A stretch of 40,650 nucleotides of DNA from Myxococcales bacterium (lineage in GTDB: Bacteria > Myxococcota_A > Polyangia > Polyangiales > Polyangiaceae). The DNA lies in NCBI GenBank assembly GCA_030590865.1, contig JAUVCD010000002.1, positions 1 through 40,650 on the forward strand. The letters are read 5' to 3'. Positions 1 to 40,650 of this stretch are shown here, one piece after another. The position numbers and the translations under genes are program-made. Numbering within the stretch: the first letter of the stretch is position 1; each line of letters opens with the position of its first letter. The notes under the pieces were generated by a model, which saw only the letters and a list, made by a program, of their open reading frames with translations, was not told the DNA's origin and searched no databases.

Positions 1-3000
1 GTCCGGCTCGAGGGTGATGCGTTGCTGATCGGCGCCCCGCAGCTCGAGGCCCTTCAGCCTGACCCCGACCAGCACCGACTTGGATCGTGGCGTGCTCGCG
101 CCCTCGCGGGTCCCTCCGGTCGACGGTCCCGGGCTGAACGATACGATGGCCGCCAGCTTGAAACGGTCGCCAGCTCGTATGACCGCAGGCAGCTTGGCCC
201 GGACCATCAGGGGCTTGCTGGTCGTGACCGTGGCCTCAGTGGCCCCGGAGCGATCGTCCTCGCCCATGGCGACGGCCATGAACCGATAGGTCGTGAGCCC
301 ATCGGGCAGCTTCACCCGCTGGCGCACCCAACCCCTGGCATCGGTGACCAGCTCAGGCTCGAACATCACTGTTTGTCGAAAGTCACCACGAATGTCTCCG
401 CTCCCCACGTTGGTCGCTCCCATGCGCACTCGCGGCGGGCGGGATCGATGGCTGCGTCCCCAGGTGATGGGATGAAAGAGGCTCTTGCGCCCATCGGTGG
501 CACGCACGCTGGACCACTGACTCTGGAGGAGCGCCCAGAATGGGTCAGGCAGCTGGTAGCTGGCGACCCACAGGGTAGCTTCGTCTGCACCGAAGAGCGT
601 GACCTCGGCTCGTACCGGCTTGCCTTGCTGGTCCTTGACGCGGACAGCGATCTCGATCTCCTGGCCAGGGAGCGCCTGGCTGGTCGAGGGCTCGAGCTCG
701 ACGTCCAACCTGCGATGCGCTGCCGATACTTCGAAATAGCCATCGGCCAGCTGGGACCGCTCTCCATTAATGGTCACCGCGGTCAGCTCGGCACCAGGAA
801 CCATCAGCTCGGTGATCGGAATGCGCAGGCCCGCACCTTGGGGAGGCAATGCGATTCGCTGCTGCCACAGCACGACGTCCCGGGCCACCATCACCAGCGC
901 GGTGGCGGGCACCATCCAGGGGGACCGGACCGAGACGCTCAGCATTTGCCCAACCCGCCGAGTGCTCTGGGGTGTCTGGAGCTCGAAGGTCCGCAGGTCG
1001 TCAGGCGTGGGTTCGGGCTTCGAATCAATCTTGGGTTTGGGTTTGGCTGCTTCGGGTACCAGCTCGAACGAGGCGCCGATCCGGTTGCCGCGGCGGTCGG
1101 TGGCCCGGGCCCGCACGATCAGGAACCGTCGCCCCCAGCGGTAGCTGTCCTCGGGGGCCAAGAAGCTGCAGCTGGCGCGGCCTCCCTTCATCGTCACCTG
1201 GCAGCGCTCGAGCACCTCGTCGGAGGACGCGCTCTTCTTGGGATCGACGACCCGTCGGATGAGCTCGACCGCGACGGGTAGGGCGACCGGTCGGCCCGCG
1301 AGATCTACGGCCCGCAGCGGGGTGGAAAAGCGCTCGCCAGGCGCAACTTGGTGCGCGAGGTTCTTCAGGCCGAGGTAGATCTCGCTGGCGTGGACCAGCG
1401 CGCTGTTGCTGGCCGAAAGCGATCGGGCGTCTAGGTCTGAGCCATAGGCGTTGCAGCTGACTCTCTCGGGCCCCCGCATGGCTGGGAGCACGAGCTTGGC
1501 CGCGAAACGGTGTTGGCCTCGGTCGTCGAATGCGCCTCGAGTCAGCCCAGCGCCAGTGGGGGGCTCGGGCAGCGTCCGATCCTGAGTATGGTAGCCCACC
1601 ATGCTGGCAGGATCGCGGTAGGCCTCCGAGCGAGTCAGCTCGACGCGCACTTTGGCTCGAGCCATTGGGCCGCCGTGCAGGTACTGACCTGAGGTCTGGC
1701 ACAGGATGGTATCGCCGCGCACATAGGAGGTTCGCTGGGGGCTGGTTTCAATGGTGAAGTCGACCGGCTCGTAGGCGGCTACCGTGAACCGAGTGCCCGT
1801 GATGCGGTCGTCGTCACTGACCTCCACGACGTAGCGCCCGAGCTTGGCCGCGTCGCTGAGGCGCAGGCTGCGATGCCAAGTCCCAAAGCGTGACAGCCCG
1901 GGCTGGAAGCGCCGTACCTCTTGACCGTCGTAGTCGCGGACGACGACGGTGAGGCGCTCTCCTTGGGGGGTGACGAGCCGTCCGGCCTCAGGACGGCGCA
2001 CGATACCCTTGAGGTGGACCGTCTCGCCCGGTCGGTACAGTCCCCGTTCGGTGAAGACCACGCCTCTTGCTCGTCGGCGCGCCACCGCCTCGAGCTCCTG
2101 ATAGGCCCAGTCGTTGGTGGTGCGCACGAAGGCCACCCAGCGCGGCAGGTCGTCCCCGTGACCGAGGCGATCCGATAGGGCGTCAGGCAGGGTGAGACGC
2201 ACCAACCCGTCGCTGTCGGTGGTGCCTTGGGCGTGGATCGTGTTGGGATCCCCCACCCGGCGTAACCCCACCGTGGCGCTCCGGACCGGCTTTCCCGACG
2301 ACAGCTCGGTGACCCATAGCTGGACGGCTTTGGCCGAGACCGTGGCGAAGAGCCCGAGGTTGGTCAGCTGCAGCTCCTGCACTCGGACGTGGGTCTTGGC
2401 AGGTCGGTGGGCCGTGGCTGGGACGTGATACTGCGCCCGCAACAGCACTGCGCCACGGGCACCGGCGCCGAACACGTCAGCGACCTTGAAGGCCGCCCGG
2501 GTCGGGCGGTTGCGCGGCGGGTCGGTCAGCCGCTGGGCTGCCCGGAACGACACCGTCGCCGGCACGCGCTGGTCGTCCTTGTCGGCCAGCCGCGCCATCA
2601 CCGCCCCAGCGTCGAGCCGCGCGCCGCTGAGCTCGATGCCCGTCACGTTGGTGCCCCCAATGGGAATGGATTGGGCCCGTTTTACTGGCCAATAGGTGCC
2701 CCTTCCGCCGAAACGCAGCGATGGGGCCAGGTCGCCGAAGCGGAAGGTCTGCTGGTGAGCGGCCACCAGGGGGCGCCCGTCCCGGTCGGTGACCGGCGAG
2801 CCGTTGACGGTCCGGCTCACCTGCAGTCGATAGGTCTTGGTCGGCTCGAATGCACCGTGGATCGCGTAGCTGGCCCCAGCCGCTTGGCTGGAATACTCCT
2901 CCCAAAGCCTGACCTCGATAGGCGGCGTGATGGAGATGGCCTGCTTCAGCTGGTCCGAGTCCACCGAGTGGGTCAGCCGGAGCCGGACGGGCCCAGACAC

Positions 3001-3888
3001 CAGGCAGCGGGGTGCCCCCTCGGCGACTGGCGTGCATAGGGCTTCGATGACCCGCAGCGGGCCGGCGGTCTCGAAGGTCAGCCGATGGGCCTTGGCGGTC
3101 GGCAACGGTCCGGCGGCTCCGCGAAGCGTCTTGGCGATCTCAACGACGATCTGTTGTTCTTCAGGCAGCGCCACCGCAGGCTGAAGGACTAGACTCGTCG
3201 GCCGATTCTCGGCGCCTCGAGAGGCGGTGAAAGGCAGCGGTTTCTCGGCGCCCACCACGCGTAGCGTGATGCTCTGCGCGGCCACGGTAGGATCGATCGG
3301 CTGGTCGAACTCGAGCTCGATGACCGCGTCGAGCGGCACGTTGCGTGCCTTGGCCTCCGGTTCGCTGAAGAGCAGCACCGGTCGCGGCGTTTCGAAGCTG
3401 AACTGGTGCGGCTGAGCCATGGCGCGCCCGGGCAGCGCCGGCGTGTCGGCCGGTACGGTGACCACGAAGCGGGTCGCTTTCGGCAGCGGCGCGGCGGCGG
3501 CGAAACGCAACGCCGAGGTGCCCACCCATTCCCACTGGCCTGGTACCGATGGCGTCAGGGTTGCGCCGATGGCGGGCTCGTTCGAGTCCAGGCCCAAGGG
3601 GCGCACCGGGCCGTCGAAGACCACCGAGACCTCGGCGCCTCGTGGCGCTAGGCCGGTAGGCGTCGAAAAGACGACTTCGGTGGGTCCCGTCGGGGCAGCG
3701 GCTGACGCGGTCAGCGTGGCGAGCTGCAGGGTCGATCGGAGCGGGGCGAGTGGCGGTCGCACCACCGGCGCGCAGCTCGGTAGGACGACGATGCCCAACA
3801 GTGTCACCACCAGGGCAAGCAGCCTTCGATCAGGCCGCTCAGGGGCCGCCAGTGGTGCTCCGCAGCCGTGCTTCTGCAGGCGCACCAC
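1..3888 (-). CDS. Alpha-2-macroglobulin family lipoprotein (3' end outside window)
   Basis: This ORF is missing from the track because its stop lies beyond base 1. The minus frame whose codons end on multiples of three is open throughout the stretches I checked (1-180, 1261-1980 and the 5' part). The N-terminus has a basic stretch (RPDRR), a hydrophobic helix and a lipobox-like LPSC, so a periplasmic lipoprotein is likely. Ig-like macroglobulin domains follow. Near residues 980-1110 is a bait-region/MG6 segment (ADEATLWVASYQLPDP). At about residues 1160-1210 is the classic A2M block, DIRGDFRQTVMFEPELVTDA, then LPDGLTTYRFMAVA. The family acts as periplasmic protease traps, and many members crosslink through a CxEQ thioester. 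The thioester domain would come after this point and is not in view. At least 1,296 residues are present; E. coli YfhM has about 1,650 in total. The start is uncertain: GTG at 3888, 3885 or 3918, none with a strong ribosome site. The beta-helix gene lies 99 bp upstream on the same strand. Confidence 0.92.
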   Translation of the reverse strand, partial: MVRLQKHGCGAPLAAPERPDRRLLALVVTLLGIVVLPSCAPVVRPPLAPLRSTLQLATLTASAAAPTGPTEVVFSTPTGLAPRGAEVSVVFDGPVRPLGLDSNEPAIGATLTPSVPGQWEWVGTSALRFAAAAPLPKATRFVVTVPADTPALPGRAMAQPHQFSFETPRPVLLFSEPEAKARNVPLDAVIELEFDQPIDPTVAAQSITLRVVGAEKPLPFTASRGAENRPTSLVLQPAVALPEEQQIVVEIAKTLRGAAGPLPTAKAHRLTFETAGPLRVIEALCTPVAEGAPRCLVSGPVRLRLTHSVDSDQLKQAISITPPIEVRLWEEYSSQAAGASYAIHGAFEPTKTYRLQVSRTVNGSPVTDRDGRPLVAAHQQTFRFGDLAPSLRFGGRGTYWPVKRAQSIPIGGTNVTGIELSGARLDAGAVMARLADKDDQRVPATVSFRAAQRLTDPPRNRPTRAAFKVADVFGAGARGAVLLRAQYHVPATAHRPAKTHVRVQELQLTNLGLFATVSAKAVQLWVTELSSGKPVRSATVGLRRVGDPNTIHAQGTTDSDGLVRLTLPDALSDRLGHGDDLPRWVAFVRTTNDWAYQELEAVARRRARGVVFTERGLYRPGETVHLKGIVRRPEAGRLVTPQGERLTVVVRDYDGQEVRRFQPGLSRFGTWHRSLRLSDAAKLGRYVVEVSDDDRITGTRFTVAAYEPVDFTIETSPQRTSYVRGDTILCQTSGQYLHGGPMARAKVRVELTRSEAYRDPASMVGYHTQDRTLPEPPTGAGLTRGAFDDRGQHRFAAKLVLPAMRGPERVSCNAYGSDLDARSLSASNSALVHASEIYLGLKNLAHQVAPGERFSTPLRAVDLAGRPVALPVAVELIRRVVDPKKSASSDEVLERCQVTMKGGRASCSFLAPEDSYRWGRRFLIVRARATDRRGNRIGASFELVPEAAKPKPKIDSKPEPTPDDLRTFELQTPQSTRRVGQMLSVSVRSPWMVPATALVMVARDVVLWQQRIALPPQGAGLRIPITELMVPGAELTAVTINGERSQLADGYFEVSAAHRRLDVELEPSTSQALPGQEIEIAVRVKDQQGKPVRAEVTLFGADEATLWVASYQLPDPFWALLQSQWSSVRATDGRKSLFHPITWGRSHRSRPPRVRMGATNVGSGDIRGDFRQTVMFEPELVTDARGWVRQRVKLPDGLTTYRFMAVAMGEDDRSGATEATVTTSKPLMVRAKLPAVIRAGDRFKLAAIVSFSPGPSTGGTREGASTPRSKSVLVGVRLKGLELRGADQQRITLEPD

Positions 3889-3987
3889 GGCGCCAGCTTC
3901 TACCGTCTCTCGGGGCACGTCAGGTAGGACACCACCACACCGCCGTCTGTTCCAGCGATTTGCACAGCCCCTTCCTTCAGCTGCGCA

Positions 3988-5535
3988 TCAACCTGGCCGC
4001 CGTCGCGGACGCCTCATCATCCAAGCACCGGCGAGTAAGCACAAAACCGCCGGGCCGGGGGCGGAGCGACCGCCGGTCCGGCAGCCGCAACCGCTCGCCT
4101 CGTTGTTCGCTCCGGTCGCCGCCGGGCCTGGTGCGCCACCGCCGTCGCCAGGTCCCGGCGCGCCGCCATCGGGTCGTGGCCCGTCGGTGTATTCATAGGC
4201 CCCCACATCCGGTGCATCGTCACGTTCCACGCCGTCCCGATCGAGCGGCACGGTGAAGCCAGGAACGACGACGCCCTGGTCGCGGGCGACCGAGTCAGCC
4301 TGCAGGTGAAAGTCCAGGGCGCTGGGATCCTCGAAGCCTGCCTCGGCGACGGTGGTCAGCTCCAGGTTGCCCTGCTGCTGGGCGTCGACATCATGTCCCA
4401 CTCCAAGCGGCGCACCCCCGCTGGCGACGAGTAGATTGTTGATGATGGCGTTTCCGCTAGTGAGGCCGCCGAAGATGGACAACGCCGTGTCGCCGGCGCG
4501 CACCACCGTATTGTGCAGGAACACGTAGCTGGCACCAGCGATGGCGTCGTTCTGCTGGTCGTTGGCGTAGATCCCGTCTTCGGCGAAATCGACGACGACG
4601 TTGTTCTGCACCACCGTGTCCCCGGCCCCCTGCACGAAGATGCCGATGGTGGGGCCATCGGCCAGGTAGTTGTCGTAGATCGCGCAGGCCGATGCCCCGC
4701 CGATTTGAATGCCCCGCGTCTGCACCGGGTCGGGAGCGTCGCGACCCACGCCGATGATGGCGTTGCGGTACACCTCGCAATCGCTGGGCGTCACCCCCAC
4801 CTGCAGGCCGTCCCAGCCGGTGTCCTCGATGCGGTTGTCGTGGAGCCACACGCCGTGGTGCTCGTGGGGAAAGAGGGTGACCGTCTGGCCATCGCAGTCG
4901 AAGTCCCGCCCGCCGTAGCCCGTACTGCCGACGTAGAAAGCTTCCCCACCGGTATCGTGTACGTAGGTATGGTGTACCCGGGTGTTGCGCTGGACGAAGT
5001 TGTCCAGGTTGGCTGAGCCGTCGCAGCGAGATTCGGTCTTCAGCACGAAACCAGCGAAACCGGTATGGTGTACCTCCAGGTGGTCCAGCTCGTAGTCGGT
5101 GCTCAGACCGCCCACGGGCACGCCTGATCCCGCGTAATCGGGGCCGGTCCGTGAAGCGCTGACGTCGAAGCCGAACCGGATCTCCGGATCCCCTGTCCCC
5201 GTGAGGTGGAAGAAGGAAGAGCCGTTGATGCGAATGCCGTAGCCGCGGTCCGAGTTGGCGATCCGTACCTGGCCGCCACAGTTGATGATGGTGATAGGTG
5301 CCGACTCAGTGCCCGTGAAATCGTCGATGGTCAGAAAGGGGCGCTCGCCGGCCTCGACACAGACCACATCGCCTGGCTGAACGCCGAGGTCGGCCCCGGT
5401 GGCGCCATCTTGTCCCAGCGGGATGGTGTGGTCACATTGGCAGTCCTGGGCAGCGCCGCGGGTTGCGACACTCATGGTGAGTGCCAGGCTGGACAGGAAG
5501 GTCAGGCTTGGGGTTTTTGCGCGAAAGCTGACCAT
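3988..5535 (-). CDS. Secreted parallel beta-helix protein with MYXO-CTERM sorting tail
   Basis: A 515-aa exported protein. Residues 1-30 form a signal peptide ending near RGAAQ. From about residue 80 to 400 there are repeated right-handed parallel beta-helix turns, seen as recurring short units such as VQNNVVVDFAEDGIYAND, VYRNAIIGVG and IYDNYLADGPTIGIFVQG. This fold is common in polysaccharide lyases and surface adhesins. PDVGAYEY closes the helix, as in many related surface proteins. A Gly/Pro/Asp-rich linker leads to a C-terminal tripartite signal: SGCGC, a hydrophobic stretch (PAVLCLLAGAWMM) and an Arg-rich end (RRPRRRPG). That architecture matches MYXO-CTERM tags, which are thought to be cut by CPBP-family proteases before the protein is displayed on the surface. 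No catalytic residues could be assigned, so lyase activity is not claimed. ATG at 5535 has no visible Shine-Dalgarno; TATAGC about 13 bases upstream could be a -10 element, but this is weak. Confidence 0.9.
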   Translation of the reverse strand: MVSFRAKTPSLTFLSSLALTMSVATRGAAQDCQCDHTIPLGQDGATGADLGVQPGDVVCVEAGERPFLTIDDFTGTESAPITIINCGGQVRIANSDRGYGIRINGSSFFHLTGTGDPEIRFGFDVSASRTGPDYAGSGVPVGGLSTDYELDHLEVHHTGFAGFVLKTESRCDGSANLDNFVQRNTRVHHTYVHDTGGEAFYVGSTGYGGRDFDCDGQTVTLFPHEHHGVWLHDNRIEDTGWDGLQVGVTPSDCEVYRNAIIGVGRDAPDPVQTRGIQIGGASACAIYDNYLADGPTIGIFVQGAGDTVVQNNVVVDFAEDGIYANDQQNDAIAGASYVFLHNTVVRAGDTALSIFGGLTSGNAIINNLLVASGGAPLGVGHDVDAQQQGNLELTTVAEAGFEDPSALDFHLQADSVARDQGVVVPGFTVPLDRDGVERDDAPDVGAYEYTDGPRPDGGAPGPGDGGGAPGPAATGANNEASGCGCRTGGRSAPGPAVLCLLAGAWMMRRPRRRPG

Positions 5536-5606
5536 GGCATCAAGCTATAGCATTAGTGCCCCTCCAGGCGCGTGCCGCGACGTGCGGTAGCTGCTACAGA
5601 CCGACG

Positions 5607-6272
5607 ATGCATGACGACGGCGCGCGGCGCTTGGTTCTGGCGATCACCATGACGATCACGGCGGTGGTCGGCGGTTGCAACGACGAAGCTCGGGATGGCA
5701 CGGGTCGCGCGTCGGGGGGTACGGCTACGGCACCTGGGTCAGGGACCACGGGATCCGTCCCGCGTGACAAGGGTAAGTCGCCCATTCAGTCAGACGCCGA
5801 TTGCCGCAAGGCGCCGGTGTGCAAGGACTTCGGCGCCTGTACCCACAAAGGGGGCAAGTGCACGGTGACCTCGGACGGCGACTGTGTCGCTTCGAGCTTC
5901 TGCAAGATGACGGGCAAGTGCGTGGCTCACGACGGGCAGTGCCGGATCGGTGCCGCCAAGGACCAGGACTGCAACACGCCCCACGGCGTTTCGGGACTCA
6001 ATCCTTGCGAGTCCAAGGGGCATTGCACCGCCAAGGACCGCGTCTGCGTGGCGACCAAGGACGAGGACTGTGGCAAGACCCGAGGGTGCCGGGAGACGGG
6101 CCAGTGCACCGCCAAAGATGGACGCTGCGTGGTGGGCTCAGAGAAGGACTGTCGGCGGTCGATGGCCTGCGCCCAGCTCAAGGCCTGCGAGTTTCTGCCA
6201 GGCAAAGATGGCCGGGGGGGCCTCTGTGCGCCGCCCGAAGGATCGGACGGCCACGAAGGGCACAACCACTGA
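5607..6272 (+). CDS. Cysteine-rich repeat lipoprotein with His-rich end
   Basis: The track ORF begins at 5556, but the ATG at 5607 places a proper lipoprotein signal at the N-terminus: basic residues (ARR), a hydrophobic run and the lipobox VVGGC. This gives about 221 residues. After a Thr/Gly/Ser linker come five copies of a four-cysteine module, D-x-D-C, x5, C, x5, C, x5-6, C (for example DADCRKAPVCKDFGACTHKG and DEDCGKTRGCRETGQC), with the third copy enlarged by a six-residue insertion. The 20 regularly spaced cysteines suggest disulfide-bonded units outside the cytoplasm. The end is GSDGHEGHNH, a short His-rich tail that could bind metal. I do not recognise a named family. It is divergent from the beta-helix gene and convergent with the kinase gene. 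Its function is unknown. Confidence 0.85.
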   Translation: MHDDGARRLVLAITMTITAVVGGCNDEARDGTGRASGGTATAPGSGTTGSVPRDKGKSPIQSDADCRKAPVCKDFGACTHKGGKCTVTSDGDCVASSFCKMTGKCVAHDGQCRIGAAKDQDCNTPHGVSGLNPCESKGHCTAKDRVCVATKDEDCGKTRGCRETGQCTAKDGRCVVGSEKDCRRSMACAQLKACEFLPGKDGRGGLCAPPEGSDGHEGHNH

Positions 6273-6290
6273 GTCACCGGGCTGGGTGAC
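6273..6290. terminator. Stem-loop between convergent genes
   Basis: GTCACC and GGTGAC form a perfect 6-bp stem around a 6-base loop, starting directly after the TGA of the cysteine-rich lipoprotein. There is no T-tract on either strand, so a role in termination is only suggested by its place between convergent genes. Confidence 0.3.
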
Positions 6291-6354
6291 GGGCTGGCCT
6301 CGAAGGCTCAAGACCGGAGCCGCTGCTCGAGCCGTTCTGCCGAGCGCCAACAGG

Positions 6355-7980
6355 TCAATCGTTGTCGCGGCGGACTTTGAACCTCACCCCGTTGGGTATG
6401 GGGTGGGTGGCAGTGATCTCCGCCTCGAGTCGACGTTCGCTGCCTTGCAGAGCGTTGGCGATTGCTTTGAGCAGCTCGGGTCCGCTCCAAGGTTTGCGAA
6501 GAAACCCCAGTGCCCCATCGGCCCGGAAGGACCGCTCCCGAGCAGCGTCGCGGTGTCCTGATATGCCCAGGACGCGAACGGTCGGCGCGATGGCTCGCAG
6601 TCCCCGCTGAGTGTCCTCGCCGCAGAGCTTGGGCATGTCTAGATCCAAGAGCACCAAATCAGGGGCGGGCGACTCATTGGTGTAGACGGCGAGGGCCTCC
6701 TCGCCGTCTCTCGCCTCGACGACCTGATAGCCCGCCAGCTTCAGCATTCTCGCCAGACTCCGGCGGACGATCGGCTCGTCATCCACCACCAAGATGACTT
6801 TGTCACGCTTTCTGACTTCGGTGACCGCTTGGGGTGGGTCGGTCGCCGAGGTTGCAGGTGCTCTCTGGGTCCCGGCGGCATCGGGCAGGAAGACCTGGAA
6901 GGTACTGCCCTTGCCCCGGTCAGACTGCACTTCTACCCGTCCGCCATGGGCGGCGACCATCTCAGCCACGGTGGCCAGGCCCAGACCGATCCCAGCACTC
7001 TCGTCTTTGGTCGTGAAGAAGGGCTCGAAGATATGCTCGCAGGTGTCGGGATCCATTCCGGCACCGGTGTCACGAACGGTCACTAATATCTCGCGCGTCT
7101 TCCCGCCCGCCTGCCGCGCCAGCACCCGGGCGACGCGGATGGTGAGCTTTCCACCGTCGGGCATGGCATCCCGGGCGTTGAGGCACAGGTTCATGAAGGT
7201 CTGATGAAGCTGGGTGCTGCTGCCGAGCACCGACAGGCCGGGCTCGATGTCGCAGTTGAGGCGAATCAGGCGACCGAAGGTGCGCTCTGCCAGACGCCCG
7301 ACCTCGGCGCAGATCTCCGAGATGTCCACGAGATCGTGGCCGTGCTCTGCCCGGGCGAAATCGAGCAGTCTGGGGGTGAGCTCCGAGGCACGCTGGGCGG
7401 CTACGAAGGCATCGTCGATGCTCTCGCTGACATTCGCCTCTCCCACGCGGCTCTCAGGGAAACGACGGACATAGTCGAGGCTTGCGATCACTGCGCCCAA
7501 CAGGTTGTTGAAGTCGTGGGCGATGCCCGCGGCCAACCGTCCCAGGGCCTCGAGGCGCTGCCGCCGCAGCATCTCCTCGGCCACCGAATCGTACTTAGTG
7601 AACAGGAGCAGGACCCGCCCACCGAGTCGCAACCTATCCCCAAAGCAAAGGGCTGCGCGCTCGATGCCCACGTCGTTGAGGAAGGTGCCGTTACGGCTGT
7701 CTAGATCCTCGACGACGAAGCCGCTGGCCGGGCTCCCCTCGATGCGCACGTGGACTCTGGACACCTCCGGATCGTCGATCTGGATGGTCACGTCGCTGCC
7801 CCGCCCGATGGTGGCGCCGGTCTCGACGATGTGTTTCTGGCCGACGCGCCCTCCGGCCAGGACGACGATCTGGGATCGTAGGCCGAGTTTCTCCTTGGAG
7901 GTCACCGCCCCACGGCGCGGCGCACGGTCTCCCTTCCCAGCATTTGGGCGTGCTCGTCTGCGCTCCACAACCCACCACAA
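6355..7980 (-). CDS. FHA domain-histidine kinase-receiver hybrid (soluble)
   Basis: Up to 541 aa. A forkhead-associated domain (about residues 38-120) carries GRGSDVTI, SRVHVRIE and SRNGTFLN, the loops that bind phosphothreonine. A histidine kinase core follows: H-box AAGIAHDFNNLL (His155), N-box NLCLNARDAMPDGG, G1 DTGAGMD, F-box EPFFTTK and G2 GIGLGLA. A C-terminal receiver domain (from about 394) has VVDDEP, the phospho-acceptor Asp446 in LVLLDLDMP, and a late Lys in RKPW. There is no membrane helix, so it is a cytoplasmic hybrid kinase. Known FHA domains read Thr phosphorylation, so the kinase may link Ser/Thr kinase signalling (abundant in myxobacteria) to two-component signalling; that is inference. 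The first 25 residues look non-conserved, and GTG at 7905 (VTSKEK) is an equally good start. The 597-aa lipoprotein gene lies 63 bp upstream on the same strand. Confidence 0.93.
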   Translation of the reverse strand: MWWVVERRRARPNAGKGDRAPRRGAVTSKEKLGLRSQIVVLAGGRVGQKHIVETGATIGRGSDVTIQIDDPEVSRVHVRIEGSPASGFVVEDLDSRNGTFLNDVGIERAALCFGDRLRLGGRVLLLFTKYDSVAEEMLRRQRLEALGRLAAGIAHDFNNLLGAVIASLDYVRRFPESRVGEANVSESIDDAFVAAQRASELTPRLLDFARAEHGHDLVDISEICAEVGRLAERTFGRLIRLNCDIEPGLSVLGSSTQLHQTFMNLCLNARDAMPDGGKLTIRVARVLARQAGGKTREILVTVRDTGAGMDPDTCEHIFEPFFTTKDESAGIGLGLATVAEMVAAHGGRVEVQSDRGKGSTFQVFLPDAAGTQRAPATSATDPPQAVTEVRKRDKVILVVDDEPIVRRSLARMLKLAGYQVVEARDGEEALAVYTNESPAPDLVLLDLDMPKLCGEDTQRGLRAIAPTVRVLGISGHRDAARERSFRADGALGFLRKPWSGPELLKAIANALQGSERRLEAEITATHPIPNGVRFKVRRDND

Positions 7981-8043
7981 TATCGAACGAAGTCTGCGCG
8001 ACCAAGCGCTACCTTGGTGCGGTTCAGCGTGGGTCCGCCAGCG

Positions 8044-9837
8044 TCAGAGCTGTTGGACCAGCGCGACGAGCTGGGCGATCGCCTTGGCCTGTTCGCCTGG
8101 CACATCGGTGGTGAGGTGGATGACGCCATCCTTCTGGCCGGCGCTGAAACACAGCCCGGTCTTCGAGGCCGGGGCATCGGCGAGCTTGGCGACCAGCGGG
8201 TTCTTGCCCCCTAGATCGATGCCCTTGGCGATGTCCAGTGGCGCACCGCACATCAGGAAGAAGGCGTTCGGGGCGGCGTGTTTGAGCGCTCGCACCGTGG
8301 CAGGTGCTTTGTCTAGGCCACTGCCGAGCTTGCCGCCGATGAGTGCCTCGAGCGTGGCTTTGCCATCCTTGCCGTAGGCGACGTAGCCCATGTCTTTGCC
8401 CGTGCCCGTGTGGGTGGTCAACAGGTCCTGGATCATCGGTCCCACTGGCCCGAGCTCGGCCATCGGCTGGGCCATCTTGACCTGCATGGTGGCCACCGTG
8501 ACGTCACCGATCTTGTAGGCCTCAGGTTTGAAGTTCATCGTCAGGCCGAGCTCTTTGTAGCCCTTGGCGATGGCCGGATCTTGGTACATCTCGGCCAGTA
8601 GCTTCATCATCGAGCGAGCCTTTTCGGCGTCTCGCAGGCCCATCAGACCGGTCAGTGCTAGCCCTTTGCCGTCCACTGCCGGGTGGACCGCCACCACGAA
8701 CTCGCCGGTCGTGGCTTTCCAGTAGTCGCTCATCGCGGTGATGTATTTTTCGGGCACCTCGGCGCCGCCAATGCCCATGGTCAGTGACCAGGTGACCAAC
8801 CGTCGAGTCAGCTCACTGGCCCCGTCGGGATCAAGGCTGCCGCCGAAGAAGGCCGATGAATTGGCAGGCAATTTGGAGAGCAAGGTAAGGGGTCGCTTGC
8901 CCAGCATCTTGAAGGTCTTCTCGACCTCTGTGCCCTTCTTGGGGTGCAACTGGAGTGAGAGCAGGCCGCCATCGGCCGAGAGATCGGTCTCGATGACGAC
9001 TTTCTCGAGGTCCTTCACCGTCGCGGCGGCCCAGTCCAACATGGCGTTGAAGCCCTCGACCTGACCCGCCTTGATGCCAGCGGGGCCGGCCGGTCCTGCC
9101 GGGTCGCGCTTGGCGATCTGCTCGAGGCCCGCCTTGGCCTGCTGCAAGCCCTGGTCGATTTCGGTGCCGTAGAGGGTCACCATGTTGACCACCGAGCCCA
9201 CTACGGTGATGCCGCCGGGCAGCTTGGTGTGGACCAGCTCGGTCAGGAATGTCTGGTGAGCGGCGAAGCTACCTGAGTCGGAGCTGATGACGGCCGTGTC
9301 GTCGATGAAGTTCAGATAGGCCGTCTTGTTGCCCTCCGCCTTCCAGGAAAAGGCGTTGCCGCCATCGTCCTTCTTCTTGTCTGCCGGCAGCGCCGCGATG
9401 AGCTTGTCCTTGCCCTTGGTGCCGATCACGATGGTGAGCGGCTCCGGGTGTTTCTTGGGATCGACCACTATGAACCGTGCCGGCTTGGCCAGATCGATTG
9501 CCTCGGCGGTGGTCAACTTGAGCATTCCTTGCAGCCCGGCGGCGGCGACGGCTGGGGATACTGCGTCAGGTGGAATCAGCCCGCCGGACACGCCTTGTGC
9601 TTTGCCCAAGATTTGCTGGAGGTTGTCGACGCCGCCGAAGGCGATCACATTGGCCGGTGCTTTCAGGTCAATCAGCTGCTTGGCGGCCACGGGTGCTGTC
9701 GGCTTGGCAGCCGATGCGCTGCCTTTGGCACCTGGCTGCTTCTTGGCGGTGTCGTCACAGCCTGCGGTCAGCCCCAGCAGCGCGAGCAAGAAGAGCAGGA
9801 ATCGGATTGGGCTCCGGTAGCTTCGTTCGCAGTGCAT
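8044..9837 (-). CDS. Lipoprotein of unknown function (597 aa)
   Basis: The start was moved from 9885 to the ATG at 9837. AAAGGAGC lies 11 bases upstream, and this puts a clean signal at the N-terminus: MHCERSYRSPIRF, a Leu-rich helix and the lipobox LTAGC. The mature protein has an Ala/Lys/Pro linker and then alternating strands and helices with Ala/Gly/Leu-rich segments, plus a short collagen-like PAGPAGPAG stretch in the middle. Phrases such as KPARFIVVDP, TGEFVVAVHPAVDGKG and NAFFLMCGAPLD recur with similar spacing and suggest two or three related alpha/beta units. I do not recognise the family. It is probably an envelope protein. It sits between the 215-aa protein gene (193 bp upstream) and the hybrid kinase gene (63 bp downstream), so it may share a transcript with the kinase. 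Confidence 0.85.
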   Translation of the reverse strand: MHCERSYRSPIRFLLFLLALLGLTAGCDDTAKKQPGAKGSASAAKPTAPVAAKQLIDLKAPANVIAFGGVDNLQQILGKAQGVSGGLIPPDAVSPAVAAAGLQGMLKLTTAEAIDLAKPARFIVVDPKKHPEPLTIVIGTKGKDKLIAALPADKKKDDGGNAFSWKAEGNKTAYLNFIDDTAVISSDSGSFAAHQTFLTELVHTKLPGGITVVGSVVNMVTLYGTEIDQGLQQAKAGLEQIAKRDPAGPAGPAGIKAGQVEGFNAMLDWAAATVKDLEKVVIETDLSADGGLLSLQLHPKKGTEVEKTFKMLGKRPLTLLSKLPANSSAFFGGSLDPDGASELTRRLVTWSLTMGIGGAEVPEKYITAMSDYWKATTGEFVVAVHPAVDGKGLALTGLMGLRDAEKARSMMKLLAEMYQDPAIAKGYKELGLTMNFKPEAYKIGDVTVATMQVKMAQPMAELGPVGPMIQDLLTTHTGTGKDMGYVAYGKDGKATLEALIGGKLGSGLDKAPATVRALKHAAPNAFFLMCGAPLDIAKGIDLGGKNPLVAKLADAPASKTGLCFSAGQKDGVIHLTTDVPGEQAKAIAQLVALVQQL

Positions 9838-10009
9838 GACCTGTGCAGCTCCTTTGGCATTGCGGCAACCACGGGACCCGCGCATCCCTCGAGCGCAGGT
9901 GGGTGCTGCCGTTTCGCGGGCATAAGCGATCAGTGAGACAGCGCCAAGCCGTAGGAAGGTCAGCGTGGTCGTCTCGGACAGCTCTAGTGGGCGACGACTC
10001 GGCTCGCCG

Positions 10010-10024
10010 GCACCGGCGGTGCCT
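10010..10024. terminator. Short perfect hairpin downstream of the 215-aa gene
   Basis: GGCACC-GGC-GGTGCC is a perfect 6-bp stem with a 3-base loop, six bases past the stop of the minus-strand gene ending at 10031. No T-run follows. It could be a weak terminator or just GC-rich coincidence. Confidence 0.3.
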
Positions 10025-10030
10025 CGCCAA

Positions 10031-10678
10031 TCAGATGCACAGCACCGGGCGGATGGCCTCGGCGGCGTCGACCATTCGGTCCGCGAGGTCCCTCACGACA
10101 TGTGCTTTGAGGAATTGGGTTCCGTGAGTGCGGTGCTCGATCCCGTTGTCGTCCACCTCGAAGTCGTCTGAGTGACGAAACAGGTCCAGGAGTGCCAGCT
10201 GGAGATCCGGTTCCTCCATCATGCGGCGAGCACGGCCCTCATCCTGGGCCTTGATCATCACCAAGGGGTCGAGCTCGGCGTTGCCGCTCTGAATGTCTTG
10301 GGCGCCGAGGAACTTGCCGACTTTGCTCCAGAACCGTTCACGGTAGATCGACAGCCCCAGCTCGGCTGGCTCGGGGAAGAACAGCTGTACGTGAACCGAA
10401 TAGCTGGCCGAGGGGGTCGACGAGTTGCTGCGGTTGTTTCGGTAAACGTAGAGCTCGTAGTCACGGTAGTTGCCGATGGCCACGCCGAGGAACACCTTCT
10501 CGAGCACCGCCATTAGGAGCCCGTTGTTCATCACAGCGGCCAATTGGTCGGGGTCCTGTCCCTGCTGGCGGGCGATGCGGTCTGCCAGCTTCGACTCGAG
10601 CATGCCACGCACCCCTGGCTTGAACGTGAGGCCCAGCTCTTCGGCAAGGTCAGACCAGCGCTGTCGGGTTGTGCTCAT
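10031..10678 (-). CDS. Cytoplasmic protein of unknown function (215 aa)
   Basis: ATG at 10678 (MSTTRQRWSDLAEELGL) is preferred over the track start at 10738, because the extra 20 residues are Pro/Ser-rich and look untranslated. The protein has no signal peptide or membrane helix. The N-terminal part reads as an alpha-helical segment (SDLAEELGLTFKPGVRGMLE), followed by a mixed region with GNYRDYELYVYRNN and YSVHVQLFFPEP, which look like paired beta strands, and ends in a helix (VVRDLADRMVDAAEAIRPVL). The composition is that of an ordinary folded protein. I cannot assign a family or role. The upstream neighbour is divergent, so this gene has its own promoter region between 10679 and 10792. Confidence 0.8.
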   Translation of the reverse strand: MSTTRQRWSDLAEELGLTFKPGVRGMLESKLADRIARQQGQDPDQLAAVMNNGLLMAVLEKVFLGVAIGNYRDYELYVYRNNRSNSSTPSASYSVHVQLFFPEPAELGLSIYRERFWSKVGKFLGAQDIQSGNAELDPLVMIKAQDEGRARRMMEEPDLQLALLDLFRHSDDFEVDDNGIEHRTHGTQFLKAHVVRDLADRMVDAAEAIRPVLCI

Positions 10679-10792
10679 GGCCCCAACGAAGCACGTTGGC
10701 GGGGACGTCACAAGCCCGGACAGAGGCAGGGGCGTCACCAGTCACCGGTGGGCTGCAGCGGGTCCAGCAATAGGTCGAGGCGGGAGAGCTAG

Positions 10793-12457
10793 ATGCACGG
10801 CATGGCAGCGCAGGGTTGGATGGTTGGGTTGGTCTCGAGCCTGATGGTTGGCTGCTCGAGCCCGGCGCCTCCGACGGGACGGGGTGCCGAGTTGCTGGGC
10901 GACGGAGCTTCAGGGGAGCCGGCGCCGGCAGACAGCGAGGCCTCCTCGGCAGCCCCTTCCACCGCCGCCACGGCCGTGCCTGCTAGCTCAGGCGCCACCG
11001 GCGTTGGGACTCAGAGTCACGGCCAAGCTGGTGCCTCAGGGGACTCGGTAGAGTCGTTTTACGTGGTGGCCAGCTTGCCTGGGGCTGGGCACTTCATGCC
11101 CGTCGACGGTCGGGCCTTCTTGGTGAGTGATGGCCCCACGCTGATCGACATTGCTGAGGATGGAGTTCGGGTCGACGGGAACAAAGTGGCGGGCATGGAG
11201 AAGCCCTTCGACGCTCTCCGGCGAGGCGAAATCGCCACCCTTGCCGGACGTTGGCCCGACGACATCTGGTTGGCGCTCAACGGACGCCAACCGATGGGCG
11301 GCGGGACGTGGCTCTATCGCTGGGCTGGCGACCGGTGGGCTGAGCAGAAGAAGCTCGGGCTTTATGCCACAGGGTCGACCAGCTGGGTCGGGGCGAGCTC
11401 ATTGGTGCTGCTCGAAGCCACCGACGGGAGCCGCAGCGAGCTGCTCCAGGTTCCCATTGGGTCTCCCCAGGTGGTGCCGCGCTTCACCGACGATAGTGGC
11501 GCTTGTCGGATGATCGCCAAGCGGCTCCAGGGGTTTGGGTCCGGTGAGCTCGTCGTCCAGGGGTTGCCCTGTGCCAGCGGGGGTGTCAGCGGAGCCGCCC
11601 GCCGCGGTGGCCTGATCGGCTATTGGCCCGCTGGCGGGACTGACGGCGTGATCGAGCAACTACCGGACATCGATGGAGACCTGTTTGGCATTGCAGCGAT
11701 GGCGGTTCAGTCACCCAAGGTCGCCTACGTTGCCGGTTGGTCTGGTCCAGACGCCAATCATCCCAAGGCCGCCTATCTGGCGCGCTTCGACGGCAACCAG
11801 GCTTACCTCGAGAAGCCGCCCATGAAGGGTCCGCTGATCGATCTGACGATTCATGCCGGTTCGGTGCTCTGGGCCATCGAGGGGAACAAAACGGGTGGGC
11901 AGCAGCTCTGGCGCCGCGGTGCCGACGACCATTGGTTCAAGGTTGTGCTGCCTAGTCATGAGGGGCGGCCGTTGCAGCCCGCGCGCATCTGGGCGCGGGG
12001 GCCAGGCGATCTGTGGCTCGTGGCGAAGGCGGGCCGTCGCTACTGGTTGCTTCATACCCAACAGGCGGACCAGGTGGTCGAGCTGTTGGCGACCCAGGCG
12101 AGCGAGTATCAGTCGCTTGGTGTCGCTACGGCCAGCTGTAGTCCGTTGTTGGTGATTTTGGACGAAGCCAGCGAGGGTGAGCCGCGTCGAGTCACCGCAG
12201 GCCGGGCGCGTGGTGCGCTGGGTGGAGCCGGTGGCCGGGTGTTGCTGGTCGAATACCGGCGGCGAGGAAAGTTGTGCCTCGGCGTGGTGGCCTACACGCT
12301 CACTCAGGCGCGTAGCTATGCCGAGCTCGCCAAGCAGAAGCTGTCCAATGCCGATCCCCGAATCGTGTGTCACGAGCCTCGGAATCGCTTGCGCATGTTC
12401 GTCTACGACCCGGCGACCGGGCAATGGCAGGCGGGCCTGCCTGGTGCGAGTCGGTGA
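10793..12457 (+). CDS. Lipoprotein of unknown function, possibly beta-propeller-like (554 aa)
   Basis: ATG at 10793 follows GGGAGAG at a good distance. The N-terminus has the lipobox LMVGC after a hydrophobic run, then a Ser/Ala/Pro/Thr-rich linker to about residue 80. The rest is mostly beta strand with repeated Gly-Asp-Trp phrases: PDDIWLALNGRQ, GTWLYRWAGDRWAE, VLWAIEGNKTGG and GDLWLVAKAGRRYWLL. This spacing recalls the blades of beta-propellers in surface proteins. No catalytic motif is visible. It is probably a periplasmic or outer-membrane-attached protein. It is convergent with the dehalogenase-like gene, with only 22 bp between the two stops. The propeller reading is inference from repeat spacing only. 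Confidence 0.85.
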   Translation: MHGMAAQGWMVGLVSSLMVGCSSPAPPTGRGAELLGDGASGEPAPADSEASSAAPSTAATAVPASSGATGVGTQSHGQAGASGDSVESFYVVASLPGAGHFMPVDGRAFLVSDGPTLIDIAEDGVRVDGNKVAGMEKPFDALRRGEIATLAGRWPDDIWLALNGRQPMGGGTWLYRWAGDRWAEQKKLGLYATGSTSWVGASSLVLLEATDGSRSELLQVPIGSPQVVPRFTDDSGACRMIAKRLQGFGSGELVVQGLPCASGGVSGAARRGGLIGYWPAGGTDGVIEQLPDIDGDLFGIAAMAVQSPKVAYVAGWSGPDANHPKAAYLARFDGNQAYLEKPPMKGPLIDLTIHAGSVLWAIEGNKTGGQQLWRRGADDHWFKVVLPSHEGRPLQPARIWARGPGDLWLVAKAGRRYWLLHTQQADQVVELLATQASEYQSLGVATASCSPLLVILDEASEGEPRRVTAGRARGALGGAGGRVLLVEYRRRGKLCLGVVAYTLTQARSYAELAKQKLSNADPRIVCHEPRNRLRMFVYDPATGQWQAGLPGASR

Positions 12458-12479
12458 GCTGTTCGAAGCCGCGACTCGG

Positions 12480-13865
12480 TCACCGTCGGCGCAGGTCACT
12501 GCCTCTGCCCCAGAAGCGTTCCGGATTCACTTTGGTGCCATAGCGCAGCAGGTCGTCGAGCTTGACCAGGAGCTTGTCCACTGGCCTGCTACAGCCTCGA
12601 ATGACCGCCCGGGCCGTCTCGTGGAGCCACCCCTCGGCCTTGTTGAAGGGACAGCAGCGAATGCAGTTGCCGCAGTCGGTGAAGCCGTAACGCTGCCAGA
12701 TTTCGAGGCACCGGTCGGCCTTGACCGGCCACTTGAGCACCGCCGGGTTGTTGCTGACACTCAGCCTCTCGCGGTGCCGCTTGTCGTAGGAGATGGCCTG
12801 ACCTGGGCATTGCTGCGCGCATTTCATGCAGACGTCGCAGAACTCGGTGACCCCAAAGCTGATGGGCCGGTCGGGCTCCAGGGGCAGGTCGGTGATGATT
12901 TTGGCTAGCCGCACTCGGGGGCCGTATTTCGGTGTGATCAGGATGCCCTGGCGGCCCAACTCACCGAGGCCGGCGTCGATGGCCATGGGGATGCTCAGGC
13001 CGGTGTGGTTGGCGCAAGGGATGGCGTTGAAGCCGAGGCCGCGGATGAACTCGGCCAAGCTGGCGGTGGTGAAGGCCATCTGGGAGTAGCCTGCTCCGGT
13101 AGCCGCTGCGCCTACCGCCGAGGGGTAGGCCGAGACGGCTTCCAGATCCATCTCGAAGGCCAGCACGACTACGCGGTTCATGGTTTCGGGAATCACCAGC
13201 GTGCCGTCGTCGCGATACTGCGGCCTGGCCGATCCCGTCGGATCGACTTTCGCGGTCTTCACTTGCCCAGTAGGCAGCGGGACCTCCTCGGTCTTGGTGA
13301 ACAGGATGTTGCCCTGCCCGCCGCTGCCCCTGAAGTCGAAGTAGCGCGAATAGATCCAGCGCTGATCGAGGGTGGCGATACCGACCAGCGAGGCGCCGAG
13401 AAAGTGGCCAGCTTTCTTCACCATCTGGGTGATGTCGCCGTCCGAGAGGTGATCCCGGTCCCAGGGCCCTTCGAGGGCGTCGCGACCGACCATGGCAAAG
13501 AAGGGCTCGAGGCGCAGCAGACCCTGGTGGTCGCCATGGCCGCCAGACCTGGTCTTGAAGGCGCTGGCCACGGTCCAAGAGGCCCCCATCAAGGCGAAGT
13601 CCTCACGACGGAACCCCCGCTTCTGCGTCGCGATTACCTCGGCATAGGAGCGCATCGAACCTGCGAAGCGCTCCTGCATTTCAGCGTCCCAGACCATCCG
13701 ACCGAAGGCACTGTTCTTGGCGTCGAAGCGCTGGTAGGTCGAGTCGTCGACGTCATAGGGGGCTTCGCCCGCAGGGTGTCGTTGGACTTGGACGCCGACC
13801 GCTCGCCTGAGGGAGGAAAAGAGGCCTTCGCCGCCGCTGGTCGCCGGACCCATCGTGACGCGCAT
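12480..13865 (-). CDS. Reductive dehalogenase-like cobalamin/Fe-S protein, no Tat signal
   Basis: 461 aa. RdhA-family features are clear: an N-terminal YQRFDAKNSAFGRMVWD block, a central corrinoid-binding-like region (NRVVVLAFEMD, GLGFNAIPCANHTGLSIP), and two ferredoxin-type clusters near the C-terminus. The first is CDVCMKCAQQCP (Cys343, 346, 349, 353). The second is Cys386 plus CGNCIRCCP (Cys398, 401, 405), which fits the C-x11-C-x2-C-x3-CP pattern. Known members use cobalamin and two 4Fe-4S clusters to remove halogens from organic compounds. Respiratory RdhA proteins are exported by a Tat signal and anchored by RdhB. Here there is no twin-arginine signal and no rdhB neighbour, so a cytoplasmic, non-respiratory role is likely. 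QueG is related but shorter and lacks the RFDAKNSAF block. The substrate cannot be predicted. Confidence 0.88.
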   Translation of the reverse strand: MRVTMGPATSGGEGLFSSLRRAVGVQVQRHPAGEAPYDVDDSTYQRFDAKNSAFGRMVWDAEMQERFAGSMRSYAEVIATQKRGFRREDFALMGASWTVASAFKTRSGGHGDHQGLLRLEPFFAMVGRDALEGPWDRDHLSDGDITQMVKKAGHFLGASLVGIATLDQRWIYSRYFDFRGSGGQGNILFTKTEEVPLPTGQVKTAKVDPTGSARPQYRDDGTLVIPETMNRVVVLAFEMDLEAVSAYPSAVGAAATGAGYSQMAFTTASLAEFIRGLGFNAIPCANHTGLSIPMAIDAGLGELGRQGILITPKYGPRVRLAKIITDLPLEPDRPISFGVTEFCDVCMKCAQQCPGQAISYDKRHRERLSVSNNPAVLKWPVKADRCLEIWQRYGFTDCGNCIRCCPFNKAEGWLHETARAVIRGCSRPVDKLLVKLDDLLRYGTKVNPERFWGRGSDLRRR

Positions 13866-13933
13866 CTGCCCATTGTCGCCTCGCTCGGGCGCTGAGTCAC
13901 GAGCCGTCAGACAGCCCCGCGGTACGGGCCTGG

Positions 13934-14311
13934 TCAGTCTCCGCCGGCGCCGCCATTGCCCCCGGCACCGCCAATGCCCCCGGCGCCTGCAATGCCGCCA
14001 GCACCACCGTCACCAGCGGTGCCGCCGTCGCCGCCCCAGCCCCCGACGTAACCGCCTGCGACGCCATAGGCCATTTGTCCGCCCCAGCCGCTGCTGCTGC
14101 TGCTGCTGCTGCTGACGCCGTAAGCACCTCCGGCGCCACCGGTGCCGTCCGAGCCCCCGTCATCGCAGGCGCCTGTCGAGAGGCCGGCGCTGACTAGCAA
14201 CATGGGAATGACGAGCGCGCCCTTCAACCCTGGCGCCGCGGTGCGCTCTGCCAGCTGGTCTAGGTTTGCACAGAGGCGCTGCAGCTTTTCGCGAATACCT
14301 TGCTCGGACAT
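13934..14311 (-). CDS. Small lipoprotein with poly-Ser and Gly-rich repeats
   Basis: 125 aa. GAGGG lies five bases before the ATG. Residues 1-30 are a charged helix (EKLQRLCANLDQLAERT), followed by a hydrophobic run and a lipobox-like STGAC. The mature part is low complexity: DDGGSDGTGGAGG, then eight serines, a Trp/Gly/Tyr segment, and GGAGG-type repeats to the end. The serine run is encoded by eight AGC codons (see the repeat entry). Gly/Ser lipoproteins of this style are frequent in Polyangia. The long charged stretch before the signal helix is unusual for a lipoprotein. The role is unknown; it may be a flexible surface or spacer protein. Confidence 0.75.
   Translation of the reverse strand: MSEQGIREKLQRLCANLDQLAERTAAPGLKGALVIPMLLVSAGLSTGACDDGGSDGTGGAGGAYGVSSSSSSSSGWGGQMAYGVAGGYVGGWGGDGGTAGDGGAGGIAGAGGIGGAGGNGGAGGD
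14091..14114. repeat. (CTG)8 trinucleotide microsatellite
   Basis: Eight perfect CTG units on the plus strand encode the eight-serine run (AGC codons) of the minus-strand lipoprotein. Changes in unit number would keep the reading frame and change only the length of the serine run. Confidence 0.95.
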
Positions 14312-14493
14312 GAAACCCTCAGAAGCAGCCTATCATGGGGGGGCTGACCGGGGTTCGATCCGTGGGGATCCAGACCGGGCGGCGGCGAGACGGATGATGG
14401 TCAGTCGTGATCTGGTTGACTGGCCCAATCCGAATTGTCGGTCCCAGACGCCTCTTGACCGGCCCCCCCAGGGACTGCCACGCTGCGTTTGCG

Positions 14494-15798
14494 ATGGGTC
14501 CCAACGACGACGAAAAGCGCAATACTTTGGAGCGAACGGGGCCTTGGCGTCCTGCGTGGGCTGTGACCGGCGGCGGGCGCGAGGCGGGTCACCGCCCCTC
14601 CGTGGTCTTGGGCATGTCAGGGAGCATTGCGGCCTTCAAGGCCGTCGAGGTGGTTCGGCTGCTAGTGAAAGCGGGGGTGCGGGTCGTCCCGGTGATGACC
14701 GAGTCGGCCAAGGAATTCATCGGCCCGTCGACGCTTGCTGGGCTCTGTAGCGAGCCAGTGGTCACCGAGATGTTCGATCCGACTTGCCCAGGTGAGCGCC
14801 ACGTGTCGCTTACCGCGGGTGCGGAAGTCTTGGCGCTGGTGCCGAGCACTGCCGAGCTGATCGCGGCCCTGGCCCAGGGGCGGGCCAACGATTTGCTGCG
14901 CGCCACGGCGCTCTGCGCGCGCTGCCCGGTGGTGATGGCCCCGGCGATGCATCCGCGGATGTGGGAGCATCCGGCGACGCAGCGCAACGTGGCTACCGTG
15001 TTGAGCGACAACCGGATCGAGATGATCGGTCCGGTGAGAGGGGAAGTAGCCACCGGCGAGGTGGGCGTTGGGCGGATGGCAGAGCCCGAGGAGATTGCCG
15101 CCAAGCTGCTCAGCTACTGCGTACCTCAGGATCTGGTGGGGCTGCGGATCGTAGTCACTGCCGGTCCCACGGCCGAGGATCTCGATCCGGCGCGCTATTT
15201 GTCGAACCGGTCGAGCGGCAAGATGGGTTTCGCCGTCGCCGAACGAGCCGCTGCGCGGGGCGCCACGGTGATCCTGATCGCTGGTCCGGTGAGCCTGCCT
15301 ACGCCCCAACGGGTCAAACGAGTCGACGTGCGCAGCGCGACCAACATGCAGAAGGCGCTCTGGGAGGTGATGGGCGCTGATCTGGGCCATGCGGACGCCT
15401 TGGTGATGACTGCCGCGGTCGCCGACTATCGGCCCGAGGAGCGCTTCGAATACAAGATGAAGCGCGCCAAAGTTGGCAAGACCACGACCCTCGGTCTGGT
15501 GGCCAATCCCGATCTGCTCGCCGAGGTGGGGGCTGTGCGCACCGGCGTTCGCCCCGTGTTGGTAGGCTTTGCACTCGAGACGCTGGTGGATGACGAGCTG
15601 GTGGCGGCGGCGCGCGACAAGCTGCGGGCCAAAGGGGTGGATCTGGTCGTGGCCAATCACGCCGCTGATGCCTTCGATCGGGACGACAACCGCGCCACTT
15701 TGGTGACCCTATCGGGCGCCGATCCGCTGCCGCGCATGCCGAAGACCGAGTTGGCCGATCACGTGCTCGACGCCATCGTCGCGTCCTGCGCTGGCTGA
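14494..15798 (+). CDS. coaBC: Bifunctional phosphopantothenoylcysteine decarboxylase/synthetase
   Basis: It makes 4'-phosphopantetheine for coenzyme A: CoaB joins cysteine to phosphopantothenate and CoaC decarboxylates the product. The CoaC half begins at VVLGMSGSIAAFKAVE (FMN binding), with the catalytic His region GERHVSLTAGAE and the substrate motif APAMHPRMWEHPATQ. The usual PAMN is PAMH here, a variant I recall from actinobacterial CoaBC. The CoaB half starts near IVVTAGPTAEDLDPARYLSN, with NRSSGKMGFAVAE, TAAVADYRP and KMKRAK...NPDLL. The track start at 14407 adds 29 non-conserved residues; ATG at 14494 gives 434 aa, still longer than the usual 400, so a later GTG is possible. The gene is followed after 22 bp by the CPBP protease gene. 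Confidence 0.95.
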   Translation: MGPNDDEKRNTLERTGPWRPAWAVTGGGREAGHRPSVVLGMSGSIAAFKAVEVVRLLVKAGVRVVPVMTESAKEFIGPSTLAGLCSEPVVTEMFDPTCPGERHVSLTAGAEVLALVPSTAELIAALAQGRANDLLRATALCARCPVVMAPAMHPRMWEHPATQRNVATVLSDNRIEMIGPVRGEVATGEVGVGRMAEPEEIAAKLLSYCVPQDLVGLRIVVTAGPTAEDLDPARYLSNRSSGKMGFAVAERAAARGATVILIAGPVSLPTPQRVKRVDVRSATNMQKALWEVMGADLGHADALVMTAAVADYRPEERFEYKMKRAKVGKTTTLGLVANPDLLAEVGAVRTGVRPVLVGFALETLVDDELVAAARDKLRAKGVDLVVANHAADAFDRDDNRATLVTLSGADPLPRMPKTELADHVLDAIVASCAG

Positions 15799-15820
15799 GC
15801 TGTCAAGGAGTTGACGAATC

Positions 15821-16636
15821 GTGAGCTCAGTGCCGCCTTCCGACCCGTCCTCCGAGCCGTCTGACTGCCTCGACCCAGAGCCTTCTGGTGAGGACGCAGC
15901 GGTGTCATCCCCATCGTCGGCTCAGGACGAGCAACCGCCGGCGTCCGCGTCCCCGGTGCCCAAGCACTGGGCCTGGTTGATGGCACTTCTCGTGGCCGCC
16001 GCTGGCGGCACTGCCGTCTCGCTAGCCTGCGCGCCCGCGCGGGCCGGGCGGCCGGATATCTTGGCGCTGGTCGGCGGCACCTACGGCTTGCTCTTGGTCG
16101 GCACGGTGGTCTGGCTAGCACGGCGCGGCGAGCTGCGGCGACAGCTCACGCCGTCACGAGGTGATATCAGCATCGGTGCGCTGCTGGCCGTCGGCATGTA
16201 CATGCTCGCCACGCTGGGTCACCACTTGCTCACCCCCCAGGGGTCGCCTCGCGAGCCCTGGATCCTCCGGCTCTACCTGCAGGTGGGCGACCCGGTGGTG
16301 ACGGCCGCCTGGCAGGTGGGACTGGCGGTGATGGCGATCGCTGCCATTGAAGAGATTGTCTGGCGCGGCTGGGTTCAAGGTGCTCTGTCCGCTGCCTATG
16401 GCGACCGCCGAGGGTGGCTCTTGGCGAGCGTGCTCTATGGGCTGGCCCACCTACCGACTGCCATGTTGCTTGGCGATCCGTCAGCGGGTCTCAATCCTCT
16501 GCTGCCCCTGGCGGCATTGGGTGGCGGCTTGATCTGGGGGCTGTTGGCCTGGCGCTTCGGTCGCCTCGCTCCCAGCGTTTTCGCCCACATGCTGCTGTCC
16601 TGGGCGGTAGTCGAATACCCAATCTGGCGCATGTAG
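15821..16636 (+). CDS. CPBP-family glutamic intramembrane protease (myxosortase candidate)
   Basis: 271 aa. GTG at 15821 follows AAGGAG. The first 45 residues are Ser/Pro/Asp/Glu-rich and likely cytoplasmic. About six hydrophobic helices follow. The CPBP (Abi/CAAX-protease-like) signature is present: IEEIVWRGWV (Glu177, Glu178, Arg182), LYGLAHLP (His210) and VFAHMLLSW (His256). These residues form the active site of Rce1-like glutamic proteases. CPBP proteins have been proposed as the myxosortases that cut MYXO-CTERM tails, and a MYXO-CTERM substrate lies about 10 kb away (3988-5535). That link is inference, because the family also contains unrelated proteases. The gene lies 22 bp after coaBC and 4 bp before the radical SAM gene, consistent with one operon. 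Confidence 0.88.
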   Translation: MSSVPPSDPSSEPSDCLDPEPSGEDAAVSSPSSAQDEQPPASASPVPKHWAWLMALLVAAAGGTAVSLACAPARAGRPDILALVGGTYGLLLVGTVVWLARRGELRRQLTPSRGDISIGALLAVGMYMLATLGHHLLTPQGSPREPWILRLYLQVGDPVVTAAWQVGLAVMAIAAIEEIVWRGWVQGALSAAYGDRRGWLLASVLYGLAHLPTAMLLGDPSAGLNPLLPLAALGGGLIWGLLAWRFGRLAPSVFAHMLLSWAVVEYPIWRM

Positions 16637-16640
16637 CCTC

Positions 16641-17516
16641 ATGGATTACGTCGGTCGCATCTACCGTCCGCCAAGCGAAGCCTACAGCCTGCTGTTGCAG
16701 GTGACCGAGGGCTGCAGTCACAACCGCTGCATCTATTGCGGCATGTACCGAGACAAGCCGTTTCGCACCAAGTCCTGGCCGATCATCGAGGCTGATCTGG
16801 TCGAGGCGGCAGCGGCTGGCGAAGTCAGTCGGCGGGTGTTTCTCTGCGATGGCGACGCGCTGGTTCTGTCCCAGCGCCGTCTCTTGCAGATCCTCGAGGG
16901 CATTCGGAAGCGCTTGCCCTGGGTCGAGCGAGTGGGTGTCTACGGTGACACCCGCAGTGTCAACCGCAAGACCGTGGCAGAGCTGCGGCAGCTGCGACAG
17001 CTCGGTCTTGAAATCGTCTATCACGGCGTCGAGTCAGGGAATGACGAGGTGCTCCGCTTCGCGGACAAAGGCGGCACGGCCGCAGAATGCGTCGACACCG
17101 CCGATCGGTTGCGTGAGGCGGAGATTACTCACTCGGTCATTGTCTTGCTCGGCGTCGGTGGCGTGGCGCTGAGCAAGAGGCACGCCCAGGGGACCGGGGC
17201 GCTACTCACCAAGATGGATCCACCTTTCGTTGCGGCGCTGACCACGACGGTGATCCCCGAAACACCACTGGGGCAGCTACAAGAGAAGGGCGCCTTTGAG
17301 CTTCCGAGCAAGTTCGGTCTGCTCGAAGAGCTGCACACCATCGTTGCGGAGAGCGAGCTGACTGGCTGCCGCTTCTCGTCCAATCACGCCAGCAATTACC
17401 TGCCTGTACGCGCGGACTTGCCTCAGGATAAGGCCAAGCTGCTGACGGCTATCCGGGCGGTGATCGACGCTGGTGACGAAGGGGTGCTGCGGCCTGAGTG
17501 GATGCGGGGGCTGTAG
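16641..17516 (+). CDS. Radical SAM protein with CX4CX2C cluster motif
   Basis: 291 aa. Near the N-terminus is TEGCSHNRCIYCGMYRDKPF, giving Cys25, Cys30 and Cys33. This is the CX4CX2C spacing of the GCSHNKCxFC subgroup rather than the classic CX3CX2C. A partial TIM barrel follows, with GDALVLSQRRLLQIL and a YHGVESGNDEVLRF strand-loop. The enzyme binds a 4Fe-4S cluster and S-adenosylmethionine and generates a radical, but the substrate is unknown. There is no additional C-terminal Fe-S (SPASM) domain. Members of this subgroup are mostly uncharacterised. It starts four bases after the CPBP gene stop and has no clear Shine-Dalgarno of its own, so translational coupling is likely. Confidence 0.9.
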   Translation: MDYVGRIYRPPSEAYSLLLQVTEGCSHNRCIYCGMYRDKPFRTKSWPIIEADLVEAAAAGEVSRRVFLCDGDALVLSQRRLLQILEGIRKRLPWVERVGVYGDTRSVNRKTVAELRQLRQLGLEIVYHGVESGNDEVLRFADKGGTAAECVDTADRLREAEITHSVIVLLGVGGVALSKRHAQGTGALLTKMDPPFVAALTTTVIPETPLGQLQEKGAFELPSKFGLLEELHTIVAESELTGCRFSSNHASNYLPVRADLPQDKAKLLTAIRAVIDAGDEGVLRPEWMRGL

Positions 17517-17617
17517 TGTGGGCCCCTTCCGCCTGAGTGCAGGCCACGGATTCTCGATTCTCTGCCCGCTTCCGCCTCGCGCACGAACCCCCGCACGACC
17601 CCGCTTCCGACCGAAGC

Positions 17618-17700
17618 CGAGCTCGATTCTCGAGTTCGGTTCTCGAGCTCGATGGCTCGATTCTCGATTCTCGGCTCTCGGCCCTCGGCTCCGCGGGCGA
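17618..17700. repeat. Degenerate TCTCGAT/CTCGG tandem tract
   Basis: Repeated heptamer-like units such as TCTCGAT, TCTCGAG, TCTCGGC and CCTCGGC run head to tail, with the inverted pair GAGCTCGA/TCGAGCTC inside. A shorter copy of TTCTCGATTCTC lies at 17551-17562. Confidence 0.7.
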
Positions 17701-17808
17701 GTGCTGCGCGGTCCTCGACTGCGTCTCGCTCTCGGGCAGCATCGAGCAGCACAAGACAAGCTCCGGCGCATCGGCGCCATGCTCTTCAAGCTGAGCAACT
17801 GACGTCCT

Positions 17809-17839
17809 GCGGGCTGCAGGCCGCGAGCCGGCAGCCCGC
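17809..17839. repeat. 9-bp perfect stem-loop
   Basis: GCGGGCTGC and GCAGCCCGC form a perfect 9-bp stem; the 13-base loop can itself close with GGC/GCC. It lies nearly 300 bp beyond the radical SAM gene stop and has no T-tract, so it is listed as a structure, not as a terminator. Confidence 0.6.
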
Positions 17840-17908
17840 CCGGGGGTCTGATGTGGCCCGTGGGCCTACCGGCTGCACCGCCGGATGAGGCCGCTTCCCT
17901 CACCCTTC

Positions 17909-17946
17909 CGACCCCGATTTCGAGCAACAAATCGGGCTCGGGGTCG
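17909..17946. repeat. Hairpin element A (stem CGACCCCGA/TCGGGGTCG)
   Basis: Perfect 9-bp arms at 17909-17917 and 17938-17946 enclose ATCGGGCTC. They are flanked by CTTCC runs on the left and GGAAG runs on the right that could extend the stem imperfectly. The same core recurs in element B. Confidence 0.75.
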
Positions 17947-18022
17947 TGCTCGGAGCGCGAGCGCGGGGCGGAAGAGGAAGCGACAACCCGAGCGCTTCCC
18001 TCACGCTGCCGGCCTGTCCCTG

Positions 18023-18055
18023 AGGTTGGACCAACAACTTCGCGAAACGCGAAGT
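18023..18055. repeat. 33-bp element with GTTGGACCAAC, copy 1
   Basis: AGGTTGGACCAACAA is followed by a perfect 8-bp hairpin, ACTTCGCG-AAA-CGCGAAGT. GTTGGACCAAC is itself a palindrome with one central base. Copy 2 begins 52 bp further on. Confidence 0.85.
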
Positions 18056-18074
18056 CCCATCATCGACCTCCGGC

Positions 18075-18107
18075 AGGTTGGACCAACAAGTTCGCGTTTC
18101 GCGAAGT
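18075..18107. repeat. 33-bp element with GTTGGACCAAC, copy 2
   Basis: The first 15 bases are identical to copy 1. The hairpin part, AGTTCGCG-TTT-CGCGAAGT, is the reverse complement of copy 1's hairpin with one mismatch, so the loop reads TTT instead of AAA. Confidence 0.85.
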
Positions 18108-18208
18108 TGCGCCCACGACCTAGCGGAGCAGTGGGGTCCGCAACCCGCTGCTGTACCTCGGCACCCCTCTTCAGCATGGAAATGCGACAACTTGATTTGC
18201 TCCCAGCC

Positions 18209-18335
18209 CTTCCCCCACGCGCACGCCCCCCCCGCTCGCCCCCGCTTCCCTACCGCTTCCGACCCCGACCTAGACCAACCGATCGGGCTCGGGACGGGAT
18301 CGGGGTCGCGCTCGGACCCGTGCGCGTGGGGGAAG
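18209..18335. repeat. Hairpin element B with nested 16-bp and 9-bp stems
   Basis: CTTCCCCCACGCGCAC (18209-18224) is the exact reverse complement of 18320-18335. Inside lies CGACCCCGA (18260-18268) with TCGGGGTCG (18300-18308), the core shared with element A, around ATCGGGCTCGGG. Similarity continues outward (TTGATTTGCT against the complement of GCGAAATTGA), so the full palindrome may span about 18190-18355. Confidence 0.8.
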
Positions 18336-18419
18336 CGGAAGCGAAATTGAGCTCGAGGCGCCCTGTTCTTTTTGGGGACCTTGTTGTCCACCTGAGCGTC
18401 CTTGGGGGAGAATGTGGGC

Positions 18420-20288
18420 GTGGGCAGCGACAAGCCCGAATGGGATGCAGAAGGCCTCGAATGGGGCGGTGACGACCTCGAATCTGAGGTCAACGAGCCC
18501 GCGCGCAGCGAGTTCGAGGAGCTGGTGGAGATCGAGCGCGCCACCGCCATGTTGCGGGGGCTCGATCCAGACCAGGCTGAGGACATCGTCGCTGCTCGAT
18601 TTGCGGCCGGTTCGGAGCAGCTCGCCCGGGCGGAGCACACCGATGAGATCCGGACGGAAATCGAGAAGAAGACGCGCCGTCGGCGGCGGCTCATCATCAT
18701 GGCCGTGGCCGGTGTGTTGGTTGTCGGTGCGGCCGCTGTCCCGGTCAGTCGCGCCATCAGGGCCGCGCTCGCTCAGGCCGAAGTGTTCCGTCTTGCCCTG
18801 TCCAAGGCAGGTGCGCCTTTGGCAGACTCTGGGTTCCAGCAGCAGGATGAGTGGCTAGATCTCTCCGAGTCCGGGGCGAGCTTCGATGTGTCTGGGGGCA
18901 CCTGCTCGGCGGTGATTGGCCTGGGTGCGGATGGCACCAAGGCAGGTCCCATCCGGATCGAGCGCCCAAGCGCTGTGATGGAGGGAGCGGAGGGGCAGAT
19001 CTGGTGTTCCTGCAGCGATGAGCGGGTGGTGGTACGGCCCGCACCAGGCACCGAGGGGCGCGTCGCAGCGCGCTGGTGGACTGTGGGAGCTGACGGGGTG
19101 GGCGGCGTTGAGGTGTTGCGAGCCGCTGCCATTGCAGGCTTCTCGGTGAATGTCGATCAGATTGATCTTGCCTGTGCTGACCCCTCTTTTGCGAAGTGGA
19201 CCAGCTCCGAAGGCCGCGGAAGCCCACCGCCGCTGCCGCCCAAGCCAACCGGAGTGACGGCCAAGCTCCTGGCCGCCGGGTTCGAGCCGGTGGGAGGCTT
19301 CCCCACCAGTCGCACCTTCGTCGTGCTCAGGCTTGAGGCCAAGCGGTGCGTGCTGGCCGTGCCCCAAGGGGCGCCTGGCACGCTCTCGCTGCGGGCGGCG
19401 GATGGGACGAGGTTGATTACCGATACTGCGGCTGCGCCAGCCTGGTGTTCCTATGGGAAAGAGGGGCTCTTCTCCTTGTGGCGCAGTGGCGCGGGAGCTG
19501 GAGATGGCGGCGAGAGCGGCGACTACGCCGTCCTCTCCATCCCGGCCGAGCGAGTGGGCGGGATGGCTGGGCTGCGGGAGCTCACCGGCAGTCAAGGGCT
19601 CGAGTCACTGGCCACGGTGCTAGGGGGGGCGGACCTGACCGCCGATGCCCTCGCGGCCCTGGAGGCCAGCACCGTTCCCATCGCGTCGAGTGTCCGTGCG
19701 GTGAACGGCAGCCTGGCCAAGAAGCTAGGTCACCGAGTGGTTGCCTTCTCCCAGCTAGAGGCGGGCGCCTTCGTCGTAGACACCTCCCCCGAGGCTCGGC
19801 TGGCCTGCTCGCCCAAGCAGGACACCCGTGCGACGGTCAATGCCTTCGTCTGCGTCCAGGCCCAGGCTCAGGGGTGGCGCGGTGGTGGCACCGAAGCGGT
19901 GCAGGCGGCCGCTTCAGGCCCGTTGCCCGCCTGGCTGAAGTTGCTTGCCGACGTGCGGGATCCGGAGGTCGTCGACGTGATGGCCCCGTTGCTCCGATTG
20001 GCACGGCACATGGCGGCTCGGGGCAGTGAGCCCACGACGACCGATGGCGTCGAGGAGAGCGTGAGGGGTGCCACCATCAGCGGCCGGCCCCACAAGACCG
20101 AGGTCGTAGCTGTTGGCTTGACCAAGACGCGGCCCTGGGTCCATCCCCTCACCGACGACCAGCCGTGGACGCTCGATGGGCCTGTGCATGCCGTGAAGGT
20201 CACGCCGGGCGGTTACGTCAAGCTCAAGGCCAGGCACTCGCTGGGGTATAACGCCGCGTCACGGCGCGTCGTGGTCTGGCGGCGCTGA
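18420..20288 (+). CDS. Single-pass membrane protein of unknown function (622 aa)
   Basis: GTG at 18420 sits nine bases after GGGGGAG and is preferred to the TTG at 18402, which overlaps that site. Residues 1-80 are acidic and probably cytoplasmic (EFEELVEIERATAML, LDPDQAEDIVAARF). A basic patch (KKTRRRRR) and one hydrophobic helix (LIIMAVAGVLVVGAAAVPV) follow. About 500 residues are then predicted outside, with several cysteines (CSAVIGL, IWCSCSDE, CVLAVP, APAWCSYG) at recurring positions; two similar units, each with a C..P/W-C pattern, may be present. The layout resembles anti-sigma-like or sensor proteins, but I see no zinc-binding HxxxCxxC motif and do not assign that role. The family was not recognised. 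It is convergent with yebC. Confidence 0.82.
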   Translation: MGSDKPEWDAEGLEWGGDDLESEVNEPARSEFEELVEIERATAMLRGLDPDQAEDIVAARFAAGSEQLARAEHTDEIRTEIEKKTRRRRRLIIMAVAGVLVVGAAAVPVSRAIRAALAQAEVFRLALSKAGAPLADSGFQQQDEWLDLSESGASFDVSGGTCSAVIGLGADGTKAGPIRIERPSAVMEGAEGQIWCSCSDERVVVRPAPGTEGRVAARWWTVGADGVGGVEVLRAAAIAGFSVNVDQIDLACADPSFAKWTSSEGRGSPPPLPPKPTGVTAKLLAAGFEPVGGFPTSRTFVVLRLEAKRCVLAVPQGAPGTLSLRAADGTRLITDTAAAPAWCSYGKEGLFSLWRSGAGAGDGGESGDYAVLSIPAERVGGMAGLRELTGSQGLESLATVLGGADLTADALAALEASTVPIASSVRAVNGSLAKKLGHRVVAFSQLEAGAFVVDTSPEARLACSPKQDTRATVNAFVCVQAQAQGWRGGGTEAVQAAASGPLPAWLKLLADVRDPEVVDVMAPLLRLARHMAARGSEPTTTDGVEESVRGATISGRPHKTEVVAVGLTKTRPWVHPLTDDQPWTLDGPVHAVKVTPGGYVKLKARHSLGYNAASRRVVVWRR

Positions 20289-20332
20289 GACTCGGCGCCA
20301 CCTGCAGCGGACTCGCCACACGGGCGCCCAGC

Positions 20333-21085
20333 TCAGTCAGCCAGGATCCGAGCCAGCTCCTCATCCGAGACATCGAAGTCGCCGAAGGCAGCTTGGGTGT
20401 CGTCGTGGTCATCCAGAGTCTCGTAGAGACTGAGGCAGCGTTCGGCTTTTTTGCCCTCCTGGGGCTTCTTGGCCTTGGGGATGTAGCCGACGGTGCTGCT
20501 CTCGACTTCGATGTTGGCTTTCTCGAGGGCCGTAGTCACCGGGTCCAGATCGCTGACGTCGGTGAGGATCTGCCAGCGTTCGTCTTCCTCCGAGTAGTCC
20601 TCGGCGCCGGCGTCCATGGTCAGCTCCATCAGCTTCTCTTCATCCGCGGCAGCCAGTGGAACGACGATGATGCCCTTGCGATCGAAGGCCCAGGCGGCGC
20701 TGCCGCCCGCGCCGATCGCGCCGGTGTGTTTTTCGAATACCTTGCGCAGCTCGGCCACCGTGCGGTTTCGGTTGTCCGTTAGCGTTTGGACCAACCACAA
20801 GGTGCCGCCAGGGCCGGTGCCTTCGTAGAGCACTTCCTCGTAGTTGATGCCCTCGAGCTCACCGGTGCCGCGCTTGACCGCCCGCTCGATGGTCTCGTTG
20901 GGCATCTGACTGCCTTTGGCGGTCGAGATGGCCTTGCGGAGCGGGGCGTTGCCCGTCGGATCGCCGCCGCCCATGCGGGCCGCAACCTGAATTTCTTTTA
21001 TGAGCCTGCTGAAGAGCTTGCCGCGCTTGGCGTCGGTAGCGCCCTTCTTGTGTTTGATGCTTGCCCACTTGGAATGGCCGCTCAT
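20333..21085 (-). CDS. yebC: YebC/PmpR (TACO1) family protein
   Basis: 250 aa, normal family length. It starts with the hallmark MSGHSKWASIKHKKGATDAKRGKLFSR, then MPNETIERAVKRGTGE, YEGTGPGG and NRNRTVAELRKVF, then GSAAWAFDRKG. GGTGGAAG lies just before the ATG. YebC proteins were first described as DNA-binding regulators. More recent work on YebC and mitochondrial TACO1 supports a role on the ribosome, helping translation of proline-rich stretches. The C-terminus has a lysine-rich insert (PKAKKPQEGKKAERC) and an acidic end (DDHDDTQAAFGDFDVSDEE). It lies downstream of the UPF0104-like gene on the same strand, with a 138-bp gap, so it may have its own promoter. Confidence 0.96.
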   Translation of the reverse strand: MSGHSKWASIKHKKGATDAKRGKLFSRLIKEIQVAARMGGGDPTGNAPLRKAISTAKGSQMPNETIERAVKRGTGELEGINYEEVLYEGTGPGGTLWLVQTLTDNRNRTVAELRKVFEKHTGAIGAGGSAAWAFDRKGIIVVPLAAADEEKLMELTMDAGAEDYSEEDERWQILTDVSDLDPVTTALEKANIEVESSTVGYIPKAKKPQEGKKAERCLSLYETLDDHDDTQAAFGDFDVSDEELARILAD

Positions 21086-21223
21086 GATTCTTCCACCTGG
21101 CGATGCGGGGCGCTCGGCCCCAGGTCGCGATGTAGGGTCCTAACCAGGGCGTAGCTTCAGCCGCCATGGGACGCAACCAGGCTGCGCGAAGGGTGGCTCG
21201 GAGGACCGGGGGCCGAGCGGCTC

Positions 21224-22213
21224 TCAGCGCTGCTCATCTTGCAGCTCACCCTGCAACTCTATGGGCGGTGGCGCGATCTGCCAGGCGACGAAGCCGAGCA
21301 ACACTGGCGTGAGGTACAACACGGCGAAGACCACCAAGCCGAAAGCGACTCCCTGCGAGGCGGCAAGCCCGAGGGCGGGAAACAGCAGGGCTAGCACCAG
21401 CTCTCGCACGCCAACGCCAGAGATGGAGATCGGCATGAGCCCCAGCAGGCTGGTCACCGCCAGCATGCTCATCACGTCGACGAAGGACAGGCCCAGTCCG
21501 AGCGATCCGCTCGCCAGCCAACCCTGGGCGTAGTTGCACAGGAAGCTGGCCACGGTCAGCGGTACGGTGACGAGCAGCGCCTTGCCCACCAGGGAGCGCA
21601 GCGCTTCGAGAAAGCGGTCGAGACCGCGCCGCTCTGGATCCCGGGCGATCCGGCCGTAGATGCGCCCCATCAGTCGCTCTGCCAGTCCCGGCAGCAGCAG
21701 AACGAGTGGGGAGAGCGCGATGACGGCCATGCTCGCCCAGGCAATGGCCATCACTTGGCCTGTCAACACCGTGGCGAAGTGGGCCACGCCAAAAGCCACG
21801 AAAGCGAGCAGCCCGTAGACGTCACAGAGCCGATCCATGACCGAGATAGCGAGCCCTTCCGAGTAGGGCATATCCATGTCGTGGCGCAGGTACTGCACCC
21901 GCAGTGCGTCACCGACTCGCCCTGGTGTGAGCATGCCCAGGTAGACCGATGCGAGAAAGGCCTGGTAGGCGCGGGTCAGCGGATAGCGGTGTCCCCGGGC
22001 TCGCAGCAGCATCCGCCAGCGCTCCACCTTCAAGTGGATGACCGGCAGGATGAGCAGGACTGCGGCCAGCAGCGAGCCGAGCCTGGCATTCTTCAAGCTC
22101 TCCCACAGTTGCTCGGGATCGCCGATCTTCAGCACCACGACGGCGAGCAGCAGCGGGCCGAGCAGGCGGATGCTCAGTCGGAGCCACCTGCGGCGAGTCG
22201 CAGGGTGTTTCAC
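21224..22213 (-). CDS. UPF0104/LPG-synthase-like integral membrane protein
   Basis: The real start is the GTG at 22213, which overlaps the TGA of the methyltransferase gene (GTGA). The track ORF (22387) only extends into that gene in another frame. The result is 329 aa with about eight transmembrane helices. The family pattern is visible: VERWRMLLRARG, SVYLGMLTPGRVGDALRVQYLR in the second to third helices, ISVMDRLCDVYGL, and LGLMPISISGVGVRELVLALLF near the end. This domain is shared by the flippase part of MprF and by AglD-like proteins, which move or transfer polyprenyl- or lipid-linked groups. The soluble aminoacyl-transferase part of MprF is absent, so lysine transfer is unlikely. A lipid or polyprenol flippase-type role is the best inference. 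Confidence 0.9.
   Translation of the reverse strand: MKHPATRRRWLRLSIRLLGPLLLAVVVLKIGDPEQLWESLKNARLGSLLAAVLLILPVIHLKVERWRMLLRARGHRYPLTRAYQAFLASVYLGMLTPGRVGDALRVQYLRHDMDMPYSEGLAISVMDRLCDVYGLLAFVAFGVAHFATVLTGQVMAIAWASMAVIALSPLVLLLPGLAERLMGRIYGRIARDPERRGLDRFLEALRSLVGKALLVTVPLTVASFLCNYAQGWLASGSLGLGLSFVDVMSMLAVTSLLGLMPISISGVGVRELVLALLFPALGLAASQGVAFGLVVFAVLYLTPVLLGFVAWQIAPPPIELQGELQDEQR
22210..22213 (-). promoter_or_regulatory. GTGA stop/start overlap (translational coupling)
   Basis: The methyltransferase TGA (22212-22210) shares two bases with the GTG start (22213-22211) of the UPF0104-like gene. Such overlaps usually mean the second start is used by ribosomes finishing the first gene. Confidence 0.85.
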
Positions 22214-22818
22214 TTCGGAGCCAGCAGGGTGAGCAGCCACGGATAGGAGGTGGTCATCTGTCGGATGTCGAAGCGCGACTCGAGCAGCTTGCGGAACGAC
22301 CGCGGCCCCCACTGGTTGACGTGTTCGATGTCGTTTCCCAGGCGGCTGATGTTCTTTCCTCGCAGCAGGTTGCTCAGCCGAAACCACGGTTCGTGGGGCA
22401 CGGTCAGCAGCACGTGAGCCGGCTCGAACTGGAGCACCTCGTCTAGCGCCCGTTCAGGCGTATCGAGGTGCTCGAGGATCTCGGCGCAGATCACCAGATC
22501 GAAGGGGCCGGACAGGAAGCTGAGGTCGTAGGCGCTGCCTTGGTGGGCCTCGACGCGGCTGAATTTCTCCTGGAGCAGTTGCAGGTCGTCAGGGTCCAAG
22601 TCGACGCCGGTGAAGCGAATGTCGGGCATGATTTCAGACAGGTAGCCCGACAGAAACCCCTCACCGACGCCAACCTCGAGGACTGATTTCACCGGCTCGG
22701 CTTGATGAAACAGATGGCGGACTCGGTCGACGAAGCGCCGGATCAATACCCGCTGCAGCGGATTGCGGCTTCGGTACTTGGGCGTGCTGAAACGATCGAA
22801 GTAGCTGTCCGGGACCAC
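22210..22818 (-). CDS. Class I SAM-dependent methyltransferase
   Basis: The start was moved from 23085 to the GTG at 22818, which follows an excellent GGAGGTGA. The upstream part of the track ORF is Ala/Pro/Arg-rich and not part of the domain. It is 202 aa. VKSVLEVGVGEGFLSGYLSE is the glycine-rich SAM-binding motif I, FTGVDLDPDDLQLL is the acidic loop that holds the ribose, FDLVICAEILEHLDTPERAL is motif IV, and VLLTVPHEPWFRL follows. This is the Methyltransf_11/23 type often found among glycan and lipid biosynthesis genes. The acceptor is unknown. The TGA overlaps the GTG of the membrane protein gene, so both are probably made together. Confidence 0.9.
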   Translation of the reverse strand: MVPDSYFDRFSTPKYRSRNPLQRVLIRRFVDRVRHLFHQAEPVKSVLEVGVGEGFLSGYLSEIMPDIRFTGVDLDPDDLQLLQEKFSRVEAHQGSAYDLSFLSGPFDLVICAEILEHLDTPERALDEVLQFEPAHVLLTVPHEPWFRLSNLLRGKNISRLGNDIEHVNQWGPRSFRKLLESRFDIRQMTTSYPWLLTLLAPK

Positions 22819-23036
22819 CGACTCACCTCCGCTCGCGCCAGCCGGCGCAGGGGCGACGGTGACAATAGCATGACCGACGAGTCTGGGAGCCGAGCACGTT
22901 GCGGCGGCCAATTCATGAGGTAAAGCTGGTAATGTGTGCGCTGCCAGGGCTGCCGGGCGTCCCAGTGAGCGTGGGCCCAGCCGCCACGGGCAGCAGCGCA
23001 GCGGCAGAACTCGGGGCGGGATAGCCAGCGAGCGGG

Positions 23037-25520
23037 ATGACCGAAAACGGCAAGCCAGAACCCCCAGCCCATCGGTCAGAGCCACCGGCCCCGGTGACTG
23101 AGTTGCGGGACGAGCTTGCCGGCGAGCCAGGCCCCAGCGGCGCGCCAGGCCCCAGCGGCGAGCCAGGCCTCACCGGCGAGCCAGGCCCCAGCGTCGCACC
23201 GGGCTCCACCGCCGAGGCCACAGTGAAGGCGGAGCCCAGTGGGCGGCCTTCCGCCTGGGCCATCATCCGCGCCAGCGTGGTGCTATCGCTCGTCACGGCG
23301 GCTCTCGCCGGATTTGGCGAAGGTGTGGTCGCGGCGGCCAAGGGCGGAACGAGCGTGCTGGCCGCCGCGCTCGGCATTGCCCTGTGTGGGGCCTTGCTGG
23401 CGGTCGTCGCTCCGGTCCTCGGACTGGTGCAAGGCGTCGCGGCGTGGCTCGTCGGCAATGCCGTTCGGCGGCTCGGGCTGACCGACTGGCTATTCCGTCA
23501 CACCACCGCCGACCGGGCGGCTCCGCGAGGGCCGGTCATCGGGTTCCAAGCCGCTCTGCTCGTCGTGCTGCCCACCACGGCAGCACTGCTGGTTGGACTG
23601 TGGGTGGTCCAAAAGGCGGTGGCTACCGTCCAAGATCCAGATCTTCGGGCCTGGCTCATCGTGGTCGCCGTGGCCATGCTGCTCGCCGGCGGTACGCTCG
23701 CCGGCGCGCTCGTCGGGCGCATCCTGCTCCGCCCGCTCGGCTGGATTGATCGTCGCTGGGGGCTGCCATGGCCGCGCCAGGCCGTGGCGCGCTACCTGCT
23801 GTTCGTCCTCCTGCCGGTGGTGGCTTTGCTGGTTCCGCTCATCCTGCGACATGGCGCTGTCCTGGGCAGGATCACCCTCTACCTGTGGCTCCTGTTGTTT
23901 CTGCTCGCCGAGGGCCTGCTGTGGCTGTTGTGGTCTTGGCTCGGTGCGAGGCGGCTGCGGCGACCCCGCCGTATCCGGCGAGTGCTGGTCGGGCTCTGGG
24001 CGTTGGCTATCGTCGGTGCTGGTGCGGCATTCGAGCTAGCGCCGTTCAGCGCAGGTATCTCGGTCAGCCGGACTATGGTGGCCCGGCAGAGCCTCGACCT
24101 GCTGCGTCATGGGACAGATGTCGACCGGGATGGTGCGTCTAGCCTGTTTGGCGGCGGCGACTGTGGACCCTTTGATGGTGCGGTCTCGCCAGCGGCTCGT
24201 GACGTTCCCGGCAATGGTGTGGACGAGAATTGCGATGGTAGGGACTCGGACCGTGGGGCGGGCAAGCAGATTGACATCGGCCCTTGGCGATCGGACCAGG
24301 CGCTCCTTGCGAGCAAGCTCAAGCCACGGAAGTACAACATCGTTTGGGTGATATCCGAAGCAACCCGAGCGGACCGGTGCAGCGTGACCGGTTATCGCAA
24401 GCGCACCACGCCGTACTTGGAGGGAATTGCCAAGGAGTCGCTGGTCTTCACCCGCGCCTACGCCAATGCGCCGGCGACGATGCTCTCGTTTCCCAGTCAG
24501 TTCACCGGACTGCGGCCGGGATCCATCACCTGGAAGCTTGGGCCCAAGAAGAGCACGAAGCCGCGGCTGCAGCTCACCGAGAAGCACCTGACCATCGCCG
24601 AGCGGCTCCGGGAGGTGGGATACCGCACCGGCATCGTTACCGGCCGTTACTCCAAGCGGGTGCTCTACGGCATGATGCAGGGCTTCGACAAGATCGCCGA
24701 TACCTGGCTCGATGGCCGCCGTATGCCTTGGTACGCTCGCAATGCCGCGGTGGCCGCAACCTTGGCGCTGTCCTTCATCGAGCAGGGGCTGTTGGTGGCC
24801 CATTCGAAGAAACCGTTCTTCTTGGTGGTCTACACGGCTGACGGGCACGACCCGTACCTGAGGCACAAAGAGGGCTTCCCGAATTTCGGGCGCAGTGCCT
24901 CGGATCGTTACGATGGTGAGATCGCTTTCACCGATCGCTACATGGGCATGCTCATCGACTACCTTCGCTATCGGCGCCCCTTGTGGGACAACACGGTGTT
25001 CATATTCACCGGTGACCACGGCGAGGAGTTTGGCGAGCACGGTGGCCATAAGCACGCCAAGACCTGCTATTGGGAGAGCCTTCGGGTGCCGCTGGTGGTG
25101 CGAATACCGGGGCTGGTGGGCAAGCGCATCGATCGCCGGGTGCCGCTAATCGACATCGTGCCGACGCTGCTCGACCTGCTCGCTGTGGATCCAGGGGGCA
25201 TGACGCTTGATGGGCAGAGTCTGCTCATTCCCGCTTTCGCCCCAGAAGAGGCCTCGAAGGAGCGACCGGTGACTTGCTCCGTGACGAGTCAGAAGCCAGC
25301 GGACGGTCGTTTCATGCGGCGAGCCATCCGACTCGGCGACCGGCTGTTGATCCACAACATGCTCGAAGGTCGCTACGAGTTCTACGACACCAAATCCGAT
25401 CCTCGCGAGCTGAACGACATCGTCGGCGCCCATTGGCAATCGGCCGAGGTAAGCGAACTCAGAGAGCTGCTCGCCGCAAGTCTGACCGGCAATCTAACCA
25501 CCCTCGAGATCCCCTACTGA
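23037..25520 (+). CDS. Membrane sulfatase/phosphotransferase-superfamily protein with collagen-like and MopE-like segments
   Basis: 827 aa. The N-terminus (28-57) has Gly-x-y triplets (GEPGPSGAPGPSGEPG). About six to eight membrane helices span residues 73-355. A 45-residue segment (about 359-406) has the MopE-type pattern DVDRDGASSLFGGGDC, then PGNGVDENCDG, known from copper/calcium-binding and myxobacterial surface proteins. The sulfatase-superfamily catalytic domain starts near 430: ISEATRADRCSVTGY (metal-binding acidic residue), APATMLSFPSQFTGL with Thr481 as the likely nucleophile, and TGDHGEEFGEHGG (metal ligands). There is no CxPxR formylglycine motif, so it resembles LTA-synthase or phosphoethanolamine-transferase-type enzymes more than classic sulfatases. 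It acts outside the inner membrane; the substrate is unknown. It is divergent from the methyltransferase gene. Confidence 0.9.
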   Translation: MTENGKPEPPAHRSEPPAPVTELRDELAGEPGPSGAPGPSGEPGLTGEPGPSVAPGSTAEATVKAEPSGRPSAWAIIRASVVLSLVTAALAGFGEGVVAAAKGGTSVLAAALGIALCGALLAVVAPVLGLVQGVAAWLVGNAVRRLGLTDWLFRHTTADRAAPRGPVIGFQAALLVVLPTTAALLVGLWVVQKAVATVQDPDLRAWLIVVAVAMLLAGGTLAGALVGRILLRPLGWIDRRWGLPWPRQAVARYLLFVLLPVVALLVPLILRHGAVLGRITLYLWLLLFLLAEGLLWLLWSWLGARRLRRPRRIRRVLVGLWALAIVGAGAAFELAPFSAGISVSRTMVARQSLDLLRHGTDVDRDGASSLFGGGDCGPFDGAVSPAARDVPGNGVDENCDGRDSDRGAGKQIDIGPWRSDQALLASKLKPRKYNIVWVISEATRADRCSVTGYRKRTTPYLEGIAKESLVFTRAYANAPATMLSFPSQFTGLRPGSITWKLGPKKSTKPRLQLTEKHLTIAERLREVGYRTGIVTGRYSKRVLYGMMQGFDKIADTWLDGRRMPWYARNAAVAATLALSFIEQGLLVAHSKKPFFLVVYTADGHDPYLRHKEGFPNFGRSASDRYDGEIAFTDRYMGMLIDYLRYRRPLWDNTVFIFTGDHGEEFGEHGGHKHAKTCYWESLRVPLVVRIPGLVGKRIDRRVPLIDIVPTLLDLLAVDPGGMTLDGQSLLIPAFAPEEASKERPVTCSVTSQKPADGRFMRRAIRLGDRLLIHNMLEGRYEFYDTKSDPRELNDIVGAHWQSAEVSELRELLAASLTGNLTTLEIPY
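23117..23200 (+). repeat. 18-bp in-frame tandem repeat (collagen-like triplets)
   Basis: About four units of a GGCGAGCCAGGCCCCAGC-like sequence encode the GEPGPS-type repeats before the first membrane helix. Units differ by a few bases, including one GGCCTCACC variant. Confidence 0.8.
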
Positions 25521-25586
25521 CTGGCGAGAGCTTGGTGAGCCTCGTGAGGGGTGCCGCGGCGACCGGTCCCGCCCAGCACCCAGGGA

Positions 25587-26654
25587 TCAATAGATCTCGA
25601 CTTCTTCGAGATGGAGGGTGGAGGTCTTGTCGACGGTCAGGCGCACGTGGCGCGCCCACTGGGGCTCGAAGCGGAGGGTCCAGGTGCTGAAGGGCTCGGT
25701 GTGCCGTGCGATCTCGCGGTACTCGCGGTCGTCTGAGCTCACCTCGACAATCAGCGGGATGGCGCGATCTCGAAACTCTCCAGGCCGGTTGGTCACCACG
25801 ATCCGCCGAATTTGGTAGAGCTGCATCAGGTCGATGCTGACCCAGGGCGAGGATTGCTCGCGGGTATGGCAGCCAATGCGGTCCTTGAGCCCGTCGGTCA
25901 GGCCTTCCTTGGGGAATCGGCGCGCCGAGTAGTGGCTACTGGCCTCGACGGGCTTGTAGAGAGCCAGATTGGGCGCGCGCCTCGAGTGCCTGAGCAGCAA
26001 GGAGCCACCGCGGCTGATGACGAGTGACAGCAACACCAGCAGTGCCCATCGTAGAATCCGTTGCGCCGTCACGGCCGCAGGGGTGTCCGCTTCTCGGTGC
26101 GCGGTGGCCAGTAGCCGACGCACGAATAGGGCGAGTGCCCGCCGGCGCTCTCGCCGATCGCGCCGATGGGCTACGTTCCATCCATCCTCTGGATTCCCTT
26201 CTTCCCACAGCTGCTGCACGAGATCCCGTGTCCGAGGAGGCAGAGCGGCAATCACCGTGGCGCCGGTGGGAAGCTCGGAGAGTCTCTTCCACAACGCCTG
26301 GGGTGACGCTGGAAACACCGTGTCCCCGGCGGCGGCGCTGAGGGCCGTCATGCCATGATGGGCGGCGCGAGCAAGCAGCACGAAACCGGCGCGCTCTCGC
26401 CCGGGCAAGTCCAACAGGAAGCGTGCCGCACGGGCCATTTCGTCGGCTCCGCGCAGGGCCGTCCAGCCCTCGCTGCCCCGCCGGAGGGGGGCCCGTCGCG
26501 CCTGCTTCATGCGATCGTTCAGCAGCAGGGGTTCGAGCCAGTCGGCGGCCAGCTTCTGTCTCGGAGGCCCCGACGACGGGGTAGGCTCATCGTCAGGCGA
26601 AAGCTCGTCCGTGTCCGGTTCTGTGGCGGCTGGCCCAGGTGTCTCGCTGGTCAC
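25587..26654 (-). CDS. Membrane-anchored discoidin (F5/8 type C) domain protein
   Basis: The start is the GTG at 26654, overlapping the TGA of the GT39-like gene (GTGA); the track start at 26708 lies inside that gene. This gives 355 aa. Residues 1-200 are soluble and probably cytoplasmic, with a Pro/Asp/Glu-rich beginning and a helical part (ARAAHHGMTALSAAAGD, TVIAALPPRTRDLVQQLW). One membrane helix is near 205-225 (ILRWALLVLLSLVIS). The outer part, from APNLALYKPVEASSHYSA, is a discoidin/CBM32-like beta sandwich: FPKEGLTDG, SSPWVSIDLMQLYQIRRIVV, IPLIVEVSSDDREY and ARHVRLTVDKTSTLHLEEVEIY. Such domains bind sugars or phospholipid headgroups. It is probably an envelope glycan-binding partner of the glycosyltransferases upstream. 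The N-terminal domain is unrecognised. Confidence 0.88.
   Translation of the reverse strand: MTSETPGPAATEPDTDELSPDDEPTPSSGPPRQKLAADWLEPLLLNDRMKQARRAPLRRGSEGWTALRGADEMARAARFLLDLPGRERAGFVLLARAAHHGMTALSAAAGDTVFPASPQALWKRLSELPTGATVIAALPPRTRDLVQQLWEEGNPEDGWNVAHRRDRRERRRALALFVRRLLATAHREADTPAAVTAQRILRWALLVLLSLVISRGGSLLLRHSRRAPNLALYKPVEASSHYSARRFPKEGLTDGLKDRIGCHTREQSSPWVSIDLMQLYQIRRIVVTNRPGEFRDRAIPLIVEVSSDDREYREIARHTEPFSTWTLRFEPQWARHVRLTVDKTSTLHLEEVEIY
26651..26654 (-). promoter_or_regulatory. GTGA stop/start overlap (translational coupling)
   Basis: The TGA of the GT39-like gene (26653-26651) overlaps the GTG start (26654-26652) of the discoidin-domain gene. This is the second such junction in the cluster and supports co-translation. 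Confidence 0.85.
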
Positions 26655-28288
26655 AGCGGTTGCTCCAATTCGTACAGCTTGACCCGGTGCCTGCCCCAGC
26701 CCTGCCAATCATAACTGGCCTTGAGCTTCTCGACTCGTGGGAAGCGGCGCCGCACCACTTTGTGGGTCCATCCGTTAGGGGTCTTCCAAAGTAGATGGGT
26801 GACGCCGAAGCTCTGAATGGTTGACTTGGTCGAGTTGAATTTGCGCTTCACGAAGTAGGCGCGGTATTTGGTGTCGAAGGTTAATGGAACGGCCCAAGCA
26901 CCGATTACGACGGCGGCGCGGGGCCCAATGATTGTGGCTATTCTGCGGTTCAGCTCAACTGTCGTGTAAGATGGTTCTCGTAGCCAGTCGTAATAAGAGC
27001 GCCCATGGACGGAGGCGTAAGCGAAGGCCAATATGATGAGGGCCGCCTCACGACAACGTGGCCGCTCGCGTAGACGCAGCCTTGCCCCGATGCGGTAGAT
27101 CAGATGGGCAGCCAGGAGTATGACCGGCGGGAAGAGAATCATGTAGAAGCGTAGCTGCGACTGGGCGCTGACTTGCATGGCGCCGAAGGCTGCGATGAAC
27201 CAAGTGGCTACCAATAACTCCCAGCCGTCCACTCGACGATGCCTCAGGCTGGCGACGGCCATGCGAACCAGTTCGATGAGCGCCAAGGGGAACGTCACTG
27301 GGAAGATGCCGAGGTAGCCTTTCTCCCAGCGCTCGTCGTCTGATAGCCGGTTCCATACCTCCCCCCAAGGTGTCGTGCTGAGATCGACCTCGGCGGCGAA
27401 CTGATCTTCGTCGTGAATGACGTGAGCGAAGTTCCATTGGACGGTGCGCCAGTATTCATCGGTCAGCACGACCTGGAGGGCCATCCAAGCGAGCAATACA
27501 CCGTGGGCGAGCACCAGCAAGTGAAGCCAAGGGCGCGAGCGGGTCCGCAGCACAGCCATGAGCCAACCGAGCAACAGGACGGGTGCGAATATCAAAGCGG
27601 ACTGCTTCGTGAAGAACGCTGCCGCGAATGCCCATTGAGCGCCGAACAGCCAGTGCGGCTTGGTGCGTGCGAGCAGCAGGCAGAGCAGGCTGAGGGCGAG
27701 CAGACCATTGACTTGAGGCTCGAGCAGACCCGCCCGGCTCGCAAAGATATCATAGACGTTGGTGGCCACGAGTAGGCCACAGAGCAATAGGGGCCACCCC
27801 CGCATGCGGCGTGACGCAACGGCGAGCAGCACGCACAGTCCGCCGGTGGCCACGATGATGGAGTACAGTCGGAGCTGGAGCATGCCGGCGCCGAACAGGC
27901 GAAAGACGCCGGCTATGGGATAGACCCAACATGGACTCTGGACGCGCCAGAATTGGTAGCCGTCTTCGGGGTGGGTTTGCCAAATCCCGAACACGCCCCA
28001 GTTTCGTGCCTCGTGGGCTTTGGCCGTTCCCTCGGTGATGAGCTCATAGCCCTTCATCTCGTTGGGCAGCATGAGCGGTGGATCGGCTTCGAGAAAGATC
28101 AGTCGCAATGCCAAAAAGACGGCCACCGCCAGCACCGGTGCCGCCCATTGGCTGGTCGCTTGTTCCTCGAGGTGCGCCTTGGCCTTGGTGCACCAGGCCT
28201 GGAGGTGCTGTCTCGTTGCCATCCCCACGTCAGCACCGTGCATAGCTGATTGCAGAATGCGCCGCCAGGACCGCAGAAGACCCCGCAC
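26651..28288 (-). CDS. GT-C (GT39/ArnT-like) membrane glycosyltransferase
   Basis: 545 aa, with about ten to twelve membrane helices. The first outside loop after helix 1 carries acidic residues (FLEADPPLMLPNEMKGYE), as expected for GT-C enzymes that use polyprenyl-phosphate sugars. VQSPCWVYPIAGVFRLFG and YDIFASRAGLLEPQVNGLLAL match conserved loops of the PMT/ArnT/Dpy19-type class. The C-terminal 130 residues are soluble and end with SFGVTHLLWKT, a phrase also found in the next GT-C-like protein. The donor and acceptor are unknown. The 3' third is visibly poorer in GC than its neighbours. The start is unclear: GTG 28288, ATG 28243 and ATG 28222 are all possible, none with a strong ribosome site. 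It is 51 bp from the upstream gene and overlaps the discoidin gene. Confidence 0.85.
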   Translation of the reverse strand: MRGLLRSWRRILQSAMHGADVGMATRQHLQAWCTKAKAHLEEQATSQWAAPVLAVAVFLALRLIFLEADPPLMLPNEMKGYELITEGTAKAHEARNWGVFGIWQTHPEDGYQFWRVQSPCWVYPIAGVFRLFGAGMLQLRLYSIIVATGGLCVLLAVASRRMRGWPLLLCGLLVATNVYDIFASRAGLLEPQVNGLLALSLLCLLLARTKPHWLFGAQWAFAAAFFTKQSALIFAPVLLLGWLMAVLRTRSRPWLHLLVLAHGVLLAWMALQVVLTDEYWRTVQWNFAHVIHDEDQFAAEVDLSTTPWGEVWNRLSDDERWEKGYLGIFPVTFPLALIELVRMAVASLRHRRVDGWELLVATWFIAAFGAMQVSAQSQLRFYMILFPPVILLAAHLIYRIGARLRLRERPRCREAALIILAFAYASVHGRSYYDWLREPSYTTVELNRRIATIIGPRAAVVIGAWAVPLTFDTKYRAYFVKRKFNSTKSTIQSFGVTHLLWKTPNGWTHKVVRRRFPRVEKLKASYDWQGWGRHRVKLYELEQPL

Positions 28289-28339
28289 TCGAGCGGGCGT
28301 GTTGTTTCCGAGCGGGGCACCAACTCGTGGGCAGCTGGT

Positions 28340-30742
28340 CTAGTCGGTGCGGAGGTAAAGTAGCCAGTTTGCTTTCCCTTTGCGCCGGCGCCCCGAGTTG
28401 ACGAGCTTGCGGCTGGCTGCGAGGGAGAACGCGCCATTCTGCTTCACTTTCTTCTCGGCGTGGCGCCCGCACCTGGGGTCGATGACCACATAGGACGCCT
28501 GGTCGATCAGCGCTTGCTCTTGCCCCTTTTTGGCCTGCTCCTCGGGCTTGGGGAAGTGTCGTCGGTCCGGGCCGAACACCGGCGTCGTCATGCCCTCGAG
28601 CGGGTAGAGCCCGGGCTTGTACATGTCTTTGCACCCGAAAAAAGCGACCTTGCCGAAAGGCTCATCGGTAGGCGGCTTGCCGGGCATGGTGGCGATCCAC
28701 GTCGAGCCGACTTTCTTTCGCCCGGTGCTTCGGCGGGTGGCGAAATCGAAGAACACGAGATCGCCGGCCACCGAGTCCCAGCCCTTGGACACCCGATCGC
28801 GCCACACTAGGTGAGTCACGCCCAGTTCGCGGTAAAGCTCCCAGACTTGCCTTGGCGACTTCAGTCGCCCGTAGCTGATCCCAAATTGCCAACCGCCCCA
28901 GTCTGAGGTGGTGCGCCGCGCCAGTCCCAGGTGGGTGTGGTTGTCGTGAAGCATCACGTGGGCGCGCTTCGGGAGCGCGGCCCGCACTTTCTGCCAGCCG
29001 GCACAGACGCTGAGCCGCGCGCCGTAGCGCTTCTTGTGACCTGCAGCCAAGAGGTCGAGACTCTTCTTGACCGGCGACTTGATCATGGCGTGGCTGGGAA
29101 TGAAGTAGACGTTTCCCCCGATGATGATCTGAGTGGCGACGAGGCTGCCCAAGAGGATGCGTGCGACGACGTGGGTGCGCCACAGATGGATCATGATCGC
29201 GGCGGTTACCGCCGCCATCCACGGGACGAGCGTCTGCAGATAGCGGTCCTGATGGTGGATCCAGAACCAGAGGAAGATCGCCAAGTGCGTCATTCCGGCG
29301 AGGGCCCAGATGCGCTTCGTCTTGCGCAAGAAGGGCAGGCAGAGGACCAGCAGCGTGAAGAGTGACCCGAAGACCGGCACCTTGCCGTGGTACCGGGCGT
29401 AGTCGTGGGGGATGAACGAGAAAGTGAACAGGGTCTCGACGGTCTCCTGCAGTCCGGCCCAGTCCCGACTGGGCCGCCAGAACTGGAAATCCTTGTAGCC
29501 CCATTCGAAGAGGGCCGCTGCGTCCTGGCTCCAGGGTCGCAGCGCGAGGTGCTCGTGCAGCGAGGGATAGAGCGGGTCGCCGTACCAAACCCAGTTGCGG
29601 AGCCAGAAAGGGCTGGTGGCCGCTAGGGCGACCGCTGCCGCCGCGAGCGGCCCCTGCCATTGAAAACGCCGCTGGGTTCTCCAGCCGATGGCCCGCCACA
29701 CCACGGTGCCCGCTACAGCGAGGATCGCGACCGGTGCCAGTAGCACGCCGGCGGTGAGCTTGGGCATTGCGGCGCCGGCCATCATGAGGGCCAAGAGCGC
29801 GCAGCGACCTGGCGGGAGATGGCGCAACGCTCGCAGCATGCAGATGAACACTGGCAGGGCGAAGAGCGCAGCAATGTGGTCGGCCCCGCAGGCGAGGCTC
29901 GAGTCGTAGAGCAGCACGCCGGGAAACAGCAGGCGCGCAACCCAGGTCGCGCTAGCGCGACTGTTGGGTACCAGCAGCCGCACCGCTGCCGGGATGGTTG
30001 CCAGCGTCCACAAGAAGCAGGTGAACTCCATGTGTGCCGCAAGCTCAATCTGGTCGAAGAGCGTCGCCTTCGGCAGGAGGAACGCCCAGGTGAAGAGGAT
30101 GCTCGCGAGGTGGGGGTTGGTGGCGACCGTCCACCCTTCGCCGAATCGAGGGATGGTGCCCACGTGGGCGTATTGCTCGGCCAGTGCCAGGTGTTTCCAG
30201 CGCGCGTCGAACTGGGCATTCTCTGGCGTCAGGATCTTGAAGTAGATCATCGCCACCACGGCGATGCCGAAGATCCAGATCACGAGCTCGAGGCGGCTAC
30301 GTGGTTGGCGCTCTTTCGCGCGGTGGCGCAGATGTCGCCGGTAGCGGCTCACTAGCCGGTAGAGCGGGGTCAGACCGACAGCGATCATGAACGCAGGCAA
30401 CAGGAAGAACAGCGGCCAGCGAAATGCCCCCACCATGGCGAGGGCGTTCATGCTCACGTAGAAGAGCACCACCCCAGCCGCAAAGCTCAGGCATAGCGTC
30501 TCGGCCAAAGGCAAGGGCGAGCCCCGCAATCGGCGGACCAGGGCATAGCCAGAGCTGACGCAGCCGAGGCTCCAGAAGGCGCAGCTGATCCAATAGCCGG
30601 CGTAGCGCCAGAACAACCACTCTTCGATGGGGTAGTGCTCGCCGTAGTGGCGGGCGAAAAATACCGTCGAAAGCAGAATGACAATCGGCGGGCCGATCTT
30701 CGTGGCTCGCTCTCGCCAGCGTGCTTTCCAGGACGTCGTCAC
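28340..30742 (-). CDS. Large GT-C-like polytopic membrane protein (800 aa)
   Basis: About twelve or more membrane helices and then a soluble C-terminal domain of roughly 230 residues. The first outside loop after the opening helices contains FKILTPENAQFDARWKHLAL, with acidic and basic residues as in GT-C enzymes. AKATLFDQIELAAHMEF-like loops and NPHLASILFTWAFLLPK follow. Near the end, LGVTHLVWRDRVSKGW mirrors the motif in the 545-aa GT39-like protein. I therefore place it as a probable lipid-linked-sugar glycosyltransferase or related envelope enzyme, without naming a substrate. It is the first gene of a minus-strand operon with the GT39-like and discoidin genes. GTG at 30742 has no strong ribosome site. 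It is divergent from the GT2 gene. Confidence 0.8.
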   Translation of the reverse strand: MTTSWKARWRERATKIGPPIVILLSTVFFARHYGEHYPIEEWLFWRYAGYWISCAFWSLGCVSSGYALVRRLRGSPLPLAETLCLSFAAGVVLFYVSMNALAMVGAFRWPLFFLLPAFMIAVGLTPLYRLVSRYRRHLRHRAKERQPRSRLELVIWIFGIAVVAMIYFKILTPENAQFDARWKHLALAEQYAHVGTIPRFGEGWTVATNPHLASILFTWAFLLPKATLFDQIELAAHMEFTCFLWTLATIPAAVRLLVPNSRASATWVARLLFPGVLLYDSSLACGADHIAALFALPVFICMLRALRHLPPGRCALLALMMAGAAMPKLTAGVLLAPVAILAVAGTVVWRAIGWRTQRRFQWQGPLAAAAVALAATSPFWLRNWVWYGDPLYPSLHEHLALRPWSQDAAALFEWGYKDFQFWRPSRDWAGLQETVETLFTFSFIPHDYARYHGKVPVFGSLFTLLVLCLPFLRKTKRIWALAGMTHLAIFLWFWIHHQDRYLQTLVPWMAAVTAAIMIHLWRTHVVARILLGSLVATQIIIGGNVYFIPSHAMIKSPVKKSLDLLAAGHKKRYGARLSVCAGWQKVRAALPKRAHVMLHDNHTHLGLARRTTSDWGGWQFGISYGRLKSPRQVWELYRELGVTHLVWRDRVSKGWDSVAGDLVFFDFATRRSTGRKKVGSTWIATMPGKPPTDEPFGKVAFFGCKDMYKPGLYPLEGMTTPVFGPDRRHFPKPEEQAKKGQEQALIDQASYVVIDPRCGRHAEKKVKQNGAFSLAASRKLVNSGRRRKGKANWLLYLRTD

Positions 30743-30811
30743 GTGTTCAGCTCAGAGAGGATAGTGGCCCATGTCGCGGTTCGCAACGGAGCACCGAGAG
30801 GCTCGCCAGCC

Positions 30812-31849
30812 ATGCCCAGCGCCGGCAGCGGGCCGTGCGAGCCGCGCTTTGGGAGACCTGCTATAAGCCGGCCCGTGGCTGACGATGGCGGTAAGCGAGA
30901 CGATGAGGCTGCGCCCGAGGTGTTTCTGGTGGTGCCTGGGCTCAATGAGGCCGAGAGCCTGCCCGAGTTGGCCGAGCGCATCCACGAGGCGCTGGACGGG
31001 TTGCGGCGCTACGAGCTGATTTTCGTGGACGACGGCAGCACCGACGATACCTGGAAGGTCATCGGCCAGCTCAACCGAGAAAACCCCGCTGTGCGAGGCA
31101 TTCGCCTGCGGGCTAATTTCGGCAAGGCGATGGCCCTGACGGCGGGCTTCGATCAGGCCCAGGCCGATCTGGTCGTGATGATGGATGCCGATTTGCAGGA
31201 TGACCCGTCTGATCTGCCCAACTTCCTGGACAAGATCGCCGAGGGACTCGACGTGGTCGTCGGTTGGAAAGTCGATCGCCGCGATCCCCTGAACCGGAAG
31301 GTGCTGTCCCGCATCTTCAACGGCACCGTGGGAATCGTGACCGGGGTCAAGCTGCACGACATGAACTGCGGGTTCAAAGCCCTCCGCAAAGAAGTGCTGG
31401 CTGCCATTCCCATCTACGGAGATTTGTTCCGCTTCATCCCGGTGCTGGCCAAGTGGCAGGGATTCCGAATCGCCGAGGTCCCGGTCAAGCACCACGCTCG
31501 CAAGCACGGCCGCTCGCGTTATGGGCTCGAGCGTATCCTGCGCGGCCTTTTCGACCTGGCCAGCATCGTTTTTCTCACTCGCTACTCGCGCAAACCGATG
31601 CACCTGTTCGGGCTCATCGGCCTGCTTGCAGCGGGCGTGGGCTTCGGGGTTTGCGTCTACCTGACGGTTCTCTGGGCGCTGGGCCAGAGCATCGGCACCC
31701 GGCCGCTCTTGATGCTAGGCGTGCTGCTCATCATGTTGGGGATGCAGTTCTTCTCGCTAGGCCTGATCGGTGAGTTCCTGACCTTTCAGCACCAGCGTCG
31801 CCACGAGCGGGACCTGCCTCCGATCCGGGCGATCATCGGCGACCGGTAA
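30812..31849 (+). CDS. GT2 polyprenyl-phosphate sugar transferase (DPMS/ArnC-like)
   Basis: About 345 aa. The glycosyltransferase 2 fold is plain: FLVVPGLNEAESLPELAERI, IFVDDGSTDDTWKVI, RLRANFGKAMALTAGFDQA, MMDADLQDDPSDLPNFL (the DxD metal site) and MNCGFKALRKEVL. Two C-terminal helices (FGLIGLLAAGVGFGVCVYL and LLMLGVLLIMLGMQFFSLGLIGEF) place it at the inner membrane. Related enzymes move a sugar from a nucleotide donor to undecaprenyl or dolichyl phosphate, making the donor used by GT-C enzymes; neighbours on both sides are GT-C-like. ATG at 30812 has GAGAGG ten bases upstream; GTG at 30875 (VADDGGK) is the other candidate. The track start at 30635 overlaps the divergent gene and is rejected. 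Confidence 0.92.
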   Translation: MPSAGSGPCEPRFGRPAISRPVADDGGKRDDEAAPEVFLVVPGLNEAESLPELAERIHEALDGLRRYELIFVDDGSTDDTWKVIGQLNRENPAVRGIRLRANFGKAMALTAGFDQAQADLVVMMDADLQDDPSDLPNFLDKIAEGLDVVVGWKVDRRDPLNRKVLSRIFNGTVGIVTGVKLHDMNCGFKALRKEVLAAIPIYGDLFRFIPVLAKWQGFRIAEVPVKHHARKHGRSRYGLERILRGLFDLASIVFLTRYSRKPMHLFGLIGLLAAGVGFGVCVYLTVLWALGQSIGTRPLLMLGVLLIMLGMQFFSLGLIGEFLTFQHQRRHERDLPPIRAIIGDR

Positions 31850-31953
31850 CGCCTTCCTGTCGCCGGCTCCTCGCGCTATGGCCTCAGTCGTGGTGTGCCT
31901 ACCAGCCTCAGACAACCCACAGGCGACGCCGGCTGTCGTCGTCGCGACCGGCA

Positions 31954-34191
31954 ATGCGTGAGCTGTTAGCCAAGGCACGGCAGCTGCTCCGTCGCGGGTT
32001 GGCCGCTATCGACGGCACCGTGTCTCGGGTGGCGATCCAGTCCCAGCGGCTGCTGATCATGCCGCTGCTGATCGCCGTGGCCCTAGCCGCCACGGCCTGG
32101 CCGCTGCTGCACCGCGATCGACTGGCCCAGCTGGCGGGCAACAAGCTCGCCAAGCCCGAGCGGAGCGAGGCGCTGCTCTACCTCGGTGTCGCCGCTGGGG
32201 GCCTTTTAGTTCTCTATGGCTTGGCCATCTTGGTCGTGCGCCTCTGGGCCCATCGGTGGCGCACCGCTGCCGTCGTGGCCACCCTCAACCGCTGGCTCTC
32301 GTTCTTGCTGGCGGCTCCTTTCGTCGTCTGGATGCTCACGCCCAAGGTAGAAACCAAGAGCCCTCGGCTCACCCTGATATTCGCCTTGATTGCCGCGCTG
32401 GCCTGTCTGCCGACGTTCATGGCCATGGTGGGTTCCAAAGGACAAGAGGGCCCGCTCTCCAGGGAAGATCGCTGGGGCCGATTGCGCGAATGGTTGCGCG
32501 GTACAGGCCGTTACCTCGCCCCCTTGGCCGTCTTGGCGCTGCTGGTCGCCTACGCCTACTTCTTCTCGAAGCTGGCGATCACCAACCACCACGGGCTGGC
32601 GTCCCGGACGACCGATCTGGGCTACTACGACAACATCTTCTACCAGTCGATTCACGGGCGGCCGCTGGACTGTACCTTCCTCAAGACGGGCAACCACAGC
32701 TCAGCCCATTTCGATCCGATCCTGGTCGTCTTGTCGCCTCTCTATCTGCTCTACCCGCGGGCCGAGGGGATCCTGGTGTTGCAGTCGGTGTGGCTCGCCA
32801 TCGGCGTGCTGCCGGCCTACCTGATCGGCAAGCACCACCTGGGCAGCCGTACCGCAGGAGTGATCTTGGCGGCCGTCTATGCGCTCTACCCGGCGCTACA
32901 CGGCGCCAACATGTACGAGTTTCACTCGCTGACCTTGCTGGTCATGCCCTTCATGTGGGCCATCTATTTCATCGAGGTGGGCCACTTCAAGCGGTACTAC
33001 CTGCTGCTCCCGATCTTGCTGTTGATCCGGGAAGACGTGTCGCTGGTGATGTGCTTCGTGGGGGGCTACGCCATCCTCACCCGCCGGCCGGGTCGAGTGC
33101 GACTCGGTTGGATCACCATCTTGGTCAGCTTGATCTACCTGGTGGTCGTCAAGACGGTCTTCATGACCTCCCCCGACATCTTGCAGGCAGGCAAGAACTC
33201 CTACTCTTTCGCCTACTACTACCGAGATCTGATTCCCAAAGGTGAGAGCATCGGTGGGCTGCTGACGTCCCTGTTCACTAACCCAACCTTCCTGTTCGAC
33301 CTGGTGCTGCGGGAGGGCAAGCTCACTTTCGCCGGAAAGCTGCTCGTACCCCTGCTGTTCCTGCCGCTGTTCGCCAAGCGGGGCCGCTTCATCTTGATCT
33401 ACGGCGCCATCTTCTTGCTGCTGGCGACCCGCAAGGCGGTCTACGAGATCCACTTCCAGTACACCGCGGTCGCCTTCCCGGCGATGATCATGTTGGTGCC
33501 CGCAGCGTTGCGACGGCTGCGCGACGGAGGCGGAGATCGCTACTTCGGCTTGGACACTCGACGGCTGAGCCGCGCCCTCTTGGGCAGCGTGTTGGTCGCA
33601 ACCGCCCTGTGTTCCTGGAAGTTCGGCGCCATCGCCAAGAATGCCAGCTTCCGGGGCGGTTTTCAGCGGGTGGTGCGGGAGCTCAACGAGGAGCAAGCCA
33701 AACGGTACGCCAAGATCAGCGAGATGGTCGCCCGAATCGAGCCTGGGGCCAGTGTGAGTACGACCAACCAGGTCGGTCCCCATGTGTCCAACCGCAAAGA
33801 GGTGTACTTCAACCGCCAGCGCAAGCGCACCCACTACGTCTTCGTCAACGAGAAGGAAATCAAGGGCAAACGGCGGACCCACCACCAGCGCCGCATTGCC
33901 CGCGGAGAGCTCGAGCTGCTCGACAGCTACAAGCAGTTCAAGCTGTTTCGGGTGCACGCGGACAAGCGGAATGCTCCAGTGCCCGAAGGGGCGGTCAAGC
34001 CGGAGCGGACGAAGAAGAAGCGCGACAAACCCCGGTCCAAAGCCAACCGTCGGAAGCTCGGGGCTGCCCAAGGCGGAGCTGGCCAGGATGGCGGAGCACC
34101 CCAGCGGCCCAAGCTGCGAGGTGGGAAATTGGGCCCGAAGCCTGACGACGTGGACATCGATCGGGCGCTGCGCGACGAGCTACCACGATAG
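31954..34191 (+). CDS. DUF2079 membrane protein with basic C-terminal tail
   Basis: 745 aa, with about ten to twelve membrane helices. The DUF2079 family pattern is clear: TTDLGYYDNIFYQSIHGRPL (acidic site in the first outside loop), SSAHFDPILVVLSPLYLLYP, GILVLQSVWLAIGVLPAYLIG, and YEFHSLTLLVMPFMWAIYF, then LLIREDVSLVMCFVGGY. The family has a GT-C-like layout and is thought to transfer sugars, but few members have been tested. A soluble domain (about 560-660) and a Lys/Arg-rich tail (TKKKRDKPRSKANRRK, then acidic DDVDIDRALRDE) follow; the tail is unusual for the family. It lies 104 bp after the GT2 gene, same strand, and is a likely user of the lipid-linked sugar the GT2 enzyme makes. The fold assignment is sound; the reaction is inference. 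Confidence 0.88.
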   Translation: MRELLAKARQLLRRGLAAIDGTVSRVAIQSQRLLIMPLLIAVALAATAWPLLHRDRLAQLAGNKLAKPERSEALLYLGVAAGGLLVLYGLAILVVRLWAHRWRTAAVVATLNRWLSFLLAAPFVVWMLTPKVETKSPRLTLIFALIAALACLPTFMAMVGSKGQEGPLSREDRWGRLREWLRGTGRYLAPLAVLALLVAYAYFFSKLAITNHHGLASRTTDLGYYDNIFYQSIHGRPLDCTFLKTGNHSSAHFDPILVVLSPLYLLYPRAEGILVLQSVWLAIGVLPAYLIGKHHLGSRTAGVILAAVYALYPALHGANMYEFHSLTLLVMPFMWAIYFIEVGHFKRYYLLLPILLLIREDVSLVMCFVGGYAILTRRPGRVRLGWITILVSLIYLVVVKTVFMTSPDILQAGKNSYSFAYYYRDLIPKGESIGGLLTSLFTNPTFLFDLVLREGKLTFAGKLLVPLLFLPLFAKRGRFILIYGAIFLLLATRKAVYEIHFQYTAVAFPAMIMLVPAALRRLRDGGGDRYFGLDTRRLSRALLGSVLVATALCSWKFGAIAKNASFRGGFQRVVRELNEEQAKRYAKISEMVARIEPGASVSTTNQVGPHVSNRKEVYFNRQRKRTHYVFVNEKEIKGKRRTHHQRRIARGELELLDSYKQFKLFRVHADKRNAPVPEGAVKPERTKKKRDKPRSKANRRKLGAAQGGAGQDGGAPQRPKLRGGKLGPKPDDVDIDRALRDELPR

Positions 34192-34195
34192 CCGG

Positions 34196-34217
34196 GCCGG
34201 CGATGATGCGCGCCGGC
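34196..34217. terminator. Bidirectional hairpin between DUF2079 and ddl genes
   Basis: GCCGGCG and CGCCGGC make a perfect 7-bp stem around ATGATGCG, five bases beyond the DUF2079 stop and between convergent genes. No T-run is present, as is common in GC-rich genomes. The position makes a shared terminator plausible. Confidence 0.45.
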
Positions 34218-34233
34218 GGCTACTCGATAGTGG

Positions 34234-35355
34234 TCAGCGACAGGTGCGGAGCGCGGTGCGTTGGCGGTGCCGGTCGAGCGCCAGCTCGATGAGGCGGCTG
34301 ACGAGCTGGGTTGGCTTCAGGCCGCTCTTGTCCCACAGCTGGGGGTACATCGAGATGGCGGTGAAGCCTGGGATCGTATTGATCTCGTTGAGATAAACGT
34401 CTCGTTCGGCGGTGACGAACAGATCCACCCGCGCCATGCCGGCACCGTCCAGGGCGCGGTAGGCCCTGAGGGCCAGGTGCTGAATCGCGGCCACCTCGGC
34501 ATGGGTCAGCTCGGCAGGGACGCAGAGCTTGGCGCCGGTGGCGTCGATGTATTTGGCTTCATAGGAGTAGAACCCGTCGGCGTGGTCGACCACGATTTCT
34601 CCGGGCAAGGACACCTGAGGATCGTCATTGCCCAGCACTGAGCATTCGATCTCCCGTGCCCCGACCAACCCTTCTTCGATCACCAGCTTGGTGTCGAACT
34701 GCAAGGCGTGCACCACGGCGTCGCAGAGCTCGGTGCGTTGCCTCGCCATACCGATGCCTAGCGAGGAGCCCAGGTTTGCCGGCTTGATGAACAGCGGGTA
34801 GCCAAGCGCTTCGCACTCTTCGATTGCCTCGTCTCGTGCTTGGTCCCAGCGGTGACGCGGCAAGCCGAGGTAGGGCACCACCGGAACGCCCGCGGTCTCG
34901 AGAATCTGCTTCTGGATCAGCTTGTCCATCCCGACTGCCGAGCCCGTCACCCCTGCGCCGACGAAGGGCACGCCGGCCAGCTCGAACAAGCCTTGCATGC
35001 AGCCGTCTTCGCCCATCGGGCCATGAAGCACTGGGAAAGCCACGTCGAAAGGCTGAGGTGCAGCGCCTGAGACATTGAGCAAGCCGACTCGCTCCGCCTC
35101 CACCGGCATGGGGCGGATGAACGCGGCCGGTCCGGCTGGATCGATGTGCACGGTCCGTGGGTCACTGGTCGTGGGAAGAGCAGGCTCCCGCTGCAGGTGC
35201 CAGCGGCCCTGGCGATCGATGCCTACTAAGAGCGGCTCGAAGCGCTCGCGGTCGAGCGAGTCGACGATGAAGCGGGCCGACAAGATGGATATCTCATGCT
35301 CTGCGGAGCGGCCGCCGTAGAGCACCAGCACTCGTGTCCTGCTTGGCTTGGCCAT
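34234..35355 (-). CDS. ddl: D-alanine--D-alanine ligase
   Basis: 373 aa. It joins two D-alanines with ATP for peptidoglycan precursors in the cytoplasm. LVLYGGRSAEHEISILSA is the N-terminal D-Ala site, VAFPVLHGPMGEDGCMQGLFEL follows, and FIKPANLGSSLGIG and LVIEEGL are ATP-grasp elements. FYSYEAKYIDATGA is the omega loop with the Tyr/Lys of ordinary D-Ala-D-Ala ligases (not the VanA-type pattern), and LNEINTIPGFT carries the metal ligands. It has normal length and all key parts are present. It stands alone rather than in a mur/fts cluster. The gene for a small secreted protein ends 42 bp upstream on the same strand, so both could share a transcript. Confidence 0.97.
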   Translation of the reverse strand: MAKPSRTRVLVLYGGRSAEHEISILSARFIVDSLDRERFEPLLVGIDRQGRWHLQREPALPTTSDPRTVHIDPAGPAAFIRPMPVEAERVGLLNVSGAAPQPFDVAFPVLHGPMGEDGCMQGLFELAGVPFVGAGVTGSAVGMDKLIQKQILETAGVPVVPYLGLPRHRWDQARDEAIEECEALGYPLFIKPANLGSSLGIGMARQRTELCDAVVHALQFDTKLVIEEGLVGAREIECSVLGNDDPQVSLPGEIVVDHADGFYSYEAKYIDATGAKLCVPAELTHAEVAAIQHLALRAYRALDGAGMARVDLFVTAERDVYLNEINTIPGFTAISMYPQLWDKSGLKPTQLVSRLIELALDRHRQRTALRTCR

Positions 35356-35397
35356 TTGGAGGAGCCGTCTGGGAGATGCGGTCCGTGCCGCCGTCGC

Positions 35398-35709
35398 TCA
35401 GCGTTTCGCTTGACGGAAGTTGTCGGTGATCTTGCGGTAAGCCACGCCGCGCAGCACGTGCCCGTCTTTCAGCTCCAGGTGGAGCGCTACCGGCTTGCCG
35501 GCTTGCTTGGCGATGTGCACCACCGTCACGTGGGATCCCTTGACCAGCTTTGCCTGTCGAAGCGTGACGTCCCGGACCGCGACCAACTCGCTGCCTACCT
35601 TCAGATCTGGCGAGGCAGCTGGTCTAGGGGGGCCAGCCTCTGCGCTACTAGCGGGCAGGGTCAGCGCTAGTCCCAAGCCTAGGAGCACCGCTGTGAAGGT
35701 TCGAGTCAT
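35398..35709 (-). CDS. Small secreted protein of unknown function
   Basis: 103 aa. GGGGAGGAC lies about 12 bases before the ATG. Residues 1-25 form a signal peptide (MTRTFTAVLLGLGLALTLPA, then SSAEAG as a likely signal-peptidase I site). The mature part is short and basic: DLKVGSELVAVRDVTLRQAKLVKGS reads as beta strands that may form a small SH3-like or OB-like barrel, followed by HLELKDGHVLRGVAYRKI. The phrase KVGSELVAVRDVTLRQAKLVKG is reminiscent of flagellar FlgA/SAF-like turns, but too little is present to claim it. The function is unknown. Confidence 0.75.
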   Translation of the reverse strand: MTRTFTAVLLGLGLALTLPASSAEAGPPRPAASPDLKVGSELVAVRDVTLRQAKLVKGSHVTVVHIAKQAGKPVALHLELKDGHVLRGVAYRKITDNFRQAKR

Positions 35710-35846
35710 ATGCAGGGCAGTCCTCCCCCCCGCAAATCATACCGCAGATCGTTCCGTTGGACGCCTGTCGCCCTAGGGTTGTTCACCTCATTGTTTCAGA
35801 TCTCGTGACGATTGTGGAGCCGCTCGATTTCCGCTTTACTTTCCGA

Positions 35847-36893
35847 ATGATGACCAGACAGCGACAAACTCTCGGCCTGGCGATCTTCGGAATCCTTGCT
35901 GGCACCGGGCTCACGCTGGCGGCCGGTCAGGGGTGCTCGTCCGAGCCCTCGACCGATCCAGGCACTACTCAGTCGAGCACGAGCAGCGGTGGGGGCAGTG
36001 GAGGCTCGTCGACCAGCACCGGCCAGGCTGGCAGTGGGGGCGTCGCAGGCAGTGGGGGCGTCGCCGGCGGTGGCGGCTCGCCGGCTGGTGGAGCGGGCGG
36101 CAGCGGCGGCAGCGGCGGGGCAGGGGGTAGCGGTGGCTCCGGTGGGTCGGCTGGTGGCTGGCCCACCTGTGACAGCCAACCGCCAGGCGTGGATGGCAAG
36201 ACCATCCCCCAAGTGTGGCAAGACGATCCAGTCCAGCCGGCAGAGGTCTGGGTTTCCGGCGTGGTGGTGACCGCCGTCAGTCGTGGGGACTGCCAAGCGG
36301 GCCAGGCGTGCCAGATCTTCCTACAGCAGCAGCCGACCTATGGGACCTTCGCGGCCGGCGCTCAGCAGGGCATCAAGCTCTTCGCCTCGGCTTCCACGGC
36401 CCAGGTCTTCGACACCATCGCCGTCGGTGATGTCGTCGACGTCTTGGCTCACGCCTGGCGCTACAATCTCAATGCCCAGAACGAGCTGCTGTTGCAGGTC
36501 AACCTGCAGCTGCCGGGCTGCGCCAAAGCCACGGGCAGCGCCACGCCAAGCCCGATCACCGGCGTCACGTTGAGTGATCTGACGGTCCAGGCCTACGAGG
36601 TCACCCACGGTCCCCTCTTGGTCCAGCTGTCCGATCTGTCCGGCACGCCTGGGCAGATGACCGAGACCTTCGGGCTGTGGGAGACCGGTGTCTTCACCGA
36701 TGCTGGCATCGAGTCGGTGACCAGTCTGAGCCCCTTCTTTCTGCTCGGCGCTGCCTTCACCGGGCTCCAGCAGGGCCAGACCACCGATTTCGCCACAGTG
36801 ACCGGCGTGTTTGGACTGTTCGTGCCGCCGCCCAACGGGCCCAAGTACAAGATGATCTACCCGCGCACGATGGCTGACGTCGTCTTGAAATGA
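35847..36893 (+). CDS. Gly/Ser-linker lipoprotein with OB-like beta domain
   Basis: ATG at 35847 (MMTRQRQTLGLAIF) gives a normal signal; the track start at 35757 adds 30 unlikely residues. It is about 348 aa. The lipobox is imperfect (AAGQGC), but the following CSSEPSTD is typical of myxobacterial lipoproteins. Residues 30-105 are a linker of Gly/Ser repeats (GGSGGSGGAGGSGG). The folded part starts at PTCDSQPPGVDGKTIPQVWQ and alternates beta strands (AEVWVSGVVVTAVSRG, DTIAVGDVVDVLAHAWRYN, FATVTGVFGLFVPP), resembling the OB-fold-like secreted proteins that myxobacteria carry in many copies. No enzyme motif is seen. It is probably a surface-exposed lipoprotein. Confidence 0.82.
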   Translation: MMTRQRQTLGLAIFGILAGTGLTLAAGQGCSSEPSTDPGTTQSSTSSGGGSGGSSTSTGQAGSGGVAGSGGVAGGGGSPAGGAGGSGGSGGAGGSGGSGGSAGGWPTCDSQPPGVDGKTIPQVWQDDPVQPAEVWVSGVVVTAVSRGDCQAGQACQIFLQQQPTYGTFAAGAQQGIKLFASASTAQVFDTIAVGDVVDVLAHAWRYNLNAQNELLLQVNLQLPGCAKATGSATPSPITGVTLSDLTVQAYEVTHGPLLVQLSDLSGTPGQMTETFGLWETGVFTDAGIESVTSLSPFFLLGAAFTGLQQGQTTDFATVTGVFGLFVPPPNGPKYKMIYPRTMADVVLK

Positions 36894-36941
36894 CGTCCGT
36901 CGGCCTCGGTCCTCGAGGTCATCAGACCTGGTCGTCCCCGA

Positions 36942-38513
36942 TCAGTGGATCGCTCGGACCTTGACGCGGCCGGACTTGAGGTCCCCGCTCAGCTCGACCT
37001 CGAAGCGATTGGAGTCGACGCTCTGGTCGGTGAAGATGGCCAGAATCTTGGCGGCCCGGTCGTTGGTGAGCTTCTTCCGGGCGCCCTTGGTGCCAATCGA
37101 GAGGCTCACCTGCTCGATCTTGGGATTGGCTCGCATGGTGCGGATCACCTCGATGAGCGCCTCCCGTGACTTGGCCGGGAGCTTGGCACTGCGTTTCGGG
37201 AACCGAATCGGCGGGGTGATCACGAAGTCATCGCCCTCGAGGCGGGCATACTTCGGGCAACCGTCGCTGGTCGGGCCTGGCTCAGTCGGGCAGGGATCGA
37301 CCGGATCGGCAAAGTGATCGTTGTCCTGGTCTGGGCAGCCGTTGGCGTCGGGATCATCGTATTTGGCGCCCGGCTCGTCAGGACAGGCGTCGTCCTCGAT
37401 GATGCCATCGCCATCCAGATCCTGAGGGTCTGGGCAGCCCCGGCGTTCCTTGGGCCCAGCCTCTTCCGGGCAGGCGTCGTATTCATCTTCGATGCCGTCT
37501 AGATCCGCGTCTTGGACCACCTCTACGATGACTCGTTCGCCCTTCGCGGCGTAGCCGACGGTGAGCATTCCGCGAGCCGAGGCGGTGCCTGGTGCGGTGC
37601 CCATTCCGGGGCCGGCGGCGAAGCCGATGCTGAAGTCGCCGAAGCGAACCTGGGCCACGGCGAGGGGCTCGAATTGGGCGACGATGCCGCCGTTGCCGAG
37701 CCCCGCTACCTGTCGGTTCAGGTCCTCCTCTTCCTCCGCCTCGAGGTCGGAGCGGACGTAGTTGAACAGGGCGAAGTGAGGCTCGAGCCCCACTGAGATG
37801 GCTGGGGCCAGCGCAAAGTGGGCGGCACAAGAGGCGGCTATTCGGTCGCCGTCTCCGCCGGCGAAGAACAGCGGTGCCAGGCCCAGGGTGCACCCGTAGG
37901 TCACCAGGTCGATCTCGCCAGCCACCGAGCCCACTAGCTCGAGGCGAATGAAATGGTGCTTCCCACCGAGGTAGGCCTTGGTGCTCCCCGTGGGAGCCCA
38001 GACCCGGGCGCCCAGCGCCAGGTCGAGGTCTTCGCCGGTGATCGGTCGCCCGAAGGCGCCGATGCGCAGATCACCCTGACCGGGCTCACCGGCGGGGAAG
38101 GACTCGGAGGAGACGCGGGTCTCGTCGTCTCCGCCCTCGAAGACCGCGAAAGGGAAGTTGAGCTCGAAGTTGAGCCAGTACAGGGGGCTGAGCGAGGCGC
38201 CCAAATGGAACAGGAGTGCGTGGGCCACCGGTGCCAAGTTATCGGTTGTCATCGTGGGTGTTGGGTTCAACACCGTGCTCTGCAGGGGCATGAAGGCGTA
38301 GTCGCCGGTGAGCCGAAAGGCGTAGGCGACGCCCTCGTCGAACTCCTCGTGTGGCCCTTCGGCTCGCGTAAACGGGCTACCCGCTGAGGCGGGCTGCATC
38401 TGGTCGATGCGGATCTCAGAGCCGTGACCCTGTGCCAGGGCCGATGTGGGGGTCAGCAACACTCCCGTCGCTACGACAGCTGCTACTCGGGGCCTTAGAG
38501 CAGTCACACGCAC
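36942..38513 (-). CDS. Outer-membrane protein with thrombospondin-3 repeats and OmpA-like end
   Basis: 523 aa. The signal peptide ends at SALAQG. Residues 60-330 are alternating amphipathic strands (FRLTGDYAFMPL, LYWLNFELNFPFAVF, FIRLELVGSVAGEIDLVTY), as in a beta-barrel. At 340-420 are calcium-binding thrombospondin type 3 repeats (DADLDGIEDEYDACP, DLDGDGIIEDDACPDEPG, DQDNDHFADPVDPCP). The end (about 430-523) is OmpA-like: FPKRSAKLPAKSREALIEVIRTM and LTNDRAAKILAIF. The Arg of the peptidoglycan-binding loop is kept, but the usual Asp of GHTD is replaced (SIGTKG), so binding to diaminopimelate may be lost or altered. The protein probably spans the outer membrane and reaches the cell wall. It is convergent with the lipoprotein at 35847. 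Confidence 0.9.
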   Translation of the reverse strand: MRVTALRPRVAAVVATGVLLTPTSALAQGHGSEIRIDQMQPASAGSPFTRAEGPHEEFDEGVAYAFRLTGDYAFMPLQSTVLNPTPTMTTDNLAPVAHALLFHLGASLSPLYWLNFELNFPFAVFEGGDDETRVSSESFPAGEPGQGDLRIGAFGRPITGEDLDLALGARVWAPTGSTKAYLGGKHHFIRLELVGSVAGEIDLVTYGCTLGLAPLFFAGGDGDRIAASCAAHFALAPAISVGLEPHFALFNYVRSDLEAEEEEDLNRQVAGLGNGGIVAQFEPLAVAQVRFGDFSIGFAAGPGMGTAPGTASARGMLTVGYAAKGERVIVEVVQDADLDGIEDEYDACPEEAGPKERRGCPDPQDLDGDGIIEDDACPDEPGAKYDDPDANGCPDQDNDHFADPVDPCPTEPGPTSDGCPKYARLEGDDFVITPPIRFPKRSAKLPAKSREALIEVIRTMRANPKIEQVSLSIGTKGARKKLTNDRAAKILAIFTDQSVDSNRFEVELSGDLKSGRVKVRAIH

Positions 38514-38695
38514 ACCTTAGCAGCGATGGGCCCGGGGGTTGAACCTTCGGGGGAATCTTGCTCTCCGAAGAGTCCATGGCGGAGACTCGGTCCAAGCAAA
38601 AACAGGCATTTCTGCGACTTTTTTTCGGGTGCCTCCGTCCAACCTCTGGAGGACGCGCGCGCCCCTGGCTCGGCTCAGGCGGTTCACACTGGCAC

Positions 38696-38716
38696 GGGAG
38701 GCGACAAAGTCGCATG
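38696..38716 (+). promoter_or_regulatory. Ribosome site with hairpin spacer before the DUF6600-like gene
   Basis: GGGAGG (38696-38701) is separated from ATG 38714 by GCGAC-AAA-GTCGC, a perfect 5-bp hairpin that ends exactly at the start codon. Folded, it would bring the ribosome site close to the ATG. This supports 38714 as the start. Confidence 0.55.
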
Positions 38717-40189
38717 ATGTTCAACATGAAGGCTCTTTCGGAAGCAATCGCGAGGCCTGGTGCCAAGAGCACCAAACCGAGACGGTTTTGTAGCCCTCGG
38801 CACTCTTGTAGCCCTCGGTACTCTGTTCGCGCCTTGCTGGTCGTGGCCATGGCCGCTTTGGTTCTGCTGATTCCGGCGGTCGCGGCGGCCCAAGACGAGG
38901 CCGACTACGAGTACGACTACGCTGCCGACACCGATCCGGCGGCGGTGTCAGACTTCGAAGACCAACTGGCGCCTTACGGCACCTGGGTCCAAGACTCCCG
39001 CTACGGCTACGTTTGGGTGCCCGACTCGGTGGTCGTCGGCCGCGATTTCGCGCCCTACCGAACGGCCGGCCGCTGGGCTGTCACCGATGACGGTGATTGG
39101 GTCTGGATCAGCGACTATGACTGGGGCTACATCCCCTTCCACTACGGGCGCTGGGTGTGGATCCCTGCCCGCGGTTGGGGCTGGGTTCCGGGCCGCGTTT
39201 ACGCGCCCGCTTGGGTCGAGTGGCGGGTGGGTCAGCCTGGCTATGCCTACATCGGTTGGGCACCAGCGCCGCCGACCTATATTTGGATGAACGGCATGGC
39301 CGTGGGCTACTTTGCCCTGGTCACTTTGCCCTGGTGGTACTGCTCGAGCTCGTGGTTCTTCCATCCTCATTGGAACCACCACATCGTGGTGAACCACTAT
39401 CACGCCCGGTCGATACACCACCACACCAGTCATTATCACGGCTCCGGCCACCACAGTGGTCACCAGCCCGCCAGTGCCTCGGCCCATGCGAAGGGCGGGA
39501 CTCCGCGGAGCGGCTCGGCGGGTGCTACCGCCGCCAAGGTGGAACCCAAGAGCTACTCCCGGGCTAGCATTCCCCGTTCTCCCTCCTTCAAAGAGGCTCA
39601 GGTTCCCAAGCGGGCCATTCCGACCGATCGGGTGAGCCCCGACCGACGGGCCTTGTCGCTTCGCAAGCCCAACAGCTCGAAAGCGAAGCGCGGGGCGGTC
39701 AGCAAGCGCGCCAGCTCTCGATCCGCGCGCACAGGCCAGCGACGGAGTACCAATGTGCGGCGCACGGGTCGGGCGTCGAGCCCCCGTTCGACGACTTATT
39801 CTCGTTCACGTCCCAGTCGAGCCTCGCGCAGCTCGACGATCCCGAACCAACCGCGGACTCGAAGCTTCCGGCAGCCACGCAGGCAGTCCACCACTAGGAC
39901 CAGCCCCGGTTACCGCCCAGCCCCCCGGACTCGGACTGCGCCGCAACGTTCTTGGGAGCCGTCGCAGCGCACCCGCAGGCCCGCGACCCGCTCGAGTAGG
40001 TCGCCGAGCCGCGCCGGGTCGCACCGTAGCTACTCGCGGCCGAGCCGGTCCTCCGGACCGAGCCGTTACTCAGCGCCGACCCGCCCCTCGACATCCAAGA
40101 AGTCAAGCCGGTCGAAGTCCTCCAAGAAGTCTCGCTCCAGTAGCAAGAGTCGCAAGAGTACCAAGAGTCGCAAGAGCCGCAGGAGGTAG
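38714..40189 (+). CDS. DUF6600-like Trp-rich exported protein with Arg/Ser-rich tail
   Basis: ATG at 38714 (MMFNMKALSEA) is chosen over the track TTG at 38558 because of the ribosome site and the position of the signal helix. It is about 491 aa. A long basic n-region leads to VRALLVVAMAALVLLIPAVAAAQ and a cleavage site. An acidic stretch (DEADYEYDYAADTDP) precedes the Trp/Tyr-rich domain: LAPYGTWVQDSRYGYVWVPD, YRTAGRWAVTDDGDWVWISD, YGRWVWIPARGWGWVPG and APAWVEWRVGQPGYAYIGWA. This matches the DUF6600-type repeats found in many delta-proteobacterial exported proteins. A His-rich segment (HWNHHIVVNHYHARSIHHH) follows, then about 220 residues of Arg/Ser/Lys/Thr, ending in KSRKSTKSRKSRRR. The tail could bind polyanions such as LPS, DNA or polysaccharide; that is inference. 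The next gene's ribosome site overlaps its stop. Confidence 0.85.
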   Translation: MMFNMKALSEAIARPGAKSTKPRRFCSPRHSCSPRYSVRALLVVAMAALVLLIPAVAAAQDEADYEYDYAADTDPAAVSDFEDQLAPYGTWVQDSRYGYVWVPDSVVVGRDFAPYRTAGRWAVTDDGDWVWISDYDWGYIPFHYGRWVWIPARGWGWVPGRVYAPAWVEWRVGQPGYAYIGWAPAPPTYIWMNGMAVGYFALVTLPWWYCSSSWFFHPHWNHHIVVNHYHARSIHHHTSHYHGSGHHSGHQPASASAHAKGGTPRSGSAGATAAKVEPKSYSRASIPRSPSFKEAQVPKRAIPTDRVSPDRRALSLRKPNSSKAKRGAVSKRASSRSARTGQRRSTNVRRTGRASSPRSTTYSRSRPSRASRSSTIPNQPRTRSFRQPRRQSTTRTSPGYRPAPRTRTAPQRSWEPSQRTRRPATRSSRSPSRAGSHRSYSRPSRSSGPSRYSAPTRPSTSKKSSRSKSSKKSRSSSKSRKSTKSRKSRRR

Positions 40190-40195
40190 CCGGTG
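40182..40195 (+). promoter_or_regulatory. AGGAGG overlapping a stop codon, driving the last gene
   Basis: AGGAGG followed by the TAG of the DUF6600-like gene is an ideal Shine-Dalgarno for the GTG at 40193, with a six-base spacer that includes the stop. The two genes are probably translationally coupled. Confidence 0.75.
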
Positions 40196-40650
40196 AAACG
40201 AGCGCTCCAGACAACAGTGGTGGGCGTGGCCGTTGCTGCGGGCAGCTTGGTTTCGACCGGTTGCCACTACAACGACGACTATTACGACGACTATTACAAC
40301 GACCCCTATTACAACGAATACTACACCACCGTCGACGCTGACTACGTGCTGGAGACCGACCTCGGCTATGGAGCAGGGTTGTTCGTCGAGTATTCGATTG
40401 GCGGGCTTTGGTATCTATGGACCAGCTGCGATACCAGCCTCGACGGTGGCCACTGCGTCTACGATGTCCACGTGATCGCCCATTCGCCGATTGATTTCAT
40501 CGCCGGATACGATCTCGAGGATTGGGACAACGTGGACCAATACGCGGCGGACGCCTTCTCCTTCTATGCGGATACCGCCTACTACAGCGATGCGGTGGAG
40601 TTCTCCACCAACCCGGGAGCGCTCGTCGAGATTGAGCTGGTGCTCGATGG
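40193..40650 (+). CDS. Tyr/Asp/Asn-rich lipoprotein (3' end outside window)
   Basis: This gene is not in the ORF track (the 40233-40475 entry is another frame). GTG at 40193 follows AGGAGG. The product begins VKRALQTTVVGVAVAAGSLVSTGC, a short lipoprotein signal with lipobox STGC, then HYNDDYYDDYYNDPYYNEYY, a striking Tyr/Asp/Asn run. The visible folded part has beta strands (AGLFVEYSIGGLWYLWTSCD, HCVYDVHVIAHSPIDFIAGY) and acidic loops. The frame is open to the window end (about 152 residues). No family was recognised. The tight spacing to the DUF6600-like gene suggests the two work together in the envelope: one is very basic and this one is acidic at its N-terminus. Confidence 0.85.
   Translation, partial: MKRALQTTVVGVAVAAGSLVSTGCHYNDDYYDDYYNDPYYNEYYTTVDADYVLETDLGYGAGLFVEYSIGGLWYLWTSCDTSLDGGHCVYDVHVIAHSPIDFIAGYDLEDWDNVDQYAADAFSFYADTAYYSDAVEFSTNPGALVEIELVLD

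Follow-up and report, generated by a model that had tools for sequence, protein, structure and literature searches.

A candidate transmembrane glycosylation module with a UPF0104 protein in Polyangiales

Eight neighbouring genes in the draft genome of a member of the Polyangiales belong to a real, repeatedly co-inherited set of soil myxobacteria. We consider it fairly likely that the locus encodes a multi-component transmembrane glycosylation module, which would probably load a sugar onto a membrane lipid, flip it outward and attach it to the cell surface. The set offers a concrete, testable object for the study of surface sugars in myxobacteria that apparently lack lipid A, a field little explored so far.

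Results

Layout of the locus

The window (the whole stretch of DNA analysed, 40,650 nucleotides) comes from a draft assembly of 9.5 Mb that is about 96% complete. The eight-gene set spans 21224-34191, and a D-Ala-D-Ala ligase gene and yebC flank it:

20333-21085: YebC, housekeeping flank
21224-22213 (-): UPF0104 / LPG_synthase_TM membrane protein, candidate flippase for a lipid-linked sugar (PF03706, TIGR00374)
22210-22818 (-): class I SAM-dependent methyltransferase, MT (PF13649/PF08241)
23037-25520 (+): sulfatase-fold enzyme, SULF, a multi-pass membrane enzyme that belongs to the sulfatase/alkaline-phosphatase superfamily and carries Thr in the nucleophile position (PF00884, 1.3e-42)
25587-26654 (-): discoidin protein, DISC, a protein with one membrane pass and, at its C-terminus, a discoidin (F5/8 type C) domain (PF00754, 1.7e-10)
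26651-28222 (-): GTC545, a GT-C-like membrane protein of 545 aa (PMT_2, 4.8e-05, under the curated cut-off)
28340-30742 (-): GTC800, a membrane protein of 800 aa with a predicted GT-C fold, from an unnamed family (AF2 model; no Pfam)
30812-31849 (+): GT2, putative polyprenyl-phosphate-sugar synthase of ArnC/GtrB/DPMS type with C-terminal membrane helices (PF00535, PDB profile matches)
31954-34191 (+): DUF2079 membrane protein with a predicted GT-C fold (PF09852, 1.1e-53; AF2 model)

All eight genes that the first-pass annotation had named for the set are present at the locus. Its system had begun at 20333; however, the first gene of that stretch is yebC, a mere neighbour, which we dropped as a member because it is a housekeeping gene, although one relative (L084) also keeps it beside UPF0104. 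Corrected gene models bear out both GTGA overlaps and both divergent pairs. One overlap joins the MT stop to the GTG start of UPF0104 (22213-22210) and the other joins the GTC545 stop to the GTG start of DISC (26654-26651), while MT/SULF and GTC800/GT2 are divergent. When the divergent gap between MT and SULF was folded, no RNA structure signal was found (z 0.13). The MT start (22818) was set by orthologues beginning MIPDSYF, and the starts of UPF0104 (22213) and DISC (26654) by orthologues and overlaps; both MT and UPF0104 are shorter than their longest frames. GT2 probably starts at 30812, and GTC545 has alternative starts at 28243 or 28288.

Linkage across the order

Each locus protein was searched in one common sample of 116 genomes from the order, whose named members include Polyangium, Sorangium, Minicystis and Polyangiaceae MAGs. 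Distances were then measured, and genes within 10 kb of each other were scored as linked. The counts are raw and come from one order, and binomial P values, which ignore phylogeny, are rough only. Linkages are undercounted because most of the genomes are drafts and break at contig ends.

Scattering of single genes among relatives without co-occurrence, which the first-pass annotation had named as the finding that would speak against a system, was not seen. Every other close copy of UPF0104 (13/13) and of MT (12/12) lies within 10 kb of another set member, as do all 11 other copies of GT2 with at least 66% identity. MT adjoins GT2 in 11 of its 12 other close copies, their matches overlapping or nearly so; GT2 and UPF0104 stay linked in five genera; DUF2079-GT2 pairs occur in 19 genomes from 12 genera; and DISC adjoins GT-C genes in several relatives. 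Two relatives carry compact operons, UPF0104-GT2-MT-DUF2079 (L082) and GT2-MT-DUF2079-UPF0104 (L083), and two others show the orders YebC-UPF0104-...-MT-GT2-epimerase-DUF2079 (L084) and GT2-DISC-DUF2079-SULF (L094).

Conservation of the neighbourhood stands for linked pairs and fails for the set as a whole: the complete set was found in no other genome of the 116, relatives carry subsets, and GTC545 is private, with no relatives in the 115 other genomes. GTC800 occurs in 22 of the 116 genomes, and 13 of its 30 other places have no counted family within 10 kb. No close DUF2079 was found in the Polyangium-type genomes of the sample. Among culturable relatives, Polyangium has UPF0104, GTC800, GT2 and MT, and Minicystis rosea has GTC800. 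A phylum-wide search with UPF0104 added only four genomes, all of the same family.

Could such an arrangement be a chance or loose glycan island, whose neighbours share no pathway and are held together by descent? Related genomes do share ancestry, their subsets differ, a private gene sits mid-locus, and GT2 and sulfatase genes abound in myxobacterial genomes. Against this, linkage persists while gene orders and orientations differ between genera, with linked pairs in 36 genomes, 18 genera and three families, and control genes are hardly ever found near any set member (LpxC 0/15, LpxK 0/14, GtrA 2/46 and sulfatase paralogues 3/70, one of the three linked paralogues being a truncated relative with 38% identity). 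Linkage counts and controls thus largely refute the island, which we regard as very improbable. The same non-random co-localisation supports the functional link that had been proposed among the genes.

The sugar genes beside the module vary among relatives: a GalE-type epimerase in some, a GDP-fucose synthase in others. Since the neighbours point to different sugars in different relatives, naming one donor sugar from them was given up; the donor may vary as well.

At three loci of Polyangium type (L035, L036 and L038), tandem GTC800 genes have as neighbours UPF0104, a sulfatase-fold gene of the Thr type and a gene for a 929-aa membrane protein that has no Pfam match. A GDP-L-fucose synthase gene is nearby in L035 and L038.

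GT2 and the methyltransferase

When a family profile of GT2 (16 relatives) was compared with PDB sequences, the best solved relatives were all polyprenyl-phosphate glycosyltransferases: ArnC was the closest (1.7e-81), followed by GtrB (4e-58) and dolichol-P-mannose synthase, DPMS (2.8e-35). With two hydrophobic segments near its C-terminus (327-345 and 360-378), GT2 looks like a polyprenyl-phosphate-sugar synthase with C-terminal transmembrane helices, and the earlier view of it as the probable charger of a polyprenyl carrier agrees with these matches. MT would methylate the lipid-linked sugar or its precursor, as ArnD acts between ArnC and ArnT; it could instead act on a free sugar, on a nucleotide sugar or elsewhere.

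GT-C-like proteins

GTC800 has no Pfam match at all, and no mention of DUF2079 by that name was found in the literature searched. AF2 models were made of both (pLDDT 86 for each; pTM 0.88 for GTC800, whose collection scan used a 7-row alignment). Every significant Foldseek match was to a GT-C enzyme: the top 26 PDB matches of GTC800 include STT3, ArnT, AftA, Emb, ALG9 and PglB, and the top 16 of DUF2079 include ArnT (first), PglB, OST, AglB and DPY19. Asp179 is invariant in GTC800, and His212 and Asp221 in DUF2079; both Asp residues directly follow a transmembrane helix, the position of the catalytic Asp in GT-C enzymes. As far as models can tell, the first-pass reading of the 800-aa protein as GT-C-like is upheld, and two families without an assigned function gain a predicted place in the GT-C fold. 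GTC545, in turn, has no match among PDB sequences at E up to 10.

The acceptor type cannot be read from these matches because the TM-scores of both models are modest (0.3-0.5). This bears on the possibility that the module glycosylates proteins, the GT-C proteins passing a lipid-linked sugar on to proteins that are secreted or sit in the outer membrane (in the manner of PMT, DPY19 or OST) with no glycolipid or polymer being made. OST/STT3, PglB, AglB, DPY19 and Pmt4 are all found among the fold matches of the two models; archaeal neighbourhoods of UPF0104, GT2 and PMT/STT3 have been tied to protein glycosylation (PMC5898192), and such a system would be workable in cells free of LPS. However, Foldseek does not separate the acceptors at such scores, and the presence of several GT-C proteins, a Thr-type phosphotransferase-like enzyme and a domain of carbohydrate-binding type better suits a glycan or glycolipid. 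Protein glycosylation is, in our opinion, rather unlikely.

UPF0104 and the flippase question

UPF0104 matches PF03706 (1.2e-44), exceeds the cut-off of the flippase-like domain TIGR00374 and has eight hydrophobic segments; no relative was found among PDB sequences at E up to 0.01. Proteins of the UPF0104 family have been predicted to flip glycolipids (PMC5898192, PMC12713373). No GtrA-, Wzx- or MATE-type flippase was found at the locus, and the Pfam families matched by its proteins include neither GtrA nor any Wzx flippase, Wzy polymerase, export or ligase family, which bears out the claim that the locus is no standard Wzx/Wzy polysaccharide cluster. The sole GtrA detected in the host genome lies on a different contig (C271). 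We infer that UPF0104 fills the flippase place instead of GtrA, in keeping with the observation that GtrA is undetected in 5 of the 14 genomes with UPF0104 and never lies beside it.

PF03706 is also the family of the MprF flippase domain, and UPF0104 proteins can move phospholipids too. Another explanation is therefore that UPF0104 moves a phospholipid, or an aminoacyl or glycosyl phospholipid, in the manner of MprF or GpgF; the module would then make a modified phospholipid whose headgroups the GT-C proteins glycosylate outside. The precedent is GpgF, a UPF0104 protein and predicted flippase in GlcN-PG synthesis (PMC12713373). On the other hand, the set contains no lipid-headgroup synthase, and the GT2 that is kept with UPF0104 in five genera is of polyprenyl-phosphate type. 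We find this explanation improbable, and under the preferred reading a bacterial UPF0104 protein becomes connected with a polyprenyl-phosphate-sugar pathway.

SULF and DISC

The call of a membrane enzyme from the sulfatase superfamily is confirmed at the level of the superfamily and fails for a sulfatase in the strict sense. Thr481 of SULF occupies the alignment column of the sulfatases' catalytic Cys, replacing the Cys/Ser of the C/S-x-P-S-R motif, and is invariant in 18 of 18 homologues; a sulfatase dependent on FGly was rejected for this reason. Asp660, His661 and His673 are residues of metal-site type. SULF is a probable phosphotransferase or phosphodiesterase. Like the Thr-nucleophile phosphotransferases of LtaS/EptA/MCR type, it combines a membrane part with a sulfatase-fold domain and has Thr at the nucleophile position; however, its sequence lies between sulfatases and LtaS/EptA, and it carries a MopE-like insert.

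That insert (residues ~355-405, between the membrane part and the catalytic domain) contains a weak metal-binding motif of MopE type (DVDRDG...GNGVDENCDGRD). The motif recurs in SULF relatives of 36-42% identity that lie next to DUF2079, and is absent from the Polyangium-type homologues.

DISC, which has one hydrophobic segment, is a candidate glycan-binding accessory.

Proposed pathway and described systems

Under the glycosylation module that we favour, GT2 would load a nucleotide-sugar onto polyprenyl phosphate on the cytoplasmic side of the inner membrane, and UPF0104 would flip the lipid-sugar outward, replacing GtrA. The GT-C proteins (DUF2079, GTC800 and here also GTC545) would glycosylate an extracytoplasmic envelope acceptor with the lipid-sugar as donor. 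DISC might hold the acceptor or the growing glycan, and SULF might add or remove a phosphate-linked substituent. The data show the gene set, the predicted folds, the residues at catalytic positions, the conserved linkage and an apparent lack of LpxC and LpxK; we infer the order and direction of the steps, the roles of UPF0104 as flippase and of SULF as phosphotransferase, the substrates (that of MT included), the acceptor and the product.

This scheme resembles the aminoarabinose pathway ArnC-ArnD-ArnEF-ArnT, in which a sugar is charged, modified on the lipid, flipped and transferred by a GT-C enzyme. The module shares the order of charging, modification, flipping and transfer, and its GT2 is closest to ArnC; it differs in having MT in the place of ArnD and UPF0104 in that of ArnEF, and in a host genome in which the lipid A pathway is undetected.

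The qualification of the locus as an undescribed system was too strong, as it fits a logic already described: a polyprenyl-phosphate-sugar synthase, a flippase and a GT-C enzyme, exemplified by GtrA-GtrB-Gtr(X), CsbB-GtcA-YfhO, GtlA-GtcA-GtlB and the GT136 pentofuranose systems (PMC8035078, PMC11127046). The module likewise encodes a putative synthase with C-terminal membrane helices, GT-C proteins and a candidate flippase. We call it a variant because UPF0104 takes the place of a GtrA, Wzx or MATE flippase; other differences are the MT linked to GT2, the two or three GT-C proteins, the separate DISC and SULF, and the LpxC-negative host. A parallel is also known in archaea, where neighbourhoods of UPF0104, GT2 and a PMT/STT3-like enzyme have been pointed out (AglD/UPF0104; arCOG00899, arCOG00563, arCOG00897; PMC5898192). 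The likeness, a UPF0104 candidate flippase beside GT2 and a PMT/STT3-like transferase, is one of neighbourhood pattern only; the present module is bacterial and Gram-negative, its GT2 and UPF0104 are separate rather than fused, and MT, DISC and SULF are added.

Lipid A context

Neither LpxC nor LpxK was detected in the host genome, an absence that is not absolute in a draft about 96% complete. LpxC was undetected in 88 of the 116 genomes and LpxK in 85, mostly the same ones; lipid A loss thus looks widespread in the order, in agreement with a passage in PMC3924187 that describes Sorangium cellulosum as lacking LPS (citing Keck et al. 2011).

These data weigh on the idea of a system that modifies lipid A or LPS like ArnC-ArnT. 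GT2 is indeed closest to ArnC, and ArnT is the top fold match of DUF2079. However, the lipid A acceptor that an ArnT-type enzyme would have in the cell is not apparent in the host, as LpxC and LpxK were not found, and their genes never lie near the module in the genomes searched. LpxC is present in 11 of the 22 GTC800 genomes and in 6 of the 14 UPF0104 genomes, and undetected in the other 11 and 8. The module, occurring as it does both with and without LpxC, does not require lipid A as its target, and an LPS-modifying system appears highly unlikely.

A bolder speculation, to which we give only a small chance, is that the module serves the LPS-independent assembly of a surface glycan or glycolipid in Polyangiales devoid of lipid A. 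An O-methylated polyprenyl-phosphate-sugar flipped by UPF0104 would feed several GT-C enzymes, with a membrane-anchored lectin-like protein and a phosphotransferase of the Thr type as helpers, yielding an outer-leaflet decoration that replaces LPS.

Other features of the window

Three further genes, all on the minus strand, were observed outside the set. The gene at 6355-7980 encodes a hybrid protein with an FHA domain, a histidine kinase and a response-regulator receiver. The product of 12480-13865 belongs to the reductive dehalogenase family (TIGR02486, 231 bits versus a cut-off of 160) and has a 4Fe-4S double-cluster domain, which is unexpected in Polyangiaceae. The protein encoded at 36942-38513 contains type-3-repeat-like sequence and resembles TraB, an outer membrane exchange protein, over the C-terminal part of the latter, with a match to NF033763 (8e-18) that is far under the cut-off of that model.
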